From the NCBI GenBank assembly GCA_964035575.1, contig OZ037914.1:10176-74175 (forward strand): a DNA stretch of 64,000 nucleotides. The letters run 5' to 3'. This DNA is from Rhynchopus sp. YZ270_cl-10 (Eukaryota > Euglenozoa > Diplonemea > Diplonemida > Diplonemidae). Below the pieces are notes generated by a model. The model was not told the origin of the DNA and ran no database searches. It saw nothing but the letters and a program-made list of their open reading frames with translations. Shown piece by piece: positions 1 through 64,000 of the stretch. Each line of letters begins with the position of its first letter. Position 1 is the first letter of the stretch. Position numbers and translations under genes: made by a program.

Positions 1-841
1 TGATCGAACGACCCCGCAATTGACTCAAAAATGTCCAAAAACCCCACATTCCCAAGATTTTTGCATTTTCGAGCATATATGAGCCATTTAGATATGATTA
101 TTAGCCATTTTACCCAATATACAGGTGTTTGTTGCATAAAAATACCCCTAAAAAACACCCTAAAAATGGCTGTTTTTCGCCTATTTTTGGGGGTCGCCTG
201 AGCTATTTTTTTTATTGTTTTGGCCTTTCCTGGGACCTGAAAATAGGGTCCTGGGCCCAATATGTCCCAATGAGGCCATTGGAATATCGATTTTTTCCAG
301 ATATGGGCTTCCTAGACCGAAATTTTTGATTTTGGTGTTGCAAAAATTTTCGAAAATCCTGAAAAGTGCCCAAAAACACGTAAAAACACGTGTATAGGCA
401 CACCCTATCGGCCCCCAGCATTGCCCAGGATTGTTGCAAATTTTCCCTGCATGGGGGCCCTCCGGGCCCCCTGGACCCATTGCGACCCGATTGGTTCACA
501 TTCCTGGAAAATTTGGTCCCTAAGACACATACGTGGTTAACATACCCCTGAAAAACACCCTATTTTTGACCCTAAAAAACACCCTATTTTTGACCCTGAA
601 AACATGATTTTAGCAAATAGGGCAACTAGTTTGGTGATCCAGCGACCGACTCATGGGCCCAGTATGTCCAACAGGGCCATATGTTTGGTAAATTTTACCG
701 GGGGCAAGGGGATGTACAAAAAAAAAGTGGATTTTTTACCTTAAAAAAATGGCCAAAAATAGGCCAAAAATGGCCATTTTTCGGCCATGTGACCCCCACA
801 GCAACCCTATATAGACCCCCAAAAACCTAATATTTTTTTCC

Positions 842-930
842 CAGCGATGTGTCCTGGGGGCCCTTCGGGCCCCCAGGACACATCGCAACCCCGTTTTTTC
901 AAAAAGCTGGCCCTACGGGCCAACTTTTTG
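842..930. repeat. Two adjacent hairpins inside each satellite unit
   Basis: Within the first unit a perfect inverted repeat with 20 bp arms and a 3-base TTC loop lies at about 844-886; the left arm begins GCGATGTGTCCTGGGGGCCC. A second, imperfect hairpin follows at about 899-930 (CAAAAAGCTGGCCC against GGGCCAACTTTTTG, one mismatch, loop TAC). The same pair recurs once in every 2,775 bp unit. Function is unknown; it could extrude as a cruciform or form a stem in satellite RNA. Confidence 0.9.
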
Positions 931-3900
931 AGGTGGCCTGTAGGGTGACCCCTTCAAAAAGCTGGAACCCGGATTTTGGGGTCAGGGGTCCCTTTATGCA
1001 CTTTTATGTATAAAAAAATGTCTGGGGCGAGAAAATGCAAATTTTTGCCTGCAAACACACTGCATACTACGACAGGACCATATTCCATCTTATCAGGAAA
1101 AATTTCGGAGGTGTTAGTCATAAAAACAATTTAAAATTTTTTGAAAAAACATGAGATCTGGATAAAAGTTTTGACTGTACCTGTGGAAGGTGGGATTTTG
1201 CCTGTGTTTTGACTTTTTTTTTCAGTAAATAAACTTCTACTCATCTCCGGAGGCCGTCCGAGGTCGCAATTAACTCATTTTGACAATTTAGGGCCATATA
1301 CCGCCCGTTTTTTCAAAAAGTTGAAAATTTTGGCCCCCAGGATTGGGTACAGCGTGTACTGAACCCTGATTTTCGAAAAATCTCAACTTTTGAAATTCGT
1401 CACTTATGGCAGCATGTATCTGACACCCAATTTTGACTTTTCCCGTGAATCCATTCTGGTGCATATACACTATCTGGCACCCCTGAGTCCATTGCGGGGT
1501 CGTTTTTTCAAAAAGTCGACCGGACTAATACCTAATATGACCCTGGGTATAGCGTACCGTCTCAGAAACACCCCAAAATAAGTGTTTTTGAAGGGTTCTC
1601 ACAGCTAAAATCGATGAAAAAATGTCAAAATCACTTTCCCGTGACCCAATAGCGTGAAATATGGCCCATGTGGGCCCCCAGGACCTATAACACCCCCAAT
1701 CGGTCGATTCCATGCATATTTCACACCCCCAGATATATGTGCCCATGGGGTGCCAGACCCCAAAATCATGATTTTTTCATGATTTTTGGCCCGATGCACT
1801 GACCTGCAGGGCCATACCGTCTACCGGGGCAACCATATTTTTGAAAAAGCGGCCTTGCATAGGGCCCAGTATGTCCCACAGGGTATGTTGCCCCAGATTC
1901 AGGTCCCCGCACAAGCCAAACCAATATTTTAAAATCGATTTTTTTGAAAAAAATATTTTTGAAAAAAAATCGTGATTTTTGGGATTTTGGTGATTTTTAC
2001 AGTTTTGCACACCCTGAAAATCGATTTTTTCGGCTCCGCCGGTGAAATATCGACATAATTTAGGTATGTTATGTGCATAATATACCCATTAGAGCCCATT
2101 CAAGTCACATTCCGACCATTTTTCGTGAAAAAATGCAACTTTTTGTCACCGTGACCCCCAAAAATGACGATTTTTTGGTCGATTTTTTCGGCCAAAAATT
2201 TCGTACCACAGGGCCATACCATATACTGGGATTATCAACTTTTTGAAAATACGGCCTGGTATTCGGGTGTATATGTCCCATGGGGCCCATAGTAACCTTA
2301 CTGGGTCATGCCCAAAGCCAATCTTAATAGTAAAATTCGATTTTCTGTGAAAAATATTTTCACCAAAAAATCGACTTTTTTCAAAATATTTCTCAGTTAG
2401 ACAGTGTGTGATGCTCGGATCTGAGCGTACGACCCCGCAATTGACTCAGATGTGCTCAAATACCCCATATACCCAAGAAAATTGCATTTTCGAGTGAAAA
2501 GAAGGTTCGTACAGAGGTCATATGCCTGTGTACAGGTATATTTGCCTGTAACCCCTATGTTTGAGCACCGGCTAAGTTGTAGAGAGGGCCTGATACTCGG
2601 AATTGACCGTGCGACCCCGCAATTGACTCAGATTGGCCCAAAAACCCTATATACCCAAGATTTCTTCATTTTCGTGCAAATTTGAGGTATTTAGATATGG
2701 TTGTTTGCATGTTACACCAAAATACAGGTGTTTGTTGCACCTGTAAAATTTGAGACATTGTGTGATGCTCTAATCTGATCGTACGACCCCGCAATTGACT
2801 CAAAAATGTCCAAAAACCCCACATTCCCAAGATTTTTGCATTTTCGAGCATATATGAGCCATTTAGATATGATTATTAGCCATTTTACCCAATATACAGG
2901 TGTTTGTTGCATAAAAATACCCCTAAAAAACACCCTAAAAATGGCTGTTTTTCGCCTATTTTTGGGGGTCGCCTGAGCTATTTTTTTTATTGTTTTGGCC
3001 TTTCCTGGGACCTGAAAATAGGGTCCTGGGCCCAATATGTCCCAATGAGGCCATTGGAATATCGATTTTTTCCAGATATGGGCTTCCTAGACCGAAATTT
3101 TTGATTTTGGTGTTGCAAAAATTTTCGAAAATCCTGAAAAGTGCCCAAAAACACGTAAAAAACACGTGTATAGGCACACCCTATCGGCCCCCAGCATTGC
3201 CCAGGATTGTTGCAAATTTTCCCTGCATGGGGGCCCTCCGGGCCCCCTGGACCCATTGCGACCCGATTGGTTCACATTCCTGGAAAATTTGGTCCCTAAG
3301 ACACATACGTGGTTAACATACCCCTGAAAAACACCCTATTTTTGACCCTAAAAAACACCCTATTTTTGACCCTGAAAACATGATTTTAGCAAATAGGGCA
3401 ACTAGTTTGGTGATCCAGCGACCGACTCATGGGCCCAGTATGTCCAACAGGGCCATATGTTTGGTAAATTTTACCGGGGGCAAGGGGATGTACAAAAAAA
3501 AAGTGGATTTTTTACCTTAAAAAAATGGCCAAAAATAGGCCAAAAATGGCCATTTTTCGGCCATGTGACCCCCACAGCAACCCTATATAGACCCCCAAAA
3601 ACCTAATATTTTTTTCCCAGCGATGTGTCCTGGGGGCCCTTCGGGCCCCCAGGACACATCGCAACCCCGTTTTTTCAAAAAGCTGGCCCTACGGGCCAAC
3701 TTTTTGAGGTGGCCTGTAGGGTGACCCCTTCAAAAAGCTGGAACCCGGATTTTGGGGTCAGGGGTCCCTTTATGCACTTTTATGTATAAAAAAATGTCTG
3801 GGGCGAGAAAATGCAAATTTTTGCCTGCAAACACACTGCATACTACGACAGGACCATATTCCATCTTATCAGGAAAAATTTCGGAGGTGTTAGTCATAAA

Positions 3901-6900
3901 AACAATTTAAAATTTTTTGAAAAAACATGAGATCTGGATAAAAGTTTTGACTGTACCTGTGGAAGGTGGGATTTTGCCTGTGTTTTGACTTTTTTTTTCA
4001 GTAAATAAACTTCTACTCATCTCCGGAGGCCGTCCGAGGTCGCAATTAACTCATTTTGACAATTTAGGGCCATATACCGCCCGTTTTTTCAAAAAGTTGA
4101 AAATTTTGGCCCCCAGGATTGGGTACAGCGTGTACTGAACCCTGATTTTCGAAAAATCTCAACTTTTGAAATTCGTCACTTATGGCAGCATGTATCTGAC
4201 ACCCAATTTTGACTTTTCCCGTGAATCCATTCTGGTGCATATACACTATCTGGCACCCCTGAGTCCATTGCGGGGTCGTTTTTTCAAAAAGTCGACCGGA
4301 CTAATACCTAATATGACCCTGGGTATAGCGTACCGTCTCAGAAACACCCCAAAATAAGTGTTTTTGAAGGGTTCTCACAGCTAAAATCGATGAAAAAATG
4401 TCAAAATCACTTTCCCGTGACCCAATAGCGTGAAATATGGCCCATGTGGGCCCCCAGGACCTATAACACCCCCAATCGGTCGATTCCATGCATATTTCAC
4501 ACCCCCAGATATATGTGCCCATGGGGTGCCAGACCCCAAAATCATGATTTTTTCATGATTTTTGGCCCGATGCACTGACCTGCAGGGCCATACCGTCTAC
4601 CGGGGCAACCATATTTTTGAAAAAGCGGCCTTGCATAGGGCCCAGTATGTCCCACAGGGTATGTTGCCCCAGATTCAGGTCCCCGCACAAGCCAAACCAA
4701 TATTTTAAAATCGATTTTTTTGAAAAAAATATTTTTGAAAAAAAATCGTGATTTTTGGGATTTTGGTGATTTTTACAGTTTTGCACACCCTGAAAATCGA
4801 TTTTTTCGGCTCCGCCGGTGAAATATCGACATAATTTAGGTATGTTATGTGCATAATATACCCATTAGAGCCCATTCAAGTCACATTCCGACCATTTTTC
4901 GTGAAAAAATGCAACTTTTTGTCACCGTGACCCCCAAAAATGACGATTTTTTGGTCGATTTTTTCGGCCAAAAATTTCGTACCACAGGGCCATACCATAT
5001 ACTGGGATTATCAACTTTTTGAAAATACGGCCTGGTATTCGGGTGTATATGTCCCATGGGGCCCATAGTAACCTTACTGGGTCATGCCCAAAGCCAATCT
5101 TAATAGTAAAATTCGATTTTCTGTGAAAAATATTTTCACCAAAAAATCGACTTTTTTCAAAATATTTCTCAGTTAGACAGTGTGTGATGCTCGGATCTGA
5201 GCGTACGACCCCGCAATTGACTCAGATGTGCTCAAATACCCCATATACCCAAGAAAATTGCATTTTCGAGTGAAAAGAAGGTTCGTACAGAGGTCATATG
5301 CCTGTGTACAGGTATATTTGCCTGTAACCCCTATGTTTGAGCACCGGCTAAGTTGTAGAGAGGGCCTGATACTCGGAATTGACCGTGCGACCCCGCAATT
5401 GACTCAGATTGGCCCAAAAACCCTATATACCCAAGATTTCTTCATTTTCGTGCAAATTTGAGGTATTTAGATATGGTTGTTTGCATGTTACACCAAAATA
5501 CAGGTGTTTGTTGCACCTGTAAAATTTGAGACATTGTGTGATGCTCTAATCTGATCGTACGACCCCGCAATTGACTCAAAAATGTCCAAAAACCCCACAT
5601 TCCCAAGATTTTTGCATTTTCGAGCATATATGAGCCATTTAGATATGATTATTAGCCATTTTACCCAATATACAGGTGTTTGTTGCATAAAAATACCCCT
5701 AAAAAACACCCTAAAAATGGCTGTTTTTCGCCTATTTTTGGGGGTCGCCTGAGCTATTTTTTTTATTGTTTTGGCCTTTCCTGGGACCTGAAAATAGGGT
5801 CCTGGGCCCAATATGTCCCAATGAGGCCATTGGAATATCGATTTTTTCCAGATATGGGCTTCCTAGACCGAAATTTTTGATTTTGGTGTTGCAAAAATTT
5901 TCGAAAATCCTGAAAAGTGCCCAAAAACACGTAAAAACACGTGTATAGGCACACCCTATCGGCCCCCAGCATTGCCCAGGATTGTTGCAAATTTTCCCTG
6001 CATGGGGGCCCTCCGGGCCCCCTGGACCCATTGCGACCCGATTGGTTCACATTCCTGGAAAATTTGGTCCCTAAGACACATACGTGGTTAACATACCCCT
6101 GAAAAACACCCTATTTTTGACCCTAAAAAACACCCTATTTTTGACCCTGAAAACATGATTTTAGCAAATAGGGCAACTAGTTTGGTGATCCAGCGACCGA
6201 CTCATGGGCCCAGTATGTCCAACAGGGCCATATGTTTGGTAAATTTTACCGGGGGCAAGGGGATGTACAAAAAAAAAGTGGATTTTTTACCTTAAAAAAA
6301 TGGCCAAAAATAGGCCAAAAATGGCCATTTTTCGGCCATGTGACCCCCACAGCAACCCTATATAGACCCCCAAAAACCTAATATTTTTTTCCCAGCGATG
6401 TGTCCTGGGGGCCCTTCGGGCCCCCAGGACACATCGCAACCCCGTTTTTTCAAAAAGCTGGCCCTACGGGCCAACTTTTTGAGGTGGCCTGTAGGGTGAC
6501 CCCTTCAAAAAGCTGGAACCCGGATTTTGGGGTCAGGGGTCCCTTTATGCACTTTTATGTATAAAAAAATGTCTGGGGCGAGAAAATGCAAATTTTTGCC
6601 TGCAAACACACTGCATACTACGACAGGACCATATTCCATCTTATCAGGAAAAATTTCGGAGGTGTTAGTCATAAAAACAATTTAAAATTTTTTGAAAAAA
6701 CATGAGATCTGGATAAAAGTTTTGACTGTACCTGTGGAAGGTGGGATTTTGCCTGTGTTTTGACTTTTTTTTTCAGTAAATAAACTTCTACTCATCTCCG
6801 GAGGCCGTCCGAGGTCGCAATTAACTCATTTTGACAATTTAGGGCCATATACCGCCCGTTTTTTCAAAAAGTTGAAAATTTTGGCCCCCAGGATTGGGTA

Positions 6901-9900
6901 CAGCGTGTACTGAACCCTGATTTTCGAAAAATCTCAACTTTTGAAATTCGTCACTTATGGCAGCATGTATCTGACACCCAATTTTGACTTTTCCCGTGAA
7001 TCCATTCTGGTGCATATACACTATCTGGCACCCCTGAGTCCATTGCGGGGTCGTTTTTTCAAAAAGTCGACCGGACTAATACCTAATATGACCCTGGGTA
7101 TAGCGTACCGTCTCAGAAACACCCCAAAATAAGTGTTTTTGAAGGGTTCTCACAGCTAAAATCGATGAAAAAATGTCAAAATCACTTTCCCGTGACCCAA
7201 TAGCGTGAAATATGGCCCATGTGGGCCCCCAGGACCTATAACACCCCCAATCGGTCGATTCCATGCATATTTCACACCCCCAGATATATGTGCCCATGGG
7301 GTGCCAGACCCCAAAATCATGATTTTTTCATGATTTTTGGCCCGATGCACTGACCTGCAGGGCCATACCGTCTACCGGGGCAACCATATTTTTGAAAAAG
7401 CGGCCTTGCATAGGGCCCAGTATGTCCCACAGGGTATGTTGCCCCAGATTCAGGTCCCCGCACAAGCCAAACCAATATTTTAAAATCGATTTTTTTGAAA
7501 AAAATATTTTTGAAAAAAAATCGTGATTTTTGGGATTTTGGTGATTTTTACAGTTTTGCACACCCTGAAAATCGATTTTTTCGGCTCCGCCGGTGAAATA
7601 TCGACATAATTTAGGTATGTTATGTGCATAATATACCCATTAGAGCCCATTCAAGTCACATTCCGACCATTTTTCGTGAAAAAATGCAACTTTTTGTCAC
7701 CGTGACCCCCAAAAATGACGATTTTTTGGTCGATTTTTTCGGCCAAAAATTTCGTACCACAGGGCCATACCATATACTGGGATTATCAACTTTTTGAAAA
7801 TACGGCCTGGTATTCGGGTGTATATGTCCCATGGGGCCCATAGTAACCTTACTGGGTCATGCCCAAAGCCAATCTTAATAGTAAAATTCGATTTTCTGTG
7901 AAAAATATTTTCACCAAAAAATCGACTTTTTTCAAAATATTTCTCAGTTAGACAGTGTGTGATGCTCGGATCTGAGCGTACGACCCCGCAATTGACTCAG
8001 ATGTGCTCAAATACCCCATATACCCAAGAAAATTGCATTTTCGAGTGAAAAGAAGGTTCGTACAGAGGTCATATGCCTGTGTACAGGTATATTTGCCTGT
8101 AACCCCTATGTTTGAGCACCGGCTAAGTTGTAGAGAGGGCCTGATACTCGGAATTGACCGTGCGACCCCGCAATTGACTCAGATTGGCCCAAAAACCCTA
8201 TATACCCAAGATTTCTTCATTTTCGTGCAAATTTGAGGTATTTAGATATGGTTGTTTGCATGTTACACCAAAATACAGGTGTTTGTTGCACCTGTAAAAT
8301 TTGAGACATTGTGTGATGCTCTAATCTGATCGTACGACCCCGCAATTGACTCAAAAATGTCCAAAAACCCCACATTCCCAAGATTTTTGCATTTTCGAGC
8401 ATATATGAGCCATTTAGATATGATTATTAGCCATTTTACCCAATATACAGGTGTTTGTTGCATAAAAATACCCCTAAAAAACACCCTAAAAATGGCTGTT
8501 TTTCGCCTATTTTTGGGGGTCGCCTGAGCTATTTTTTTTATTGTTTTGGCCTTTCCTGGGACCTGAAAATAGGGTCCTGGGCCCAATATGTCCCAATGAG
8601 GCCATTGGAATATCGATTTTTTCCAGATATGGGCTTCCTAGACCGAAATTTTTGATTTTGGTGTTGCAAAAATTTTCGAAAATCCTGAAAAGTGCCCAAA
8701 AACACGTAAAAACACGTGTATAGGCACACCCTATCGGCCCCCAGCATTGCCCAGGATTGTTGCAAATTTTCCCTGCATGGGGGCCCTCCGGGCCCCCTGG
8801 ACCCATTGCGACCCGATTGGTTCACATTCCTGGAAAATTTGGTCCCTAAGACACATACGTGGTTAACATACCCCTGAAAAACACCCTATTTTTGACCCTA
8901 AAAAACACCCTATTTTTGACCCTGAAAACATGATTTTAGCAAATAGGGCAACTAGTTTGGTGATCCAGCGACCGACTCATGGGCCCAGTATGTCCAACAG
9001 GGCCATATGTTTGGTAAATTTTACCGGGGGCAAGGGGATGTACAAAAAAAAAGTGGATTTTTTACCTTAAAAAAATGGCCAAAAATAGGCCAAAAATGGC
9101 CATTTTTCGGCCATGTGACCCCCACAGCAACCCTATATAGACCCCCAAAAACCTAATATTTTTTTCCCAGCGATGTGTCCTGGGGGCCCTTCGGGCCCCC
9201 AGGACACATCGCAACCCCGTTTTTTCAAAAAGCTGGCCCTACGGGCCAACTTTTTGAGGTGGCCTGTAGGGTGACCCCTTCAAAAAGCTGGAACCCGGAT
9301 TTTGGGGTCAGGGGTCCCTTTATGCACTTTTATGTATAAAAAAATGTCTGGGGCGAGAAAATGCAAATTTTTGCCTGCAAACACACTGCATACTACGACA
9401 GGACCATATTCCATCTTATCAGGAAAAATTTCGGAGGTGTTAGTCATAAAAACAATTTAAAATTTTTTGAAAAAACATGAGATCTGGATAAAAGTTTTGA
9501 CTGTACCTGTGGAAGGTGGGATTTTGCCTGTGTTTTGACTTTTTTTTTCAGTAAATAAACTTCTACTCATCTCCGGAGGCCGTCCGAGGTCGCAATTAAC
9601 TCATTTTGACAATTTAGGGCCATATACCGCCCGTTTTTTCAAAAAGTTGAAAATTTTGGCCCCCAGGATTGGGTACAGCGTGTACTGAACCCTGATTTTC
9701 GAAAAATCTCAACTTTTGAAATTCGTCACTTATGGCAGCATGTATCTGACACCCAATTTTGACTTTTCCCGTGAATCCATTCTGGTGCATATACACTATC
9801 TGGCACCCCTGAGTCCATTGCGGGGTCGTTTTTTCAAAAAGTCGACCGGACTAATACCTAATATGACCCTGGGTATAGCGTACCGTCTCAGAAACACCCC

Positions 9901-12900
9901 AAAATAAGTGTTTTTGAAGGGTTCTCACAGCTAAAATCGATGAAAAAATGTCAAAATCACTTTCCCGTGACCCAATAGCGTGAAATATGGCCCATGTGGG
10001 CCCCCAGGACCTATAACACCCCCAATCGGTCGATTCCATGCATATTTCACACCCCCAGATATATGTGCCCATGGGGTGCCAGACCCCAAAATCATGATTT
10101 TTTCATGATTTTTGGCCCGATGCACTGACCTGCAGGGCCATACCGTCTACCGGGGCAACCATATTTTTGAAAAAGCGGCCTTGCATAGGGCCCAGTATGT
10201 CCCACAGGGTATGTTGCCCCAGATTCAGGTCCCCGCACAAGCCAAACCAATATTTTAAAATCGATTTTTTTGAAAAAAATATTTTTGAAAAAAAATCGTG
10301 ATTTTTGGGATTTTGGTGATTTTTACAGTTTTGCACACCCTGAAAATCGATTTTTTCGGCTCCGCCGGTGAAATATCGACATAATTTAGGTATGTTATGT
10401 GCATAATATACCCATTAGAGCCCATTCAAGTCACATTCCGACCATTTTTCGTGAAAAAATGCAACTTTTTGTCACCGTGACCCCCAAAAATGACGATTTT
10501 TTGGTCGATTTTTTCGGCCAAAAATTTCGTACCACAGGGCCATACCATATACTGGGATTATCAACTTTTTGAAAATACGGCCTGGTATTCGGGTGTATAT
10601 GTCCCATGGGGCCCATAGTAACCTTACTGGGTCATGCCCAAAGCCAATCTTAATAGTAAAATTCGATTTTCTGTGAAAAATATTTTCACCAAAAAATCGA
10701 CTTTTTTCAAAATATTTCTCAGTTAGACAGTGTGTGATGCTCGGATCTGAGCGTACGACCCCGCAATTGACTCAGATGTGCTCAAATACCCCATATACCC
10801 AAGAAAATTGCATTTTCGAGTGAAAAGAAGGTTCGTACAGAGGTCATATGCCTGTGTACAGGTATATTTGCCTGTAACCCCTATGTTTGAGCACCGGCTA
10901 AGTTGTAGAGAGGGCCTGATACTCGGAATTGACCGTGCGACCCCGCAATTGACTCAGATTGGCCCAAAAACCCTATATACCCAAGATTTCTTCATTTTCG
11001 TGCAAATTTGAGGTATTTAGATATGGTTGTTTGCATGTTACACCAAAATACAGGTGTTTGTTGCACCTGTAAAATTTGAGACATTGTGTGATGCTCTAAT
11101 CTGATCGTACGACCCCGCAATTGACTCAAAAATGTCCAAAAACCCCACATTCCCAAGATTTTTGCATTTTCGAGCATATATGAGCCATTTAGATATGATT
11201 ATTAGCCATTTTACCCAATATACAGGTGTTTGTTGCATAAAAATACCCCTAAAAAACACCCTAAAAATGGCTGTTTTTCGCCTATTTTTGGGGGTCGCCT
11301 GAGCTATTTTTTTTATTGTTTTGGCCTTTCCTGGGACCTGAAAATAGGGTCCTGGGCCCAATATGTCCCAATGAGGCCATTGGAATATCGATTTTTTCCA
11401 GATATGGGCTTCCTAGACCGAAATTTTTGATTTTGGTGTTGCAAAAATTTTCGAAAATCCTGAAAAGTGCCCAAAAACACGTAAAAACACGTGTATAGGC
11501 ACACCCTATCGGCCCCCAGCATTGCCCAGGATTGTTGCAAATTTTCCCTGCATGGGGGCCCTCCGGGCCCCCTGGACCCATTGCGACCCGATTGGTTCAC
11601 ATTCCTGGAAAATTTGGTCCCTAAGACACATACGTGGTTAACATACCCCTGAAAAACACCCTATTTTTGACCCTAAAAAACACCCTATTTTTGACCCTGA
11701 AAACATGATTTTAGCAAATAGGGCAACTAGTTTGGTGATCCAGCGACCGACTCATGGGCCCAGTATGTCCAACAGGGCCATATGTTTGGTAAATTTTACC
11801 GGGGGCAAGGGGATGTACAAAAAAAAAGTGGATTTTTTACCTTAAAAAAATGGCCAAAAATAGGCCAAAAATGGCCATTTTTCGGCCATGTGACCCCCAC
11901 AGCAACCCTATATAGACCCCCAAAAACCTAATATTTTTTTCCCAGCGATGTGTCCTGGGGGCCCTTCGGGCCCCCAGGACACATCGCAACCCCGTTTTTT
12001 CAAAAAGCTGGCCCTACGGGCCAACTTTTTGAGGTGGCCTGTAGGGTGACCCCTTCAAAAAGCTGGAACCCGGATTTTGGGGTCAGGGGTCCCTTTATGC
12101 ACTTTTATGTATAAAAAAATGTCTGGGGCGAGAAAATGCAAATTTTTGCCTGCAAACACACTGCATACTACGACAGGACCATATTCCATCTTATCAGGAA
12201 AAATTTCGGAGGTGTTAGTCATAAAAACAATTTAAAATTTTTTGAAAAAACATGAGATCTGGATAAAAGTTTTGACTGTACCTGTGGAAGGTGGGATTTT
12301 GCCTGTGTTTTGACTTTTTTTTTCAGTAAATAAACTTCTACTCATCTCCGGAGGCCGTCCGAGGTCGCAATTAACTCATTTTGACAATTTAGGGCCATAT
12401 ACCGCCCGTTTTTTCAAAAAGTTGAAAATTTTGGCCCCCAGGATTGGGTACAGCGTGTACTGAACCCTGATTTTCGAAAAATCTCAACTTTTGAAATTCG
12501 TCACTTATGGCAGCATGTATCTGACACCCAATTTTGACTTTTCCCGTGAATCCATTCTGGTGCATATACACTATCTGGCACCCCTGAGTCCATTGCGGGG
12601 TCGTTTTTTCAAAAAGTCGACCGGACTAATACCTAATATGACCCTGGGTATAGCGTACCGTCTCAGAAACACCCCAAAATAAGTGTTTTTGAAGGGTTCT
12701 CACAGCTAAAATCGATGAAAAAATGTCAAAATCACTTTCCCGTGACCCAATAGCGTGAAATATGGCCCATGTGGGCCCCCAGGACCTATAACACCCCCAA
12801 TCGGTCGATTCCATGCATATTTCACACCCCCAGATATATGTGCCCATGGGGTGCCAGACCCCAAAATCATGATTTTTTCATGATTTTTGGCCCGATGCAC

Positions 12901-15900
12901 TGACCTGCAGGGCCATACCGTCTACCGGGGCAACCATATTTTTGAAAAAGCGGCCTTGCATAGGGCCCAGTATGTCCCACAGGGTATGTTGCCCCAGATT
13001 CAGGTCCCCGCACAAGCCAAACCAATATTTTAAAATCGATTTTTTTGAAAAAAATATTTTTGAAAAAAAATCGTGATTTTTGGGATTTTGGTGATTTTTA
13101 CAGTTTTGCACACCCTGAAAATCGATTTTTTCGGCTCCGCCGGTGAAATATCGACATAATTTAGGTATGTTATGTGCATAATATACCCATTAGAGCCCAT
13201 TCAAGTCACATTCCGACCATTTTTCGTGAAAAAATGCAACTTTTTGTCACCGTGACCCCCAAAAATGACGATTTTTTGGTCGATTTTTTCGGCCAAAAAT
13301 TTCGTACCACAGGGCCATACCATATACTGGGATTATCAACTTTTTGAAAATACGGCCTGGTATTCGGGTGTATATGTCCCATGGGGCCCATAGTAACCTT
13401 ACTGGGTCATGCCCAAAGCCAATCTTAATAGTAAAATTCGATTTTCTGTGAAAAATATTTTCACCAAAAAATCGACTTTTTTCAAAATATTTCTCAGTTA
13501 GACAGTGTGTGATGCTCGGATCTGAGCGTACGACCCCGCAATTGACTCAGATGTGCTCAAATACCCCATATACCCAAGAAAATTGCATTTTCGAGTGAAA
13601 AGAAGGTTCGTACAGAGGTCATATGCCTGTGTACAGGTATATTTGCCTGTAACCCCTATGTTTGAGCACCGGCTAAGTTGTAGAGAGGGCCTGATACTCG
13701 GAATTGACCGTGCGACCCCGCAATTGACTCAGATTGGCCCAAAAACCCTATATACCCAAGATTTCTTCATTTTCGTGCAAATTTGAGGTATTTAGATATG
13801 GTTGTTTGCATGTTACACCAAAATACAGGTGTTTGTTGCACCTGTAAAATTTGAGACATTGTGTGATGCTCTAATCTGATCGTACGACCCCGCAATTGAC
13901 TCAAAAATGTCCAAAAACCCCACATTCCCAAGATTTTTGCATTTTCGAGCATATATGAGCCATTTAGATATGATTATTAGCCATTTTACCCAATATACAG
14001 GTGTTTGTTGCATAAAAATACCCCTAAAAAACACCCTAAAAATGGCTGTTTTTCGCCTATTTTTGGGGGTCGCCTGAGCTATTTTTTTTATTGTTTTGGC
14101 CTTTCCTGGGACCTGAAAATAGGGTCCTGGGCCCAATATGTCCCAATGAGGCCATTGGAATATCGATTTTTTCCAGATATGGGCTTCCTAGACCGAAATT
14201 TTTGATTTTGGTGTTGCAAAAATTTTCGAAAATCCTGAAAAGTGCCCAAAAACACGTAAAAACACGTGTATAGGCACACCCTATCGGCCCCCAGCATTGC
14301 CCAGGATTGTTGCAAATTTTCCCTGCATGGGGGCCCTCCGGGCCCCCTGGACCCATTGCGACCCGATTGGTTCACATTCCTGGAAAATTTGGTCCCTAAG
14401 ACACATACGTGGTTAACATACCCCTGAAAAACACCCTATTTTTGACCCTAAAAAACACCCTATTTTTGACCCTGAAAACATGATTTTAGCAAATAGGGCA
14501 ACTAGTTTGGTGATCCAGCGACCGACTCATGGGCCCAGTATGTCCAACAGGGCCATATGTTTGGTAAATTTTACCGGGGGCAAGGGGATGTACAAAAAAA
14601 AAGTGGATTTTTTACCTTAAAAAAATGGCCAAAAATAGGCCAAAAATGGCCATTTTTCGGCCATGTGACCCCCACAGCAACCCTATATAGACCCCCAAAA
14701 ACCTAATATTTTTTTCCCAGCGATGTGTCCTGGGGGCCCTTCGGGCCCCCAGGACACATCGCAACCCCGTTTTTTCAAAAAGCTGGCCCTACGGGCCAAC
14801 TTTTTGAGGTGGCCTGTAGGGTGACCCCTTCAAAAAGCTGGAACCCGGATTTTGGGGTCAGGGGTCCCTTTATGCACTTTTATGTATAAAAAAATGTCTG
14901 GGGCGAGAAAATGCAAATTTTTGCCTGCAAACACACTGCATACTACGACAGGACCATATTCCATCTTATCAGGAAAAATTTCGGAGGTGTTAGTCATAAA
15001 AACAATTTAAAATTTTTTGAAAAAACATGAGATCTGGATAAAAGTTTTGACTGTACCTGTGGAAGGTGGGATTTTGCCTGTGTTTTGACTTTTTTTTTCA
15101 GTAAATAAACTTCTACTCATCTCCGGAGGCCGTCCGAGGTCGCAATTAACTCATTTTGACAATTTAGGGCCATATACCGCCCGTTTTTTCAAAAAGTTGA
15201 AAATTTTGGCCCCCAGGATTGGGTACAGCGTGTACTGAACCCTGATTTTCGAAAAATCTCAACTTTTGAAATTCGTCACTTATGGCAGCATGTATCTGAC
15301 ACCCAATTTTGACTTTTCCCGTGAATCCATTCTGGTGCATATACACTATCTGGCACCCCTGAGTCCATTGCGGGGTCGTTTTTTCAAAAAGTCGACCGGA
15401 CTAATACCTAATATGACCCTGGGTATAGCGTACCGTCTCAGAAACACCCCAAAATAAGTGTTTTTGAAGGGTTCTCACAGCTAAAATCGATGAAAAAATG
15501 TCAAAATCACTTTCCCGTGACCCAATAGCGTGAAATATGGCCCATGTGGGCCCCCAGGACCTATAACACCCCCAATCGGTCGATTCCATGCATATTTCAC
15601 ACCCCCAGATATATGTGCCCATGGGGTGCCAGACCCCAAAATCATGATTTTTTCATGATTTTTGGCCCGATGCACTGACCTGCAGGGCCATACCGTCTAC
15701 CGGGGCAACCATATTTTTGAAAAAGCGGCCTTGCATAGGGCCCAGTATGTCCCACAGGGTATGTTGCCCCAGATTCAGGTCCCCGCACAAGCCAAACCAA
15801 TATTTTAAAATCGATTTTTTTGAAAAAAATATTTTTGAAAAAAAATCGTGATTTTTGGGATTTTGGTGATTTTTACAGTTTTGCACACCCTGAAAATCGA

Positions 15901-18900
15901 TTTTTTCGGCTCCGCCGGTGAAATATCGACATAATTTAGGTATGTTATGTGCATAATATACCCATTAGAGCCCATTCAAGTCACATTCCGACCATTTTTC
16001 GTGAAAAAATGCAACTTTTTGTCACCGTGACCCCCAAAAATGACGATTTTTTGGTCGATTTTTTCGGCCAAAAATTTCGTACCACAGGGCCATACCATAT
16101 ACTGGGATTATCAACTTTTTGAAAATACGGCCTGGTATTCGGGTGTATATGTCCCATGGGGCCCATAGTAACCTTACTGGGTCATGCCCAAAGCCAATCT
16201 TAATAGTAAAATTCGATTTTCTGTGAAAAATATTTTCACCAAAAAATCGACTTTTTTCAAAATATTTCTCAGTTAGACAGTGTGTGATGCTCGGATCTGA
16301 GCGTACGACCCCGCAATTGACTCAGATGTGCTCAAATACCCCATATACCCAAGAAAATTGCATTTTCGAGTGAAAAGAAGGTTCGTACAGAGGTCATATG
16401 CCTGTGTACAGGTATATTTGCCTGTAACCCCTATGTTTGAGCACCGGCTAAGTTGTAGAGAGGGCCTGATACTCGGAATTGACCGTGCGACCCCGCAATT
16501 GACTCAGATTGGCCCAAAAACCCTATATACCCAAGATTTCTTCATTTTCGTGCAAATTTGAGGTATTTAGATATGGTTGTTTGCATGTTACACCAAAATA
16601 CAGGTGTTTGTTGCACCTGTAAAATTTGAGACATTGTGTGATGCTCTAATCTGATCGTACGACCCCGCAATTGACTCAAAAATGTCCAAAAACCCCACAT
16701 TCCCAAGATTTTTGCATTTTCGAGCATATATGAGCCATTTAGATATGATTATTAGCCATTTTACCCAATATACAGGTGTTTGTTGCATAAAAATACCCCT
16801 AAAAAACACCCTAAAAATGGCTGTTTTTCGCCTATTTTTGGGGGTCGCCTGAGCTATTTTTTTTATTGTTTTGGCCTTTCCTGGGACCTGAAAATAGGGT
16901 CCTGGGCCCAATATGTCCCAATGAGGCCATTGGAATATCGATTTTTTCCAGATATGGGCTTCCTAGACCGAAATTTTTGATTTTGGTGTTGCAAAAATTT
17001 TCGAAAATCCTGAAAAGTGCCCAAAAACACGTAAAAACACGTGTATAGGCACACCCTATCGGCCCCCAGCATTGCCCAGGATTGTTGCAAATTTTCCCTG
17101 CATGGGGGCCCTCCGGGCCCCCTGGACCCATTGCGACCCGATTGGTTCACATTCCTGGAAAATTTGGTCCCTAAGACACATACGTGGTTAACATACCCCT
17201 GAAAAACACCCTATTTTTGACCCTAAAAAACACCCTATTTTTGACCCTGAAAACATGATTTTAGCAAATAGGGCAACTAGTTTGGTGATCCAGCGACCGA
17301 CTCATGGGCCCAGTATGTCCAACAGGGCCATATGTTTGGTAAATTTTACCGGGGGCAAGGGGATGTACAAAAAAAAAGTGGATTTTTTACCTTAAAAAAA
17401 TGGCCAAAAATAGGCCAAAAATGGCCATTTTTCGGCCATGTGACCCCCACAGCAACCCTATATAGACCCCCAAAAACCTAATATTTTTTTCCCAGCGATG
17501 TGTCCTGGGGGCCCTTCGGGCCCCCAGGACACATCGCAACCCCGTTTTTTCAAAAAGCTGGCCCTACGGGCCAACTTTTTGAGGTGGCCTGTAGGGTGAC
17601 CCCTTCAAAAAGCTGGAACCCGGATTTTGGGGTCAGGGGTCCCTTTATGCACTTTTATGTATAAAAAAATGTCTGGGGCGAGAAAATGCAAATTTTTGCC
17701 TGCAAACACACTGCATACTACGACAGGACCATATTCCATCTTATCAGGAAAAATTTCGGAGGTGTTAGTCATAAAAACAATTTAAAATTTTTTGAAAAAA
17801 CATGAGATCTGGATAAAAGTTTTGACTGTACCTGTGGAAGGTGGGATTTTGCCTGTGTTTTGACTTTTTTTTTCAGTAAATAAACTTCTACTCATCTCCG
17901 GAGGCCGTCCGAGGTCGCAATTAACTCATTTTGACAATTTAGGGCCATATACCGCCCGTTTTTTCAAAAAGTTGAAAATTTTGGCCCCCAGGATTGGGTA
18001 CAGCGTGTACTGAACCCTGATTTTCGAAAAATCTCAACTTTTGAAATTCGTCACTTATGGCAGCATGTATCTGACACCCAATTTTGACTTTTCCCGTGAA
18101 TCCATTCTGGTGCATATACACTATCTGGCACCCCTGAGTCCATTGCGGGGTCGTTTTTTCAAAAAGTCGACCGGACTAATACCTAATATGACCCTGGGTA
18201 TAGCGTACCGTCTCAGAAACACCCCAAAATAAGTGTTTTTGAAGGGTTCTCACAGCTAAAATCGATGAAAAAATGTCAAAATCACTTTCCCGTGACCCAA
18301 TAGCGTGAAATATGGCCCATGTGGGCCCCCAGGACCTATAACACCCCCAATCGGTCGATTCCATGCATATTTCACACCCCCAGATATATGTGCCCATGGG
18401 GTGCCAGACCCCAAAATCATGATTTTTTCATGATTTTTGGCCCGATGCACTGACCTGCAGGGCCATACCGTCTACCGGGGCAACCATATTTTTGAAAAAG
18501 CGGCCTTGCATAGGGCCCAGTATGTCCCACAGGGTATGTTGCCCCAGATTCAGGTCCCCGCACAAGCCAAACCAATATTTTAAAATCGATTTTTTTGAAA
18601 AAAATATTTTTGAAAAAAAATCGTGATTTTTGGGATTTTGGTGATTTTTACAGTTTTGCACACCCTGAAAATCGATTTTTTCGGCTCCGCCGGTGAAATA
18701 TCGACATAATTTAGGTATGTTATGTGCATAATATACCCATTAGAGCCCATTCAAGTCACATTCCGACCATTTTTCGTGAAAAAATGCAACTTTTTGTCAC
18801 CGTGACCCCCAAAAATGACGATTTTTTGGTCGATTTTTTCGGCCAAAAATTTCGTACCACAGGGCCATACCATATACTGGGATTATCAACTTTTTGAAAA

Positions 18901-21900
18901 TACGGCCTGGTATTCGGGTGTATATGTCCCATGGGGCCCATAGTAACCTTACTGGGTCATGCCCAAAGCCAATCTTAATAGTAAAATTCGATTTTCTGTG
19001 AAAAATATTTTCACCAAAAAATCGACTTTTTTCAAAATATTTCTCAGTTAGACAGTGTGTGATGCTCGGATCTGAGCGTACGACCCCGCAATTGACTCAG
19101 ATGTGCTCAAATACCCCATATACCCAAGAAAATTGCATTTTCGAGTGAAAAGAAGGTTCGTACAGAGGTCATATGCCTGTGTACAGGTATATTTGCCTGT
19201 AACCCCTATGTTTGAGCACCGGCTAAGTTGTAGAGAGGGCCTGATACTCGGAATTGACCGTGCGACCCCGCAATTGACTCAGATTGGCCCAAAAACCCTA
19301 TATACCCAAGATTTCTTCATTTTCGTGCAAATTTGAGGTATTTAGATATGGTTGTTTGCATGTTACACCAAAATACAGGTGTTTGTTGCACCTGTAAAAT
19401 TTGAGACATTGTGTGATGCTCTAATCTGATCGTACGACCCCGCAATTGACTCAAAAATGTCCAAAAACCCCACATTCCCAAGATTTTTGCATTTTCGAGC
19501 ATATATGAGCCATTTAGATATGATTATTAGCCATTTTACCCAATATACAGGTGTTTGTTGCATAAAAATACCCCTAAAAAACACCCTAAAAATGGCTGTT
19601 TTTCGCCTATTTTTGGGGGTCGCCTGAGCTATTTTTTTTATTGTTTTGGCCTTTCCTGGGACCTGAAAATAGGGTCCTGGGCCCAATATGTCCCAATGAG
19701 GCCATTGGAATATCGATTTTTTCCAGATATGGGCTTCCTAGACCGAAATTTTTGATTTTGGTGTTGCAAAAATTTTCGAAAATCCTGAAAAGTGCCCAAA
19801 AACACGTAAAAACACGTGTATAGGCACACCCTATCGGCCCCCAGCATTGCCCAGGATTGTTGCAAATTTTCCCTGCATGGGGGCCCTCCGGGCCCCCTGG
19901 ACCCATTGCGACCCGATTGGTTCACATTCCTGGAAAATTTGGTCCCTAAGACACATACGTGGTTAACATACCCCTGAAAAACACCCTATTTTTGACCCTA
20001 AAAAACACCCTATTTTTGACCCTGAAAACATGATTTTAGCAAATAGGGCAACTAGTTTGGTGATCCAGCGACCGACTCATGGGCCCAGTATGTCCAACAG
20101 GGCCATATGTTTGGTAAATTTTACCGGGGGCAAGGGGATGTACAAAAAAAAAGTGGATTTTTTACCTTAAAAAAATGGCCAAAAATAGGCCAAAAATGGC
20201 CATTTTTCGGCCATGTGACCCCCACAGCAACCCTATATAGACCCCCAAAAACCTAATATTTTTTTCCCAGCGATGTGTCCTGGGGGCCCTTCGGGCCCCC
20301 AGGACACATCGCAACCCCGTTTTTTCAAAAAGCTGGCCCTACGGGCCAACTTTTTGAGGTGGCCTGTAGGGTGACCCCTTCAAAAAGCTGGAACCCGGAT
20401 TTTGGGGTCAGGGGTCCCTTTATGCACTTTTATGTATAAAAAAATGTCTGGGGCGAGAAAATGCAAATTTTTGCCTGCAAACACACTGCATACTACGACA
20501 GGACCATATTCCATCTTATCAGGAAAAATTTCGGAGGTGTTAGTCATAAAAACAATTTAAAATTTTTTGAAAAAACATGAGATCTGGATAAAAGTTTTGA
20601 CTGTACCTGTGGAAGGTGGGATTTTGCCTGTGTTTTGACTTTTTTTTTCAGTAAATAAACTTCTACTCATCTCCGGAGGCCGTCCGAGGTCGCAATTAAC
20701 TCATTTTGACAATTTAGGGCCATATACCGCCCGTTTTTTCAAAAAGTTGAAAATTTTGGCCCCCAGGATTGGGTACAGCGTGTACTGAACCCTGATTTTC
20801 GAAAAATCTCAACTTTTGAAATTCGTCACTTATGGCAGCATGTATCTGACACCCAATTTTGACTTTTCCCGTGAATCCATTCTGGTGCATATACACTATC
20901 TGGCACCCCTGAGTCCATTGCGGGGTCGTTTTTTCAAAAAGTCGACCGGACTAATACCTAATATGACCCTGGGTATAGCGTACCGTCTCAGAAACACCCC
21001 AAAATAAGTGTTTTTGAAGGGTTCTCACAGCTAAAATCGATGAAAAAATGTCAAAATCACTTTCCCGTGACCCAATAGCGTGAAATATGGCCCATGTGGG
21101 CCCCCAGGACCTATAACACCCCCAATCGGTCGATTCCATGCATATTTCACACCCCCAGATATATGTGCCCATGGGGTGCCAGACCCCAAAATCATGATTT
21201 TTTCATGATTTTTGGCCCGATGCACTGACCTGCAGGGCCATACCGTCTACCGGGGCAACCATATTTTTGAAAAAGCGGCCTTGCATAGGGCCCAGTATGT
21301 CCCACAGGGTATGTTGCCCCAGATTCAGGTCCCCGCACAAGCCAAACCAATATTTTAAAATCGATTTTTTTGAAAAAAATATTTTTGAAAAAAAATCGTG
21401 ATTTTTGGGATTTTGGTGATTTTTACAGTTTTGCACACCCTGAAAATCGATTTTTTCGGCTCCGCCGGTGAAATATCGACATAATTTAGGTATGTTATGT
21501 GCATAATATACCCATTAGAGCCCATTCAAGTCACATTCCGACCATTTTTCGTGAAAAAATGCAACTTTTTGTCACCGTGACCCCCAAAAATGACGATTTT
21601 TTGGTCGATTTTTTCGGCCAAAAATTTCGTACCACAGGGCCATACCATATACTGGGATTATCAACTTTTTGAAAATACGGCCTGGTATTCGGGTGTATAT
21701 GTCCCATGGGGCCCATAGTAACCTTACTGGGTCATGCCCAAAGCCAATCTTAATAGTAAAATTCGATTTTCTGTGAAAAATATTTTCACCAAAAAATCGA
21801 CTTTTTTCAAAATATTTCTCAGTTAGACAGTGTGTGATGCTCGGATCTGAGCGTACGACCCCGCAATTGACTCAGATGTGCTCAAATACCCCATATACCC

Positions 21901-24900
21901 AAGAAAATTGCATTTTCGAGTGAAAAGAAGGTTCGTACAGAGGTCATATGCCTGTGTACAGGTATATTTGCCTGTAACCCCTATGTTTGAGCACCGGCTA
22001 AGTTGTAGAGAGGGCCTGATACTCGGAATTGACCGTGCGACCCCGCAATTGACTCAGATTGGCCCAAAAACCCTATATACCCAAGATTTCTTCATTTTCG
22101 TGCAAATTTGAGGTATTTAGATATGGTTGTTTGCATGTTACACCAAAATACAGGTGTTTGTTGCACCTGTAAAATTTGAGACATTGTGTGATGCTCTAAT
22201 CTGATCGTACGACCCCGCAATTGACTCAAAAATGTCCAAAAACCCCACATTCCCAAGATTTTTGCATTTTCGAGCATATATGAGCCATTTAGATATGATT
22301 ATTAGCCATTTTACCCAATATACAGGTGTTTGTTGCATAAAAATACCCCTAAAAAACACCCTAAAAATGGCTGTTTTTCGCCTATTTTTGGGGGTCGCCT
22401 GAGCTATTTTTTTTATTGTTTTGGCCTTTCCTGGGACCTGAAAATAGGGTCCTGGGCCCAATATGTCCCAATGAGGCCATTGGAATATCGATTTTTTCCA
22501 GATATGGGCTTCCTAGACCGAAATTTTTGATTTTGGTGTTGCAAAAATTTTCGAAAATCCTGAAAAGTGCCCAAAAACACGTAAAAACACGTGTATAGGC
22601 ACACCCTATCGGCCCCCAGCATTGCCCAGGATTGTTGCAAATTTTCCCTGCATGGGGGCCCTCCGGGCCCCCTGGACCCATTGCGACCCGATTGGTTCAC
22701 ATTCCTGGAAAATTTGGTCCCTAAGACACATACGTGGTTAACATACCCCTGAAAAACACCCTATTTTTGACCCTAAAAAACACCCTATTTTTGACCCTGA
22801 AAACATGATTTTAGCAAATAGGGCAACTAGTTTGGTGATCCAGCGACCGACTCATGGGCCCAGTATGTCCAACAGGGCCATATGTTTGGTAAATTTTACC
22901 GGGGGCAAGGGGATGTACAAAAAAAAAGTGGATTTTTTACCTTAAAAAAATGGCCAAAAATAGGCCAAAAATGGCCATTTTTCGGCCATGTGACCCCCAC
23001 AGCAACCCTATATAGACCCCCAAAAACCTAATATTTTTTTCCCAGCGATGTGTCCTGGGGGCCCTTCGGGCCCCCAGGACACATCGCAACCCCGTTTTTT
23101 CAAAAAGCTGGCCCTACGGGCCAACTTTTTGAGGTGGCCTGTAGGGTGACCCCTTCAAAAAGCTGGAACCCGGATTTTGGGGTCAGGGGTCCCTTTATGC
23201 ACTTTTATGTATAAAAAAATGTCTGGGGCGAGAAAATGCAAATTTTTGCCTGCAAACACACTGCATACTACGACAGGACCATATTCCATCTTATCAGGAA
23301 AAATTTCGGAGGTGTTAGTCATAAAAACAATTTAAAATTTTTTGAAAAAACATGAGATCTGGATAAAAGTTTTGACTGTACCTGTGGAAGGTGGGATTTT
23401 GCCTGTGTTTTGACTTTTTTTTTCAGTAAATAAACTTCTACTCATCTCCGGAGGCCGTCCGAGGTCGCAATTAACTCATTTTGACAATTTAGGGCCATAT
23501 ACCGCCCGTTTTTTCAAAAAGTTGAAAATTTTGGCCCCCAGGATTGGGTACAGCGTGTACTGAACCCTGATTTTCGAAAAATCTCAACTTTTGAAATTCG
23601 TCACTTATGGCAGCATGTATCTGACACCCAATTTTGACTTTTCCCGTGAATCCATTCTGGTGCATATACACTATCTGGCACCCCTGAGTCCATTGCGGGG
23701 TCGTTTTTTCAAAAAGTCGACCGGACTAATACCTAATATGACCCTGGGTATAGCGTACCGTCTCAGAAACACCCCAAAATAAGTGTTTTTGAAGGGTTCT
23801 CACAGCTAAAATCGATGAAAAAATGTCAAAATCACTTTCCCGTGACCCAATAGCGTGAAATATGGCCCATGTGGGCCCCCAGGACCTATAACACCCCCAA
23901 TCGGTCGATTCCATGCATATTTCACACCCCCAGATATATGTGCCCATGGGGTGCCAGACCCCAAAATCATGATTTTTTCATGATTTTTGGCCCGATGCAC
24001 TGACCTGCAGGGCCATACCGTCTACCGGGGCAACCATATTTTTGAAAAAGCGGCCTTGCATAGGGCCCAGTATGTCCCACAGGGTATGTTGCCCCAGATT
24101 CAGGTCCCCGCACAAGCCAAACCAATATTTTAAAATCGATTTTTTTGAAAAAAATATTTTTGAAAAAAAATCGTGATTTTTGGGATTTTGGTGATTTTTA
24201 CAGTTTTGCACACCCTGAAAATCGATTTTTTCGGCTCCGCCGGTGAAATATCGACATAATTTAGGTATGTTATGTGCATAATATACCCATTAGAGCCCAT
24301 TCAAGTCACATTCCGACCATTTTTCGTGAAAAAATGCAACTTTTTGTCACCGTGACCCCCAAAAATGACGATTTTTTGGTCGATTTTTTCGGCCAAAAAT
24401 TTCGTACCACAGGGCCATACCATATACTGGGATTATCAACTTTTTGAAAATACGGCCTGGTATTCGGGTGTATATGTCCCATGGGGCCCATAGTAACCTT
24501 ACTGGGTCATGCCCAAAGCCAATCTTAATAGTAAAATTCGATTTTCTGTGAAAAATATTTTCACCAAAAAATCGACTTTTTTCAAAATATTTCTCAGTTA
24601 GACAGTGTGTGATGCTCGGATCTGAGCGTACGACCCCGCAATTGACTCAGATGTGCTCAAATACCCCATATACCCAAGAAAATTGCATTTTCGAGTGAAA
24701 AGAAGGTTCGTACAGAGGTCATATGCCTGTGTACAGGTATATTTGCCTGTAACCCCTATGTTTGAGCACCGGCTAAGTTGTAGAGAGGGCCTGATACTCG
24801 GAATTGACCGTGCGACCCCGCAATTGACTCAGATTGGCCCAAAAACCCTATATACCCAAGATTTCTTCATTTTCGTGCAAATTTGAGGTATTTAGATATG

Positions 24901-26934
24901 GTTGTTTGCATGTTACACCAAAATACAGGTGTTTGTTGCACCTGTAAAATTTGAGACATTGTGTGATGCTCTAATCTGATCGTACGACCCCGCAATTGAC
25001 TCAAAAATGTCCAAAAACCCCACATTCCCAAGATTTTTGCATTTTCGAGCATATATGAGCCATTTAGATATGATTATTAGCCATTTTACCCAATATACAG
25101 GTGTTTGTTGCATAAAAATACCCCTAAAAAACACCCTAAAAATGGCTGTTTTTCGCCTATTTTTGGGGGTCGCCTGAGCTATTTTTTTTATTGTTTTGGC
25201 CTTTCCTGGGACCTGAAAATAGGGTCCTGGGCCCAATATGTCCCAATGAGGCCATTGGAATATCGATTTTTTCCAGATATGGGCTTCCTAGACCGAAATT
25301 TTTGATTTTGGTGTTGCAAAAATTTTCGAAAATCCTGAAAAGTGCCCAAAAACACGTAAAAACACGTGTATAGGCACACCCTATCGGCCCCCAGCATTGC
25401 CCAGGATTGTTGCAAATTTTCCCTGCATGGGGGCCCTCCGGGCCCCCTGGACCCATTGCGACCCGATTGGTTCACATTCCTGGAAAATTTGGTCCCTAAG
25501 ACACATACGTGGTTAACATACCCCTGAAAAACACCCTATTTTTGACCCTAAAAAACACCCTATTTTTGACCCTGAAAACATGATTTTAGCAAATAGGGCA
25601 ACTAGTTTGGTGATCCAGCGACCGACTCATGGGCCCAGTATGTCCAACAGGGCCATATGTTTGGTAAATTTTACCGGGGGCAAGGGGATGTACAAAAAAA
25701 AAGTGGATTTTTTACCTTAAAAAAATGGCCAAAAATAGGCCAAAAATGGCCATTTTTCGGCCATGTGACCCCCACAGCAACCCTATATAGACCCCCAAAA
25801 ACCTAATATTTTTTTCCCAGCGATGTGTCCTGGGGGCCCTTCGGGCCCCCAGGACACATCGCAACCCCGTTTTTTCAAAAAGCTGGCCCTACGGGCCAAC
25901 TTTTTGAGGTGGCCTGTAGGGTGACCCCTTCAAAAAGCTGGAACCCGGATTTTGGGGTCAGGGGTCCCTTTATGCACTTTTATGTATAAAAAAATGTCTG
26001 GGGCGAGAAAATGCAAATTTTTGCCTGCAAACACACTGCATACTACGACAGGACCATATTCCATCTTATCAGGAAAAATTTCGGAGGTGTTAGTCATAAA
26101 AACAATTTAAAATTTTTTGAAAAAACATGAGATCTGGATAAAAGTTTTGACTGTACCTGTGGAAGGTGGGATTTTGCCTGTGTTTTGACTTTTTTTTTCA
26201 GTAAATAAACTTCTACTCATCTCCGGAGGCCGTCCGAGGTCGCAATTAACTCATTTTGACAATTTAGGGCCATATACCGCCCGTTTTTTCAAAAAGTTGA
26301 AAATTTTGGCCCCCAGGATTGGGTACAGCGTGTACTGAACCCTGATTTTCGAAAAATCTCAACTTTTGAAATTCGTCACTTATGGCAGCATGTATCTGAC
26401 ACCCAATTTTGACTTTTCCCGTGAATCCATTCTGGTGCATATACACTATCTGGCACCCCTGAGTCCATTGCGGGGTCGTTTTTTCAAAAAGTCGACCGGA
26501 CTAATACCTAATATGACCCTGGGTATAGCGTACCGTCTCAGAAACACCCCAAAATAAGTGTTTTTGAAGGGTTCTCACAGCTAAAATCGATGAAAAAATG
26601 TCAAAATCACTTTCCCGTGACCCAATAGCGTGAAATATGGCCCATGTGGGCCCCCAGGACCTATAACACCCCCAATCGGTCGATTCCATGCATATTTCAC
26701 ACCCCCAGATATATGTGCCCATGGGGTGCCAGACCCCAAAATCATGATTTTTTCATGATTTTTGGCCCGATGCACTGACCTGCAGGGCCATACCGTCTAC
26801 CGGGGCAACCATATTTTTGAAAAAGCGGCCTTGCATAGGGCCCAGTATGTCCCACAGGGTATGTTGCCCCAGATTCAGGTCCCCGCACAAGCCAAACCAA
26901 TATTTTAAAATCGATTTTTTTGAAAAAAATATTT

Positions 26935-27736
26935 TTGAAAAAAAATCGTGATTTTTGGGATTTTGGTGATTTTTACAGTTTTGCACACCCTGAAAATCGA
27001 TTTTTTCGGCTCCGCCGGTGAAATATCGACATAATTTAGGTATGTTATGTGCATAATATACCCATTAGAGCCCATTCAAGTCACATTCCGACCATTTTTC
27101 GTGAATAAATGCAACTTTTTGTCACCGTGACCCCCAAAAATGACGATTTTTTGGTCGATTTTTTCGGCCAAAAATTTCGTACCACAGGGCCATACCGTAT
27201 ACTGGGATTATCAACTTTTTGAAAATACGGCCTGGTATTCGGGTGTATATGTCCCATGGGGCCCATAGTAACCTTACTGGGTCATGCCCAAAGCCAATCT
27301 TAATAGTAAAATTCGATTTTCTGTGAAAAATATTTTGACCAAAAAATCGTCATTTTTCCGATTTTCGTCATTTTTACAGTTTTGCACACCCTGAAAATCG
27401 ATTTTTTCGGCTCCGTCGGTGAAATATCGACATAATTTAGGTATGTTATGTGCATAATATACCCATTAGAGCCCATTCAAGTCACATTCCGACCATTTTT
27501 CGTGAAAAAATGCAACTTTTTGTCACCGTGACCCCCAAAAATGACGATTTTTTGGTCGATTTTTTCGGCCAAAAATTTCGTACCACAGGGCCATACCATA
27601 TACTGGGATTATCAACTTTTTGAAAATACGGCCTGGTATTCGGGTGTATATGTCCCATGGGGCCCATAGTAACCTTACTGGGTCATGCCCAAAGCCAATC
27701 TTAATAGTAAAATTCGATTTTCTGTGAAAAATATTT
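26935..27736. repeat. ~401 bp tandem duplication in the last satellite unit
   Basis: A segment of the tenth unit is present twice in tandem with a 401 bp offset. The string TTTTACAGTTTTGCACACCC occurs at 26,971 and again at 27,372. The two halves differ by scattered substitutions, including around 27,107, 27,197 and 27,335-27,365, so the duplication is older than the near-identical units to its left or was not homogenised with them. The exact ends are uncertain by about 30 bp. Confidence 0.9.
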
Positions 27737-28162
27737 TCACCAAAAAATCGACTTTTTTCAAAATATTTCTCAGTTAGACAGTGTGTGATGCTCGGATCTG
27801 AGCGTACGACCCCGCAATTGACTCAGATGTGCTCAAATACCCCATATACCCAAGAAAATTGCATTTTCGAGTGAAAAGAAGGTTCGTACAGAGGTCATAT
27901 GCCTGTGTACAGGTATATTTGCCTGTAACCCCTATGTTTGAGCACCGGCTAAGTTGTAGAGAGGGCCTGATACTCGGAATTGACCGTGCGACCCCGCAAT
28001 TGACTCAGATTGGCCCAAAAACCCTATATACCCAAGATTTCTTCATTTTCGTGCAAATTTGAGGTATTTAGATATGGTTGTTTGCATGTTACACCAAAAT
28101 ACAGGTGTTTGTTGCACCTGTAAAATTTGAGACATTGTGTGATGCTCTAATCTGATCGTACG

Positions 28163-28910
28163 ACCCCGCAATTGACTCAAAAATGCCCAAAAACCCCACA
28201 TTCCCAAGATTTTTGCATTTTCGAGCATATATGAGCCATTTAGATATGATTATTAGCCATTTTACCCAATATACAGGTGTTTGTTGCATAGCTAAAATTC
28301 TAGACATTGTCTGATGCTCGGATCTGACCGTACGACCCCGCAATTGACTCAGATGTGCCCAAAAAACCCATATTCCCAAGATTTTTGCATTTTCGTGCAA
28401 ATTTAAGGTATTCAGATATGGTTATATGCATGTTACACCAAAATACAGGTGTTTGTTGCACCTGTAAAATTCTAGACATTATGTGATGCTCAGATCTGAT
28501 CGTACGACCCCGCAATGAACTCAGATGTGCCCAAAAACCCCATATTCCCAAGATTTTTGCATTTTAGAGCACATTCTAATTGCTTAGATAGGGTATAAAG
28601 GCATTTTGCCCATATTTTTGCGACATTTTACCGATTAGGATACTTCTGATGCTCCAATCAAATCGTCCGACCCCGCAATGGATTCAGAATTGCCCAAAAA
28701 CCCTATATTCCCAAGATTTTTGCACTTTTAAGGGTTTCTGACATCCTTAGATAGGATAAAGAGGCATTTTCAGGTATTTTGATAAACGGACATTTTGTCT
28801 ATTAGGATATGTGTGATGCTCAGATTGATTCATCTGACCTCATAATGGATTCAGGAGCCCCTAAATATGCCATTTTCCCAAAAATTTCTCACTTTTGACA
28901 ATTTTGAAGA
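28163..28910. repeat. Degenerate ~165-172 bp satellite monomers at array edge
   Basis: Boxes related to ACCCCGCAATTGACTCA recur at 28,163, 28,335, 28,507, 28,670 and 28,837, giving spacings of 172, 172, 163 and 167 bp. The box becomes more altered to the right (GACTCA, then GAACTCA, GGATTCA). These are diverged copies of the short monomer that also sits at the end of each higher-order unit. Increasing divergence outward is typical of the border of a satellite array. Confidence 0.88.
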
Positions 28911-28977
28911 TTCTCAGAAAGAGTGAGGAGACAAAAAAATGAGAAAAATCTGGAAAAACCAAAATATATTATTCGTC

Positions 28978-29035
28978 TCAGGTGTTGAACCCGGGACCGA
29001 AAGAATATCGGACCACAGTACAACACACTAGGATT
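28978..29035 (-). other. tRNA-like or SINE-like fragment (doubtful)
   Basis: The - strand contains GGTCCCGGGTTCAACACC, close to an RNA polymerase III B box (consensus GGTTCRANNCC), preceded by a stretch that reads like a tRNA anticodon arm region. I could not fold a full cloverleaf, and the T-stem pairs poorly. It may be a tRNA pseudogene or the head of a SINE. It lies 200 bp from the 5S-like gene. Confidence 0.22.
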
Positions 29036-29125
29036 TTCTGACGCAAGTATTTTTTTAGTTTTTTATGGATGCGCACAGCTAAGAACCGGTCTGACAATTT
29101 AGATCTATTTTTCGGTGTATTTATC

Positions 29126-29178
29126 CAGTTGGTCACCCGCGCCAGTACTATCCAGGCTTGGAGGTGTCTAACTTCTCA
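29126..29178 (-). pseudogene. Partial 5S rRNA-like sequence, inverted
   Basis: The reverse complement reads GAGAAGTTAGACACC, then CCTGGATAGTACTGGCGCGG and GTGACCAACTGG. This matches the middle and 3' half of the complete 5S-like sequence at 29,234-29,352 with several differences. The 5' third and the 3' end are missing, so it is a fragment. It faces the complete copy across about 55 bp. Confidence 0.75.
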
Positions 29179-29233
29179 GGTAAAAACGGACTGGTAATAA
29201 GTCTTCCCAGCTTTTCCACCCAGACCTATTATT

Positions 29234-29352
29234 GGATTCGGCCATACTCTGGTGAATACACCTCATCCCGCCTGATTTGAGAAGTTAAGCACCAGCAGGC
29301 CTGGATAGTACTGGCGTGGGTGACCAGCTGGGAAGTCCGGGTGCTTGAATCC
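29234..29352 (+). rRNA. 5S rRNA-like gene
   Basis: This 119-base segment begins GGATTCGGCCATACTC and ends GGGTGCTTGAATCC, so the 5' and 3' ends pair (GGATTC with GAATCC) as in 5S helix I. It holds the conserved GAAGTTAAGC block of loop B/internal control region, then GGCCTGGATAGTACT and GGGTGACCAGCTGGGAAGTCC. A run of five T residues follows directly and fits an RNA polymerase III terminator. From memory, AATACACCT and GATTTGAGAAGTTAAGC resemble euglenid 5S more than animal 5S; I could not align it to check. A single copy beside a fragment and satellite DNA may be a dispersed or pseudogene copy, or a 5S-derived SINE head, rather than a unit of a main 5S cluster. Confidence 0.8.
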
Positions 29353-29357
29353 TTTTT
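29353..29357 (+). terminator. Pol III-type T-run after the 5S-like gene
   Basis: Five consecutive T residues follow directly after the last paired base of the 5S-like helix I. This is the usual position of an RNA polymerase III terminator. Confidence 0.6.
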
Positions 29358-31979
29358 CCTTTTCTTCTGTTGTATTAGGTGTGCACATTTGAGGACGTCC
29401 AGACCCTGACCCACCTCCAACAAGACGACCCTGTCTTGTATTCCGATGTTTGCTGTATGTTTGGGTGCTAAGTTAGTGTGCTACTTCGAAACCAAACAAC
29501 TCGTTCAGCAACAACAAAAACTTGAAAAAGACATTTCTTCCAAGGAAAATTCTTTTACAATTTTGTGTGAAGACCGGTCATGTTGCGGGCCCGATGTGGC
29601 CTGCGACGGACTACTCTCATATGATAGTAAATCCCGTACAATCTGTACAGAATATTACCATGACGATATTATTCTTACATTCGTGTAAACTAATCTTCCG
29701 ATTGCGTTCTATTTCACACTTCAAATATTAGAACTGGATGTGGGGCTGCCAGTATACTGGTGGTCCCGATCCAGCACACAACGCAAGCACCCAATTTTTT
29801 TTGCCGCCCGTCCACAGTCCATGTGTGCACCAGTGACCACAAAACAAACCCATAAATAAAAGTTAGGCTGGAAAGTCTTGGGGACCATAAAAGGAAAGCT
29901 CAGAAAAAAACCTCGCGCCGCAGTGCATCTTCCTTTTCCGGTAAAATAGAAGAAAATTGTCTTCTAAAAATAGATCTGTGGGGGGTAGGTGAGAGGTGGG
30001 CGGAGCCCCCACTCCTCACCTAACCCCACCCCAGCCTCAATCCAAAACCCTGTATTTTTTTTTTTGGTATTTTTTGAGCTGAGATTTTCAAAAAATACCA
30101 AAAATACCAGGGTCAACCGCTGTGATGCTCATTGTTTAGAACACAGGGCTATTTCTAAATATGGGGTCCGGAGTCCAAAATCCAATCCGGGACACAATTT
30201 TGGCAGATTTATTTTGGGCCAAAAACGTCTTCATTTACATTTTTGGGATTCGCCCGTGCAGTGGTGGGGTCAATCTCGAAAATTGGATTTTTTGACCACT
30301 TAAATTTTGGGAAATATGAGCCCGGTCACTTATACGTGGGCCCATTTTCGGCTAAAATTTTCCTCAAAATCCGGGTTTGTAAAATTGACCCTTCTGTGAA
30401 GGAAGGTTGTGGAAAAGGGTCCTTATTTGCATTTTTGGAAGCCGCCCGTGCAGTGGTGGGGTCAATTTGCAGAATTGGGCAAGTTCTTGCAAGACAACGG
30501 GTAATGTTTGTTAGATCTAAGGAGGGAAGGGGAGCGTTTGTAGCTCACACAGCACCCCAAACCCTGGCCTCTCTGTCCACAGCACACAGCTCTTCCCCTG
30601 AGTTCCATTTGTGACTCAACATGCTGAGCGCATCTTCAGTACGATGGGTGGATGAGCGAGAAGAGGCGCAACTGGCTAGTTGCACCAAAGCTGCACAAGC
30701 TTGTGGTCGTAGCACGCAGTTTGCGCGAGAGCAAGCCGCCACAAGAGAATGGTTGCAGGAGGAGAAGGAGCGTGCGGGAGCTATATTGACTGCGACGCGA
30801 CAGCTGAGGACCCCAAGGTTGATGATGATGCTGAGCATCACGACTCTGACATCAGTGAAGGCTCTTGGGACTAAACGCATACAGTCTTGTCCGTACCCAT
30901 TTCTCCCACACAAGTCACCACCCCCTTGTGACTTGCCTGTAACAGTGGAAACGTTTCCCTCCCAGCCGCAAACCCGTTCAGTGTATCGTGAGCCACTGCA
31001 GTGACCCACTCACGCTCGACCCTGTCCCTCCTTGTAAACAGTTCGCCTTCTCCTACGTTGTGCTAAGGAAAACCAAAAAACATGCTCAAAAATGATGGGC
31101 ACGGGGGTCAGACTCCACTTCTGACCACCTAAAATTAGGTCATACACGTGTTATACCCCAAACTGACCAAGAAATTTTCCCAGTGTTCGATGGTGATCGA
31201 ATTAAATCGGTGGTAAAAAGTGAAAAATGGGGCATGCCAGGCCCACGTCAATCAGCCTAAAAATGTTGCAACTTTAAACGCGCGTCTCTCCCGTACACCA
31301 ATATACACTTTTTAACACATACAGTACAGCAAGGGAAAACCAAGGGATTTTACCCTGTGTTCTCCTTGTTACGGCTGCACTAACCTAATCATCAAAACTG
31401 CTCGATTTTGGCTTTATCTAAAAGATCGACATCAATTCTTACGAAATATAATTTATTTTACGATTTTGAGTAGAATTCTGTTTGCAGGGCGAAGTCACGA
31501 GGCAGGGGGTGATTTTGGGGGTGAGCGCCAAAAAAAGTCCTTTTCCTAGGGTTGACCCACCTCCCTCCAGCATCCAACGATATGACATTTTCACGAAAGT
31601 TGTCGATTCTTGCCTTATTCTTGTCACACAGAAAAAAAATGTTTTTACGAAAATGAGTAGAACCCCATTACCCCTACCAACGTGTGGCATTCGTGCGCCA
31701 CTATAGTGGCACTTGCTATGGGTAAAAACGGTTTTCTGGTTTTAGTGCCTCGCTGGCGACATCCGTTGGGGGGGATTCTGGTGTGAGAATGTTCTCGATT
31801 TTTGCTTTATTTGAAAGATTCGCCACAAAATCGTTTCAAGGAAAAGAGTCGGTCAAAAAGTCCAAGTAGAACCCAGAAACTCTCCCTTGTCACCCATTTC
31901 ACGCCCATGCCCCTTGTACTACTAGAGGAAAAAAAAAAACGATCGTGAAAAAAAAAAACGATCGTGAAAAAAAAAAAAA
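29358..31979. other. Non-genic spacer with degenerate ~190-200 bp repeats
   Basis: I find no convincing gene. Two diverged copies of one segment lie at about 30,228-30,290 and 30,419-30,480 (shared core CCCGTGCAGTGGTGGGGTCA, 191 bp apart). Three diverged copies of another lie near 31,395, 31,600 and 31,793, each with a CGATTTTNGCTTTAT-like start and a later GAGTAGAACCC or GTAGAACCC. An imperfect hairpin (AGGTGAG...CTCACCT) lies near 29,985-30,022. A 127-codon frame at 30,621-31,004 has no motif I recognise. Confidence 0.6.
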
Positions 31980-34900
31980 TTTGTCGACTTGATTTTCATT
32001 TTTGAGATGGTGTTGAGGAAGATGTTTGTGTCGACTTTATTTTCACTTTTGAGAAGGTGTTGAGGAAGATATTTTTGTCGACTTGATTTTCATTTTTGAG
32101 ATGGTGTTGAGGAAGATGTTTGTGTCGACTTTATTTTCACTTTTGAGAAGGTGTTGAGGAAGATATTTTTGTCGACTTGATTTTCATTTTTGAGATGGTG
32201 TTGAGGAAGATGTTTGTGTCGACTTTATTTTCACTTTTGAGAAGGTGTTGAGGAAGATATTTTTGTCCACTTGATTTTCATTTTTGAGATGGTGTTGAGG
32301 AAGATATTTGTGTCGACTGTATTTTCATTTTTGAGATGGTGTTGAGGAAGATGTTTGTGTCGACTTGATTTTCTTTTTTGAGAAGGTGTTGAGGAAGATA
32401 TTTTTGTCGACTTGATTTTCTTTTTTGAGATGGTGATGAGGCAGATGTTTGTGTCGACTTGATTTTCACTTTTGAGAAGGTGTTGAGGAAGATATTTATG
32501 TCCAATTGATTTTCATTTTTGAGATGGTGTTGAGGAAGATATTTGTGTCGACTGTATTTTCATTTTTGAGATGGTGTTGAGGAAGATGTTTGTGTCGACT
32601 TGATTTTCTTTTTTGAGAAGGTGTTGAGGAAGATATTTATGTCCACTTGATTTTCATTTTTGAGATGGTGTTGAGGAAGATGTTTGTGTCGACTTTATTT
32701 TCACTTTTGAGCAGGTGTTGAGGAAGATATTTTTGTCCACTTGATTTTCATTTTTGAGATGGTGTTGAGGAAGATATTTATGTCCACTTGATTTTCATTT
32801 TTGAGATGGTGTTGAGGAAGATATTTGTGTCGACTGTATTTTCATTTTTGAGATGGTGTTGAGGAAGATGTTTGTGTCGACTTTATTTTCACTTTTGAGA
32901 AGGTGTTGAGGAAGATATTTATGTCCACTTGATTTTCATTTTTGAGATGGTGTTGAGGAAGATATTTGTGTCGACTTTATTTTCATTTTTGAGATGGTGT
33001 TGAGGAAGATGTTTGTGTCGACTTTATTTTCACTTTTGAGAAGGTGTTGAGGAAGATATTTTTGTCCACTTGATTTTCATTTTTGAGATGGTGTTGAGGA
33101 AGATATTTGTGTCGACTGTATTTTCATTTTTGAGATGGTGTTGAGGAAGATGTTTGTGTCGACTTGATTTTCTTTTTTGAGAAGGTGTTGAGGAAGATAT
33201 TTATGTCCACTTGATTTTCATTTTTGAGATGGTGTTGAGGAAGATATTTGTGTCGACTTGATTTTCTTTTTTGAGATGGTGATGAGGCAGATGTTTGTGT
33301 CGACTTTATTTTCACTTTTGAGAAGGTGTTGAGGAAGATATTTATGTCCACCTGATTTTCATTTTTGAGATGGTGTTGAGGAAGATATTTTTGTCGACTG
33401 TATTTTCATTTTTGAGATGGTGATGAGGCAGATGTTTGTGTCGACATTATTTTCACTTTTGAGAAGGTGTTGAGGAAGATATTTTTGTCCACTTGATTTT
33501 CATTTTTGAGATGGTGTTGAGGAAGATATTTGTGTCGACTGTATTTTCATTTTTGAGATGGTGTTGAGGAAGATGTTTGTGTCGACTTTATTTTCACTTT
33601 TGAGAAGGTGTTGAGGAAGATACTTTTGTCCACTTGATTTTCATTTTTGAGATGGTGTTGAGGAAGATATTTGTGTCGACTTGATTTTCTTTTTTGAGAT
33701 GGTGATGAGGCAGATGTTTGTGTCGACTTGATTTTCACTTTTGAGAAGGTGTTGAGGAAGATATTTTTGTCCACTTGATTTTCATTTTTGAGATGGTGTT
33801 GAGGAAGATGTTTGTGTCGACTTGATTTTCTTTTTTGAGAAGGTGTTGAGGAAGATATTTATGTCCACTTGATTTTCATTTTTGAGATGGTGTTGAGGAA
33901 GATATTTGTGTCGACTTGATTTTCTTTTTTGAGATGGTGATGAGGCAGATGTTTGTGTCGACTATATTTTCTTTTTTGAGAAGGTGTTGAGGAAGATATT
34001 TATGTCCACTTGATTTTAGTTTTTGAGATGGTGTTGAGGAAGATATTTTTGTCGACTGTATTTTCATTTTTGAGATGGTGCTGAGGAAGATGTTTGTGTC
34101 AACTTTATTTTCACTTTTGAGAAGGTGTTGAGGAAGATATTTTTGTCGACTTGATTTTCTTTTTTGAGATGGTGATGAGGCAGATGTTTGTGTCGACTTT
34201 ATTTTCACTTTTGAGAAGGTGTTGAGGAAGATATTTATGTCCAATTGATTTTCATTTTTGAGATGGTGTTGAGGAAGATATTTGTGTCGACTGTATTTTC
34301 ATTTTTGAGATGGTGTTGAGGAAGATGTTTGTGTCGACTTTATTTTCTTTTTTGAGAAGGTGTTGAGGAAGATATTTTTGTCGACTGTATTGTCATTTTT
34401 GAGATGGTGATGAGGCAGATGTTTGTGTCGACTTTATTTTCACTTTTGAGAAGGTGTTGAGGAAGATATTTTTGTTGACTTTATTATCTTTTTTGAGATT
34501 GTGTTGAGGAAGATACTTTTGTCGACTTGATTTTCATTTTTGAGAAGGTGTTGAGGAAGATATATTTGTCGACTTGATTTTTATTTTTATAGAAAGTGTT
34601 GAGGAAGATAATTTTGTCGACTGTATTTTCATTATTGAGATGGTGTTGAGGAAGATGTTTGTGTCGACTTTATTTTCTTTTTTGAGAAGGTGTTGAGGAA
34701 GATATTTGTGTCGACTTGATTTTCTTTTTTGAGATGGTGATGAGGCAGATGTTTGTGTCGACTTTATTTTCACTTTTGAGAAGGTGTTGAGGAAGATATT
34801 TATGTCCACCTGATTTTCATTTTTGAGATGGTGTTGAGGAAGATATTTTTGTCGACTGTATTTTCATTTTTGAGATGGTGATGAGGCAGATGTTTGTGTC

Positions 34901-36410
34901 GACATTATTTTCACTTTTGAGAAGGTGTTGAGGAAGATATTTTTGTCCACTTGATTTTCATTTTTGAGATGGTGTTGAGGAAGATATTTGTGTCGACTGT
35001 ATTTTCATTTTTGAGATGGTGTTGAGGAAGATGTTTGTGTCGACTTTATTTTCACTTTTGAGAAGGTGTTGAGGAAGATACTTTTGTCCACTTGATTTTC
35101 ATTTTTGAGATGGTGTTGAGGAAGATATTTGTGTCGACTTGATTTTCTTTTTTGAGATGGTGATGAGGCAGATGTTTGTGTCGACTTGATTTTCACTTTT
35201 GAGAAGGTGTTGAGGAAGATATTTTTGTCCACTTGATTTTCATTTTTGAGATGGTGTTGAGGAAGATGTTTGTGTCGACTTGATTTTCTTTTTTGAGAAG
35301 GTGTTGAGGAAGATATTTATGTCCACTTGATTTTCATTTTTGAGATGGTGTTGAGGAAGATGTTTGTGTCGACTTGATTTTCTTTTTTGAGATGGTGATG
35401 AGGCAGATGTTTGTGTCGACTATATTTTCTTTTTTGAGAAGGTGTTGAGGAAGATATTTATGTCCACTTGATTTTAGTTTTTGAGATGGTGTTGAGGAAG
35501 ATATTTTTGTCGACTGTATTTTCATTTTTGAGATGGTGCTGAGGAAGATGTTTGTGTCAACTTTATTTTCACTTTTGAGAAGGTGTTGAGGAAGATATTT
35601 TTGTCGACTTGATTTTCTTTTTTGAGATGGTGATGAGGCAGATGTTTGTGTCGACTTTATTTTCACTTTTGAGAAGGTGTTGAGGAAGATATTTATGTCC
35701 AATTGATTTTCATTTTTGAGATGGTGTTGAGGAAGATATTTGTGTCGACTGTATTTTCATTTTTGAGATGGTGTTGAGGAAGATATTTTTGTCGACTGTA
35801 TTGTCATTTTTGAGATGGTGATGAGGCAGATGTTTGTGTCGACTTTATTTTCACTTTTGAGAAGGTGTTGAGGAAGATATTTTTGTTGACTTTATTATCT
35901 TTTTTGAGATTGTGTTGAGGAAGATACTTTTGTCGACTTGATTTTCATTTTTGAGAAGGTGTTGAGGAAGATATATTTGTCGACCTGATTTTTATTTTTA
36001 TAGAAAGTGTTGAGGAAGATAATTTTGTCGACTGTATTTTCATTATTGAGATGGTGTTGAGGAAGATGTTTGTGTCGACTTTATTTTCTTTTTTGAGAAG
36101 GTGTTGAGGAAGATATTTTTGTCGACTGTATTTTCATTTTTGAGATGGTGATGAGGCAGATGTTTGTGTCGACTTTATTTTCACTTTTGAGAAGGTGTTG
36201 AGGAAGATATTTTTGTTGACTTTATTATCTTTTTTGAGATTGTGTTGAGGAAGATACTTTTGTCGACTTGATTTTCATTTTTGAGAAGGTGTTGAGGAAG
36301 ATATATTTGTCGACTTGATTTTTATTTTTATAGAAAGTGTTGAGGAAGATATTTTTGTCGACATTATTTTCATGTTTGAGATGGTGTTGATGAGGAAGAT
36401 ATTGTTGTCG
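31980..36410. repeat. 47 bp minisatellite, about 94 copies
   Basis: The unit runs from GTCGACTTGATTTTCATTTT through GAGATGGTGTTGAGGAAGAT to TGTTTGT (47 bp) and repeats without a break for 4.43 kb. Recurrent variants occur at fixed places: GTCGAC or GTCCAC, TTGATTTT or TTTATTTT or GTATTTT, AGATGG or AGAAGG, GTTGAGG or GATGAGG, and GAAGAT or GCAGAT. Most units carry a GTCGAC (SalI-type) hexamer. The unit is not a multiple of three, so the Lys/Ser/Gln-rich frames on the - strand are products of the repeat and not genes. A few units near 34,580, 35,990 and 36,320 contain a TTTTTATAGAAAG variant. Confidence 0.96.
33232..36115. repeat. ~1.46 kb segmental duplication within the minisatellite
   Basis: The ordered pattern of unit variants from about 33,232 to 34,705 is repeated from about 34,690 to 36,115 at an offset of 1,458 bp. 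Near 35,790 the second copy lacks one 47 bp unit, and the offset becomes 1,411 bp. The rare GTTGACTTTATTATC and TTTTTATAGAAAG variants recur a third time at 36,205-36,355. This shows block duplication of about 31 units followed by single-unit loss. Confidence 0.85.
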
Positions 36411-36729
36411 TTTGAGTATTTGTGAATTCACGTTCTGCGAATATTTGCTTCTTCTTGCCTTTGCTATTCTGTTACGAGAGTAACATTATTTTGTGTTTCA
36501 TTCCCTCATGTGTGGGAATTGTGGGAGGGTGGAGGGTATTTTTTTTTGTACTCCGCTGGTTAGCTTCCTTAGTTAGGGGGTGCGTGTGGGGGCGGCAGTT
36601 ACTCCGGCGCGCGTGGCTTCGCGGTTGTGCGCTCGGTAGTCGCTCGGCCGGTTAGGTTAGGTTAGGTTAGTGCCGGCTGGTTAGCAGGTTCCTCAGTCCG
36701 TACATGGGAGAGTCCACGAAAGACCCCCG
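36411..36729. other. Unique spacer with short (TTAGG)4 tract
   Basis: Between the minisatellite and the next element I see no gene. The stretch is GC-rich around 36,590-36,650. At 36,650-36,670 it holds GGTTAGGTTAGGTTAGGTTAG, four TTAGG units. TTAGG is the telomere repeat of many arthropods, but this run is too short to be a telomere remnant with any certainty. Confidence 0.6.
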
Positions 36730-37290
36730 CCCCTAAAGCTCACATCCATGCTTATTGGTATTTCAATAATAAACTTTTTGGTATTTTATATGATTATTTT
36801 AAAAATAAACTCAGAGTTACTAGTAAGTTTCTGATTTCATTTTAAAAAAATTGGTGATAAATTCTGAGTAAGTATTAAGTGAGATGAGAGCATCTATCTC
36901 ACCAGCTATGTGTCCCATTATTTTACCTAAATACTAAGGATTTAGGTCATTACTATTTACAGGTAAAATAATGGGACACATATCTGTTGAAATAGCTTCT
37001 CCCATCTCACTTAATACCTACTCAGAATTTACCACCATTTTTTTTTTAATGAACTCAAAAACTTACTGGTAACTCTGAGTTCATTTATGATGAATATGCA
37101 CAACCCAAAGGCTTAAGAAGCCCCCCCAAGAGAGAAGAAAAATAAAATCCAAGAAGCAGAAACAAAGGAAGGTCACCCCCCCGGGAGACGTGAACGATCA
37201 CCGGCACCGCCGCTCCATCAAGCGAAAACCATATAAAATACCAAAATTTTCATTATTGAAACCAATAAGGATGGATGTTAGCTTTAGGGG
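36730..37290. mobile_element. Small inverted-repeat element (MITE-like), outer
   Basis: The left end CCCCTAAAGCTCACATCC (from 36,730) matches in inverted orientation the right end GGATGTTAGCTTTAGGGG (to 37,290). The match extends inward for about 65-70 bp on each side and includes TTTTGGTATTTTATATG. The length is 561 bp and no coding frame is present, which fits a non-autonomous DNA transposon. No clear target duplication was seen. A second palindromic element is nested inside at 36,803-37,087. Confidence 0.8.
36803..37087. mobile_element. Nested foldback element with ~140 bp arms
   Basis: The whole 285 bp segment is a near-palindrome. AATAAACTCAGAGTTACTAG at the left matches the reverse complement of the right end, and the arms continue through AATTCTGAGTAAGTATTAAG and TGTCCCATTATTTTACCT to a short centre near 36,948. 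The arms differ at only a modest number of positions. The structure is a MITE or foldback element without coding capacity, inserted in the larger inverted-repeat element. Confidence 0.85.
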
Positions 37291-37314
37291 GGTGGGTATT
37301 TCGTGGACCTCCCA

Positions 37315-39580
37315 TATTATTATTAGAGAAAAGTTCGATTTCGGCCTCGAAAATTACCGTGACACCGATTTGTCACGGAATTTTGTCACGGAATTTTTTT
37401 GAAAGATTCGATTTCGTGACAAAAAAAAATCGATTTCGTGACAAACCAATTTTTTCATTGACACACAAAATTCGATTTCGTGACAAACCGATTTTTTCAT
37501 TGACAAAAAAAAATTCGATTTCGTGACAAATCCAAAAATTCAGTGACAAAAAAATGTCAATGAAAAAATGGATTTTGTCAAGGAAACCGAACTTTTTGTC
37601 ACGGAAAAAGTCGTGACAGAAATGGATTTTGTCAAGGAAACCAAACTTTTTGTCACGGAAAAAGTCGTGACAGGGCACTGGGTACTGGGTACACTGGATA
37701 CAAGGATAAAAGTCGTGAAAGAGCAACCACAGCTCCACATGACAAACACAAAAGTGTCCAGTCACGTGGGGCATTCATGCACTGAGGAGATAATGATCCA
37801 ACAATTTACAAGAAAGATTACTTAACCTACTGCTGGAAATTGCCAGGTCGTAGTAACACACAAAGTGTGCCTCCGTTCGGGAAGACCGGATATTCTAGAG
37901 ACCAAAAAGGCCTCAAGAATATCTTCCGGTAGTCAAGGTATAACCGAATGAACGGCCCAAGACCCCCGTGGAGAAGTTAAATGTGTAATGCTATCAGGTA
38001 GAAACTGCGAACACTGTCTTACCCTCCTCAATGCATGGTGGAAGATGTCTTTGACAACAAATATCCTGTACCCAGGTACCAGGTTCCCAGACCCACGTAG
38101 TACCACGTCGCAGTACTACGCAAAATTTACCACCAGACCCTGTCTTCGTGCACCTTAAGTACAACGCCGCAGACAGGCCAAACATGCGTTGGACTCAGAG
38201 GAATGCCTGCTGTGCAGTGTATCAAACATGAGAACCAACTCCCAGCAACAAGGGGCGCCTTTTGGCGGGCGTTGTTGAGGGTGTTTGGGGTGCAAAGTTT
38301 TCCACAATTTTGATGCGCGGGTACAGAAGTGTTATCTTGTTCTTTCATCTCTAGGAATGTAAATGTCAATCGCGTTTAACTACCACTAGGGCTTGTTCAG
38401 TGAACCCACGAGGGGTCGAAGGGGGTTGGTTATCCCATATCTATCAAAGGTTGTGTCGACCAGGCGAATCCACTATGTTACGCTGTATGATGATAAATCC
38501 GAAGAAATAACAGTGCATAGCAACTGCAGGAAGTTTGTTAAAAAGAGTGCCTCACGCTACACAAACCACCACCCGCGATTGACTTAGATGTTATAACAAA
38601 GAGAATTCAGAACAAAACAACACCCTGCCCCATACACACTAAATTGTCATGCTTCAAGAGCATGCCTGGGCCAAAATTACTATGACGAAAAGGCAACAAG
38701 ACCACCCACAAGGAGTGTGAATTGTGCACTGGTTTTCTGGGGGAACAAACAATATTTTCTTGTGTCTAGTCCTCCGGAAGCAGAGGACAGACTTTCCGGA
38801 AGGTTTCCAAAGTCGAATTTCTTGCACTAGCTATGCTCCCTGGTTAATGGCTTTTGCAGTGACTGACAAAGTGTTCCCACCCCCCTTTCCACCACCATAA
38901 TAACCGAACTCTGCTTATCAAACCACAATCTGAATCTGCTTCCGTCGCATGCGCTGGTGGATTCGATCTGTTTTGGTGTGTGTAATGGAATGTATGGGTG
39001 AGGGTTGGGGTATTAGGTATAGAAACGTGCGCACCCATTAATTTTTTACCGAATGAAAATGAAATCTGCAATGAGTGTCTGCTGCATATCATTTAGTGGG
39101 GCTGGCCTCTGGCCAGAGGCGTGCAAGCCTGACCGTGTTCGCGATATACTAAGTCTTGCATAATCATAAAGTTATCATACCTTGTGTCTTCAGTCTCTGC
39201 CCTTCGGTTTCTAGACAGCTCAAGAATGGCCTCTTTTGTGTTTGTCAAGTGGCTGTCTGGTCACTTTTCAGTGACTGGCGGGTTGGCTGTCACGACTTTT
39301 TCCTTGACAAATTCCATTTTTTTCAATGACATTTTTTTGTCAATGAAAAAATGGATTTGTCACGAAATCGAATTTTTTTTTGTCAATGAAAAAAGTCATT
39401 TGTCACTAAATTGAATTTTGTGTGTCAATGAAAAAATCGGCTTGTCACGAAATCGATTTTTTTTTGTCACGAAATCGAATCTTTCAAAAAAATTCCGTGA
39501 CAAAGTACCGTGACAAATCGGTGTCACGGGTATTTTCGAGGCCGAAATCGAACTTTTCTCTTATTATTATTATTATTATC
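37315..39580. mobile_element. 2.27 kb element with long terminal inverted repeats
   Basis: The left arm (about 37,315-37,673) and right arm (about 39,288-39,580) are inverted copies. Both carry AGAAAAGTTCGATTTCGGCC at the outer end, then GTGACACCGATTTGTCACGG, and then repeated GTGACAAA and TTCATTGACA blocks. The left arm is longer because of an extra internal subrepeat (GTCAAGGAAACC...GTCACGGAAAAAGTCGTGACAG occurs twice). Both outer ends are a short (TTA)n run. The 1.6 kb interior has no open frame with a recognisable transposase, so it is non-autonomous or decayed. Confidence 0.82.
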
Positions 39581-40162
39581 ATTTAGGACCAATTTTATTG
39601 GGAGGGAGGGGTAAATTTTTGGGGGACCCTGGTACTCCGTTAGCTCGTGGTTGCTAGGTAGTTTCACGGCAGTTTCTTCGTGTTAGCCCAGACGAAATGC
39701 TACAGCCCCACTACTCTCCCAAAGCTAACAGCCCGCGTTAGCGCTACCTCTATTCAGTACCTCGAGGGGAGCTCGAGAAGTGTACCCACATAGGGTTGTG
39801 GGTACCCTGGGCGTGGGGCCAGTTAACCCTAGCGCTTCGGCGTAAAATCAGCTGAATATGTAGCGAGTAGTGGATCGTCATTCATGAGACGATGGATTCC
39901 GTTGGCATGTGGCCTCGGAGTTTGGTATGGAGGTAGTTCCGCACGCATGATTCGGGCCGTGTTCCTTAGCTTTATAGTTTTCAACTTTTGGGGTTTCATT
40001 TCTTTCTTTTCTTTTTAAATTGTGTGTATGTTTTGTTTCGCATTGCTTTCAAGTTTCATATTCAAAAAGACCACACCCCCACCCTCTGCATTTTTTACTT
40101 ATCTTGTAGTCTTCTATCCCCCTCCTGTCGTTATCAACACTTACAGGAATATTATTCGGAAA
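39581..40162. other. Spacer and probable leader of the Helitron
   Basis: No gene is seen. A perfect hairpin lies at 39,782-39,805 (GTACCCACA, 6-base loop, TGTGGGTAC). Just before the preferred start codon at 40,163 there is a pyrimidine-rich run ending in CTTACAG (near 40,146), which could be a 3' splice site. The left end of the Helitron must lie in or before this stretch, but I could not identify a terminal signature. Confidence 0.45.
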
Positions 40163-43100
40163 ATGTGGATCTTGGCCCTTGTGGTAGTTGTGTTGGGGAA
40201 CGACACCGCCAGCAGCGTGCTGTTCTGCAACGTGCTGTGCTCAGAGCCTGCTTTTGTGTGCGACACAGACTTGTTGAAGAAGGTCACCTCAAGTAACACG
40301 AATCTTCTGCATGAAACAACTGCGACAGTCATCACGTGTCCAGCAGCAGTGCCCATTCTGAACGGGTCCACTGATGTCCTTTGCTGTGATGTGACGTGCA
40401 CGGTGTACGACTGCCCCACATTGGATCCTGGTCATGTGAACCTTCCTGCAATCTGCTGTGTGGAGACTTGCGACGCTCAGCTATCTTCTCGCTGTGGTAC
40501 AACACTCTCCACTTGTGTCGATGACTTGTATTGTCAGGAGAAACGTGTGTCGCACGCATGTGGAACGAATCTTCTGCAGATAGTAACTGCGACAGGCATC
40601 ACGTATCCAGCAGCAGTTCCCAGTGGCCACCAGCTGAAGACGGGTTCTGCTGGAACTGAGTGTTCAACGGGACTGTGTGACGGCGAGCTGTGTTGTGATG
40701 CTTACTGCGACAACAGTGCTTTTATTTGCGGTGCGAAACAGATGAAGCATAGCACTGCAGCTATCATGTGTGGGACTCTGTGCACAGATGCTCTGTTCTG
40801 TACGACGAGTTGTGCCGCGCACACATGTCCTGCAGTACATGCCCACGATGCGTTATGTTGCGATGCCTATTGTGACTTTACCGGCCACGTGTGTGATGCA
40901 GGCTATATGAAGAAGCAGACTGAATCTAATATCAATATCAAGTGTGGACCCACCAGTGTGTCGTGTTCTAATGACCTGTGCTGCGAGGCATTTGATTGTT
41001 CGGCGTCACAGGAGATGTTTGTGTGGACTGTGTCTTGGCTGTGGGCGTTGGTGATGTTCTCTTGGTGTGATGTCTGGAGGCACCACTCTGGGTCCCTGAG
41101 GTGGATGCGTCGCAGGAACCTTCGGAGGAAGAAATTGCGTCGCTCACTGCGCTGGCTGGCGAAGCAGTCAGCACTGTGGCCTCATGAACAGAATCCTGCA
41201 GCGCAATCCCGCAAACTGCGCACTGTTTTTGTCTCCCCCTTTGGCCTTGCAGGTGGGTGTGGAGATGACGTTCTGACCTCCCCTGAATTTGTGAAGCAGG
41301 CAGGTGAGGTCGACGACATGCTGCAGGAGTACAGTGCGCACAGGGTGGGAAGCACTGCTGAGGATGGCAACTGCGCCCTGGCGGCCCTGAATGCGGGAAG
41401 CAGCAGTACTGTTGTGGCAGACTTTGCGCAGGACAGAGCTGACATGTGTCGGGTGGCCGGGAACATTTCGGAGAATCTGTCCCTCGTGCTTGGTTCAGAC
41501 GATGCTCTGGTCAACTTCCTTGCTGGAGTCAGGGAAGGTCACAGGCTGAATCACTTGGGCCTGTACCTGTTTGCAGCAACACGTAATGTGAACATTGTGG
41601 TGGTGCAGCCACAGAATGTGATACTTGTCACCAGCGACTGCACCCCTGGTGGGAAAGGACGTGCGAAGCAGATCGCCAGCCGCAGGACTGCAGTAGTGTC
41701 TTTGTGCAATGAGCACTACGAAGCGGTTCTGCCTTGTGATGGTGGGGACATGAGTGTACTTTGCGCTGCTCTCCTCAAGTGCTCAGTCCTTGCGACCCTG
41801 GACCCTTGCAGCCTTGATGCCTCCCCCCTGCCAACGTCTTGTACCTCTGAAGGTGTATCTAAGAAGATGCATTCGAAGAAGGGTGAGTTTTTCTGTCCCG
41901 AAGATTCCTGCAAGGCGAGCATTCTTTGTGCAGCGAAAGGGCTAAAACCTGCTCCCTTCCTCAAGCACATCAAAACGCACCAGGAAGCAGATCTGCACTT
42001 CGACGACAGCGTCCTGAGACACTACGGGTTGACATCCTGTGGTAGTGAAGATGGCTGTAAGAGTGTTTTCCCGGAGACATGTGAGGTGTGTCCAACATGT
42101 TCCCGAAAATTGGGTCAACCTGTAACGTTAGAGATTCACTCCTGCGATACGTGCACTGCTTCTTTCTCCAGTGCGCACCTGCTACAAGGGCACAAGAATA
42201 AGCGCAAAAAAGCATTTGGGAATAGGCTTGTTTGCCCAGAAGTGGACGCTACTCCGCAGGCAGCAGTGTCTCAGTCTAGTGACACCCCTAGTGTGTGCCC
42301 TTTGTGCAAAGAGAGATTTTCTTCTGAGCGTGGCTACAAGAACCATGCGAGGACGGTGCAGGACGGTTTGTGTTGTAGGCTTCGCAAGCTCGCACCCATT
42401 GATGTGGATATGATTGAAGAAGATCCTGGGGTAGTCGGTGGTGGCAGTCATCGTGCAGTAGCCATTGATGTTGATATGGTGGAAGAAGATCCTGGGGTAG
42501 TCGGTTGTGGCAGTCATCGTGCAGGTCATGGAGGAGATCTTGGTGGTGGCGGTGGTGCAGGTGTTGGTGGTTCTGGTTCTGGTGTTGGTGGTCATGGTGC
42601 TCGGCTCTCAACACTGCAACGCTTTGCTTTTGTGTGCCCCGAGTGCCGTGTCGGCTTCACCATCCGACAGAATATGAGTCTGCACATCTGGAAGGTGCAC
42701 CCTGTGAAAGCTGTCACTGAGTATTTCACTGGAAATCCTGCCCACGCTGACCCTGTCAACTCTGGGAAGCCCTTTGCCTGTTTGTTGTGCTCAAAGCTTG
42801 CACGCAACGAGGATGATCTGCTTGGCCACATTGACACTCTGCACGGTGGCATTGAGGCGTACCGCTCAAGAGTTTTGTGGCATGTCGCGGAACAGGGCCC
42901 ACAGGATAGCACACTTGCTGCGATGCGGGAATTGATCGACAGTAGTGTGTCAGAGCTGAAGTGCCCTGGTGGAAACCCTCGTGCGCAGAATGACTGTTTG
43001 GTGTGCGCAAGATTGACCGATTCAGGTGATCTGAAACGGTTTAAGCTTTCCTCATTCGCACAGATGCATGCAGCCTTCCGTAAGATGTTCTCTGTCGAGA

Positions 43101-45579
43101 CGTACAGGGACGAGTTCTTGAGTGCCGACACAAACATGCCTGAGATTGAGTTGCGTCGCTCCAGTGTGAACGTGTCTAGTGTGAACCCTCTGTCTGGTGA
43201 GTTTGATTCTGTGGACTTGATGCTGCACCGGCGTGCCTACGACCCCGATTGCGAGGAAGGTCAGTGGGTGTGCAGTGAGTGCATGTCTACGCTTAGACGC
43301 TACAACGTCGCAAAGCCTGAGACGTACAAGATGCCTGCTGCAGCCATCGCAAACGGCTTGTTCTTGGGTAGATTGCATTCAGTTTTGTGTGAGCCCACTC
43401 GTGACTTTTGTCGTTTTGTTGCACTTGCTACACCCTTCCTCACATTGACACACGTGAAGGGTGTTGGGCGTGCGATGAAAGGGAACACTGCGATTCTGCC
43501 ATCAAAGATTGTGTCGGTGACAAAGAATTTGCCTCCCCCAACAAGGCTCATGGAGGATCATTTTGTCGTGGCATTCACATCTGGAGCAGCTGGTAGGCAA
43601 GGAAATGATCTCGCCAAGACGGTGAGGCGCTGGAGGCGAGTGAATACAGCAGACTACCTCTCCGCTGTCTCCTTTCTGAAGAAGAACTCTCCTGTGTACG
43701 CAAATGTCACTGTGAACGAAGATGCGTACCAAGCCATTTCTGATGGAGAGACACCCGGAGGCATCGAAGTGGATATAACGAAAGGTGGAGAGAATGAAAT
43801 GGATCAGGCAGAGAAAGAGCTCAAGAGGACCATATCGAGTACGCTTCCTGACAATGATGGTGACGAAGCCGAAACAGTTCATGCTGTCCATATGACTTCA
43901 GCCGACTTCATGTCGGATACTATGAACCTTGCTCCGGCACTGCGACGTGCGCATGACTTGCTGACAGAGTTAGATGCGGACAAGATTGACGGGCCAGAGA
44001 TCCAGGCTGCGTATTGTGCGGAGGTGAAAAAGACTTTTGAGGACGCCAAAAAACAGGTCACGGATTTGAGTGATGCTGCGTCGTCAGGGTCTGGTCGTCG
44101 TTCCATTGAACCTGTAGTATCATCTCTCTCTCCCTCTTCCACTCCTTCCATTGAACCTGTAGTAGTTCCTGCAGAAGTTGAGCAGGTAGACCCGCGTTTT
44201 GTGATTGAGATTGATCACGAGAATACGCTCACCATGTTTGACGACATGTTTTGGCCAAAAGCATTCCCTGAGTTGTTTCCTTTTGGTGTGCTTGCGACTC
44301 CGTATCTTTCGAATAGAAAGACGCCTTTGACATTGTCACAGTGGGCCTCGATTCTCCTGCATCGCTCAGAGATGGAGTATGGCACGAAGGCAAGTGCGGA
44401 CAACCCTCATCTGGAGGAGGAAGATGATGGCGGGGAGCTCTACGTCGCGCCGAAGCCGCGCTTCCGTGGACATGCTACGTTCATCTGTGTTGCGCATAAC
44501 CTGAACTACAGGTTGAATTCGCTGAATGCAGCAAAGGCACATGTGACGAAGTCCACGTTCTGCAAGACAAGTGATGCCATCTCGCGCCTTGTGTCTGACC
44601 CAAAAGTGTTGCTGGAAGCAGTAAAGACTCTGGAGAATGCGGGGTCGCTGTACGAGTCGCTGCGGCACGGGAACGGCGTCGACGAGGATCTGAAGAAAGT
44701 CTTGCGGTCAATGAACTTCTCTCAGGCATCTGTTGTGGGTTCCGACAGCCGGAGGGTGGCGATGCGGCACCAGGCAAATGCGTATTTGATGTTGTTTGGT
44801 TTGCCCCAGGTGTTTATGACACCAAACCTGACTGTGCGGAATGAGCTGGCGAACTTTGTGTACTCACAGAAGCAAGACTACTGCCAAGATGAAGCTCCCA
44901 CATTGCCTACTCTGTCTGAACTGAACAAGTCAGAGGCAACTGATCCTGTCGGTCATGTGAAGAAGTTTGGGGTGATGATGGACTTGCTTTTCCGCAAGCT
45001 TCTTAGAGTGAAGATACTGCAGCAGAATCTGCGGAAGGTTTGTGCGAGCGACTTGCGTCCTGGCTGCTTGGGCACATTGAGCGCGGCATTAGCGCCCTGT
45101 GAGACAAATGGGCATGGCTTTGTCCACCCTCACATGTTGCTTTTTGAGCACAGCATGCTGCATAAGAACAACAAGGTGAAGCGTCTTCTCTTTGCTGACA
45201 ACAGCGTTGACGAACACACTGTGCACCCGACCACGGAGCTTGTTGTTCCTGATGACGATTTGAACATGGACACCCCCATGGCAGATAACGAGAATCCTGC
45301 CAATAATTCTCCTTGTGCAACTGCCGCTGTGACCTCGGATGGTGTGGGTTCTGGTGGACCGGAGATGATTAGGGCACTGCCCGCTTATGTTGGGGACGTG
45401 GTAGAGTCCGCTATCCAGGATCTGCTTCCTCATGTGGCTGACAATGAAGGAGATGAGAGTATGCAATGTGATGACGTCTCTGAAGGGGGGGGTCGTGAGG
45501 ACTCTCCCCCTGTGCGAAGATATGACACTCAAGCTCTGATTGCGGCTTTGCAGGCTCTGGAGAAAGCCAGCTTGGATTA
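40163..45579 (+). CDS. Helitron protein, N-terminal part: OTU, zinc fingers, Rep HUH motif
   Basis: The frame is open from before 40,028. I prefer the ATG at 40,163 because it begins with a signal-peptide-like MWILALVVVVLG and follows a possible splice acceptor; ATG 40,028 is the alternative. Counting from 40,163: residues 18-283 are cysteine-rich with repeated LCCDAYCD-type motifs; 286-305 form a hydrophobic, Trp-rich segment; 312-330 are strongly basic. An OTU-like protease domain follows (DGNC, Cys 404; NEHY, His 518). C2H2-type fingers lie near 578-606, 663-680, 712, 826-847 and 873-894. A DUF6570-like region with the IANGLFLG motif spans about 1035-1123, and a Helitron Rep N-terminal region starts near 1343. 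The HUH motif GFVHPHMLLF has His 1655 and 1657. The natural frame stops at the target duplication; 45,580-45,592 is inserted sequence. The Rep tyrosines are on the other side of the insertion. Confidence 0.85.
41246..42150 (+). other. OTU plus zinc-finger module shared with the LINE
   Basis: This part of the Helitron frame begins at LAGG, contains the OTU-like catalytic motifs (DGNCALAAL and SLCNEHYEAV, Cys to His 114 residues), a LDPCSLDASPLP linker, a C2H2 finger (FFCPEDSC...HIKTH) and a second Cys-rich motif after YGLTSC. The LINE on the opposite strand at about 50,900-51,717 has the same order of motifs: LAGG, NGECMYVAL, SLLNNHYEEV, LDPKGLTATPIP, LFCPVPCC...HIGAH, LGLGQC. Confidence 0.8.
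42520..42600 (+). repeat. Gly/Val-rich low-complexity tract in the Helitron frame
   Basis: GGTGGT- and GGTGTT-type triplets encode a GGGGGAGVGGSGSGVGGHG-like linker between zinc fingers. Just upstream, a 72 bp segment coding IDVDMIEEDPGVVG and IDVDMVEEDPGVVG is tandemly duplicated (about 42,398-42,520). Confidence 0.8.
45570..45579 (+). repeat. Target-site duplication, left copy
   Basis: GCTTGGATTA here is repeated at 56,864-56,873 on the other side of the insertion. In both places it reads as L-D-Y of the Helitron protein frame. The left copy is followed by a T run, as expected for the poly(A) end of a LINE inserted on the - strand. Confidence 0.88.
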
Positions 45580-45635
45580 TTTTTTTTTTTGAAAACTTGG
45601 TTGTATTAGTGTAGCCACCCTAGAGTGTGCTCCAC

Positions 45636-45667
<32 letters not shown>
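45580..45667 (-). repeat. Two poly(A) tails in tandem (T runs on + strand)
   Basis: An 11-base T run directly follows the left target duplication. Forty-seven bases later there is a 30-base T run (45,638-45,667). On the - strand these are A tails at the 3' end of the LINE. The 47 bp between them may be the 3' stub of an earlier insertion, a tail-on-tail insertion, or a 3' transduced segment. Confidence 0.7.
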
Positions 45668-45668
<1 letters not shown>

Positions 45669-46452
45669 TTCCACATCAAACTGGACAGGGCAAGGGGGGT
45701 ACGTTTATAATGCACATGAAAGGCGCTTGGTCCGAGCGAAGCGAGGGCCAAAAGTCTTACAATCAGTACATGTGCCGGTTTAGTTAGAACGAGGCACAAA
45801 AGTGAATTAAACGAGGGAGATATTTGTCATCAGCATGTCGCCCTATTATGTATCGTTGTTTGCCGAGCGAAGCGAGGCATACAACTATATTTAGCTCTAT
45901 GACAATTTGGGATAAAGGAGGGGTGAACATTAACACGGGAGAGGCAGGGGAGAATATAGACTGTCCAGTCTGTGTGGTTTTGCTGTATTTCCAGTATTGG
46001 TGCCCAGCTGGTTCTGGAGGGGAGGAAGGGGCGGGATGGGGCTTTCTTTTTACAATACGAAGTTCCTTTCTTGTTACTTTTGTTTTGTCTCTTGTAGTCT
46101 TTTTTGTTTGGATGATTAACGCCAGTAGCGACCCCCCATGGAACTCGTAGGGGATGGGGTGGGGGAAAAAATCTCCGTCGCTTACTCCTAGGCCGACGCC
46201 CACAGACAAACCGCCTCCTTGGCTTACTCCTGACGTTTTCTGTGAGGGGGAAGATTTGGAATTTACATACAAGGGGCTTGACAACAGGGGGATTACACAC
46301 ATGTATCTAATGGGAGGGGTTGGGGGTAAAAAGGAAACAGGGAACTAAACAGGTGTTGCTACACACAAAAGTTGGGGTGGGGGAAAATAACAGAGAAGGG
46401 AAGGGCAACAGTGCCCACATAAACCACAATCACAACCAATCGCGAGGCCCTT
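45668..46452 (-). other. Probable 3' untranslated region of the LINE
   Basis: No gene is seen between the main frame stop and the T run. The sequence CCGAGCGAAGCGAGG occurs twice (about 45,733-45,747 and 45,863-45,877), each time flanked by short complementary bases (GGTCC/GGGCC and TGCC/GGCA), so each can form a small hairpin. LINE 3' untranslated regions often hold stem-loops recognised by the reverse transcriptase. That role here is inference. Confidence 0.55.
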
Positions 46453-49400
46453 CTATTTGAAGGTCGCCTCCATCATCAGCACCAGGACCGCCCTAAGCGC
46501 CCCGTACTGACTCGTCTGCCGTCCTCCGACGCGCCCCAGCTCCTCCCGCTGATCCCACCACGCGTCCAGCGCCTCGTACGCCACCTCCGGTGCCAAGGGA
46601 GTCATTCCCTCTCGCCTGGTCCCTCCCCTGGGGAAGAAGCAGTCCGCCCACTCTTCGACATTTCTCGGCACCCTGTCCCCTTCCTTCTGGCTGTGTGGGA
46701 CTAACCCTTTCGCCTCCACATCCGACCCTCGCGAGATAGGGGGAGAAGGCCGCCTTGCTGTGGTCTCCGCAGACCTGTCCTCCACTACACCGGAGCGACG
46801 AGTGTGGTTCCCCTGCGCCCGCCGCGAAGTCCCAAGGGTGGTCAGCTTCGTCCTTCTTTCCGCGTGGGACTTAGCCGTCCATCCACCAGTCTTCGCTGAA
46901 CCCAAGTGGTGGTCACCAGTCAGAGCTGTTGGTGTGGTGTTGTAGCTCTGCTCTGATGGCCCCCAGACGAAGGATTCTGCTGCGGTTGCGGTGTTGTTGT
47001 CCATGGTGGTGTCGTGGTCGGCGCAGTCGGCGGAATCCTCCTCATCCATAACCTCCTCCTTCACCTCCGTTGCCGCGTCCTGTGGGGGAGCTGGGTTGCT
47101 GTTGTAGTAGCTACCTCCCACTGTCTGCGATGTTGTCGGCTGAACTGGCTGAACTGGCTGAACTGGCTTTGCCCTAAGCACACACTTTGCGTTGGCGCTC
47201 CCACATCCCTCACACCATGTGCGCTCGCAGGAACTACAAAACCAGTGGGGGACACTACATTCGGTGATGAGTGCGCAGTTTTCGCACGTGAGCAATTCCC
47301 CCTGTCTCCCCGGGAGCTCCTCCATCCGTGACAGCGCTCCGGTGCTGTGGCACTGCATCTCTGGAAGGGGGGTGTCGGGGGCAAGGCTTCGCAGATATGC
47401 AAACGTGTTGTCTGTCATGCATAACGGCGAGAAGTGGCCAGCCTCGTGAGCTCCTGTGTGCAGCACTGCTACGGCCCCGTTCGACTTGCTGGCTGGTCTA
47501 TGGATGTGCACCTTAGAGTCCGATGACACGACCGCCACAATGACTACCTGCAAAGCCCGTGCCAGACCCGCCAGTGCTGTCTGGTCCGCCCACGACCTGC
47601 GATCCCTGTTCCCTGCCAGGCTCATCCATCGCACCCAGGTCGCGAGGTCGGGCATCGCATTTCTCGCCAGGTCAGCATCTCTCTTCACTCTCTCCACCGC
47701 CAGGGACCGAAGGGTCGACGATGTCACCACCTTCCAGCTCCGCACTGACCAGCACACTGCGTCGAACGCACAGTCTCCTACTCGGAACGGCACGGGCACC
47801 TGCGGTCGGGACAGCCCCCACTTCACCAAGTTGGCCTCCAGTTCGCTGTGGGGGGTTGGGTCCTGTGCTGCTGTCTCTGGCGCCGTTTCCTTCTCGTTGC
47901 CTGTCTCTGGCTCCTCCTCCGCACTCACCCTGATGTCTCCCTGGTGGTCGTCTGTCACTTCCAGGTTAGGTAGATGGTCGGGGGGCAAGCGTATCAAGTC
48001 CCCCTCTTCCGGGTCGACGGTGGGATCTAAGTCCACACGCTCTCGCAGAGGACCCCTCAGGCAACCAGTCAGAGACCCTCGATCCGTCGCGGCCTTCCCG
48101 ATCTGTCGCTGCAGCGTCGTCCCTAGCCCCCAATTCCACCTCTGTGACATCTCCACTCTGTTCCCAAGCTTCCTGTCCGCTGCGAAACGGAGCATCTGCT
48201 GCCATATCGACGCCGCCGCGGGTCCCAGACCTCCTGTGGTCTCCAGGGCGAAGGGTGTGAACGCCAGCCGCTCCGCCGCACACGCGTCACCATGCTTCTT
48301 CCTCTTGGCAGTTTCCGCCTTCGTCGCCGCGTACCCCTTCGCGACTGCGGCACCCTGCACCATCGACGCTGACGTCGGCGTCCACACAGTCACATCGATA
48401 GCTCGTCCTCTCGACTCCCCGACCCCTGTGGACAGCAGAATGTCAGCGGGCTTGTTGTTGCCCAGGATGAGGTGGTTGGGTTCCAGGATGGGGCTCAGAC
48501 CTGCCTCATTTGCTGCTCCATACACATAATCGCGTACTGAGTTATGTCGCAGTATACGATGCCCACCCATTCTGCAGGCGAAGATGTGGTCCCCCCTGGT
48601 GTCCATGGGCTGGTTGCATTGCCTGCATGAGACACCCTCCGCGTATATGGGGAGGTGGAGGCGGAGTCTGGCTGCGGCCTTGAATGCAATCGGAGGGATG
48701 TAGTGCTCCCAGGTGGGGGGTGCAGTAAGCCAGGACCCTGCTTGGGGGAGGGCCAGAGAATTGAGACGCGCCTTGTCGTACGCATCACCCTTGACGAAGA
48801 GGTCCCGCAATTGTTCCTCCAGGATCCCTGCAGACAGATCACGTTGACGCAGGGGGACGGCTGGCTGCAGCTTGGGGTCAATCCTAGCACCTTCAGCCAC
48901 TTGCTCGTTGTACAGCGTTGCCGTCCGTTCCCATCCTTCGGCGTCCCAGGTGAAGCTGGGGTCCAGTTCGGTGCACAGCTGGTGCAGGCCGCTCCTTGCT
49001 CCCATGGCTGCTGCAGTCCAGTGGTCGCGGATGCGGCGCACGCCCATGCCCCCTACCCTACATGGCAGTGCGGCCTGTCTCCGTGCTTCTTCCGGCAGGC
49101 CTCCATCCTCATCACCAAAAAGCGCGGCCAGGGCGGCGTCTACCTCCTTGTCGTACTGGCTGAGGTACTTGTGGGTGCACGCGTGACCAATGGCTCTCAT
49201 GTAGAAAACCATGCGTGCAAACCCCTCGCACTGACGGAGTAATGTCAGTCCAGCCTGCGAGTCAGACACCTTCTGCAGCAGACGCAGTTGCACCGCGAAT
49301 TCCTCCACCTTCTTCTCCATGTACGCTTCGCAGTACTCGTCGTCCCCGATTGGCGCCCCCAGGAACGCAAAGCCTCCATACTTCACGCTCATCACTTTTC

Positions 49401-52400
49401 CTTCACAGGCTGAGCAAGTCTCCGCCAAGTCAGTGGTGTGGCTGCACACGGGGAGGCCAGCTCTGTCCAGGTCCAACGGAGTCTGCTGTCCTAGGGCGAT
49501 GACTTCACACTTTGACAGCTTCACCTTCAGCCCCAGCTCCGCACTGCGTGTCCTCACTAACTCCAGCGCTCGAGCCACCGCCTCTGGGTTCCCCATGATC
49601 GTCCCATCATCGAGGTACCAGATGCTACAGTCGATGCCCTGGACTGCACGCACTTCGTCTGTCAGTGCTTTGATCCCCAGGGAGAAGAGTAGGGGCCCTG
49701 CGGGGTCGCCTTGCTGCGCGCCTCTGGTGGATGGGATCATCTCGTCCCCATACACTAGCCCGGTGTGGGAGTTGTAGCACCATTCGACCCACGGTGAAAT
49801 GGACGGGAGATATTTCCTTGTGGCTTCCAGAAAAGTCTTGCGAAAGATGCTGTTGAATGCGTTCTCGTAGTCAATCTGTACGATCACTTTGTCGCTCCCC
49901 TGGTGTCGTTTTGCGTATGCTGCCACAACCATTGTCGCCGCTTCCAGTCCACCGTCCACCGCCACCCCAACTTGTCTCCCTGGCAGCAGCACTCCTCGTG
50001 CCTTTTCCCTCACAGACGCCACCTCGATCTTGCTCACGACTCGCCGAAGTGTGTTGCCTGCAGAGATGGGGCGGACGTCGCCTTGGTCACCCTTCTTTAA
50101 CGCCACCAGAGTAGCTCCTGCCATGAACATAGCTGTCTCGGAGGGGGCTTTCCCGCGTCGCAGCAGGTCCAGGACTTGCGTCATCAGTGGCAAGATGTTC
50201 AGGTCCGGGTGTTTGACCATCCACCCCTTGAGGTGATCCCCGCGCAGACCAAAGGGACCTGGAGCAGAGCCCTTTGCCATGCTATTTATGGCTTTGAGGG
50301 CGGCGATCGGCTTCAGCGGCTCGGAAGCAATTTCCGGCAGAGAAGTGGCAGGTTGGGGTTCCTCATGGGGGTGCTTTCTGCGGAGGATGTCTGTGGATTC
50401 CTCAGTACGCTCTGCCAGCCCACCCTTGTGGAGGCGGCTCATCCCTGCTGCCATCCTCCCATTCCGCACCTCCCGGACCATCGCCTTCTCCCTTTCTTCC
50501 CACGTTGGTTCCTTCCGCTCCTTCTCCTTCTTCGTACCGCCTGTGCGATTCGCAGCTGCTCGCCACATTGCTGCGATCTCACCTTCTCTCCACTCATCCA
50601 CATCCTTCTGCCGCAAGACTGCCACCTTCGTCTTGAGGTGCTTCCCACCTCGCTTCGCCGGTAGGACCAGCTTCGCGAACATGCACAAACGTTTCCAGCT
50701 TGCCTCATCGCCAACTGCGGCCACATCCTCAAGTGCCTGGGTGAACTCCACAGCGGATAGACGGTCGATGCTCGTGGGGATCGCATCTGTTGTCCTGATG
50801 GGGATTTGAGCTATCTCCCACCACTCCGGCAAGTCAACGTCGTCTGCCTTTTCCACTGCGGTGCGTTCCCTGGGTGTGGGCTTTGCGATCGCCTTTACCA
50901 GTTTCGCACACTGAAGACATGTCTCCTTCGATGCCGACCGTATCCCCCCACACGCTTCACACTGTCCTAACCCCAACTTGTTGAGGGTGTCGTGGGGGAT
51001 GTGGTCGCCGGAAGACAGGTGTGCACCGATGTGTGTGCGCAGGCCGGGAACAGAGAAGGGCTGGGGACGGTGTAGACTGCTTCCGTTGCAACACGGAACA
51101 GGGCAGAAGAGCCTCGGTGCATCAGCCCCCAGAGGAGAAGGCGACTCCTTCGTCATGGCAGGGATGGGTGTTGCTGTTAGGCCTTTCGGGTCAAGCTCTG
51201 CGAAGGGGGCCGACTGGACCATTGCCAGGGCGTTCTTTGGGTCCATTTGCACTTCCTCATAGTGATTATTGAGGAGTGAAACTACCCTGACGCGGCGGTC
51301 TTTCTGCGTCCGCAAGTCTTTCGATGAGGCTGCGGGGTTGATCGTCACCACTGGATTCGGCCCAGGCTGCACTACCGCTATCGTGGTGGACCATGCATTT
51401 GCTGCCAGGTGTAGGGTGAGGTGGTTGCCCCACACCTCAGGGTTGGTGAGGCCGTCAATGAAGCTTGACAGCTGTGCCTCGGTCTCGAAGTAGCGTCTGA
51501 GACCGGTCTTCACCTTCGTGACCCGCGCTCTGTCAGCCAGCTCAGTGCGTGCTTTGCTGACATCCAAGTACAGCGCGTTCTTCTTACCCAGTAAGGCCAC
51601 GTACATGCACTCGCCGTTGGCTGCGTTCGGCACCCTCTTCCCCCCATGCACCTCGAGGAATGCGTCAAGGTTTGCCGCCTCCTCCGGGTTGATGTCCCCG
51701 TCTGCTCCACCTGCCAGCGCCCCGGGCCCCAGGCTTATGCTCTGAGGTGACAGCTCCCACCCGTCCCCTGTCCCCGCCGGTCGCCTCAACCTCTGCATGA
51801 AAACCCACACCCTGCTGGCAAGTACTCGCAACCACAGCCTCCCGCTACGTGCTCTGTATCGGCCCTGTAGGAGCCCCTTCCTCAGCAGCACACTCAGCAG
51901 CTCTGCGTCCCGGATCAGTGCACAACCCAAAGCCCGTGGCGCCGATCTCCCAAGCTCATACCCCACGCAAACCAGAGCCCAGATGGCCACCCACTGCAAA
52001 GCCACTCTCACAACGGCTGCCCTTATCCTGCGGAAAAGTTGAGAGGGCGGACGCTTGCATGGCGCCTTGCGCCGACGGAACCTGCTCGCCTGTGCCTTGG
52101 TCCAGTTCAAGGACCTGTGACCTCGGCGCGTCCTCCTGGTCCCCCTCCTACCCACCAGCCACAATATGAGGTGACTGAGGGTAGGGGCGCGTCTGTCCTT
52201 CCACATGTCCAGGACCGCGAAAGACACAAACACACCCCACTCAGGTGCCTCGGCTACCCAGCGGGGGTCTGGTCGGCGCAGAGAAGAAAGGCGTTCCCAA
52301 AGGATGCTCCACCAGTCAAACCCAAGCCCATGTTCTGCACGCCCCATGTGAACATTGGGGGTGATAAAGGTCCCCCACACCCGTAACGTCACACAGTAAC

Positions 52401-52749
52401 TCTGTCCTTCTCGCCCCGCAAGGCTGGCCCCGAACACCAGCATACCTCGCTCACCCCCACCTACAGTGTTGTTGCTGCAGTTGCTGCTGCTGCTGTTGCT
52501 GTTGCTGTCGGTGCTGCTGCAGGTGCTGCTGATGCCGTTGTTGTTGCTGGTGTTACGGTTGTTGTTGTAGTTGCTGTTGTTGCTGCTGATACTGTCCGCC
52601 CGCACATCCTGTGTCCGCCCGCGCATCCGCTGTCTGCCACCGTTGTTGTAGTTGCTGTTGTTGCTGCTGATGCTGTCCGCCCGCACATCTAGTGTCCGCC
52701 CGCGCATCCACTGTCTGCCACTGTTGTTGTAGTTGTTGTTGTTGTTCAC
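46453..52749 (-). CDS. LINE polyprotein: OTU, zinc fingers, RT, RLE endonuclease, second OTU
   Basis: The frame has 2,098 codons from a GTG at 52,749. The first in-frame ATG lies in an Asn-rich 27-residue repeat, so translation probably starts upstream or after splicing. Residues, counted from the GTG: Asn/Ser-rich repeats 1-100; hydrophobic segment near 250-268; LAGG 346; OTU-like domain with Cys 381 (NGEC) and His 496 (NNHY); zinc fingers near 549-575 and 595-613. The reverse transcriptase has a FNSIF motif near 965, a QQGDPAGPLLF block and YLDDG near 1046. A CCHC motif (CRQCNQPMDTRGDHIFAC, 1371-1389) is followed by a PD-(D/E)XK endonuclease (KPADILL near 1437, RAIDVTV near 1452), the order seen in R2/NeSL-type elements. 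A second OTU-like domain has Cys 1660 (VGDC) and His 1772 (GHFS). A Cys-rich zinc motif spans 1818-1846. Beyond that I recognise nothing. It would reverse transcribe its RNA at a nicked target. The frame is uninterrupted, which suggests a recent insertion. Confidence 0.88.
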   Translation of the reverse strand: MNNNNNYNNSGRQWMRGRTLDVRADSISSNNSNYNNGGRQRMRGRTQDVRADSISSNNSNYNNNRNTSNNNGISSTCSSTDSNSNSSSSNCSNNTVGGGERGMLVFGASLAGREGQSYCVTLRVWGTFITPNVHMGRAEHGLGFDWWSILWERLSSLRRPDPRWVAEAPEWGVFVSFAVLDMWKDRRAPTLSHLILWLVGRRGTRRTRRGHRSLNWTKAQASRFRRRKAPCKRPPSQLFRRIRAAVVRVALQWVAIWALVCVGYELGRSAPRALGCALIRDAELLSVLLRKGLLQGRYRARSGRLWLRVLASRVWVFMQRLRRPAGTGDGWELSPQSISLGPGALAGGADGDINPEEAANLDAFLEVHGGKRVPNAANGECMYVALLGKKNALYLDVSKARTELADRARVTKVKTGLRRYFETEAQLSSFIDGLTNPEVWGNHLTLHLAANAWSTTIAVVQPGPNPVVTINPAASSKDLRTQKDRRVRVVSLLNNHYEEVQMDPKNALAMVQSAPFAELDPKGLTATPIPAMTKESPSPLGADAPRLFCPVPCCNGSSLHRPQPFSVPGLRTHIGAHLSSGDHIPHDTLNKLGLGQCEACGGIRSASKETCLQCAKLVKAIAKPTPRERTAVEKADDVDLPEWWEIAQIPIRTTDAIPTSIDRLSAVEFTQALEDVAAVGDEASWKRLCMFAKLVLPAKRGGKHLKTKVAVLRQKDVDEWREGEIAAMWRAAANRTGGTKKEKERKEPTWEEREKAMVREVRNGRMAAGMSRLHKGGLAERTEESTDILRRKHPHEEPQPATSLPEIASEPLKPIAALKAINSMAKGSAPGPFGLRGDHLKGWMVKHPDLNILPLMTQVLDLLRRGKAPSETAMFMAGATLVALKKGDQGDVRPISAGNTLRRVVSKIEVASVREKARGVLLPGRQVGVAVDGGLEAATMVVAAYAKRHQGSDKVIVQIDYENAFNSIFRKTFLEATRKYLPSISPWVEWCYNSHTGLVYGDEMIPSTRGAQQGDPAGPLLFSLGIKALTDEVRAVQGIDCSIWYLDDGTIMGNPEAVARALELVRTRSAELGLKVKLSKCEVIALGQQTPLDLDRAGLPVCSHTTDLAETCSACEGKVMSVKYGGFAFLGAPIGDDEYCEAYMEKKVEEFAVQLRLLQKVSDSQAGLTLLRQCEGFARMVFYMRAIGHACTHKYLSQYDKEVDAALAALFGDEDGGLPEEARRQAALPCRVGGMGVRRIRDHWTAAAMGARSGLHQLCTELDPSFTWDAEGWERTATLYNEQVAEGARIDPKLQPAVPLRQRDLSAGILEEQLRDLFVKGDAYDKARLNSLALPQAGSWLTAPPTWEHYIPPIAFKAAARLRLHLPIYAEGVSCRQCNQPMDTRGDHIFACRMGGHRILRHNSVRDYVYGAANEAGLSPILEPNHLILGNNKPADILLSTGVGESRGRAIDVTVWTPTSASMVQGAAVAKGYAATKAETAKRKKHGDACAAERLAFTPFALETTGGLGPAAASIWQQMLRFAADRKLGNRVEMSQRWNWGLGTTLQRQIGKAATDRGSLTGCLRGPLRERVDLDPTVDPEEGDLIRLPPDHLPNLEVTDDHQGDIRVSAEEEPETGNEKETAPETAAQDPTPHSELEANLVKWGLSRPQVPVPFRVGDCAFDAVCWSVRSWKVVTSSTLRSLAVERVKRDADLARNAMPDLATWVRWMSLAGNRDRRSWADQTALAGLARALQVVIVAVVSSDSKVHIHRPASKSNGAVAVLHTGAHEAGHFSPLCMTDNTFAYLRSLAPDTPLPEMQCHSTGALSRMEELPGRQGELLTCENCALITECSVPHWFCSSCERTWCEGCGSANAKCVLRAKPVQPVQPVQPTTSQTVGGSYYNSNPAPPQDAATEVKEEVMDEEDSADCADHDTTMDNNTATAAESFVWGPSEQSYNTTPTALTGDHHLGSAKTGGWTAKSHAERRTKLTTLGTSRRAQGNHTRRSGVVEDRSAETTARRPSPPISRGSDVEAKGLVPHSQKEGDRVPRNVEEWADCFFPRGGTRREGMTPLAPEVAYEALDAWWDQREELGRVGGRQTSQYGALRAVLVLMMEATFK
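50900..51717 (-). other. OTU plus zinc-finger module of the LINE
   Basis: This segment is collinear with the Helitron module at 41,246-42,150. The clearest match is RRVRVVSLLNNHYEEV against RRTAVVSLCNEHYEAV, 11 of 16 residues identical by eye. The Cys-to-His distance is 115 residues here and 114 in the Helitron. The distance from the His to the first Cys of the C2H2 finger is 53 here and 60 there. Confidence 0.8.
52580..52746 (-). repeat. 81 bp coding repeat, two copies
   Basis: The 81 bp unit encodes a 27-residue repeat of the type MRGRTLDVRADSISSNNSNY plus Asn/Gly on the - strand. Two copies lie at the start of the main LINE frame. Three more lie at 54,181-54,425. Confidence 0.88.
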
Positions 52750-54180
52750 TTGTCCCCTTTGCCCTCCTCCCCTGAAGAAGAAGTGGGGAGGCGCAGGTCA
52801 GGCTGAGGACCTTTCCGCTGCTAGCCGTCCTACACCCTTTTTACACATACCTGGGGTGTTTCCGACCAGCAGCCCCTCGGTCTCCTGGTTGTGTCCTTTT
52901 CAGACACGCCCTTCCACCGAGAGCACAGCTCACTACCACCCGATGGCTTCTTCCGTATCACAGAAACTTCCGAAGTCCGCGGGGTGTGTAACTCACTGTG
53001 GCCCGACTGTACATTGAGCCCTCTGCTTGAGAGGACCGGCTGGTGACCCAGTCTGTAGCGATCCCATGCGTCCCAGTTTGTGGTTTCACGCACTGGTGGG
53101 ACACAGCCAGCTCGCGCTGACCACTCCAGTCGCCCGGAGGTGGAACCGACGGTCTGAACCGCATGAATCTGCCGACCCAATGCGATCTTTGACCGTTAGC
53201 CAGCCGATTACTCGACCTGACCTCTGCTCGGCAAGTTGGTCACGCCTGTCTGCAGGGGAGTGACTCCCCACAAGTATGCATCCGACACAACTCCCTAACA
53301 GATTCACCAGCCTAGCCTGTTCACATCCCAACCGTCGCGGTTATGTCACCACTCACTAGTGTCGGAGTCTGTTACATGTGAGCCACAACATCGAACGAGT
53401 GCTGCTCACAAAGGCACCACCGCAGCAAATAGCGGTGCAGTTGCTTGCAGTCGTCGAGTGTGCTCACCATGTGGGTAGTCCCTGACTACACCGGCCTCTC
53501 TCTCCCTAGAGGCCGTTGCAACGGTCACCCAGACTCCAACGCGGACAGGAGTGGCTACAGAAGTCTTTGATGGGGGCTTTTACATGGGAGGCACACCCTG
53601 ACCTGGACGGACCAGTTCTGTGGCTGTGGATCACCCCTGTGGATTCAAACAGTGGACGCACCCGGTGCGTCACTGCAGACACCCAGCCAAGGTCCAGGGA
53701 GGACGACATCTCCTGAGCGTACCGACAGCATCCGTGAAGTCCCGAAGGCCAACGCAGCCGCTGCAGACGTTCGGAAGAAGCGCCTCACCCATCGTAGATA
53801 GCCCTGACAGCAGCCACAAGCGTGCAGTAAGAACCACACAATGCAGATACAGCAGTCACCCAGTGAGATGGTCCAGGTCCCCGTCAGCAAGCCGCCATTG
53901 GCAACTACCAAACACCAACCTCTCAGCCACCCCTGTGTGTCCTTTGCTAGTGTGTGTTGACATACCTGGAATTCCGGATGCTAGGTGAGGACTGTCGTCC
54001 CCGTACCACGCACCACCCACTGTCTCCGTGGAGCAGCCCGGGTGATGCGCCGACTAGGAGGTTACACGCCAGACGTTGTCTCGTCTGCTGGTCAACGGGG
54101 CAACAAACCCACCAGGGTCCCCTCTCGGGAACGCACGCCTCCTGTTAGCAGCTACCCGTCGGGGGGCCTAATCCCCTGGG
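52747..54180. other. ~1.43 kb segment splitting the 81 bp repeats (insertion or intron)
   Basis: The 81 bp repeat stops at 52,746 and resumes in register at 54,181, so this stretch was inserted into the array or is spliced out. It is GC-rich with no convincing gene. On the - strand it would begin TCCCAGGGG and end GACAAGTG, so it lacks GT...AG borders at these edges. I found no terminal inverted repeats, poly(A) or clear target duplication. Its nature is unknown. Confidence 0.5.
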
Positions 54181-54964
54181 AGCTGCTGATGCTGCCCGCC
54201 CGCACATCTAGTGTCCGCCCGCGCATCCAGTGTCTGCCACTGTTGTTGTAGTTGCTGTTGTTGCTGCTGATACTGTCCGCCCGCACATCTAGTGTCCGCC
54301 CGCGCATCCACTGTCTGCCACTGTTGTTGTAGTTGCTGTTGTTGCTGCTGATGCTGTCCGCCCGCACATCTAGTGTCCGCCCACGCATCCAGTGTCTGCC
54401 ACCGTTGTTGTAGTTGTTGTTGTTGTTGCTGCTATCAAAGCTGCAGCCGCTTGGGTTGTTGGGCACAGGCCTCTTTTTGGGGTAATAATGGGGGGGAATG
54501 GGGGTGCACCTGCAGCTTCTGTAGCCGCTGCACATGAAGCCCTTGCGGCCATTGCTGCAGGTGTAGATGTTGCTGGTGTGGTTGTTGGAGCCGCTATTGC
54601 TGCAGTAGACGCTGCCATAGAGGCCATCACTCCAGTCATGGCTGCTCATGTTGCTGCAGCGAGAACGTGGTACCTGAGAGTGCTGAGTTGGTGTTGAGGA
54701 GCCCACTCGCGATACGTGCCTGCCGCAACCGTGGGAGGTACTGATGTTGATGGCAGTGCTCCTGCTCACGATGCTGCTGCTCATGCTGCTGCTGCTCATG
54801 CTGCTGCTGCTCATGCTGCTGCTGCACATGCTGCTCCTGCTCATGCTGCTGCTGCTGCGCATGTTGCTCATGTTGCTGCACCAGCTTCGGCTGTCACCCC
54901 CGCCATCATCCATGGCTCCACACAGGAGCACCATAGCCCAAAGCTGGGCACTCCACCTGCACAT
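54152..54964 (-). CDS. Low-complexity N-terminal frame of the LINE (hypothetical)
   Basis: The - strand frame from ATG 54,964 starts MCRWSAQLWAMVLLCGAMDD, which resembles a signal peptide. It continues as Ser/Met/Cys-rich low complexity encoded by GCT/CTG-type triplet repeats, then a stretch ending KKRPVPNNPSG, then an Asn tract and three copies of the 27-residue repeat. It leaves the repeat and stops at 54,152 in the 1.43 kb segment. Because the main LINE frame begins with the same repeat, the two were probably one protein before the segment arrived, or are joined by splicing. The frame could also be a by-product of triplet repeats, since the + strand is open over much of the same stretch with Ala/His-rich frames. 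I do not recognise a family. Confidence 0.4.
   Translation of the reverse strand: MCRWSAQLWAMVLLCGAMDDGGGDSRSWCSNMSNMRSSSSMSRSSMCSSSMSSSSMSSSSMSSSIVSRSTAINISTSHGCGRHVSRVGSSTPTQHSQVPRSRCSNMSSHDWSDGLYGSVYCSNSGSNNHTSNIYTCSNGRKGFMCSGYRSCRCTPIPPHYYPKKRPVPNNPSGCSFDSSNNNNNYNNGGRHWMRGRTLDVRADSISSNNSNYNNSGRQWMRGRTLDVRADSISSNNSNYNNSGRHWMRGRTLDVRAGSISSSQGIRPPDG
54181..54425 (-). repeat. 81 bp coding repeat, three copies
   Basis: These three copies are nearly identical to the two at 52,580-52,746. The 81 bp length keeps the frame, and the phase across the intervening 1.43 kb is consistent with one original array of five units. Confidence 0.88.
54740..54895. repeat. CTG/CAT triplet-rich simple repeat
   Basis: CTGCTGCTGCTCATG-type blocks repeat imperfectly about every 15-18 bp. 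They code Ala/His on the + strand and Ser/Met on the - strand. Confidence 0.85.
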
Positions 54965-55207
54965 CTTCACCACCAAGAAAACAAAAAAGTCAAAACAGTA
55001 AAAAAACAAAAGGACAAGGAAGACAAAATACACGTCTCTACCTGCACTTCGCCAGAGAGGAACTACTCAACGGCCTTCTCTCTGCCCAGGACACGCCACT
55101 AGGAGGCGACAGGTAGGACCCACACAAGGGGGAAAACAAGTGGGGGAAAGGGGATAAGGGGAGAAGCAAAGGACAAGATGGGGTAGTGTGTAGCAAAACG
55201 TGTGTGC

Positions 55208-55210
<3 letters not shown>

Positions 55211-55251
<41 letters not shown>
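55211..55251 (-). repeat. T41 homopolymer, possible poly(A) tail of another insertion
   Basis: There are 41 consecutive T residues on the + strand. If this is an A tail of a - strand retroelement, that element would occupy sequence to the right (55,252 onward). The flanks show no matching duplication that I can find. A simple repeat is the alternative. Confidence 0.5.
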
Positions 55252-55252
<1 letters not shown>

Positions 55253-56863
55253 GTGTTGTCAGGGCGTTCGCTATCGCCATCGTTTTTTCCTGATCGTGGC
55301 GAAATGCCAAAAACCCCGAAATTTTCGTTTTTTTACTAGTGCTTAAAATAGGTCAAAAAAATTTTCCCGCCGGAGAGAAGTTAGTTCGTGGGTGAATCCC
55401 TGGTACTGAATGGTCAAAAAAAATTTGCGATTTGCGCGTGATCCCTTCCCCAGCACAAGTGATATTACAGCTGAACTTTCCTGATACTAAAACCAGCAAA
55501 ACGATGAAGAATTTCATCAATCCCCCCTCACTGAGGGTCTCTTTGTGTTGTTTAATCAAGCAGATGTACAAGAGAGAGGCATCCGTCATATGAGACTTCA
55601 TCCTTATTTTGATTATTTTCAACTCTCTGCCATTGAAGATAGAGTTGACACGAGCAGTGACACCTTCTATAACAGGGGGTACGGTACACCTTCAGCAGAC
55701 TGCAGGATTGAGGAGCGAGCGGGAGTGCTGGGGAAACTTCCTCTCACGGCAGGCGGGTTTACGGATGATTTTGAGTACAGTGGACACCCCTCTGCGACCC
55801 CCGGAGGGGTCTACAGGGTGGTGGGGAGAAATCTCTCTCTCTCTCTCTCTTTTTTTCCCCCTTTATTTATTTATTTATTTATTTATACAGGGTTTCGCCC
55901 CGGTGGGGCGAAGCCCTGGGGCGAAATAAAACGTCATTTTTTCAGGAAAAAAATTTTTTAACGAAAAAAAATATTTTTCGCCCCGGGGCGAACGCCCTGG
56001 GTGTTGTTCAACTTAGCCCTAGGCTCGCTTTTTTTTATCTACATCCAGTGACAGAGGGGGTACTTACTAGTCAAGCGAGTATGTAAACAGCTAGATGTCC
56101 AGACAAGGGCACTTTACTATTGTACTGGCAAGACAGTGCCTGAAAACACAGTTAGTGGCACTAAAATAGAAAGCATGTGGGACAACTACAACCAACACTT
56201 CCCTGCAAATAAGCAAAAGGGTCGTATGTGAGTGCAATTTTTCCCAAAAGGAAAAGGGGAGGGGATGGGACGGGAGGGTTGCTCTGTCTACCGGTGTAGT
56301 TTTATTTTGCTTTGTCTTGGGGAGGGGAGGGGAGGAGAAGGAGGGGATTGAGTGAGCCGTTTCCTCTGTAACACACAAACAAATAAAAAGGAAGTTCCAT
56401 AATCTTTTTAGTAGTTTTCTTTTTGGTGAAAATTTTTGAGAACTTCAGTAAGTGTGACCTGACCCGACTGACTGACACCCAAAGGGTAAAACAACAATAA
56501 CGCACAACAAAATCAACAACAACAATGGTGGGTCTCGTGCTTACCTGTGGTGGTTTTGAAAAATGAAAAATTGAAATTGACCTTCACAAGGTAAAAATGA
56601 AAAACTAAAGGAGTGAAAAAAGGAACTCAAAGGACAAGAGTTCTGTACAAACTCTACTCTACTGCACAATCTATAAAAGTGGCCCAATGGCTCCTGATGC
56701 CACTGGCCTGGCTCTTAGACAGGTCTTACTCCGAGACTGCCCTCTACCCTCAGAGCCTCGTCCAAGGGGTAAGGGCCGTCGCTGGGGTAGACCCGTCCTA
56801 GCCAGCAGCCAACCAAAAATATTAACAAAAAGGAAGGGGGGCGGAAAGGGGGGAAAGGGGGGG
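55252..56863. other. Non-coding distal (5') part of the inserted block
   Basis: No gene is recognised. It contains a (TC)n run at about 55,832-55,850, a (TTTA)n run at about 55,862-55,886, a foldback at 55,888-56,001, G-rich tracts near 56,320-56,350 and a G-rich terminus at 56,835-56,863. It may be the 5' leader of the LINE or a separate, older insertion. A 138-codon frame at 55,545-55,961 runs into the simple repeats and is not convincing. Confidence 0.5.
55888..56001. repeat. GC-rich foldback element
   Basis: An inner hairpin at 55,888-55,918 (CAGGGTTTCGCCCC against GGGGCGAAGCCCTG, one mismatch) is followed by an outer inverted pair: CCCTGGGGCGAAAT near 55,913 matches TTTTTCGCCCCGGGGCGAAC...CCCTGGG near 55,973-56,001. 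It looks like a short palindromic repeat, possibly a MITE. Confidence 0.65.
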
Positions 56864-56873
56864 GCTTGGATTA
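56864..56873 (+). repeat. Target-site duplication, right copy
   Basis: GCTTGGATTA is the second copy of the 10 bp at 45,570-45,579. Immediately after it the Helitron frame resumes with V-R-I-Y-Q-H. Confidence 0.88.
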
Positions 56874-58065
56874 CGTGCGAATCTATCAGCACGAAAGCAT
56901 GCAAGCGGCAGCAGACTCTGCGCATCTTGAGGGTGAGGTCCCTCGTTTACCGTTCACTGCTGCTCAGAAGGCGCGCACTGAGACAGATGCCTTGACTGGT
57001 GAGGAAGTCTATAGGATGAATCCAGTTAACCTCACAGTGACAGAAGAGTTTCCACTTGACGGTCACATTCTTGAATGGATACGTAAAGGCGGAGATAAAG
57101 ATGTTCTGCACTACACCATTCCTCTGTCGCTCTGTGCTCTTGGGATGCAACCGGAGTACAGGCAAGGCTTGCGGTTAAGTAATGCGTTGTGGGCGAAAAG
57201 ATATGTCCAGGATGTTTTGGAATGTGTCTACCGAAGCCATATGCACAAATGCGCAGACACTTGCAAAAAGGGAAAGTCAAACCTGTGTCGGTTCAGGTAC
57301 TGGTCGACCGCTCGCGTCTTGCAGCAGAAAAAGAAGGGTGATCCTCCTGTGGAGGCTGTTACTGTTGTGTATGGCAAGGCACTTCGCGATGCTCCTGGCC
57401 CAGACGCTGACAATGTTGTGTGTAGTGCGCGTGACCACCCTTTTGTGTCGAACTTTCTTGCGACTGTGCAGGTGGTGCTTCGATGCAACTGTGACGTCCA
57501 GTGCTTGGCATGGACATTTGGTGAAGTTCTGAAGAAGCTTAGTGAGAGCAAGTCAGCTCCGGGCTTGCGCAGTGCTGCTGAGAACATCTTTCTCCAGACT
57601 GCAAAAAATGCGCACGTGATTGTTTTCTACATCACGACGTATATTAGTAAGGTCGCTCCTTCTGGAAAAGGAATCTTTGAGGCCCTACAGAAAATGCCTC
57701 AGGTGATGGCGAAGAAACAGGCAAAGATGCATGCGAATGCTGCCACTGCATCTGTGACAAGCAAAAGACTGGAGCGCGACAAGCATGTGATCACTGCCCT
57801 GAGCCAGCAGTTGAACCGTGGGAGGGTGCTTGCCTTTTCGGACATGGTGAACCAGCTTATCGGGAACGACTACTTCTCGTCCCATGCAACATGGTTAGTG
57901 TACGTCGCTCCGCTTCGCGACGCAGTATTGGATTCGCAGAGGGCAGCCAAATCTGGAACTGTGGAAAGGCCTGCCTTCCCCGAGCAACACCTGTCTGCGC
58001 TTGTTGCCTGGAGGAAGAGGGGGATTGAGAGGTTCCTTCAGTTGTTCCTTCTGGAGAGACTGTAG
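56874..58065 (+). CDS. Helitron protein, Rep C-terminal part with paired tyrosines
   Basis: This frame continues the Helitron protein after the insertion; it has no natural start of its own. The motif FYITTYISK has tyrosines at 57,628 and 57,640, four residues apart, followed by Lys. This is the two-tyrosine (Y2) catalytic motif of Helitron Rep, which nicks DNA and forms a 5'-phosphotyrosine link. A Cys/His cluster (HMHKCADTCKKGKSNLCRFRYW near 57,240-57,300, continuing over more than 20 residues in total) matches the Cys-rich stretch usual in Helitron Rep. The partner HUH motif lies 11.3 kb upstream near 45,125. The frame stops at 58,063; the next frame overlaps it from about 58,029, so one single-base change lies near the G run at 58,018-58,023. 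Confidence 0.82.
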
Positions 58066-58122
58066 ACAATGAAACAGCACTTGGGGAGATGTACGAGGAA
58101 GTCGCAAACCCGCAAACTGCTC

Positions 58123-58154
<32 letters not shown>

Positions 58155-60395
58155 ACTGCTCCTGCTACACCCCCCGCAAATGCACCGCGTTCGGTGAAGT
58201 GGTCATGCCTTTTCACAGAGTACCTGCATAGGGGAGATCACGAACTTCTCCGAGGGATGTCACTGTATTTGTACACTATGCATGTGACAAGAGTTGAGAA
58301 GAAGCTGCAAGACCAAAACGAAACTGATCTGAACCAGGATACAGAGTCGTTTTACTCTCCTCATTGTGAGGCGGCTCACTCATTTTACCAGAAGGTAAAT
58401 GTTGATTCAGTCAGAGTGCCTCAGATCCAGGGCTGGACGTATCCTTCCCCTGATGAAAATGAGGAAGAGTTTGCGTCATACTTGTTGACGTTGTTCTACC
58501 CTATTGCATGTGAAAAAGATACAGTTCATGCGTGCAATCGACAAGATGTGTTTGCTCCTCTGCATGCCCATACAGGACTTGCCCACTCTGTTGTGTGGGA
58601 TAATTTCTGGAGGATAGTGATAAAAGATGCAGAGATTGCCGACCAACGCCTGGACGAAAGGCGATGGACTGCTTCTTTGTGGGCCTTCCTTGACGATCCT
58701 CACCTGTACTTTGCTTATGTCACGCGTGATGTTGTGTGCAACTGCATCCTCATTGCAAAGTCCAGAAAGCACTCTGTGAAGACTGTGGGGCAGAGTGTAG
58801 CCGAGAGTCAGTCGCATCTTGGTGGTACAAGAGCGCGCACAGACTTCCAAGCAATTTATGGTGACGACGACGTTGATTCTTTCGTGGAAGATCAGCCGGG
58901 AGATGACATTGATACCTACCTGGTATTGGAGCAACAAAGCTCCGCATTTCAGGACAATGTGGATCAGGAAGATCAGATGAGCTCAGGGGATGTCATTGCA
59001 TGGGCATCTGAGACACATCTCCTTCACCCACAAACCCAGCCTCGGGGAGATCTGAACTGCAAGGTGACATTTCTGACGGATGGGAATGTGGAAAATCACA
59101 CTTCGCTTGAGGAGAAAGAAGCGTTCAAGAGCATGATGAAGTTGCAAAACAAGAAGGCAAAGGATAAGGACACTGCCACCACTTCCACCACCCTGGGGCC
59201 GGACACCACAACACGCAAGAAATTGTTTGCGGAGGACGTGCTATTGTATGCTGTAGACCTGTTGTGCAAAGCAAAAATTCTCCCCACCATTGATGGCGAT
59301 GTTCCGACAAACATATCTGAAATATTGCAGGCTGGTGACGTGAACTGGTCTGGGTGGAAAGGTGAGTTTGGCCAGTTTTCTGTGTGTCTTCTTGTGCTGA
59401 ATGCTGTGTTGAGTGTTGTGGAGGATCGGTTTATTGTGGAGAATGACAGCGTGCGAGTCGTTCTGCAGGGGGAAGGCGGCTCTGGCAAGTCGTACATTGT
59501 GAATGAGTTTGTCTTCCCCCTCCTCGACTTTGTCGGAATGAAGCGCGAGGGTGTTGCGTTTTCTAACGCCGCTGCTAATCTTCTCGGCGGCGTCACACAA
59601 CACCGGATGATTGGAACGTACATGAATCAGCCGGCGATAGGACAAACGGTCACCATCCCGAAGATGAATGCTGCGGCTCAGTCGCGGTGGGCGTCACTGG
59701 AATGCCTTGTGATAGACGAGATGTCCATGTCGCCAGCTTACTTGTTGCATGTGCTGAACGAACGGGCTCGTGAGATGTCTTCTTCTGGCCTCGAGATGAC
59801 AGAGAACACGTTTCAGCCTGGGACTGTGCTAGGCAACTTTGGCACTCTCCCCATAGTGATTTTAATGGGCGATGTGTTCCAACTCAACGCACCGGGCGCA
59901 TTTTCCCTATTGGCAGATCCGGATAGCATAATGTCTACCTTTTCGCATCAGGGCATACAGTTGTACCGCTCTTTTCCTCAATGTGTTGTGCTGACGCAGT
60001 TGAAGCGGACCGACTGTCCACTGCAGCGGGAACTCCTAACCTGTATGCGGAGAGGTGACCTGCTTTCTGATAATGTGTTTAAGGAGTTCTCCAAACGGTA
60101 CGTGGGGACAGGGGGGCCTGCGATTCCCATTGGGTGTGCCAAGATCGCGGATGGGTGGCTTCCGCTGAACCAAATGCAGCTGACCCACACTTTTGCGATC
60201 GGGCAAGACAAGTGTGAGAAGCTGTATGTTTTGCGTGCCCGTGACATGACAACATGCGGAACTATGACTGGTGTTGCAACTGGGGAGCTTGCTAAGAACA
60301 TAGCAAAACTGAACCTGAACGGATCTAAGAGCCTCCTGGACTTCTCGCAGTCTATTGTGGGATGCGCATTCGCCTCACGCAGCACGTTTACGTGA
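58029..60395 (+). CDS. Helitron protein, Pif1-family helicase N-terminal part
   Basis: The frame is open from 58,029, and its first ATG is at 58,089. An Ala-rich tract (GCT repeats, 58,129-58,160) separates it from the Rep. The helicase core has Walker A GEGGSGKS (about 59,469-59,492), an AANLLGGVTQHRMIG block, Walker B LVIDEMSM (about 59,705-59,730) and LMGDVFQLNAP, the counterpart of the Pif1 GDFxQLPP motif (about 59,866-59,898). These are superfamily 1B helicase motifs I to III. In Helitrons this helicase unwinds donor DNA during rolling-circle transfer. The frame ends at 60,395, but the family match passes to another frame at about 60,362, so there is a single-base change in the short G run near 60,358-60,361. 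Two such changes, both at G runs, may be real decay or base-calling errors. Confidence 0.85.
58129..58170 (+). repeat. GCT triplet run coding poly-alanine
   Basis: A run of GCT/CTG triplets encodes about nine alanines, then A-T-A-P-A-T-P-P. It acts as a linker between Rep and helicase and may be slippage-prone. Confidence 0.85.
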
Positions 60396-63300
60396 GTTCG
60401 AAACTTGTCCTTGTGAAAGACACAATTGGTGTGGTGAAGAAAATTGTGTGGGAAGAGGTGCCGAAAGCGGACTTCATGCAGCAGGAGGGTAGACAGGTGG
60501 TGTTGGTGAACAAGCTCCCCAAAGGGATTGTTGTGGACTTCTCCGACGCAGGTTTCTGCTTGCCTGAAGATGATGAAGATTCGAATGAAGAAGACGGTGA
60601 GAAAACGGGATTGGAAAAGGGACATTGGTGTCTTCAGGCCTTCGTAGCCAAAACGTTTGATCACTTTGAGGGAGGTGCGAGGTACTCCGTGAAGAGGACC
60701 CAGTTCCCGTTTCTTCCGGCTGAAATGGGTACCGTGTACTTCTCGCAGGGAAAAACGTTTCCGAAGCTGTTCTACAGCCCTCTCCCAGACGGGTTGTTTT
60801 TGAGCAAGCAGGTTAAGGCGCAGCACGAAGCGCGAGACAACAAGGAATCAGTGACCCTGGACTGGAAGAAAATGTATGTTGGGCTTTCGCGTCTCTCCGG
60901 AAAGCTCAACGAAGACCTGTACCATGGCTTCATGCCTGGACATGTGAATAAAACGGATATGACTACGTCTCCGGACTACAAGGTCGACAAGAAAAGAATG
61001 TGCCTGAGAGACGCCCTGCAATACGGCCCTCCAGATGCCCTTGCATTGGAACTTGTGCGTCTGAACGAGCGTGCTGCTGAGACCGACAAGAAGTACAAGA
61101 CCATTGCAAAAAATCTTGTGCAAAAGTACGGTGAAAAGTACGCTGACAACCCCAAGATGCAGGACTTTTTCCGGGCACTCGGGTGGTTGCAGGATTTTAA
61201 CTTCCCTGCGTCAAGGTCGCATGTTGTTCCTGAGCGGTGGAAAAATGACAACGGTGTCGTTGGTCGTGTACAGCGTGAAACAAGAAGTAATGATGCAAAA
61301 CCACGCGGAAGCTATGGAAAAATACACCAGCACGTGAGAACGCAGCAGAGGAAACGCGACCATGAAGAGATGAGTCGCAGTTGGTCCCAATTTTTTGTGT
61401 GTTCTGACTTTTCGCTAGACAGTTCCTGGCATGAGGGGTCAACATTTGTGATTTCAAAGCTTGACCAAGTTATGACTTCTCTTGAGCGCAGTGTGCACGT
61501 GAGACGGAGGCCTCAAGAAGTCGAGAGGCTCAATACTAAGGAGATGTTCTGGAAGACGTTCCACTCTGACTCTTCTTCTGTGCGTATCCTTTACGTGTGC
61601 CCTCCTACGGTGGAAAACGACGCTGCTCTTGTGGAATGGTACAAGTGTATTGTTTCACATGTTATCAAAAGCAATGATGATGAGGGTGAGACAACTAAGG
61701 TTCTGTGGTTGAAGATGCAATCCTCCGCAAGGGCGACCCTCAAGGCCCTCCATTCTGTGATGCATGGGTGTGAAAGAGTGAGCGGGATGCGATTTTGCAT
61801 TTGTGGGGAGGGGCCGGAGATACAAGTCCTTCACACCGCAATTGGCTCTCAGACAGTACCTCTTGAGAAGCAGTACAGTGCAGTGCAGAAGAAGGACACA
61901 AAAAGAGCGAAGCTCAGTGAACCCACAGCCACAAAGACAGCGCAGAAAAGTTTTGCAAATGTGCCGGATTTGCCGAGTGGTCAGTGGGATGATATCTCGA
62001 GAAATTGCTTCACGTGCTCCGAAAATCAGAAATACCAGTTCGAGAGCACCGACATACTGGGTGTTGGGAATGAGATGACCCGTAACTGGAACAACGTCAT
62101 ATTTGTGGGTGCGTTGGTGTGGGACGGGAAAGCGTCAACTAGAAGTGACTTAGAGACGTCTGATGGACAAACAAGCTTCAATCTCTTGTATGATGCTGTT
62201 GTGTTACTACTTCATCCCAGTGCGCAAAAGGATAAAGTTGTCGGCGCGTTCAACCAGGGCACCAACCACTGGGTCGCTTTTTGTGTATTGAAAACCAACA
62301 CGGATGCCTTACATTTACTGATCAAGGACTCGTTTTCAACGTATCATCCTTCTATGATACAGCAGCTGCTGACTGCTTGCTTGTGGGAAGCTAACCTGCA
62401 TCATCTGGCCTCCTCCCTCATAGTTCATTCAGGCAAGTTACTGTTAGATGCTCAGCAAAATGTTGTCACGGATCAGAAGGATCAGGTGAGTTGCGGTGTC
62501 TTTGCATTGTGGAACATGCGAGTGCTTGCTCATGTGCCTGTCACTATGTTGAAGAATAGTAAGATTTTGCCCTCGACCCTTGACTTCGTCTCGATGGAAA
62601 AGTTGCCGAGGCTACGCATCCTGATGTCACTTCTTTTTTTTGCTAATACTCGTGGAGACGTGCAGCAACAGGCAGACGAAACAGAAGGCCGGGACGCAAC
62701 AAGAGTAAATGTTGTAAATCATGCAACAGGGGAAATGAATGCGTGGGAGAAAAGTGTGAGGTCTGTGGTACCGAGCTGGCGTGAAGGGAATTGGCCTATT
62801 CAAGGCGTTCAAGTTGCGGAGATATGCATCGACCCTGAAGTGACTCAGTACTGGTACTCGATACGCATACACTTGGATATAGTCTTAGACTCTTCTGCGC
62901 AACAGGGTTTCAAAGACCTCAGTGACTGTGAGTTTGTTGCGAAGGAGAATGACTACCAGTGGGTGTTAAGTGAGAAGAAGCAACTGGGGGATGCATTACG
63001 GGTGACGCAGGTAGGGGAGTTTTCTCTCGAGACACTGTGGCGTGGTCTTGAGGTTCAAGAGCAAAATGCTTTCTTCCAAAAGGTTCTCTGTGTGGCTGAG
63101 CCTGCCCGTACGTCCAGTTACCAAGATTCCAGTGGCGCTACCCTCATGCCGCGGGTGTTTCGGTGTGTCTGTCTGATTGGATTAGAGACGTGCCAGCATC
63201 TCAGGGATATGGTGTGCAGTGTTCCTGATAATGTCGTTAATCAGTTGGAAGGTGCAGTGCAGGACCTGGAAAAAAGCACAGCTTCTTGTCACCAACTGCG

Positions 63301-64000
63301 ACAGTTGAAGGAAGCTGTGAGTGACTTTTGTATTGCTATGAGTACTATTGCAGAAGGGGGCGGAGAGGAGCTAGAAGCGCTTCGGCAAGTAATCGCTACT
63401 CAGCGGGTACAACAGACTTCCAGGAAGACTGTTGTTACACAGAATATTCCTACAAGTGTACCCCAAAAAAATACTACTAATCAGAAGGAGAAGAAGGGGA
63501 AGAAGCGTAGTGCATCACAGCAAACTGACGCAAAAAAAATAAGGAGGACAAGTGAAGCACCTCTTGCGCAACAGTCTCGTTCTCCTTTTGTTCATTCGGA
63601 GACGGCTAACTGTTTATCGCAGTCCTCCAATGGCGAATACCAGTACCAGAGTTGTGACATTGTCGGCATTGGGACTGAGATGACCCGCACCTGGAATGAC
63701 ACAGTATTTGTGGGTGCGTTGGCGTCTAGGCGAGCGAATGTTGTGTCTGGGACAACTGACTATGATAAGAGCTACAATCTCCTGCGCGATGGCCTTGTGT
63801 TTCTTGGCAAGCATCATCGCAAGAGAAAAGAGAAACTTGTCGGGGTCTTCAACGAAGGCAGGAACCACTGGGTAGCTTTTTGTGTGGTTCGGACGGACAC
63901 GAAGTTGTTTGCCCTCCTCTGCGACTCTTTTGGAAATAAGTGCGCTGGGATTAAGGAAATGATTAGTTCTTGTAGGAGTCTAATAAAAGGGATTGACCTG
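60362..64000 (+). CDS. Helitron protein, helicase C-terminal part and two Ulp1-like proteases (partial)
   Basis: The frame is open from ATG 60,362 to the window end (1,213 codons) with no stop. MRIRLTQHVYV continues the helicase. SQGKTF (motif V, near 60,745) and YVGLSRLSG (motif VI, near 60,875) complete it. After a 400-residue linker comes an Ulp1/C48-like cysteine protease: NHWVAF (His, near 62,265), IKDSF (Asp, near 62,325) and DQVSCGVFAL (Gln and Cys, near 62,485-62,495). After a Lys-rich linker (about 63,480-63,560) a second copy begins: YQYQSCDIVGIGTEMTR, NHWVAF (near 63,865) and LCDSF (near 63,920). The window ends before its Cys. C48 proteases usually remove SUMO or related modifiers; the role in this transposon is unknown. 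Confidence 0.85.
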   Translation, partial: MRIRLTQHVYVSSKLVLVKDTIGVVKKIVWEEVPKADFMQQEGRQVVLVNKLPKGIVVDFSDAGFCLPEDDEDSNEEDGEKTGLEKGHWCLQAFVAKTFDHFEGGARYSVKRTQFPFLPAEMGTVYFSQGKTFPKLFYSPLPDGLFLSKQVKAQHEARDNKESVTLDWKKMYVGLSRLSGKLNEDLYHGFMPGHVNKTDMTTSPDYKVDKKRMCLRDALQYGPPDALALELVRLNERAAETDKKYKTIAKNLVQKYGEKYADNPKMQDFFRALGWLQDFNFPASRSHVVPERWKNDNGVVGRVQRETRSNDAKPRGSYGKIHQHVRTQQRKRDHEEMSRSWSQFFVCSDFSLDSSWHEGSTFVISKLDQVMTSLERSVHVRRRPQEVERLNTKEMFWKTFHSDSSSVRILYVCPPTVENDAALVEWYKCIVSHVIKSNDDEGETTKVLWLKMQSSARATLKALHSVMHGCERVSGMRFCICGEGPEIQVLHTAIGSQTVPLEKQYSAVQKKDTKRAKLSEPTATKTAQKSFANVPDLPSGQWDDISRNCFTCSENQKYQFESTDILGVGNEMTRNWNNVIFVGALVWDGKASTRSDLETSDGQTSFNLLYDAVVLLLHPSAQKDKVVGAFNQGTNHWVAFCVLKTNTDALHLLIKDSFSTYHPSMIQQLLTACLWEANLHHLASSLIVHSGKLLLDAQQNVVTDQKDQVSCGVFALWNMRVLAHVPVTMLKNSKILPSTLDFVSMEKLPRLRILMSLLFFANTRGDVQQQADETEGRDATRVNVVNHATGEMNAWEKSVRSVVPSWREGNWPIQGVQVAEICIDPEVTQYWYSIRIHLDIVLDSSAQQGFKDLSDCEFVAKENDYQWVLSEKKQLGDALRVTQVGEFSLETLWRGLEVQEQNAFFQKVLCVAEPARTSSYQDSSGATLMPRVFRCVCLIGLETCQHLRDMVCSVPDNVVNQLEGAVQDLEKSTASCHQLRQLKEAVSDFCIAMSTIAEGGGEELEALRQVIATQRVQQTSRKTVVTQNIPTSVPQKNTTNQKEKKGKKRSASQQTDAKKIRRTSEAPLAQQSRSPFVHSETANCLSQSSNGEYQYQSCDIVGIGTEMTRTWNDTVFVGALASRRANVVSGTTDYDKSYNLLRDGLVFLGKHHRKRKEKLVGVFNEGRNHWVAFCVVRTDTKLFALLCDSFGNKCAGIKEMISSCRSLIKGIDL
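62028..64000 (+). other. Tandem duplicated Ulp1-like protease domains
   Basis: The domain starting YQFESTDILGVGNEMTR at about 62,028 is repeated as YQYQSCDIVGIGTEMTR at about 63,643. The two share D-I-x-G-x-G-x-E-M-T-R-x-W-N, F-V-G-A-L and N-H-W-V-A-F-C-V at the same relative places. The copies are about 1.6 kb apart and clearly diverged, so this is an old internal duplication. Confidence 0.85.

Follow-up and report, generated by a model that had tools for sequence, protein, structure and literature searches.

An OTU and zinc-finger module common to a Helitron and to LINEs of Rhynchopus sp., probably passed from LINE to Helitron

The window, a 64,000-nucleotide stretch of contig OZ037914.1 of the diplonemid Rhynchopus sp. 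YZ270_cl-10, contains a Helitron whose reading frame is interrupted by a LINE. The first part of the Helitron frame (1857 aa; 40019..45592, + strand) encodes in order a hydrophobic, Cys-rich N-terminus, an LxGG motif, an OTU domain, zinc motifs, DUF6570 (PF20209, residues 1104–1236) and Helitron_like_N (PF14214, residues 1480–1708). The element is assigned by its Pfam matches to Rep (Helitron_like_N, PF14214; E = 2.4e-11) and to the PIF1 helicase (PF05970; E = 1.5e-8). Near the N-terminus, hydropathy marks a segment spanning residues 49–70 and starting with Met49 (40163..40228, +), which is signal-anchor-like, its role being predicted, and which lies ~340 residues N-terminal of LAGG. The LAGG itself, a candidate self-cleavage or ubiquitin-tail-like motif, occupies 41246..41257 (+). 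It is followed by the OTU domain at approximately 41282..41755 (+), with C452 at 41372–41374 and H566 at 41714–41716, and by the zinc region at 41894..42100 (+), comprising C626, C631, H650 and H654, then C674, C680, C691 and C694, all of which are invariant columns in a 9-row alignment. Beyond the LINE, several overlapping frames (56874..64000, +) encode the PIF1 helicase and then a Ulp1-like (C48) peptidase. The 3′ part of the Helitron extends past the window edge.

The LINE, a member of family A, occupies 11,284 bp (11.3 kb; 45580..56863, − strand). A 10-bp target-site duplication, GCTTGGATTA, flanks it at 45570..45579 (+) and 56864..56873 (+), and a T run, the minus-strand poly-A, adjoins the left copy at the low-coordinate end of the LINE. 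Once both sides are joined, the Helitron frame is open. The 981-bp module DNA is identical in 29 of 30 LINE A loci (the reference L045 counted in). The duplication, the open joined frame and the near-uniform LINE A copies show that the insertion is recent. The LINE frame (2114 aa; 46453..52797, −) contains a hydrophobic N-terminal part, LAGG (51706..51717, −), a first OTU domain (OTU1; approximately 51238..51684, −; C397 at 51607–51609, H512 at 51262–51264), zinc motifs (50908..51105, −; C565, C569, H589, H593, C613, C616, C627 and C630), a reverse transcriptase (RVT_1, residues 901–1140; 49378..50097, −; Pfam E = 4.4e-18), a C-terminal R2-like region and a second OTU domain. From its sequence the reverse transcriptase is of the non-LTR type, its best solved relative being an R2 protein (E = 1.8e-6). 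CCHC-like and restriction-like endonuclease motifs were recognized by eye at 48358..48636 (−), a region that aligns to the R2 protein as a non-significant second stretch only. Also placed by eye is the C-terminal OTU-like domain (OTU2; 47413..47820, −), with C1676 and H1788 and without LxGG. Pfam finds no AP endonuclease in the Helitron and LINE frames scanned.

The preliminary description of this DNA had pointed to eight pairs of collinear motifs in the two proteins, and all eight lie where it placed them. Cys-to-His spacing is 114 in the Helitron (C452–H566) and 115 in the LINE (C397–H512), and 11 of 16 residues are identical between RRTAVVSLCNEHYEAV of the former and RRVRVVSLLNNHYEEV of the latter, as had been reported. 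The residue ranges first given, 362–660 and 346–615, count from other starting points; with numbering on the open frames, the match covers Helitron 401–705 and LINE 352–644, in which BLASTP of the two frames finds 94 of 315 positions identical (30%; 93.6 bits, E = 2e-22). This alignment runs from LAGG through the OTU to the C2H2 and four-cysteine zinc region, and thus the entire OTU-plus-finger module is common to a class II and a class I element, as had been claimed. The profile comparison proposed at that stage likewise proved significant beyond the catalytic motifs: five LINE A, A2 and B modules taken as a profile align with the Helitron module over a stretch that begins on the LAGG side and takes in both zinc motifs (hhalign, E = 2.5e-20, 282 columns). 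The same LINE profile matches a single-copy OTU of this genome, L001, over the OTU part only (149 columns, E = 1.8e-6), and L001 has neither LxGG nor zinc motifs. Because both E-values are this low and the similarity reaches past the catalytic motifs, the Helitron and LINE modules are almost certainly homologous rather than alike by chance.

Pfam detects the OTU of the LINE module (PF02338, E = 7.7e-7) and returns no match for that of the Helitron. By their AlphaFold models, of moderate confidence (pLDDT 69 and 73), both modules have the OTU fold; the best Foldseek matches are OTUD1 for the Helitron (E = 6.7e-5) and OTUD3 for the LINE (E = 1.2e-5). The catalytic Cys and His are invariant in nine rows, and Glu or Asp follows two residues after the His in 14 of 14. 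The Asp of the DGxC motif is present in the Helitron (D449) and is changed in LINEs A–C (NGEC, QGNC, SDNC, TNDC, VHDC, ITDC). Protease catalysis and deubiquitination are putative activities of the module, and the shared job first suggested for it in both elements is conjectural.

Within the genome the module occurs in at least six LINE families, A, A2, B, C-a, C-b and C-c, family B being called a LINE because LINE-A-like sequence follows its module, with no reverse transcriptase seen for it. RVT_1 was found on the chains of LINEs A, C-a, C-b and C-c, and on P0005, which matches A2. In one B copy, L074, unrelated sequence is joined just after the expected motif position, and this copy was kept out of trees and counts. 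Three sibling Helitron families (one copy each) resemble the window Helitron only from residue ~870 onward, and none has a module upstream of that match. Apart from the window copy, the matches scored include a single trace of the Helitron module, an 81% fragment (C36); dN/dS between the two is near 0.6–0.8 over 90 codons only, and is not informative on constraint. Low-copy OTU frames are present in the genome, and none of the matches scored there is a host gene that carries the module in full. Among public proteins, the Helitron query retrieved only the Helitron itself. With the LINE as query there were two proteins, which correspond to LINEs A and A2 of the same genome. A profile query gave nine matches among the 8000 candidates sharing most words: eight ENA-source proteins, corresponding to the C-type LINEs of this genome, and one metagenomic R2-like LINE, P0014, which as sole query found no match in viral contigs.

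The leader motif [LM]xGG lies 31–39 residues before the OTU Cys in 11 of 14 element-family representatives; none of 7 low-copy OTUs has it in range, nor does either of 2 second OTU domains. The accepted distance, 28–45 residues, was set after the motif had been noticed, and the families are related and therefore not independent trials. The three representatives without it are the 1747 family, the 1890 group and the 955 family (VAGG). The set of 14 omits L072, L073, L003, L087, L093, L088 and P0014, and two of its members, L085 and L002, may belong to a single family; L089 was counted in neither class, and the seven low-copy OTUs exclude at least three further places (C22:829938, C4:500839 and C4:268588). 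One low-copy OTU, L096, has LFGG outside the range, 55 residues before the Cys, with stops between. Alignments of 8, 9 and 6 rows all keep the GG without exception, and the second position varies (A, R, T, V, C, Y) between a fixed L/M and the GG. Some stretches upstream of the OTU are G-rich. A hydrophobic segment ahead of the motif is absent from the portions of LINE B and P0014 examined. P0014 has a putative ubiquitin-like stretch and then LGGG ahead of its OTU: the cut piece gives Pfam ubiquitin at E = 0.028 and YukD at E = 0.0032, neither reaching its cut-off, and the whole protein YukD alone at E = 0.15. PDB matches of that stretch, mostly to HIV protease, were judged chance.

Since LxGG resembles the tail of ubiquitin as well as the LXGG sites of papain-like proteases in viruses, self-cleavage at LxGG is the preferred, putative mechanism, a tentative choice whose chance is rather under one half. 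It falls somewhat short of an even chance that the OTU is a deubiquitinase only, which would shield the element's proteins or counteract control by the host, with LxGG a structural element or pseudo-substrate. Such a role was proposed for Helitron VTD and OTU domains (PMC9741609), and blocks of ten residues around LAGG reach pLDDT 75 and 73 in the models; however, a variable second position between a fixed L/M and GG is more in keeping with a cleavage consensus than with a fold element, and the motif is missing from OTU2 and the low-copy OTUs. Mere common descent of one OTU lineage combined with G-rich linkers is an unlikely source of the enrichment. The families do share ancestry and the G-rich stretches exist, but composition-preserving shuffles yield the motif in a mean of 0.44 of 14 (maximum 5; 5000 shuffles), and GG persists among families whose flanks differ strongly.

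As to the history of the module, four of five rootings of the OTU trees nest the Helitron copy among the LINE copies, next to LINE group C (bootstrap 91–98). Support for its position within C is 98/98, 95/92, 91/92 and 98/98 with four outgroup sets, and LINE-only monophyly is rejected with each (AU p = 0.0165, 0.0103, 0.0193 and 0.0179); the sets share rows and are therefore not four independent tests. The 14-module tree leaves out L074 (the B copy without leader), L010 (a Helitron fragment of 106 residues), L077 and other copies of families A and C that are nearly identical, and the trees were built without animal Helentron OTUs. Long branches occur in the OTU trees. An exchange between element classes, as first suggested, thus agrees with the nesting of the Helitron copy, but the partner is group C and not the inserted LINE; a Helitron plus window-LINE pair was rejected (AU p = 3e-6). 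Transfer from LINE to Helitron is the likely direction, with a C-type LINE as the most likely donor. The reverse, an old Helitron donating the module to a LINE ancestor, is quite improbable: it is compatible with the unrooted 14-row tree, in which group C without the Helitron is not rejected (p = 0.40) and direction is left unfixed by the tree alone, and with rooting on the distant P0014 as single outgroup, where direction is undecided (p = 0.15), but the four richer, overlapping outgroup sets reject it and it requires losses in the sibling Helitrons. Separate capture by LINE and Helitron from one host or viral gene, the other origin considered at the outset, has low-copy OTU frames and nearest folds among cellular OTUs to recommend it, but is very improbable because the Helitron copy is nested in the LINE group, L001 is similar in the OTU part only, and no full-module host gene appears among the matches scored. 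A host OTU1/YOD1 gene is of UBX–OTU–finger type; as an origin it is a speculative idea, the C69 gene being only weakly UBX-like (OTU1_UBXL E = 0.15), with no finger in the piece examined.

The best explanation overall, with the balance of probability slightly on its side, is a module old in LINEs, gained by the Helitron, whose OTU cleaves its own chain at LxGG. An LxGG leader, OTU cysteine protease, C2H2 finger and four-Cys zinc ribbon would together form an old component of this LINE group. One Helitron lineage would have acquired it, probably out of a LINE of type C, fused at the N-terminal side of the finger array, DUF6570 and Rep/helicase that this lineage already had. A recent LINE of family A, with its own version of the module, later inserted by chance into the same Helitron. 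The element protein would be a single long chain whose hydrophobic N-terminal part may be membrane-attached. The OTU may cut this chain after LxGG, as in some viral OTU and papain-like proteases, which would release the part that handles nucleic acids from the N-terminal portion, and its active site may additionally strip ubiquitin from the proteins of the element. This sequence of LINEs first and Helitron second, joined to a putative self-processing OTU protease that recognizes its own ubiquitin-tail-like LxGG, is as a whole possible, with the chances somewhat against it. If true, a viral-type polyprotein strategy would operate in non-LTR elements and would have been handed to a rolling-circle transposon. 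Rooted trees would document the passage of a retrotransposon protein module to a rolling-circle DNA transposon, with the sister Helitrons showing the state before acquisition. For OTU domains in transposons, self-cleavage at LxGG is a concrete, testable idea, and would add self-processing to the removal of host ubiquitin.

The closest known systems each share part of this arrangement. The AP endonuclease of Helentrons derives from CR1 non-LTR retrotransposons, and LINE insertion into a Helitron is named as one route of domain gain (PMC4067079). There, as here, a LINE domain is fused into a Helitron protein, whereas the module in the window is an N-terminal OTU plus zinc unit and its probable source LINEs have a reverse transcriptase nearest R2. 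Animal Helentrons and Ginger1 transposons have OTU domains (PMC4067079, PMC2836005, PMC9741609), thus an OTU on a DNA transposon as in the window Helitron, but the available text of those reports describes no LINE source, LxGG leader or linked zinc module. The nematode elements NeSL and Utopia carry a Ulp1-like protease (PMC4640811), likewise an N-terminal ubiquitin/SUMO-type cysteine protease in LINEs with a restriction-like endonuclease, the peptidase family being Ulp1 rather than OTU. Among viruses, the OTU proteases TYMV PRO and EAV PLP2 process their own polyprotein (PMC3968130), and coronavirus PLpro cuts at LXGG sites (PMC7464072). The OTU or papain-like fold, the long own chain and the match of LXGG to the ubiquitin tail are common ground, but cleavage is established in the viruses and is predicted for the transposon module. 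The open-access literature, in the portions available (PMC2836005, PMC4067079 and PMC11943222 included), yielded no description of an OTU in non-LTR elements. The second OTU-like domain of the LINE is conserved in LINE C-a, and in LINE C-b a Pfam OTU match falls within the C-terminal part.

The OTU-plus-finger cassette that the preliminary description reported in the Helitron and in the LINE nested inside it is common to both elements. When the Helitron frame (40019-45592, + strand) and the LINE frame (46453-52797, - strand) were translated, every listed motif was found in its place, the Cys-to-His spacings of 114 and 115 residues were recovered, and BLASTP aligned the two proteins over 315 columns, 94 of them identical (93.6 bits, E 2e-22). 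This alignment starts just N-terminal of LAGG and ends past the last Cys pair of the zinc region. AlphaFold models (Helitron pLDDT 69.2, pTM 0.70; LINE pLDDT 73.0, pTM 0.59) have OTU domains as their best predicted structural matches, namely OTUD1, DUBA and OTUD3 for the Helitron and OTUD3, OTUD1 and DUBA for the LINE; by sequence, the module profile matches OTUD3 at E 0.024.

Within the host genome, evidently that of a eukaryote (152 Mb, 126 contigs), the Helitron module retrieved its own copy in the window together with a single 81% fragment (contig C36) and the modules of C-type LINEs at 33-37% identity, counts that are lower bounds since the best 114 of 279 candidates were scored. The LINE module retrieved families A, A2 (53%), B (35%) and C (34-35%) among the best 122 of 294 candidates. 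Bit scores against the Helitron module were 148-158 for C-b and C-c, 141-145 for C-a, 93 for A, 79 for A2 and 42-56 for B. Families A, C-a, C-b and C-c have RVT_1 C-terminal of the module on the same chain, as does P0005, a protein matching A2; the 1.3-1.4-kb pieces read of family B showed no RT, and its assignment to the LINEs is based on LINE-A-like sequence downstream of its module. The best 150 of 739 candidates in a wider survey included other OTU families, designated by length, that combine OTU and RVT_1 in a single frame (1747, 2034 and 1619-2452 aa), as well as 955-962 aa OTU frames followed, about 4 kb downstream, by an RVT_1 frame of 1597-1617 aa. By eye and uncounted, many places of families A and C are close to contig ends, and those of B are mostly contig-internal. 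The window LINE has a second OTU-like domain (47413-47820) after its RT, followed by a Cys-rich stretch; this domain, OTU2, is also present in C-a and C-b.

Outside this genome, one distant LINE appeared among the public protein matches listed: P0014, a 1619 aa metagenome protein of an R2-like LINE (E 2.3e-18, 28% identity with 14% of the query covered; RVT_1 E 2.7e-5), with an OTU (DGNGDC...NHFDAV) and finger recognizable by eye. N-terminal of its OTU, residues 25-110 contain a stretch resembling the second half of ubiquitin, a match below the Pfam cut-off, and then PLGGG. OTU domains are already known in Helitrons (PMC4067079, PMC2836005, PMC9741609) and Ulp1 in restriction-like endonuclease LINEs (PMC4640811); a literature search for OTU in the latter found no paper.

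Where the Helitron module belongs among the LINE modules was addressed with trees. The unrooted tree of 14 modules separates A, A2 and B from the Helitron plus C (100/99), and trees of OTU cores, for which the outgroups were single-copy, 849/1054, 955 and OTU2 domains, place the Helitron within C, first at 97/92 and then, with four outgroup sets that overlap in rows, at 98/98, 95/92, 91/92 and 98/98. Its grouping with C-b/C-c in these sets received 92/86, 90/92, 78/83 and 77/80. The unrooted tree hardly distinguishes a Helitron position inside C from one beside it (48/17, p 0.40). Monophyly of the LINE modules alone was first tested with P0014 as sole root, a weak outcome (74/70; p 0.15), and was rejected in all four outgroup sets (p 0.0165, 0.0103, 0.0193, 0.0179), tests made when the 97/92 tree was already known. 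The RT tree of the LINEs agrees in order with the module, A+A2 versus C-a and C-b+C-c, with C as a single group at 67/72 only. The unrooted tree rejects a pair formed by the Helitron and the window LINE (p 3e-6).

Three families of related Helitrons were identified with the Rep half as query: one on contig C76 (two copies), a second at C91:1036546 and 1052307, and a third at C91:1104134 with copies on C65 and C78. One copy per family was read over a 3.6-kb stretch that surrounds the N-terminal half and extends upstream of it; the module was not found there (best chance match E 0.03), and each copy has a putative Met-Asp start, an acidic stretch, then fingers and a Gly-rich stretch. Because similarity to the window Helitron starts at residue 869-876 and these siblings have no module, its residues 1-868, module included, are extra. 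Helentrons, with their CR1-type endonuclease, offer a precedent for LINE-to-Helitron domain transfer (PMC4067079).

In 14 rows the module start reads [LM]xGG, preceded by Pro two or three residues earlier: LAGG in the Helitron and A, MRGG in A2 and one B, LRGG in the remaining B rows, LTGG in C-a, LVGG or LCGG in C-b, and LCGG in C-c, with LYGG in P0007, a C-type LINE protein. In an additional B copy, L074, unrelated sequence is joined just past this point. C-c has an extra upstream WTGG repeat of C-a type; at locus L023 and in P0007 (residues 360-435), WTGG and LCGG/LYGG lie on either side of an acidic stretch, an arrangement reminiscent of leader duplication or recombination. In further OTU families of the genome, up to 60 residues N-terminal of the catalytic Cys were read, counting strict [LM]xGG where it falls 28-45 residues ahead of that Cys, limits set after the motif had been seen; P0014, with LGGG about 136 residues before its OTU Cys, was left out of the count. 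Eleven of 14 element-family representatives have it, at 31-39 residues, among them the 2034 family, which bears an RT, and the 2035, 1411 and 849 families, which are multi-copy and in which no RT was seen. Within these limits 1747, the 1890 group and 955 (VAGG at 40) lack it, as do both OTU2 domains tested and all seven low-copy OTUs read, a sample from a genome with at least three more low-copy places; their low copy number suggests host genes. Across 5000 shuffles of each upstream stretch, the number of positives averaged 0.44 and never exceeded 5. Since the families are related, LxGG is a trait they have in common rather than one gained 11 times independently.

What might such a leader do? 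LXGG is the coronavirus PLpro site and equals the terminus of ubiquitin, ISG15 and NEDD8 (PMC7464072); arterivirus and tymovirus OTUs cleave their own polyproteins and a nairovirus OTU does not (PMC3968130). The Helitron, A, A2, C-a, C-b and C-c each have a hydrophobic segment on the N-terminal side of LxGG, at widely varying distances from it; the piece of B read and P0014 showed none. Given the PLpro site, viral self-processing and this segment, the preferred candidate mechanism is that the OTU would cut its own chain after LxGG, parting an N-terminal portion from the nucleic-acid-handling portion, with deubiquitination as a second, or possibly the sole, role. By eye, the N-terminal part of the Helitron frame (40163-41080) resembles a membrane protein, being signal-like and Cys-rich, then Trp-rich hydrophobic and polybasic; residues 49-73 alone exceed the hydropathy threshold.

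The LINE insertion of 11,284 bp (45580-56863) lies between copies of GCTTGGATTA at 45570-45579 and 56864-56873; this word occurs nowhere else on either strand of the window (chance expectation 0.14). A T run follows the left copy, and joining the flanks regains an open frame across the site. Family A is young: at least 40 places, the window among them, carry a full or near-full module at a rounded protein identity of 100%, and module DNA is identical over 981 bp in 29 of 30 fetched loci, reference counted. The C-terminal part of the Helitron (60329-64000) contains an Ulp1-like peptidase (PF02902, E 2.5e-5) and, further on, a second copy of Ulp1-like motifs by eye; the element may therefore carry an OTU together with tandem Ulp1 domains. 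Elsewhere in the window, a 47-bp unit is arrayed in about 94 copies with strong GC skew (31982-36390), and base composition is very even over the first 30 kb (1-30000, GC 0.41-0.43).
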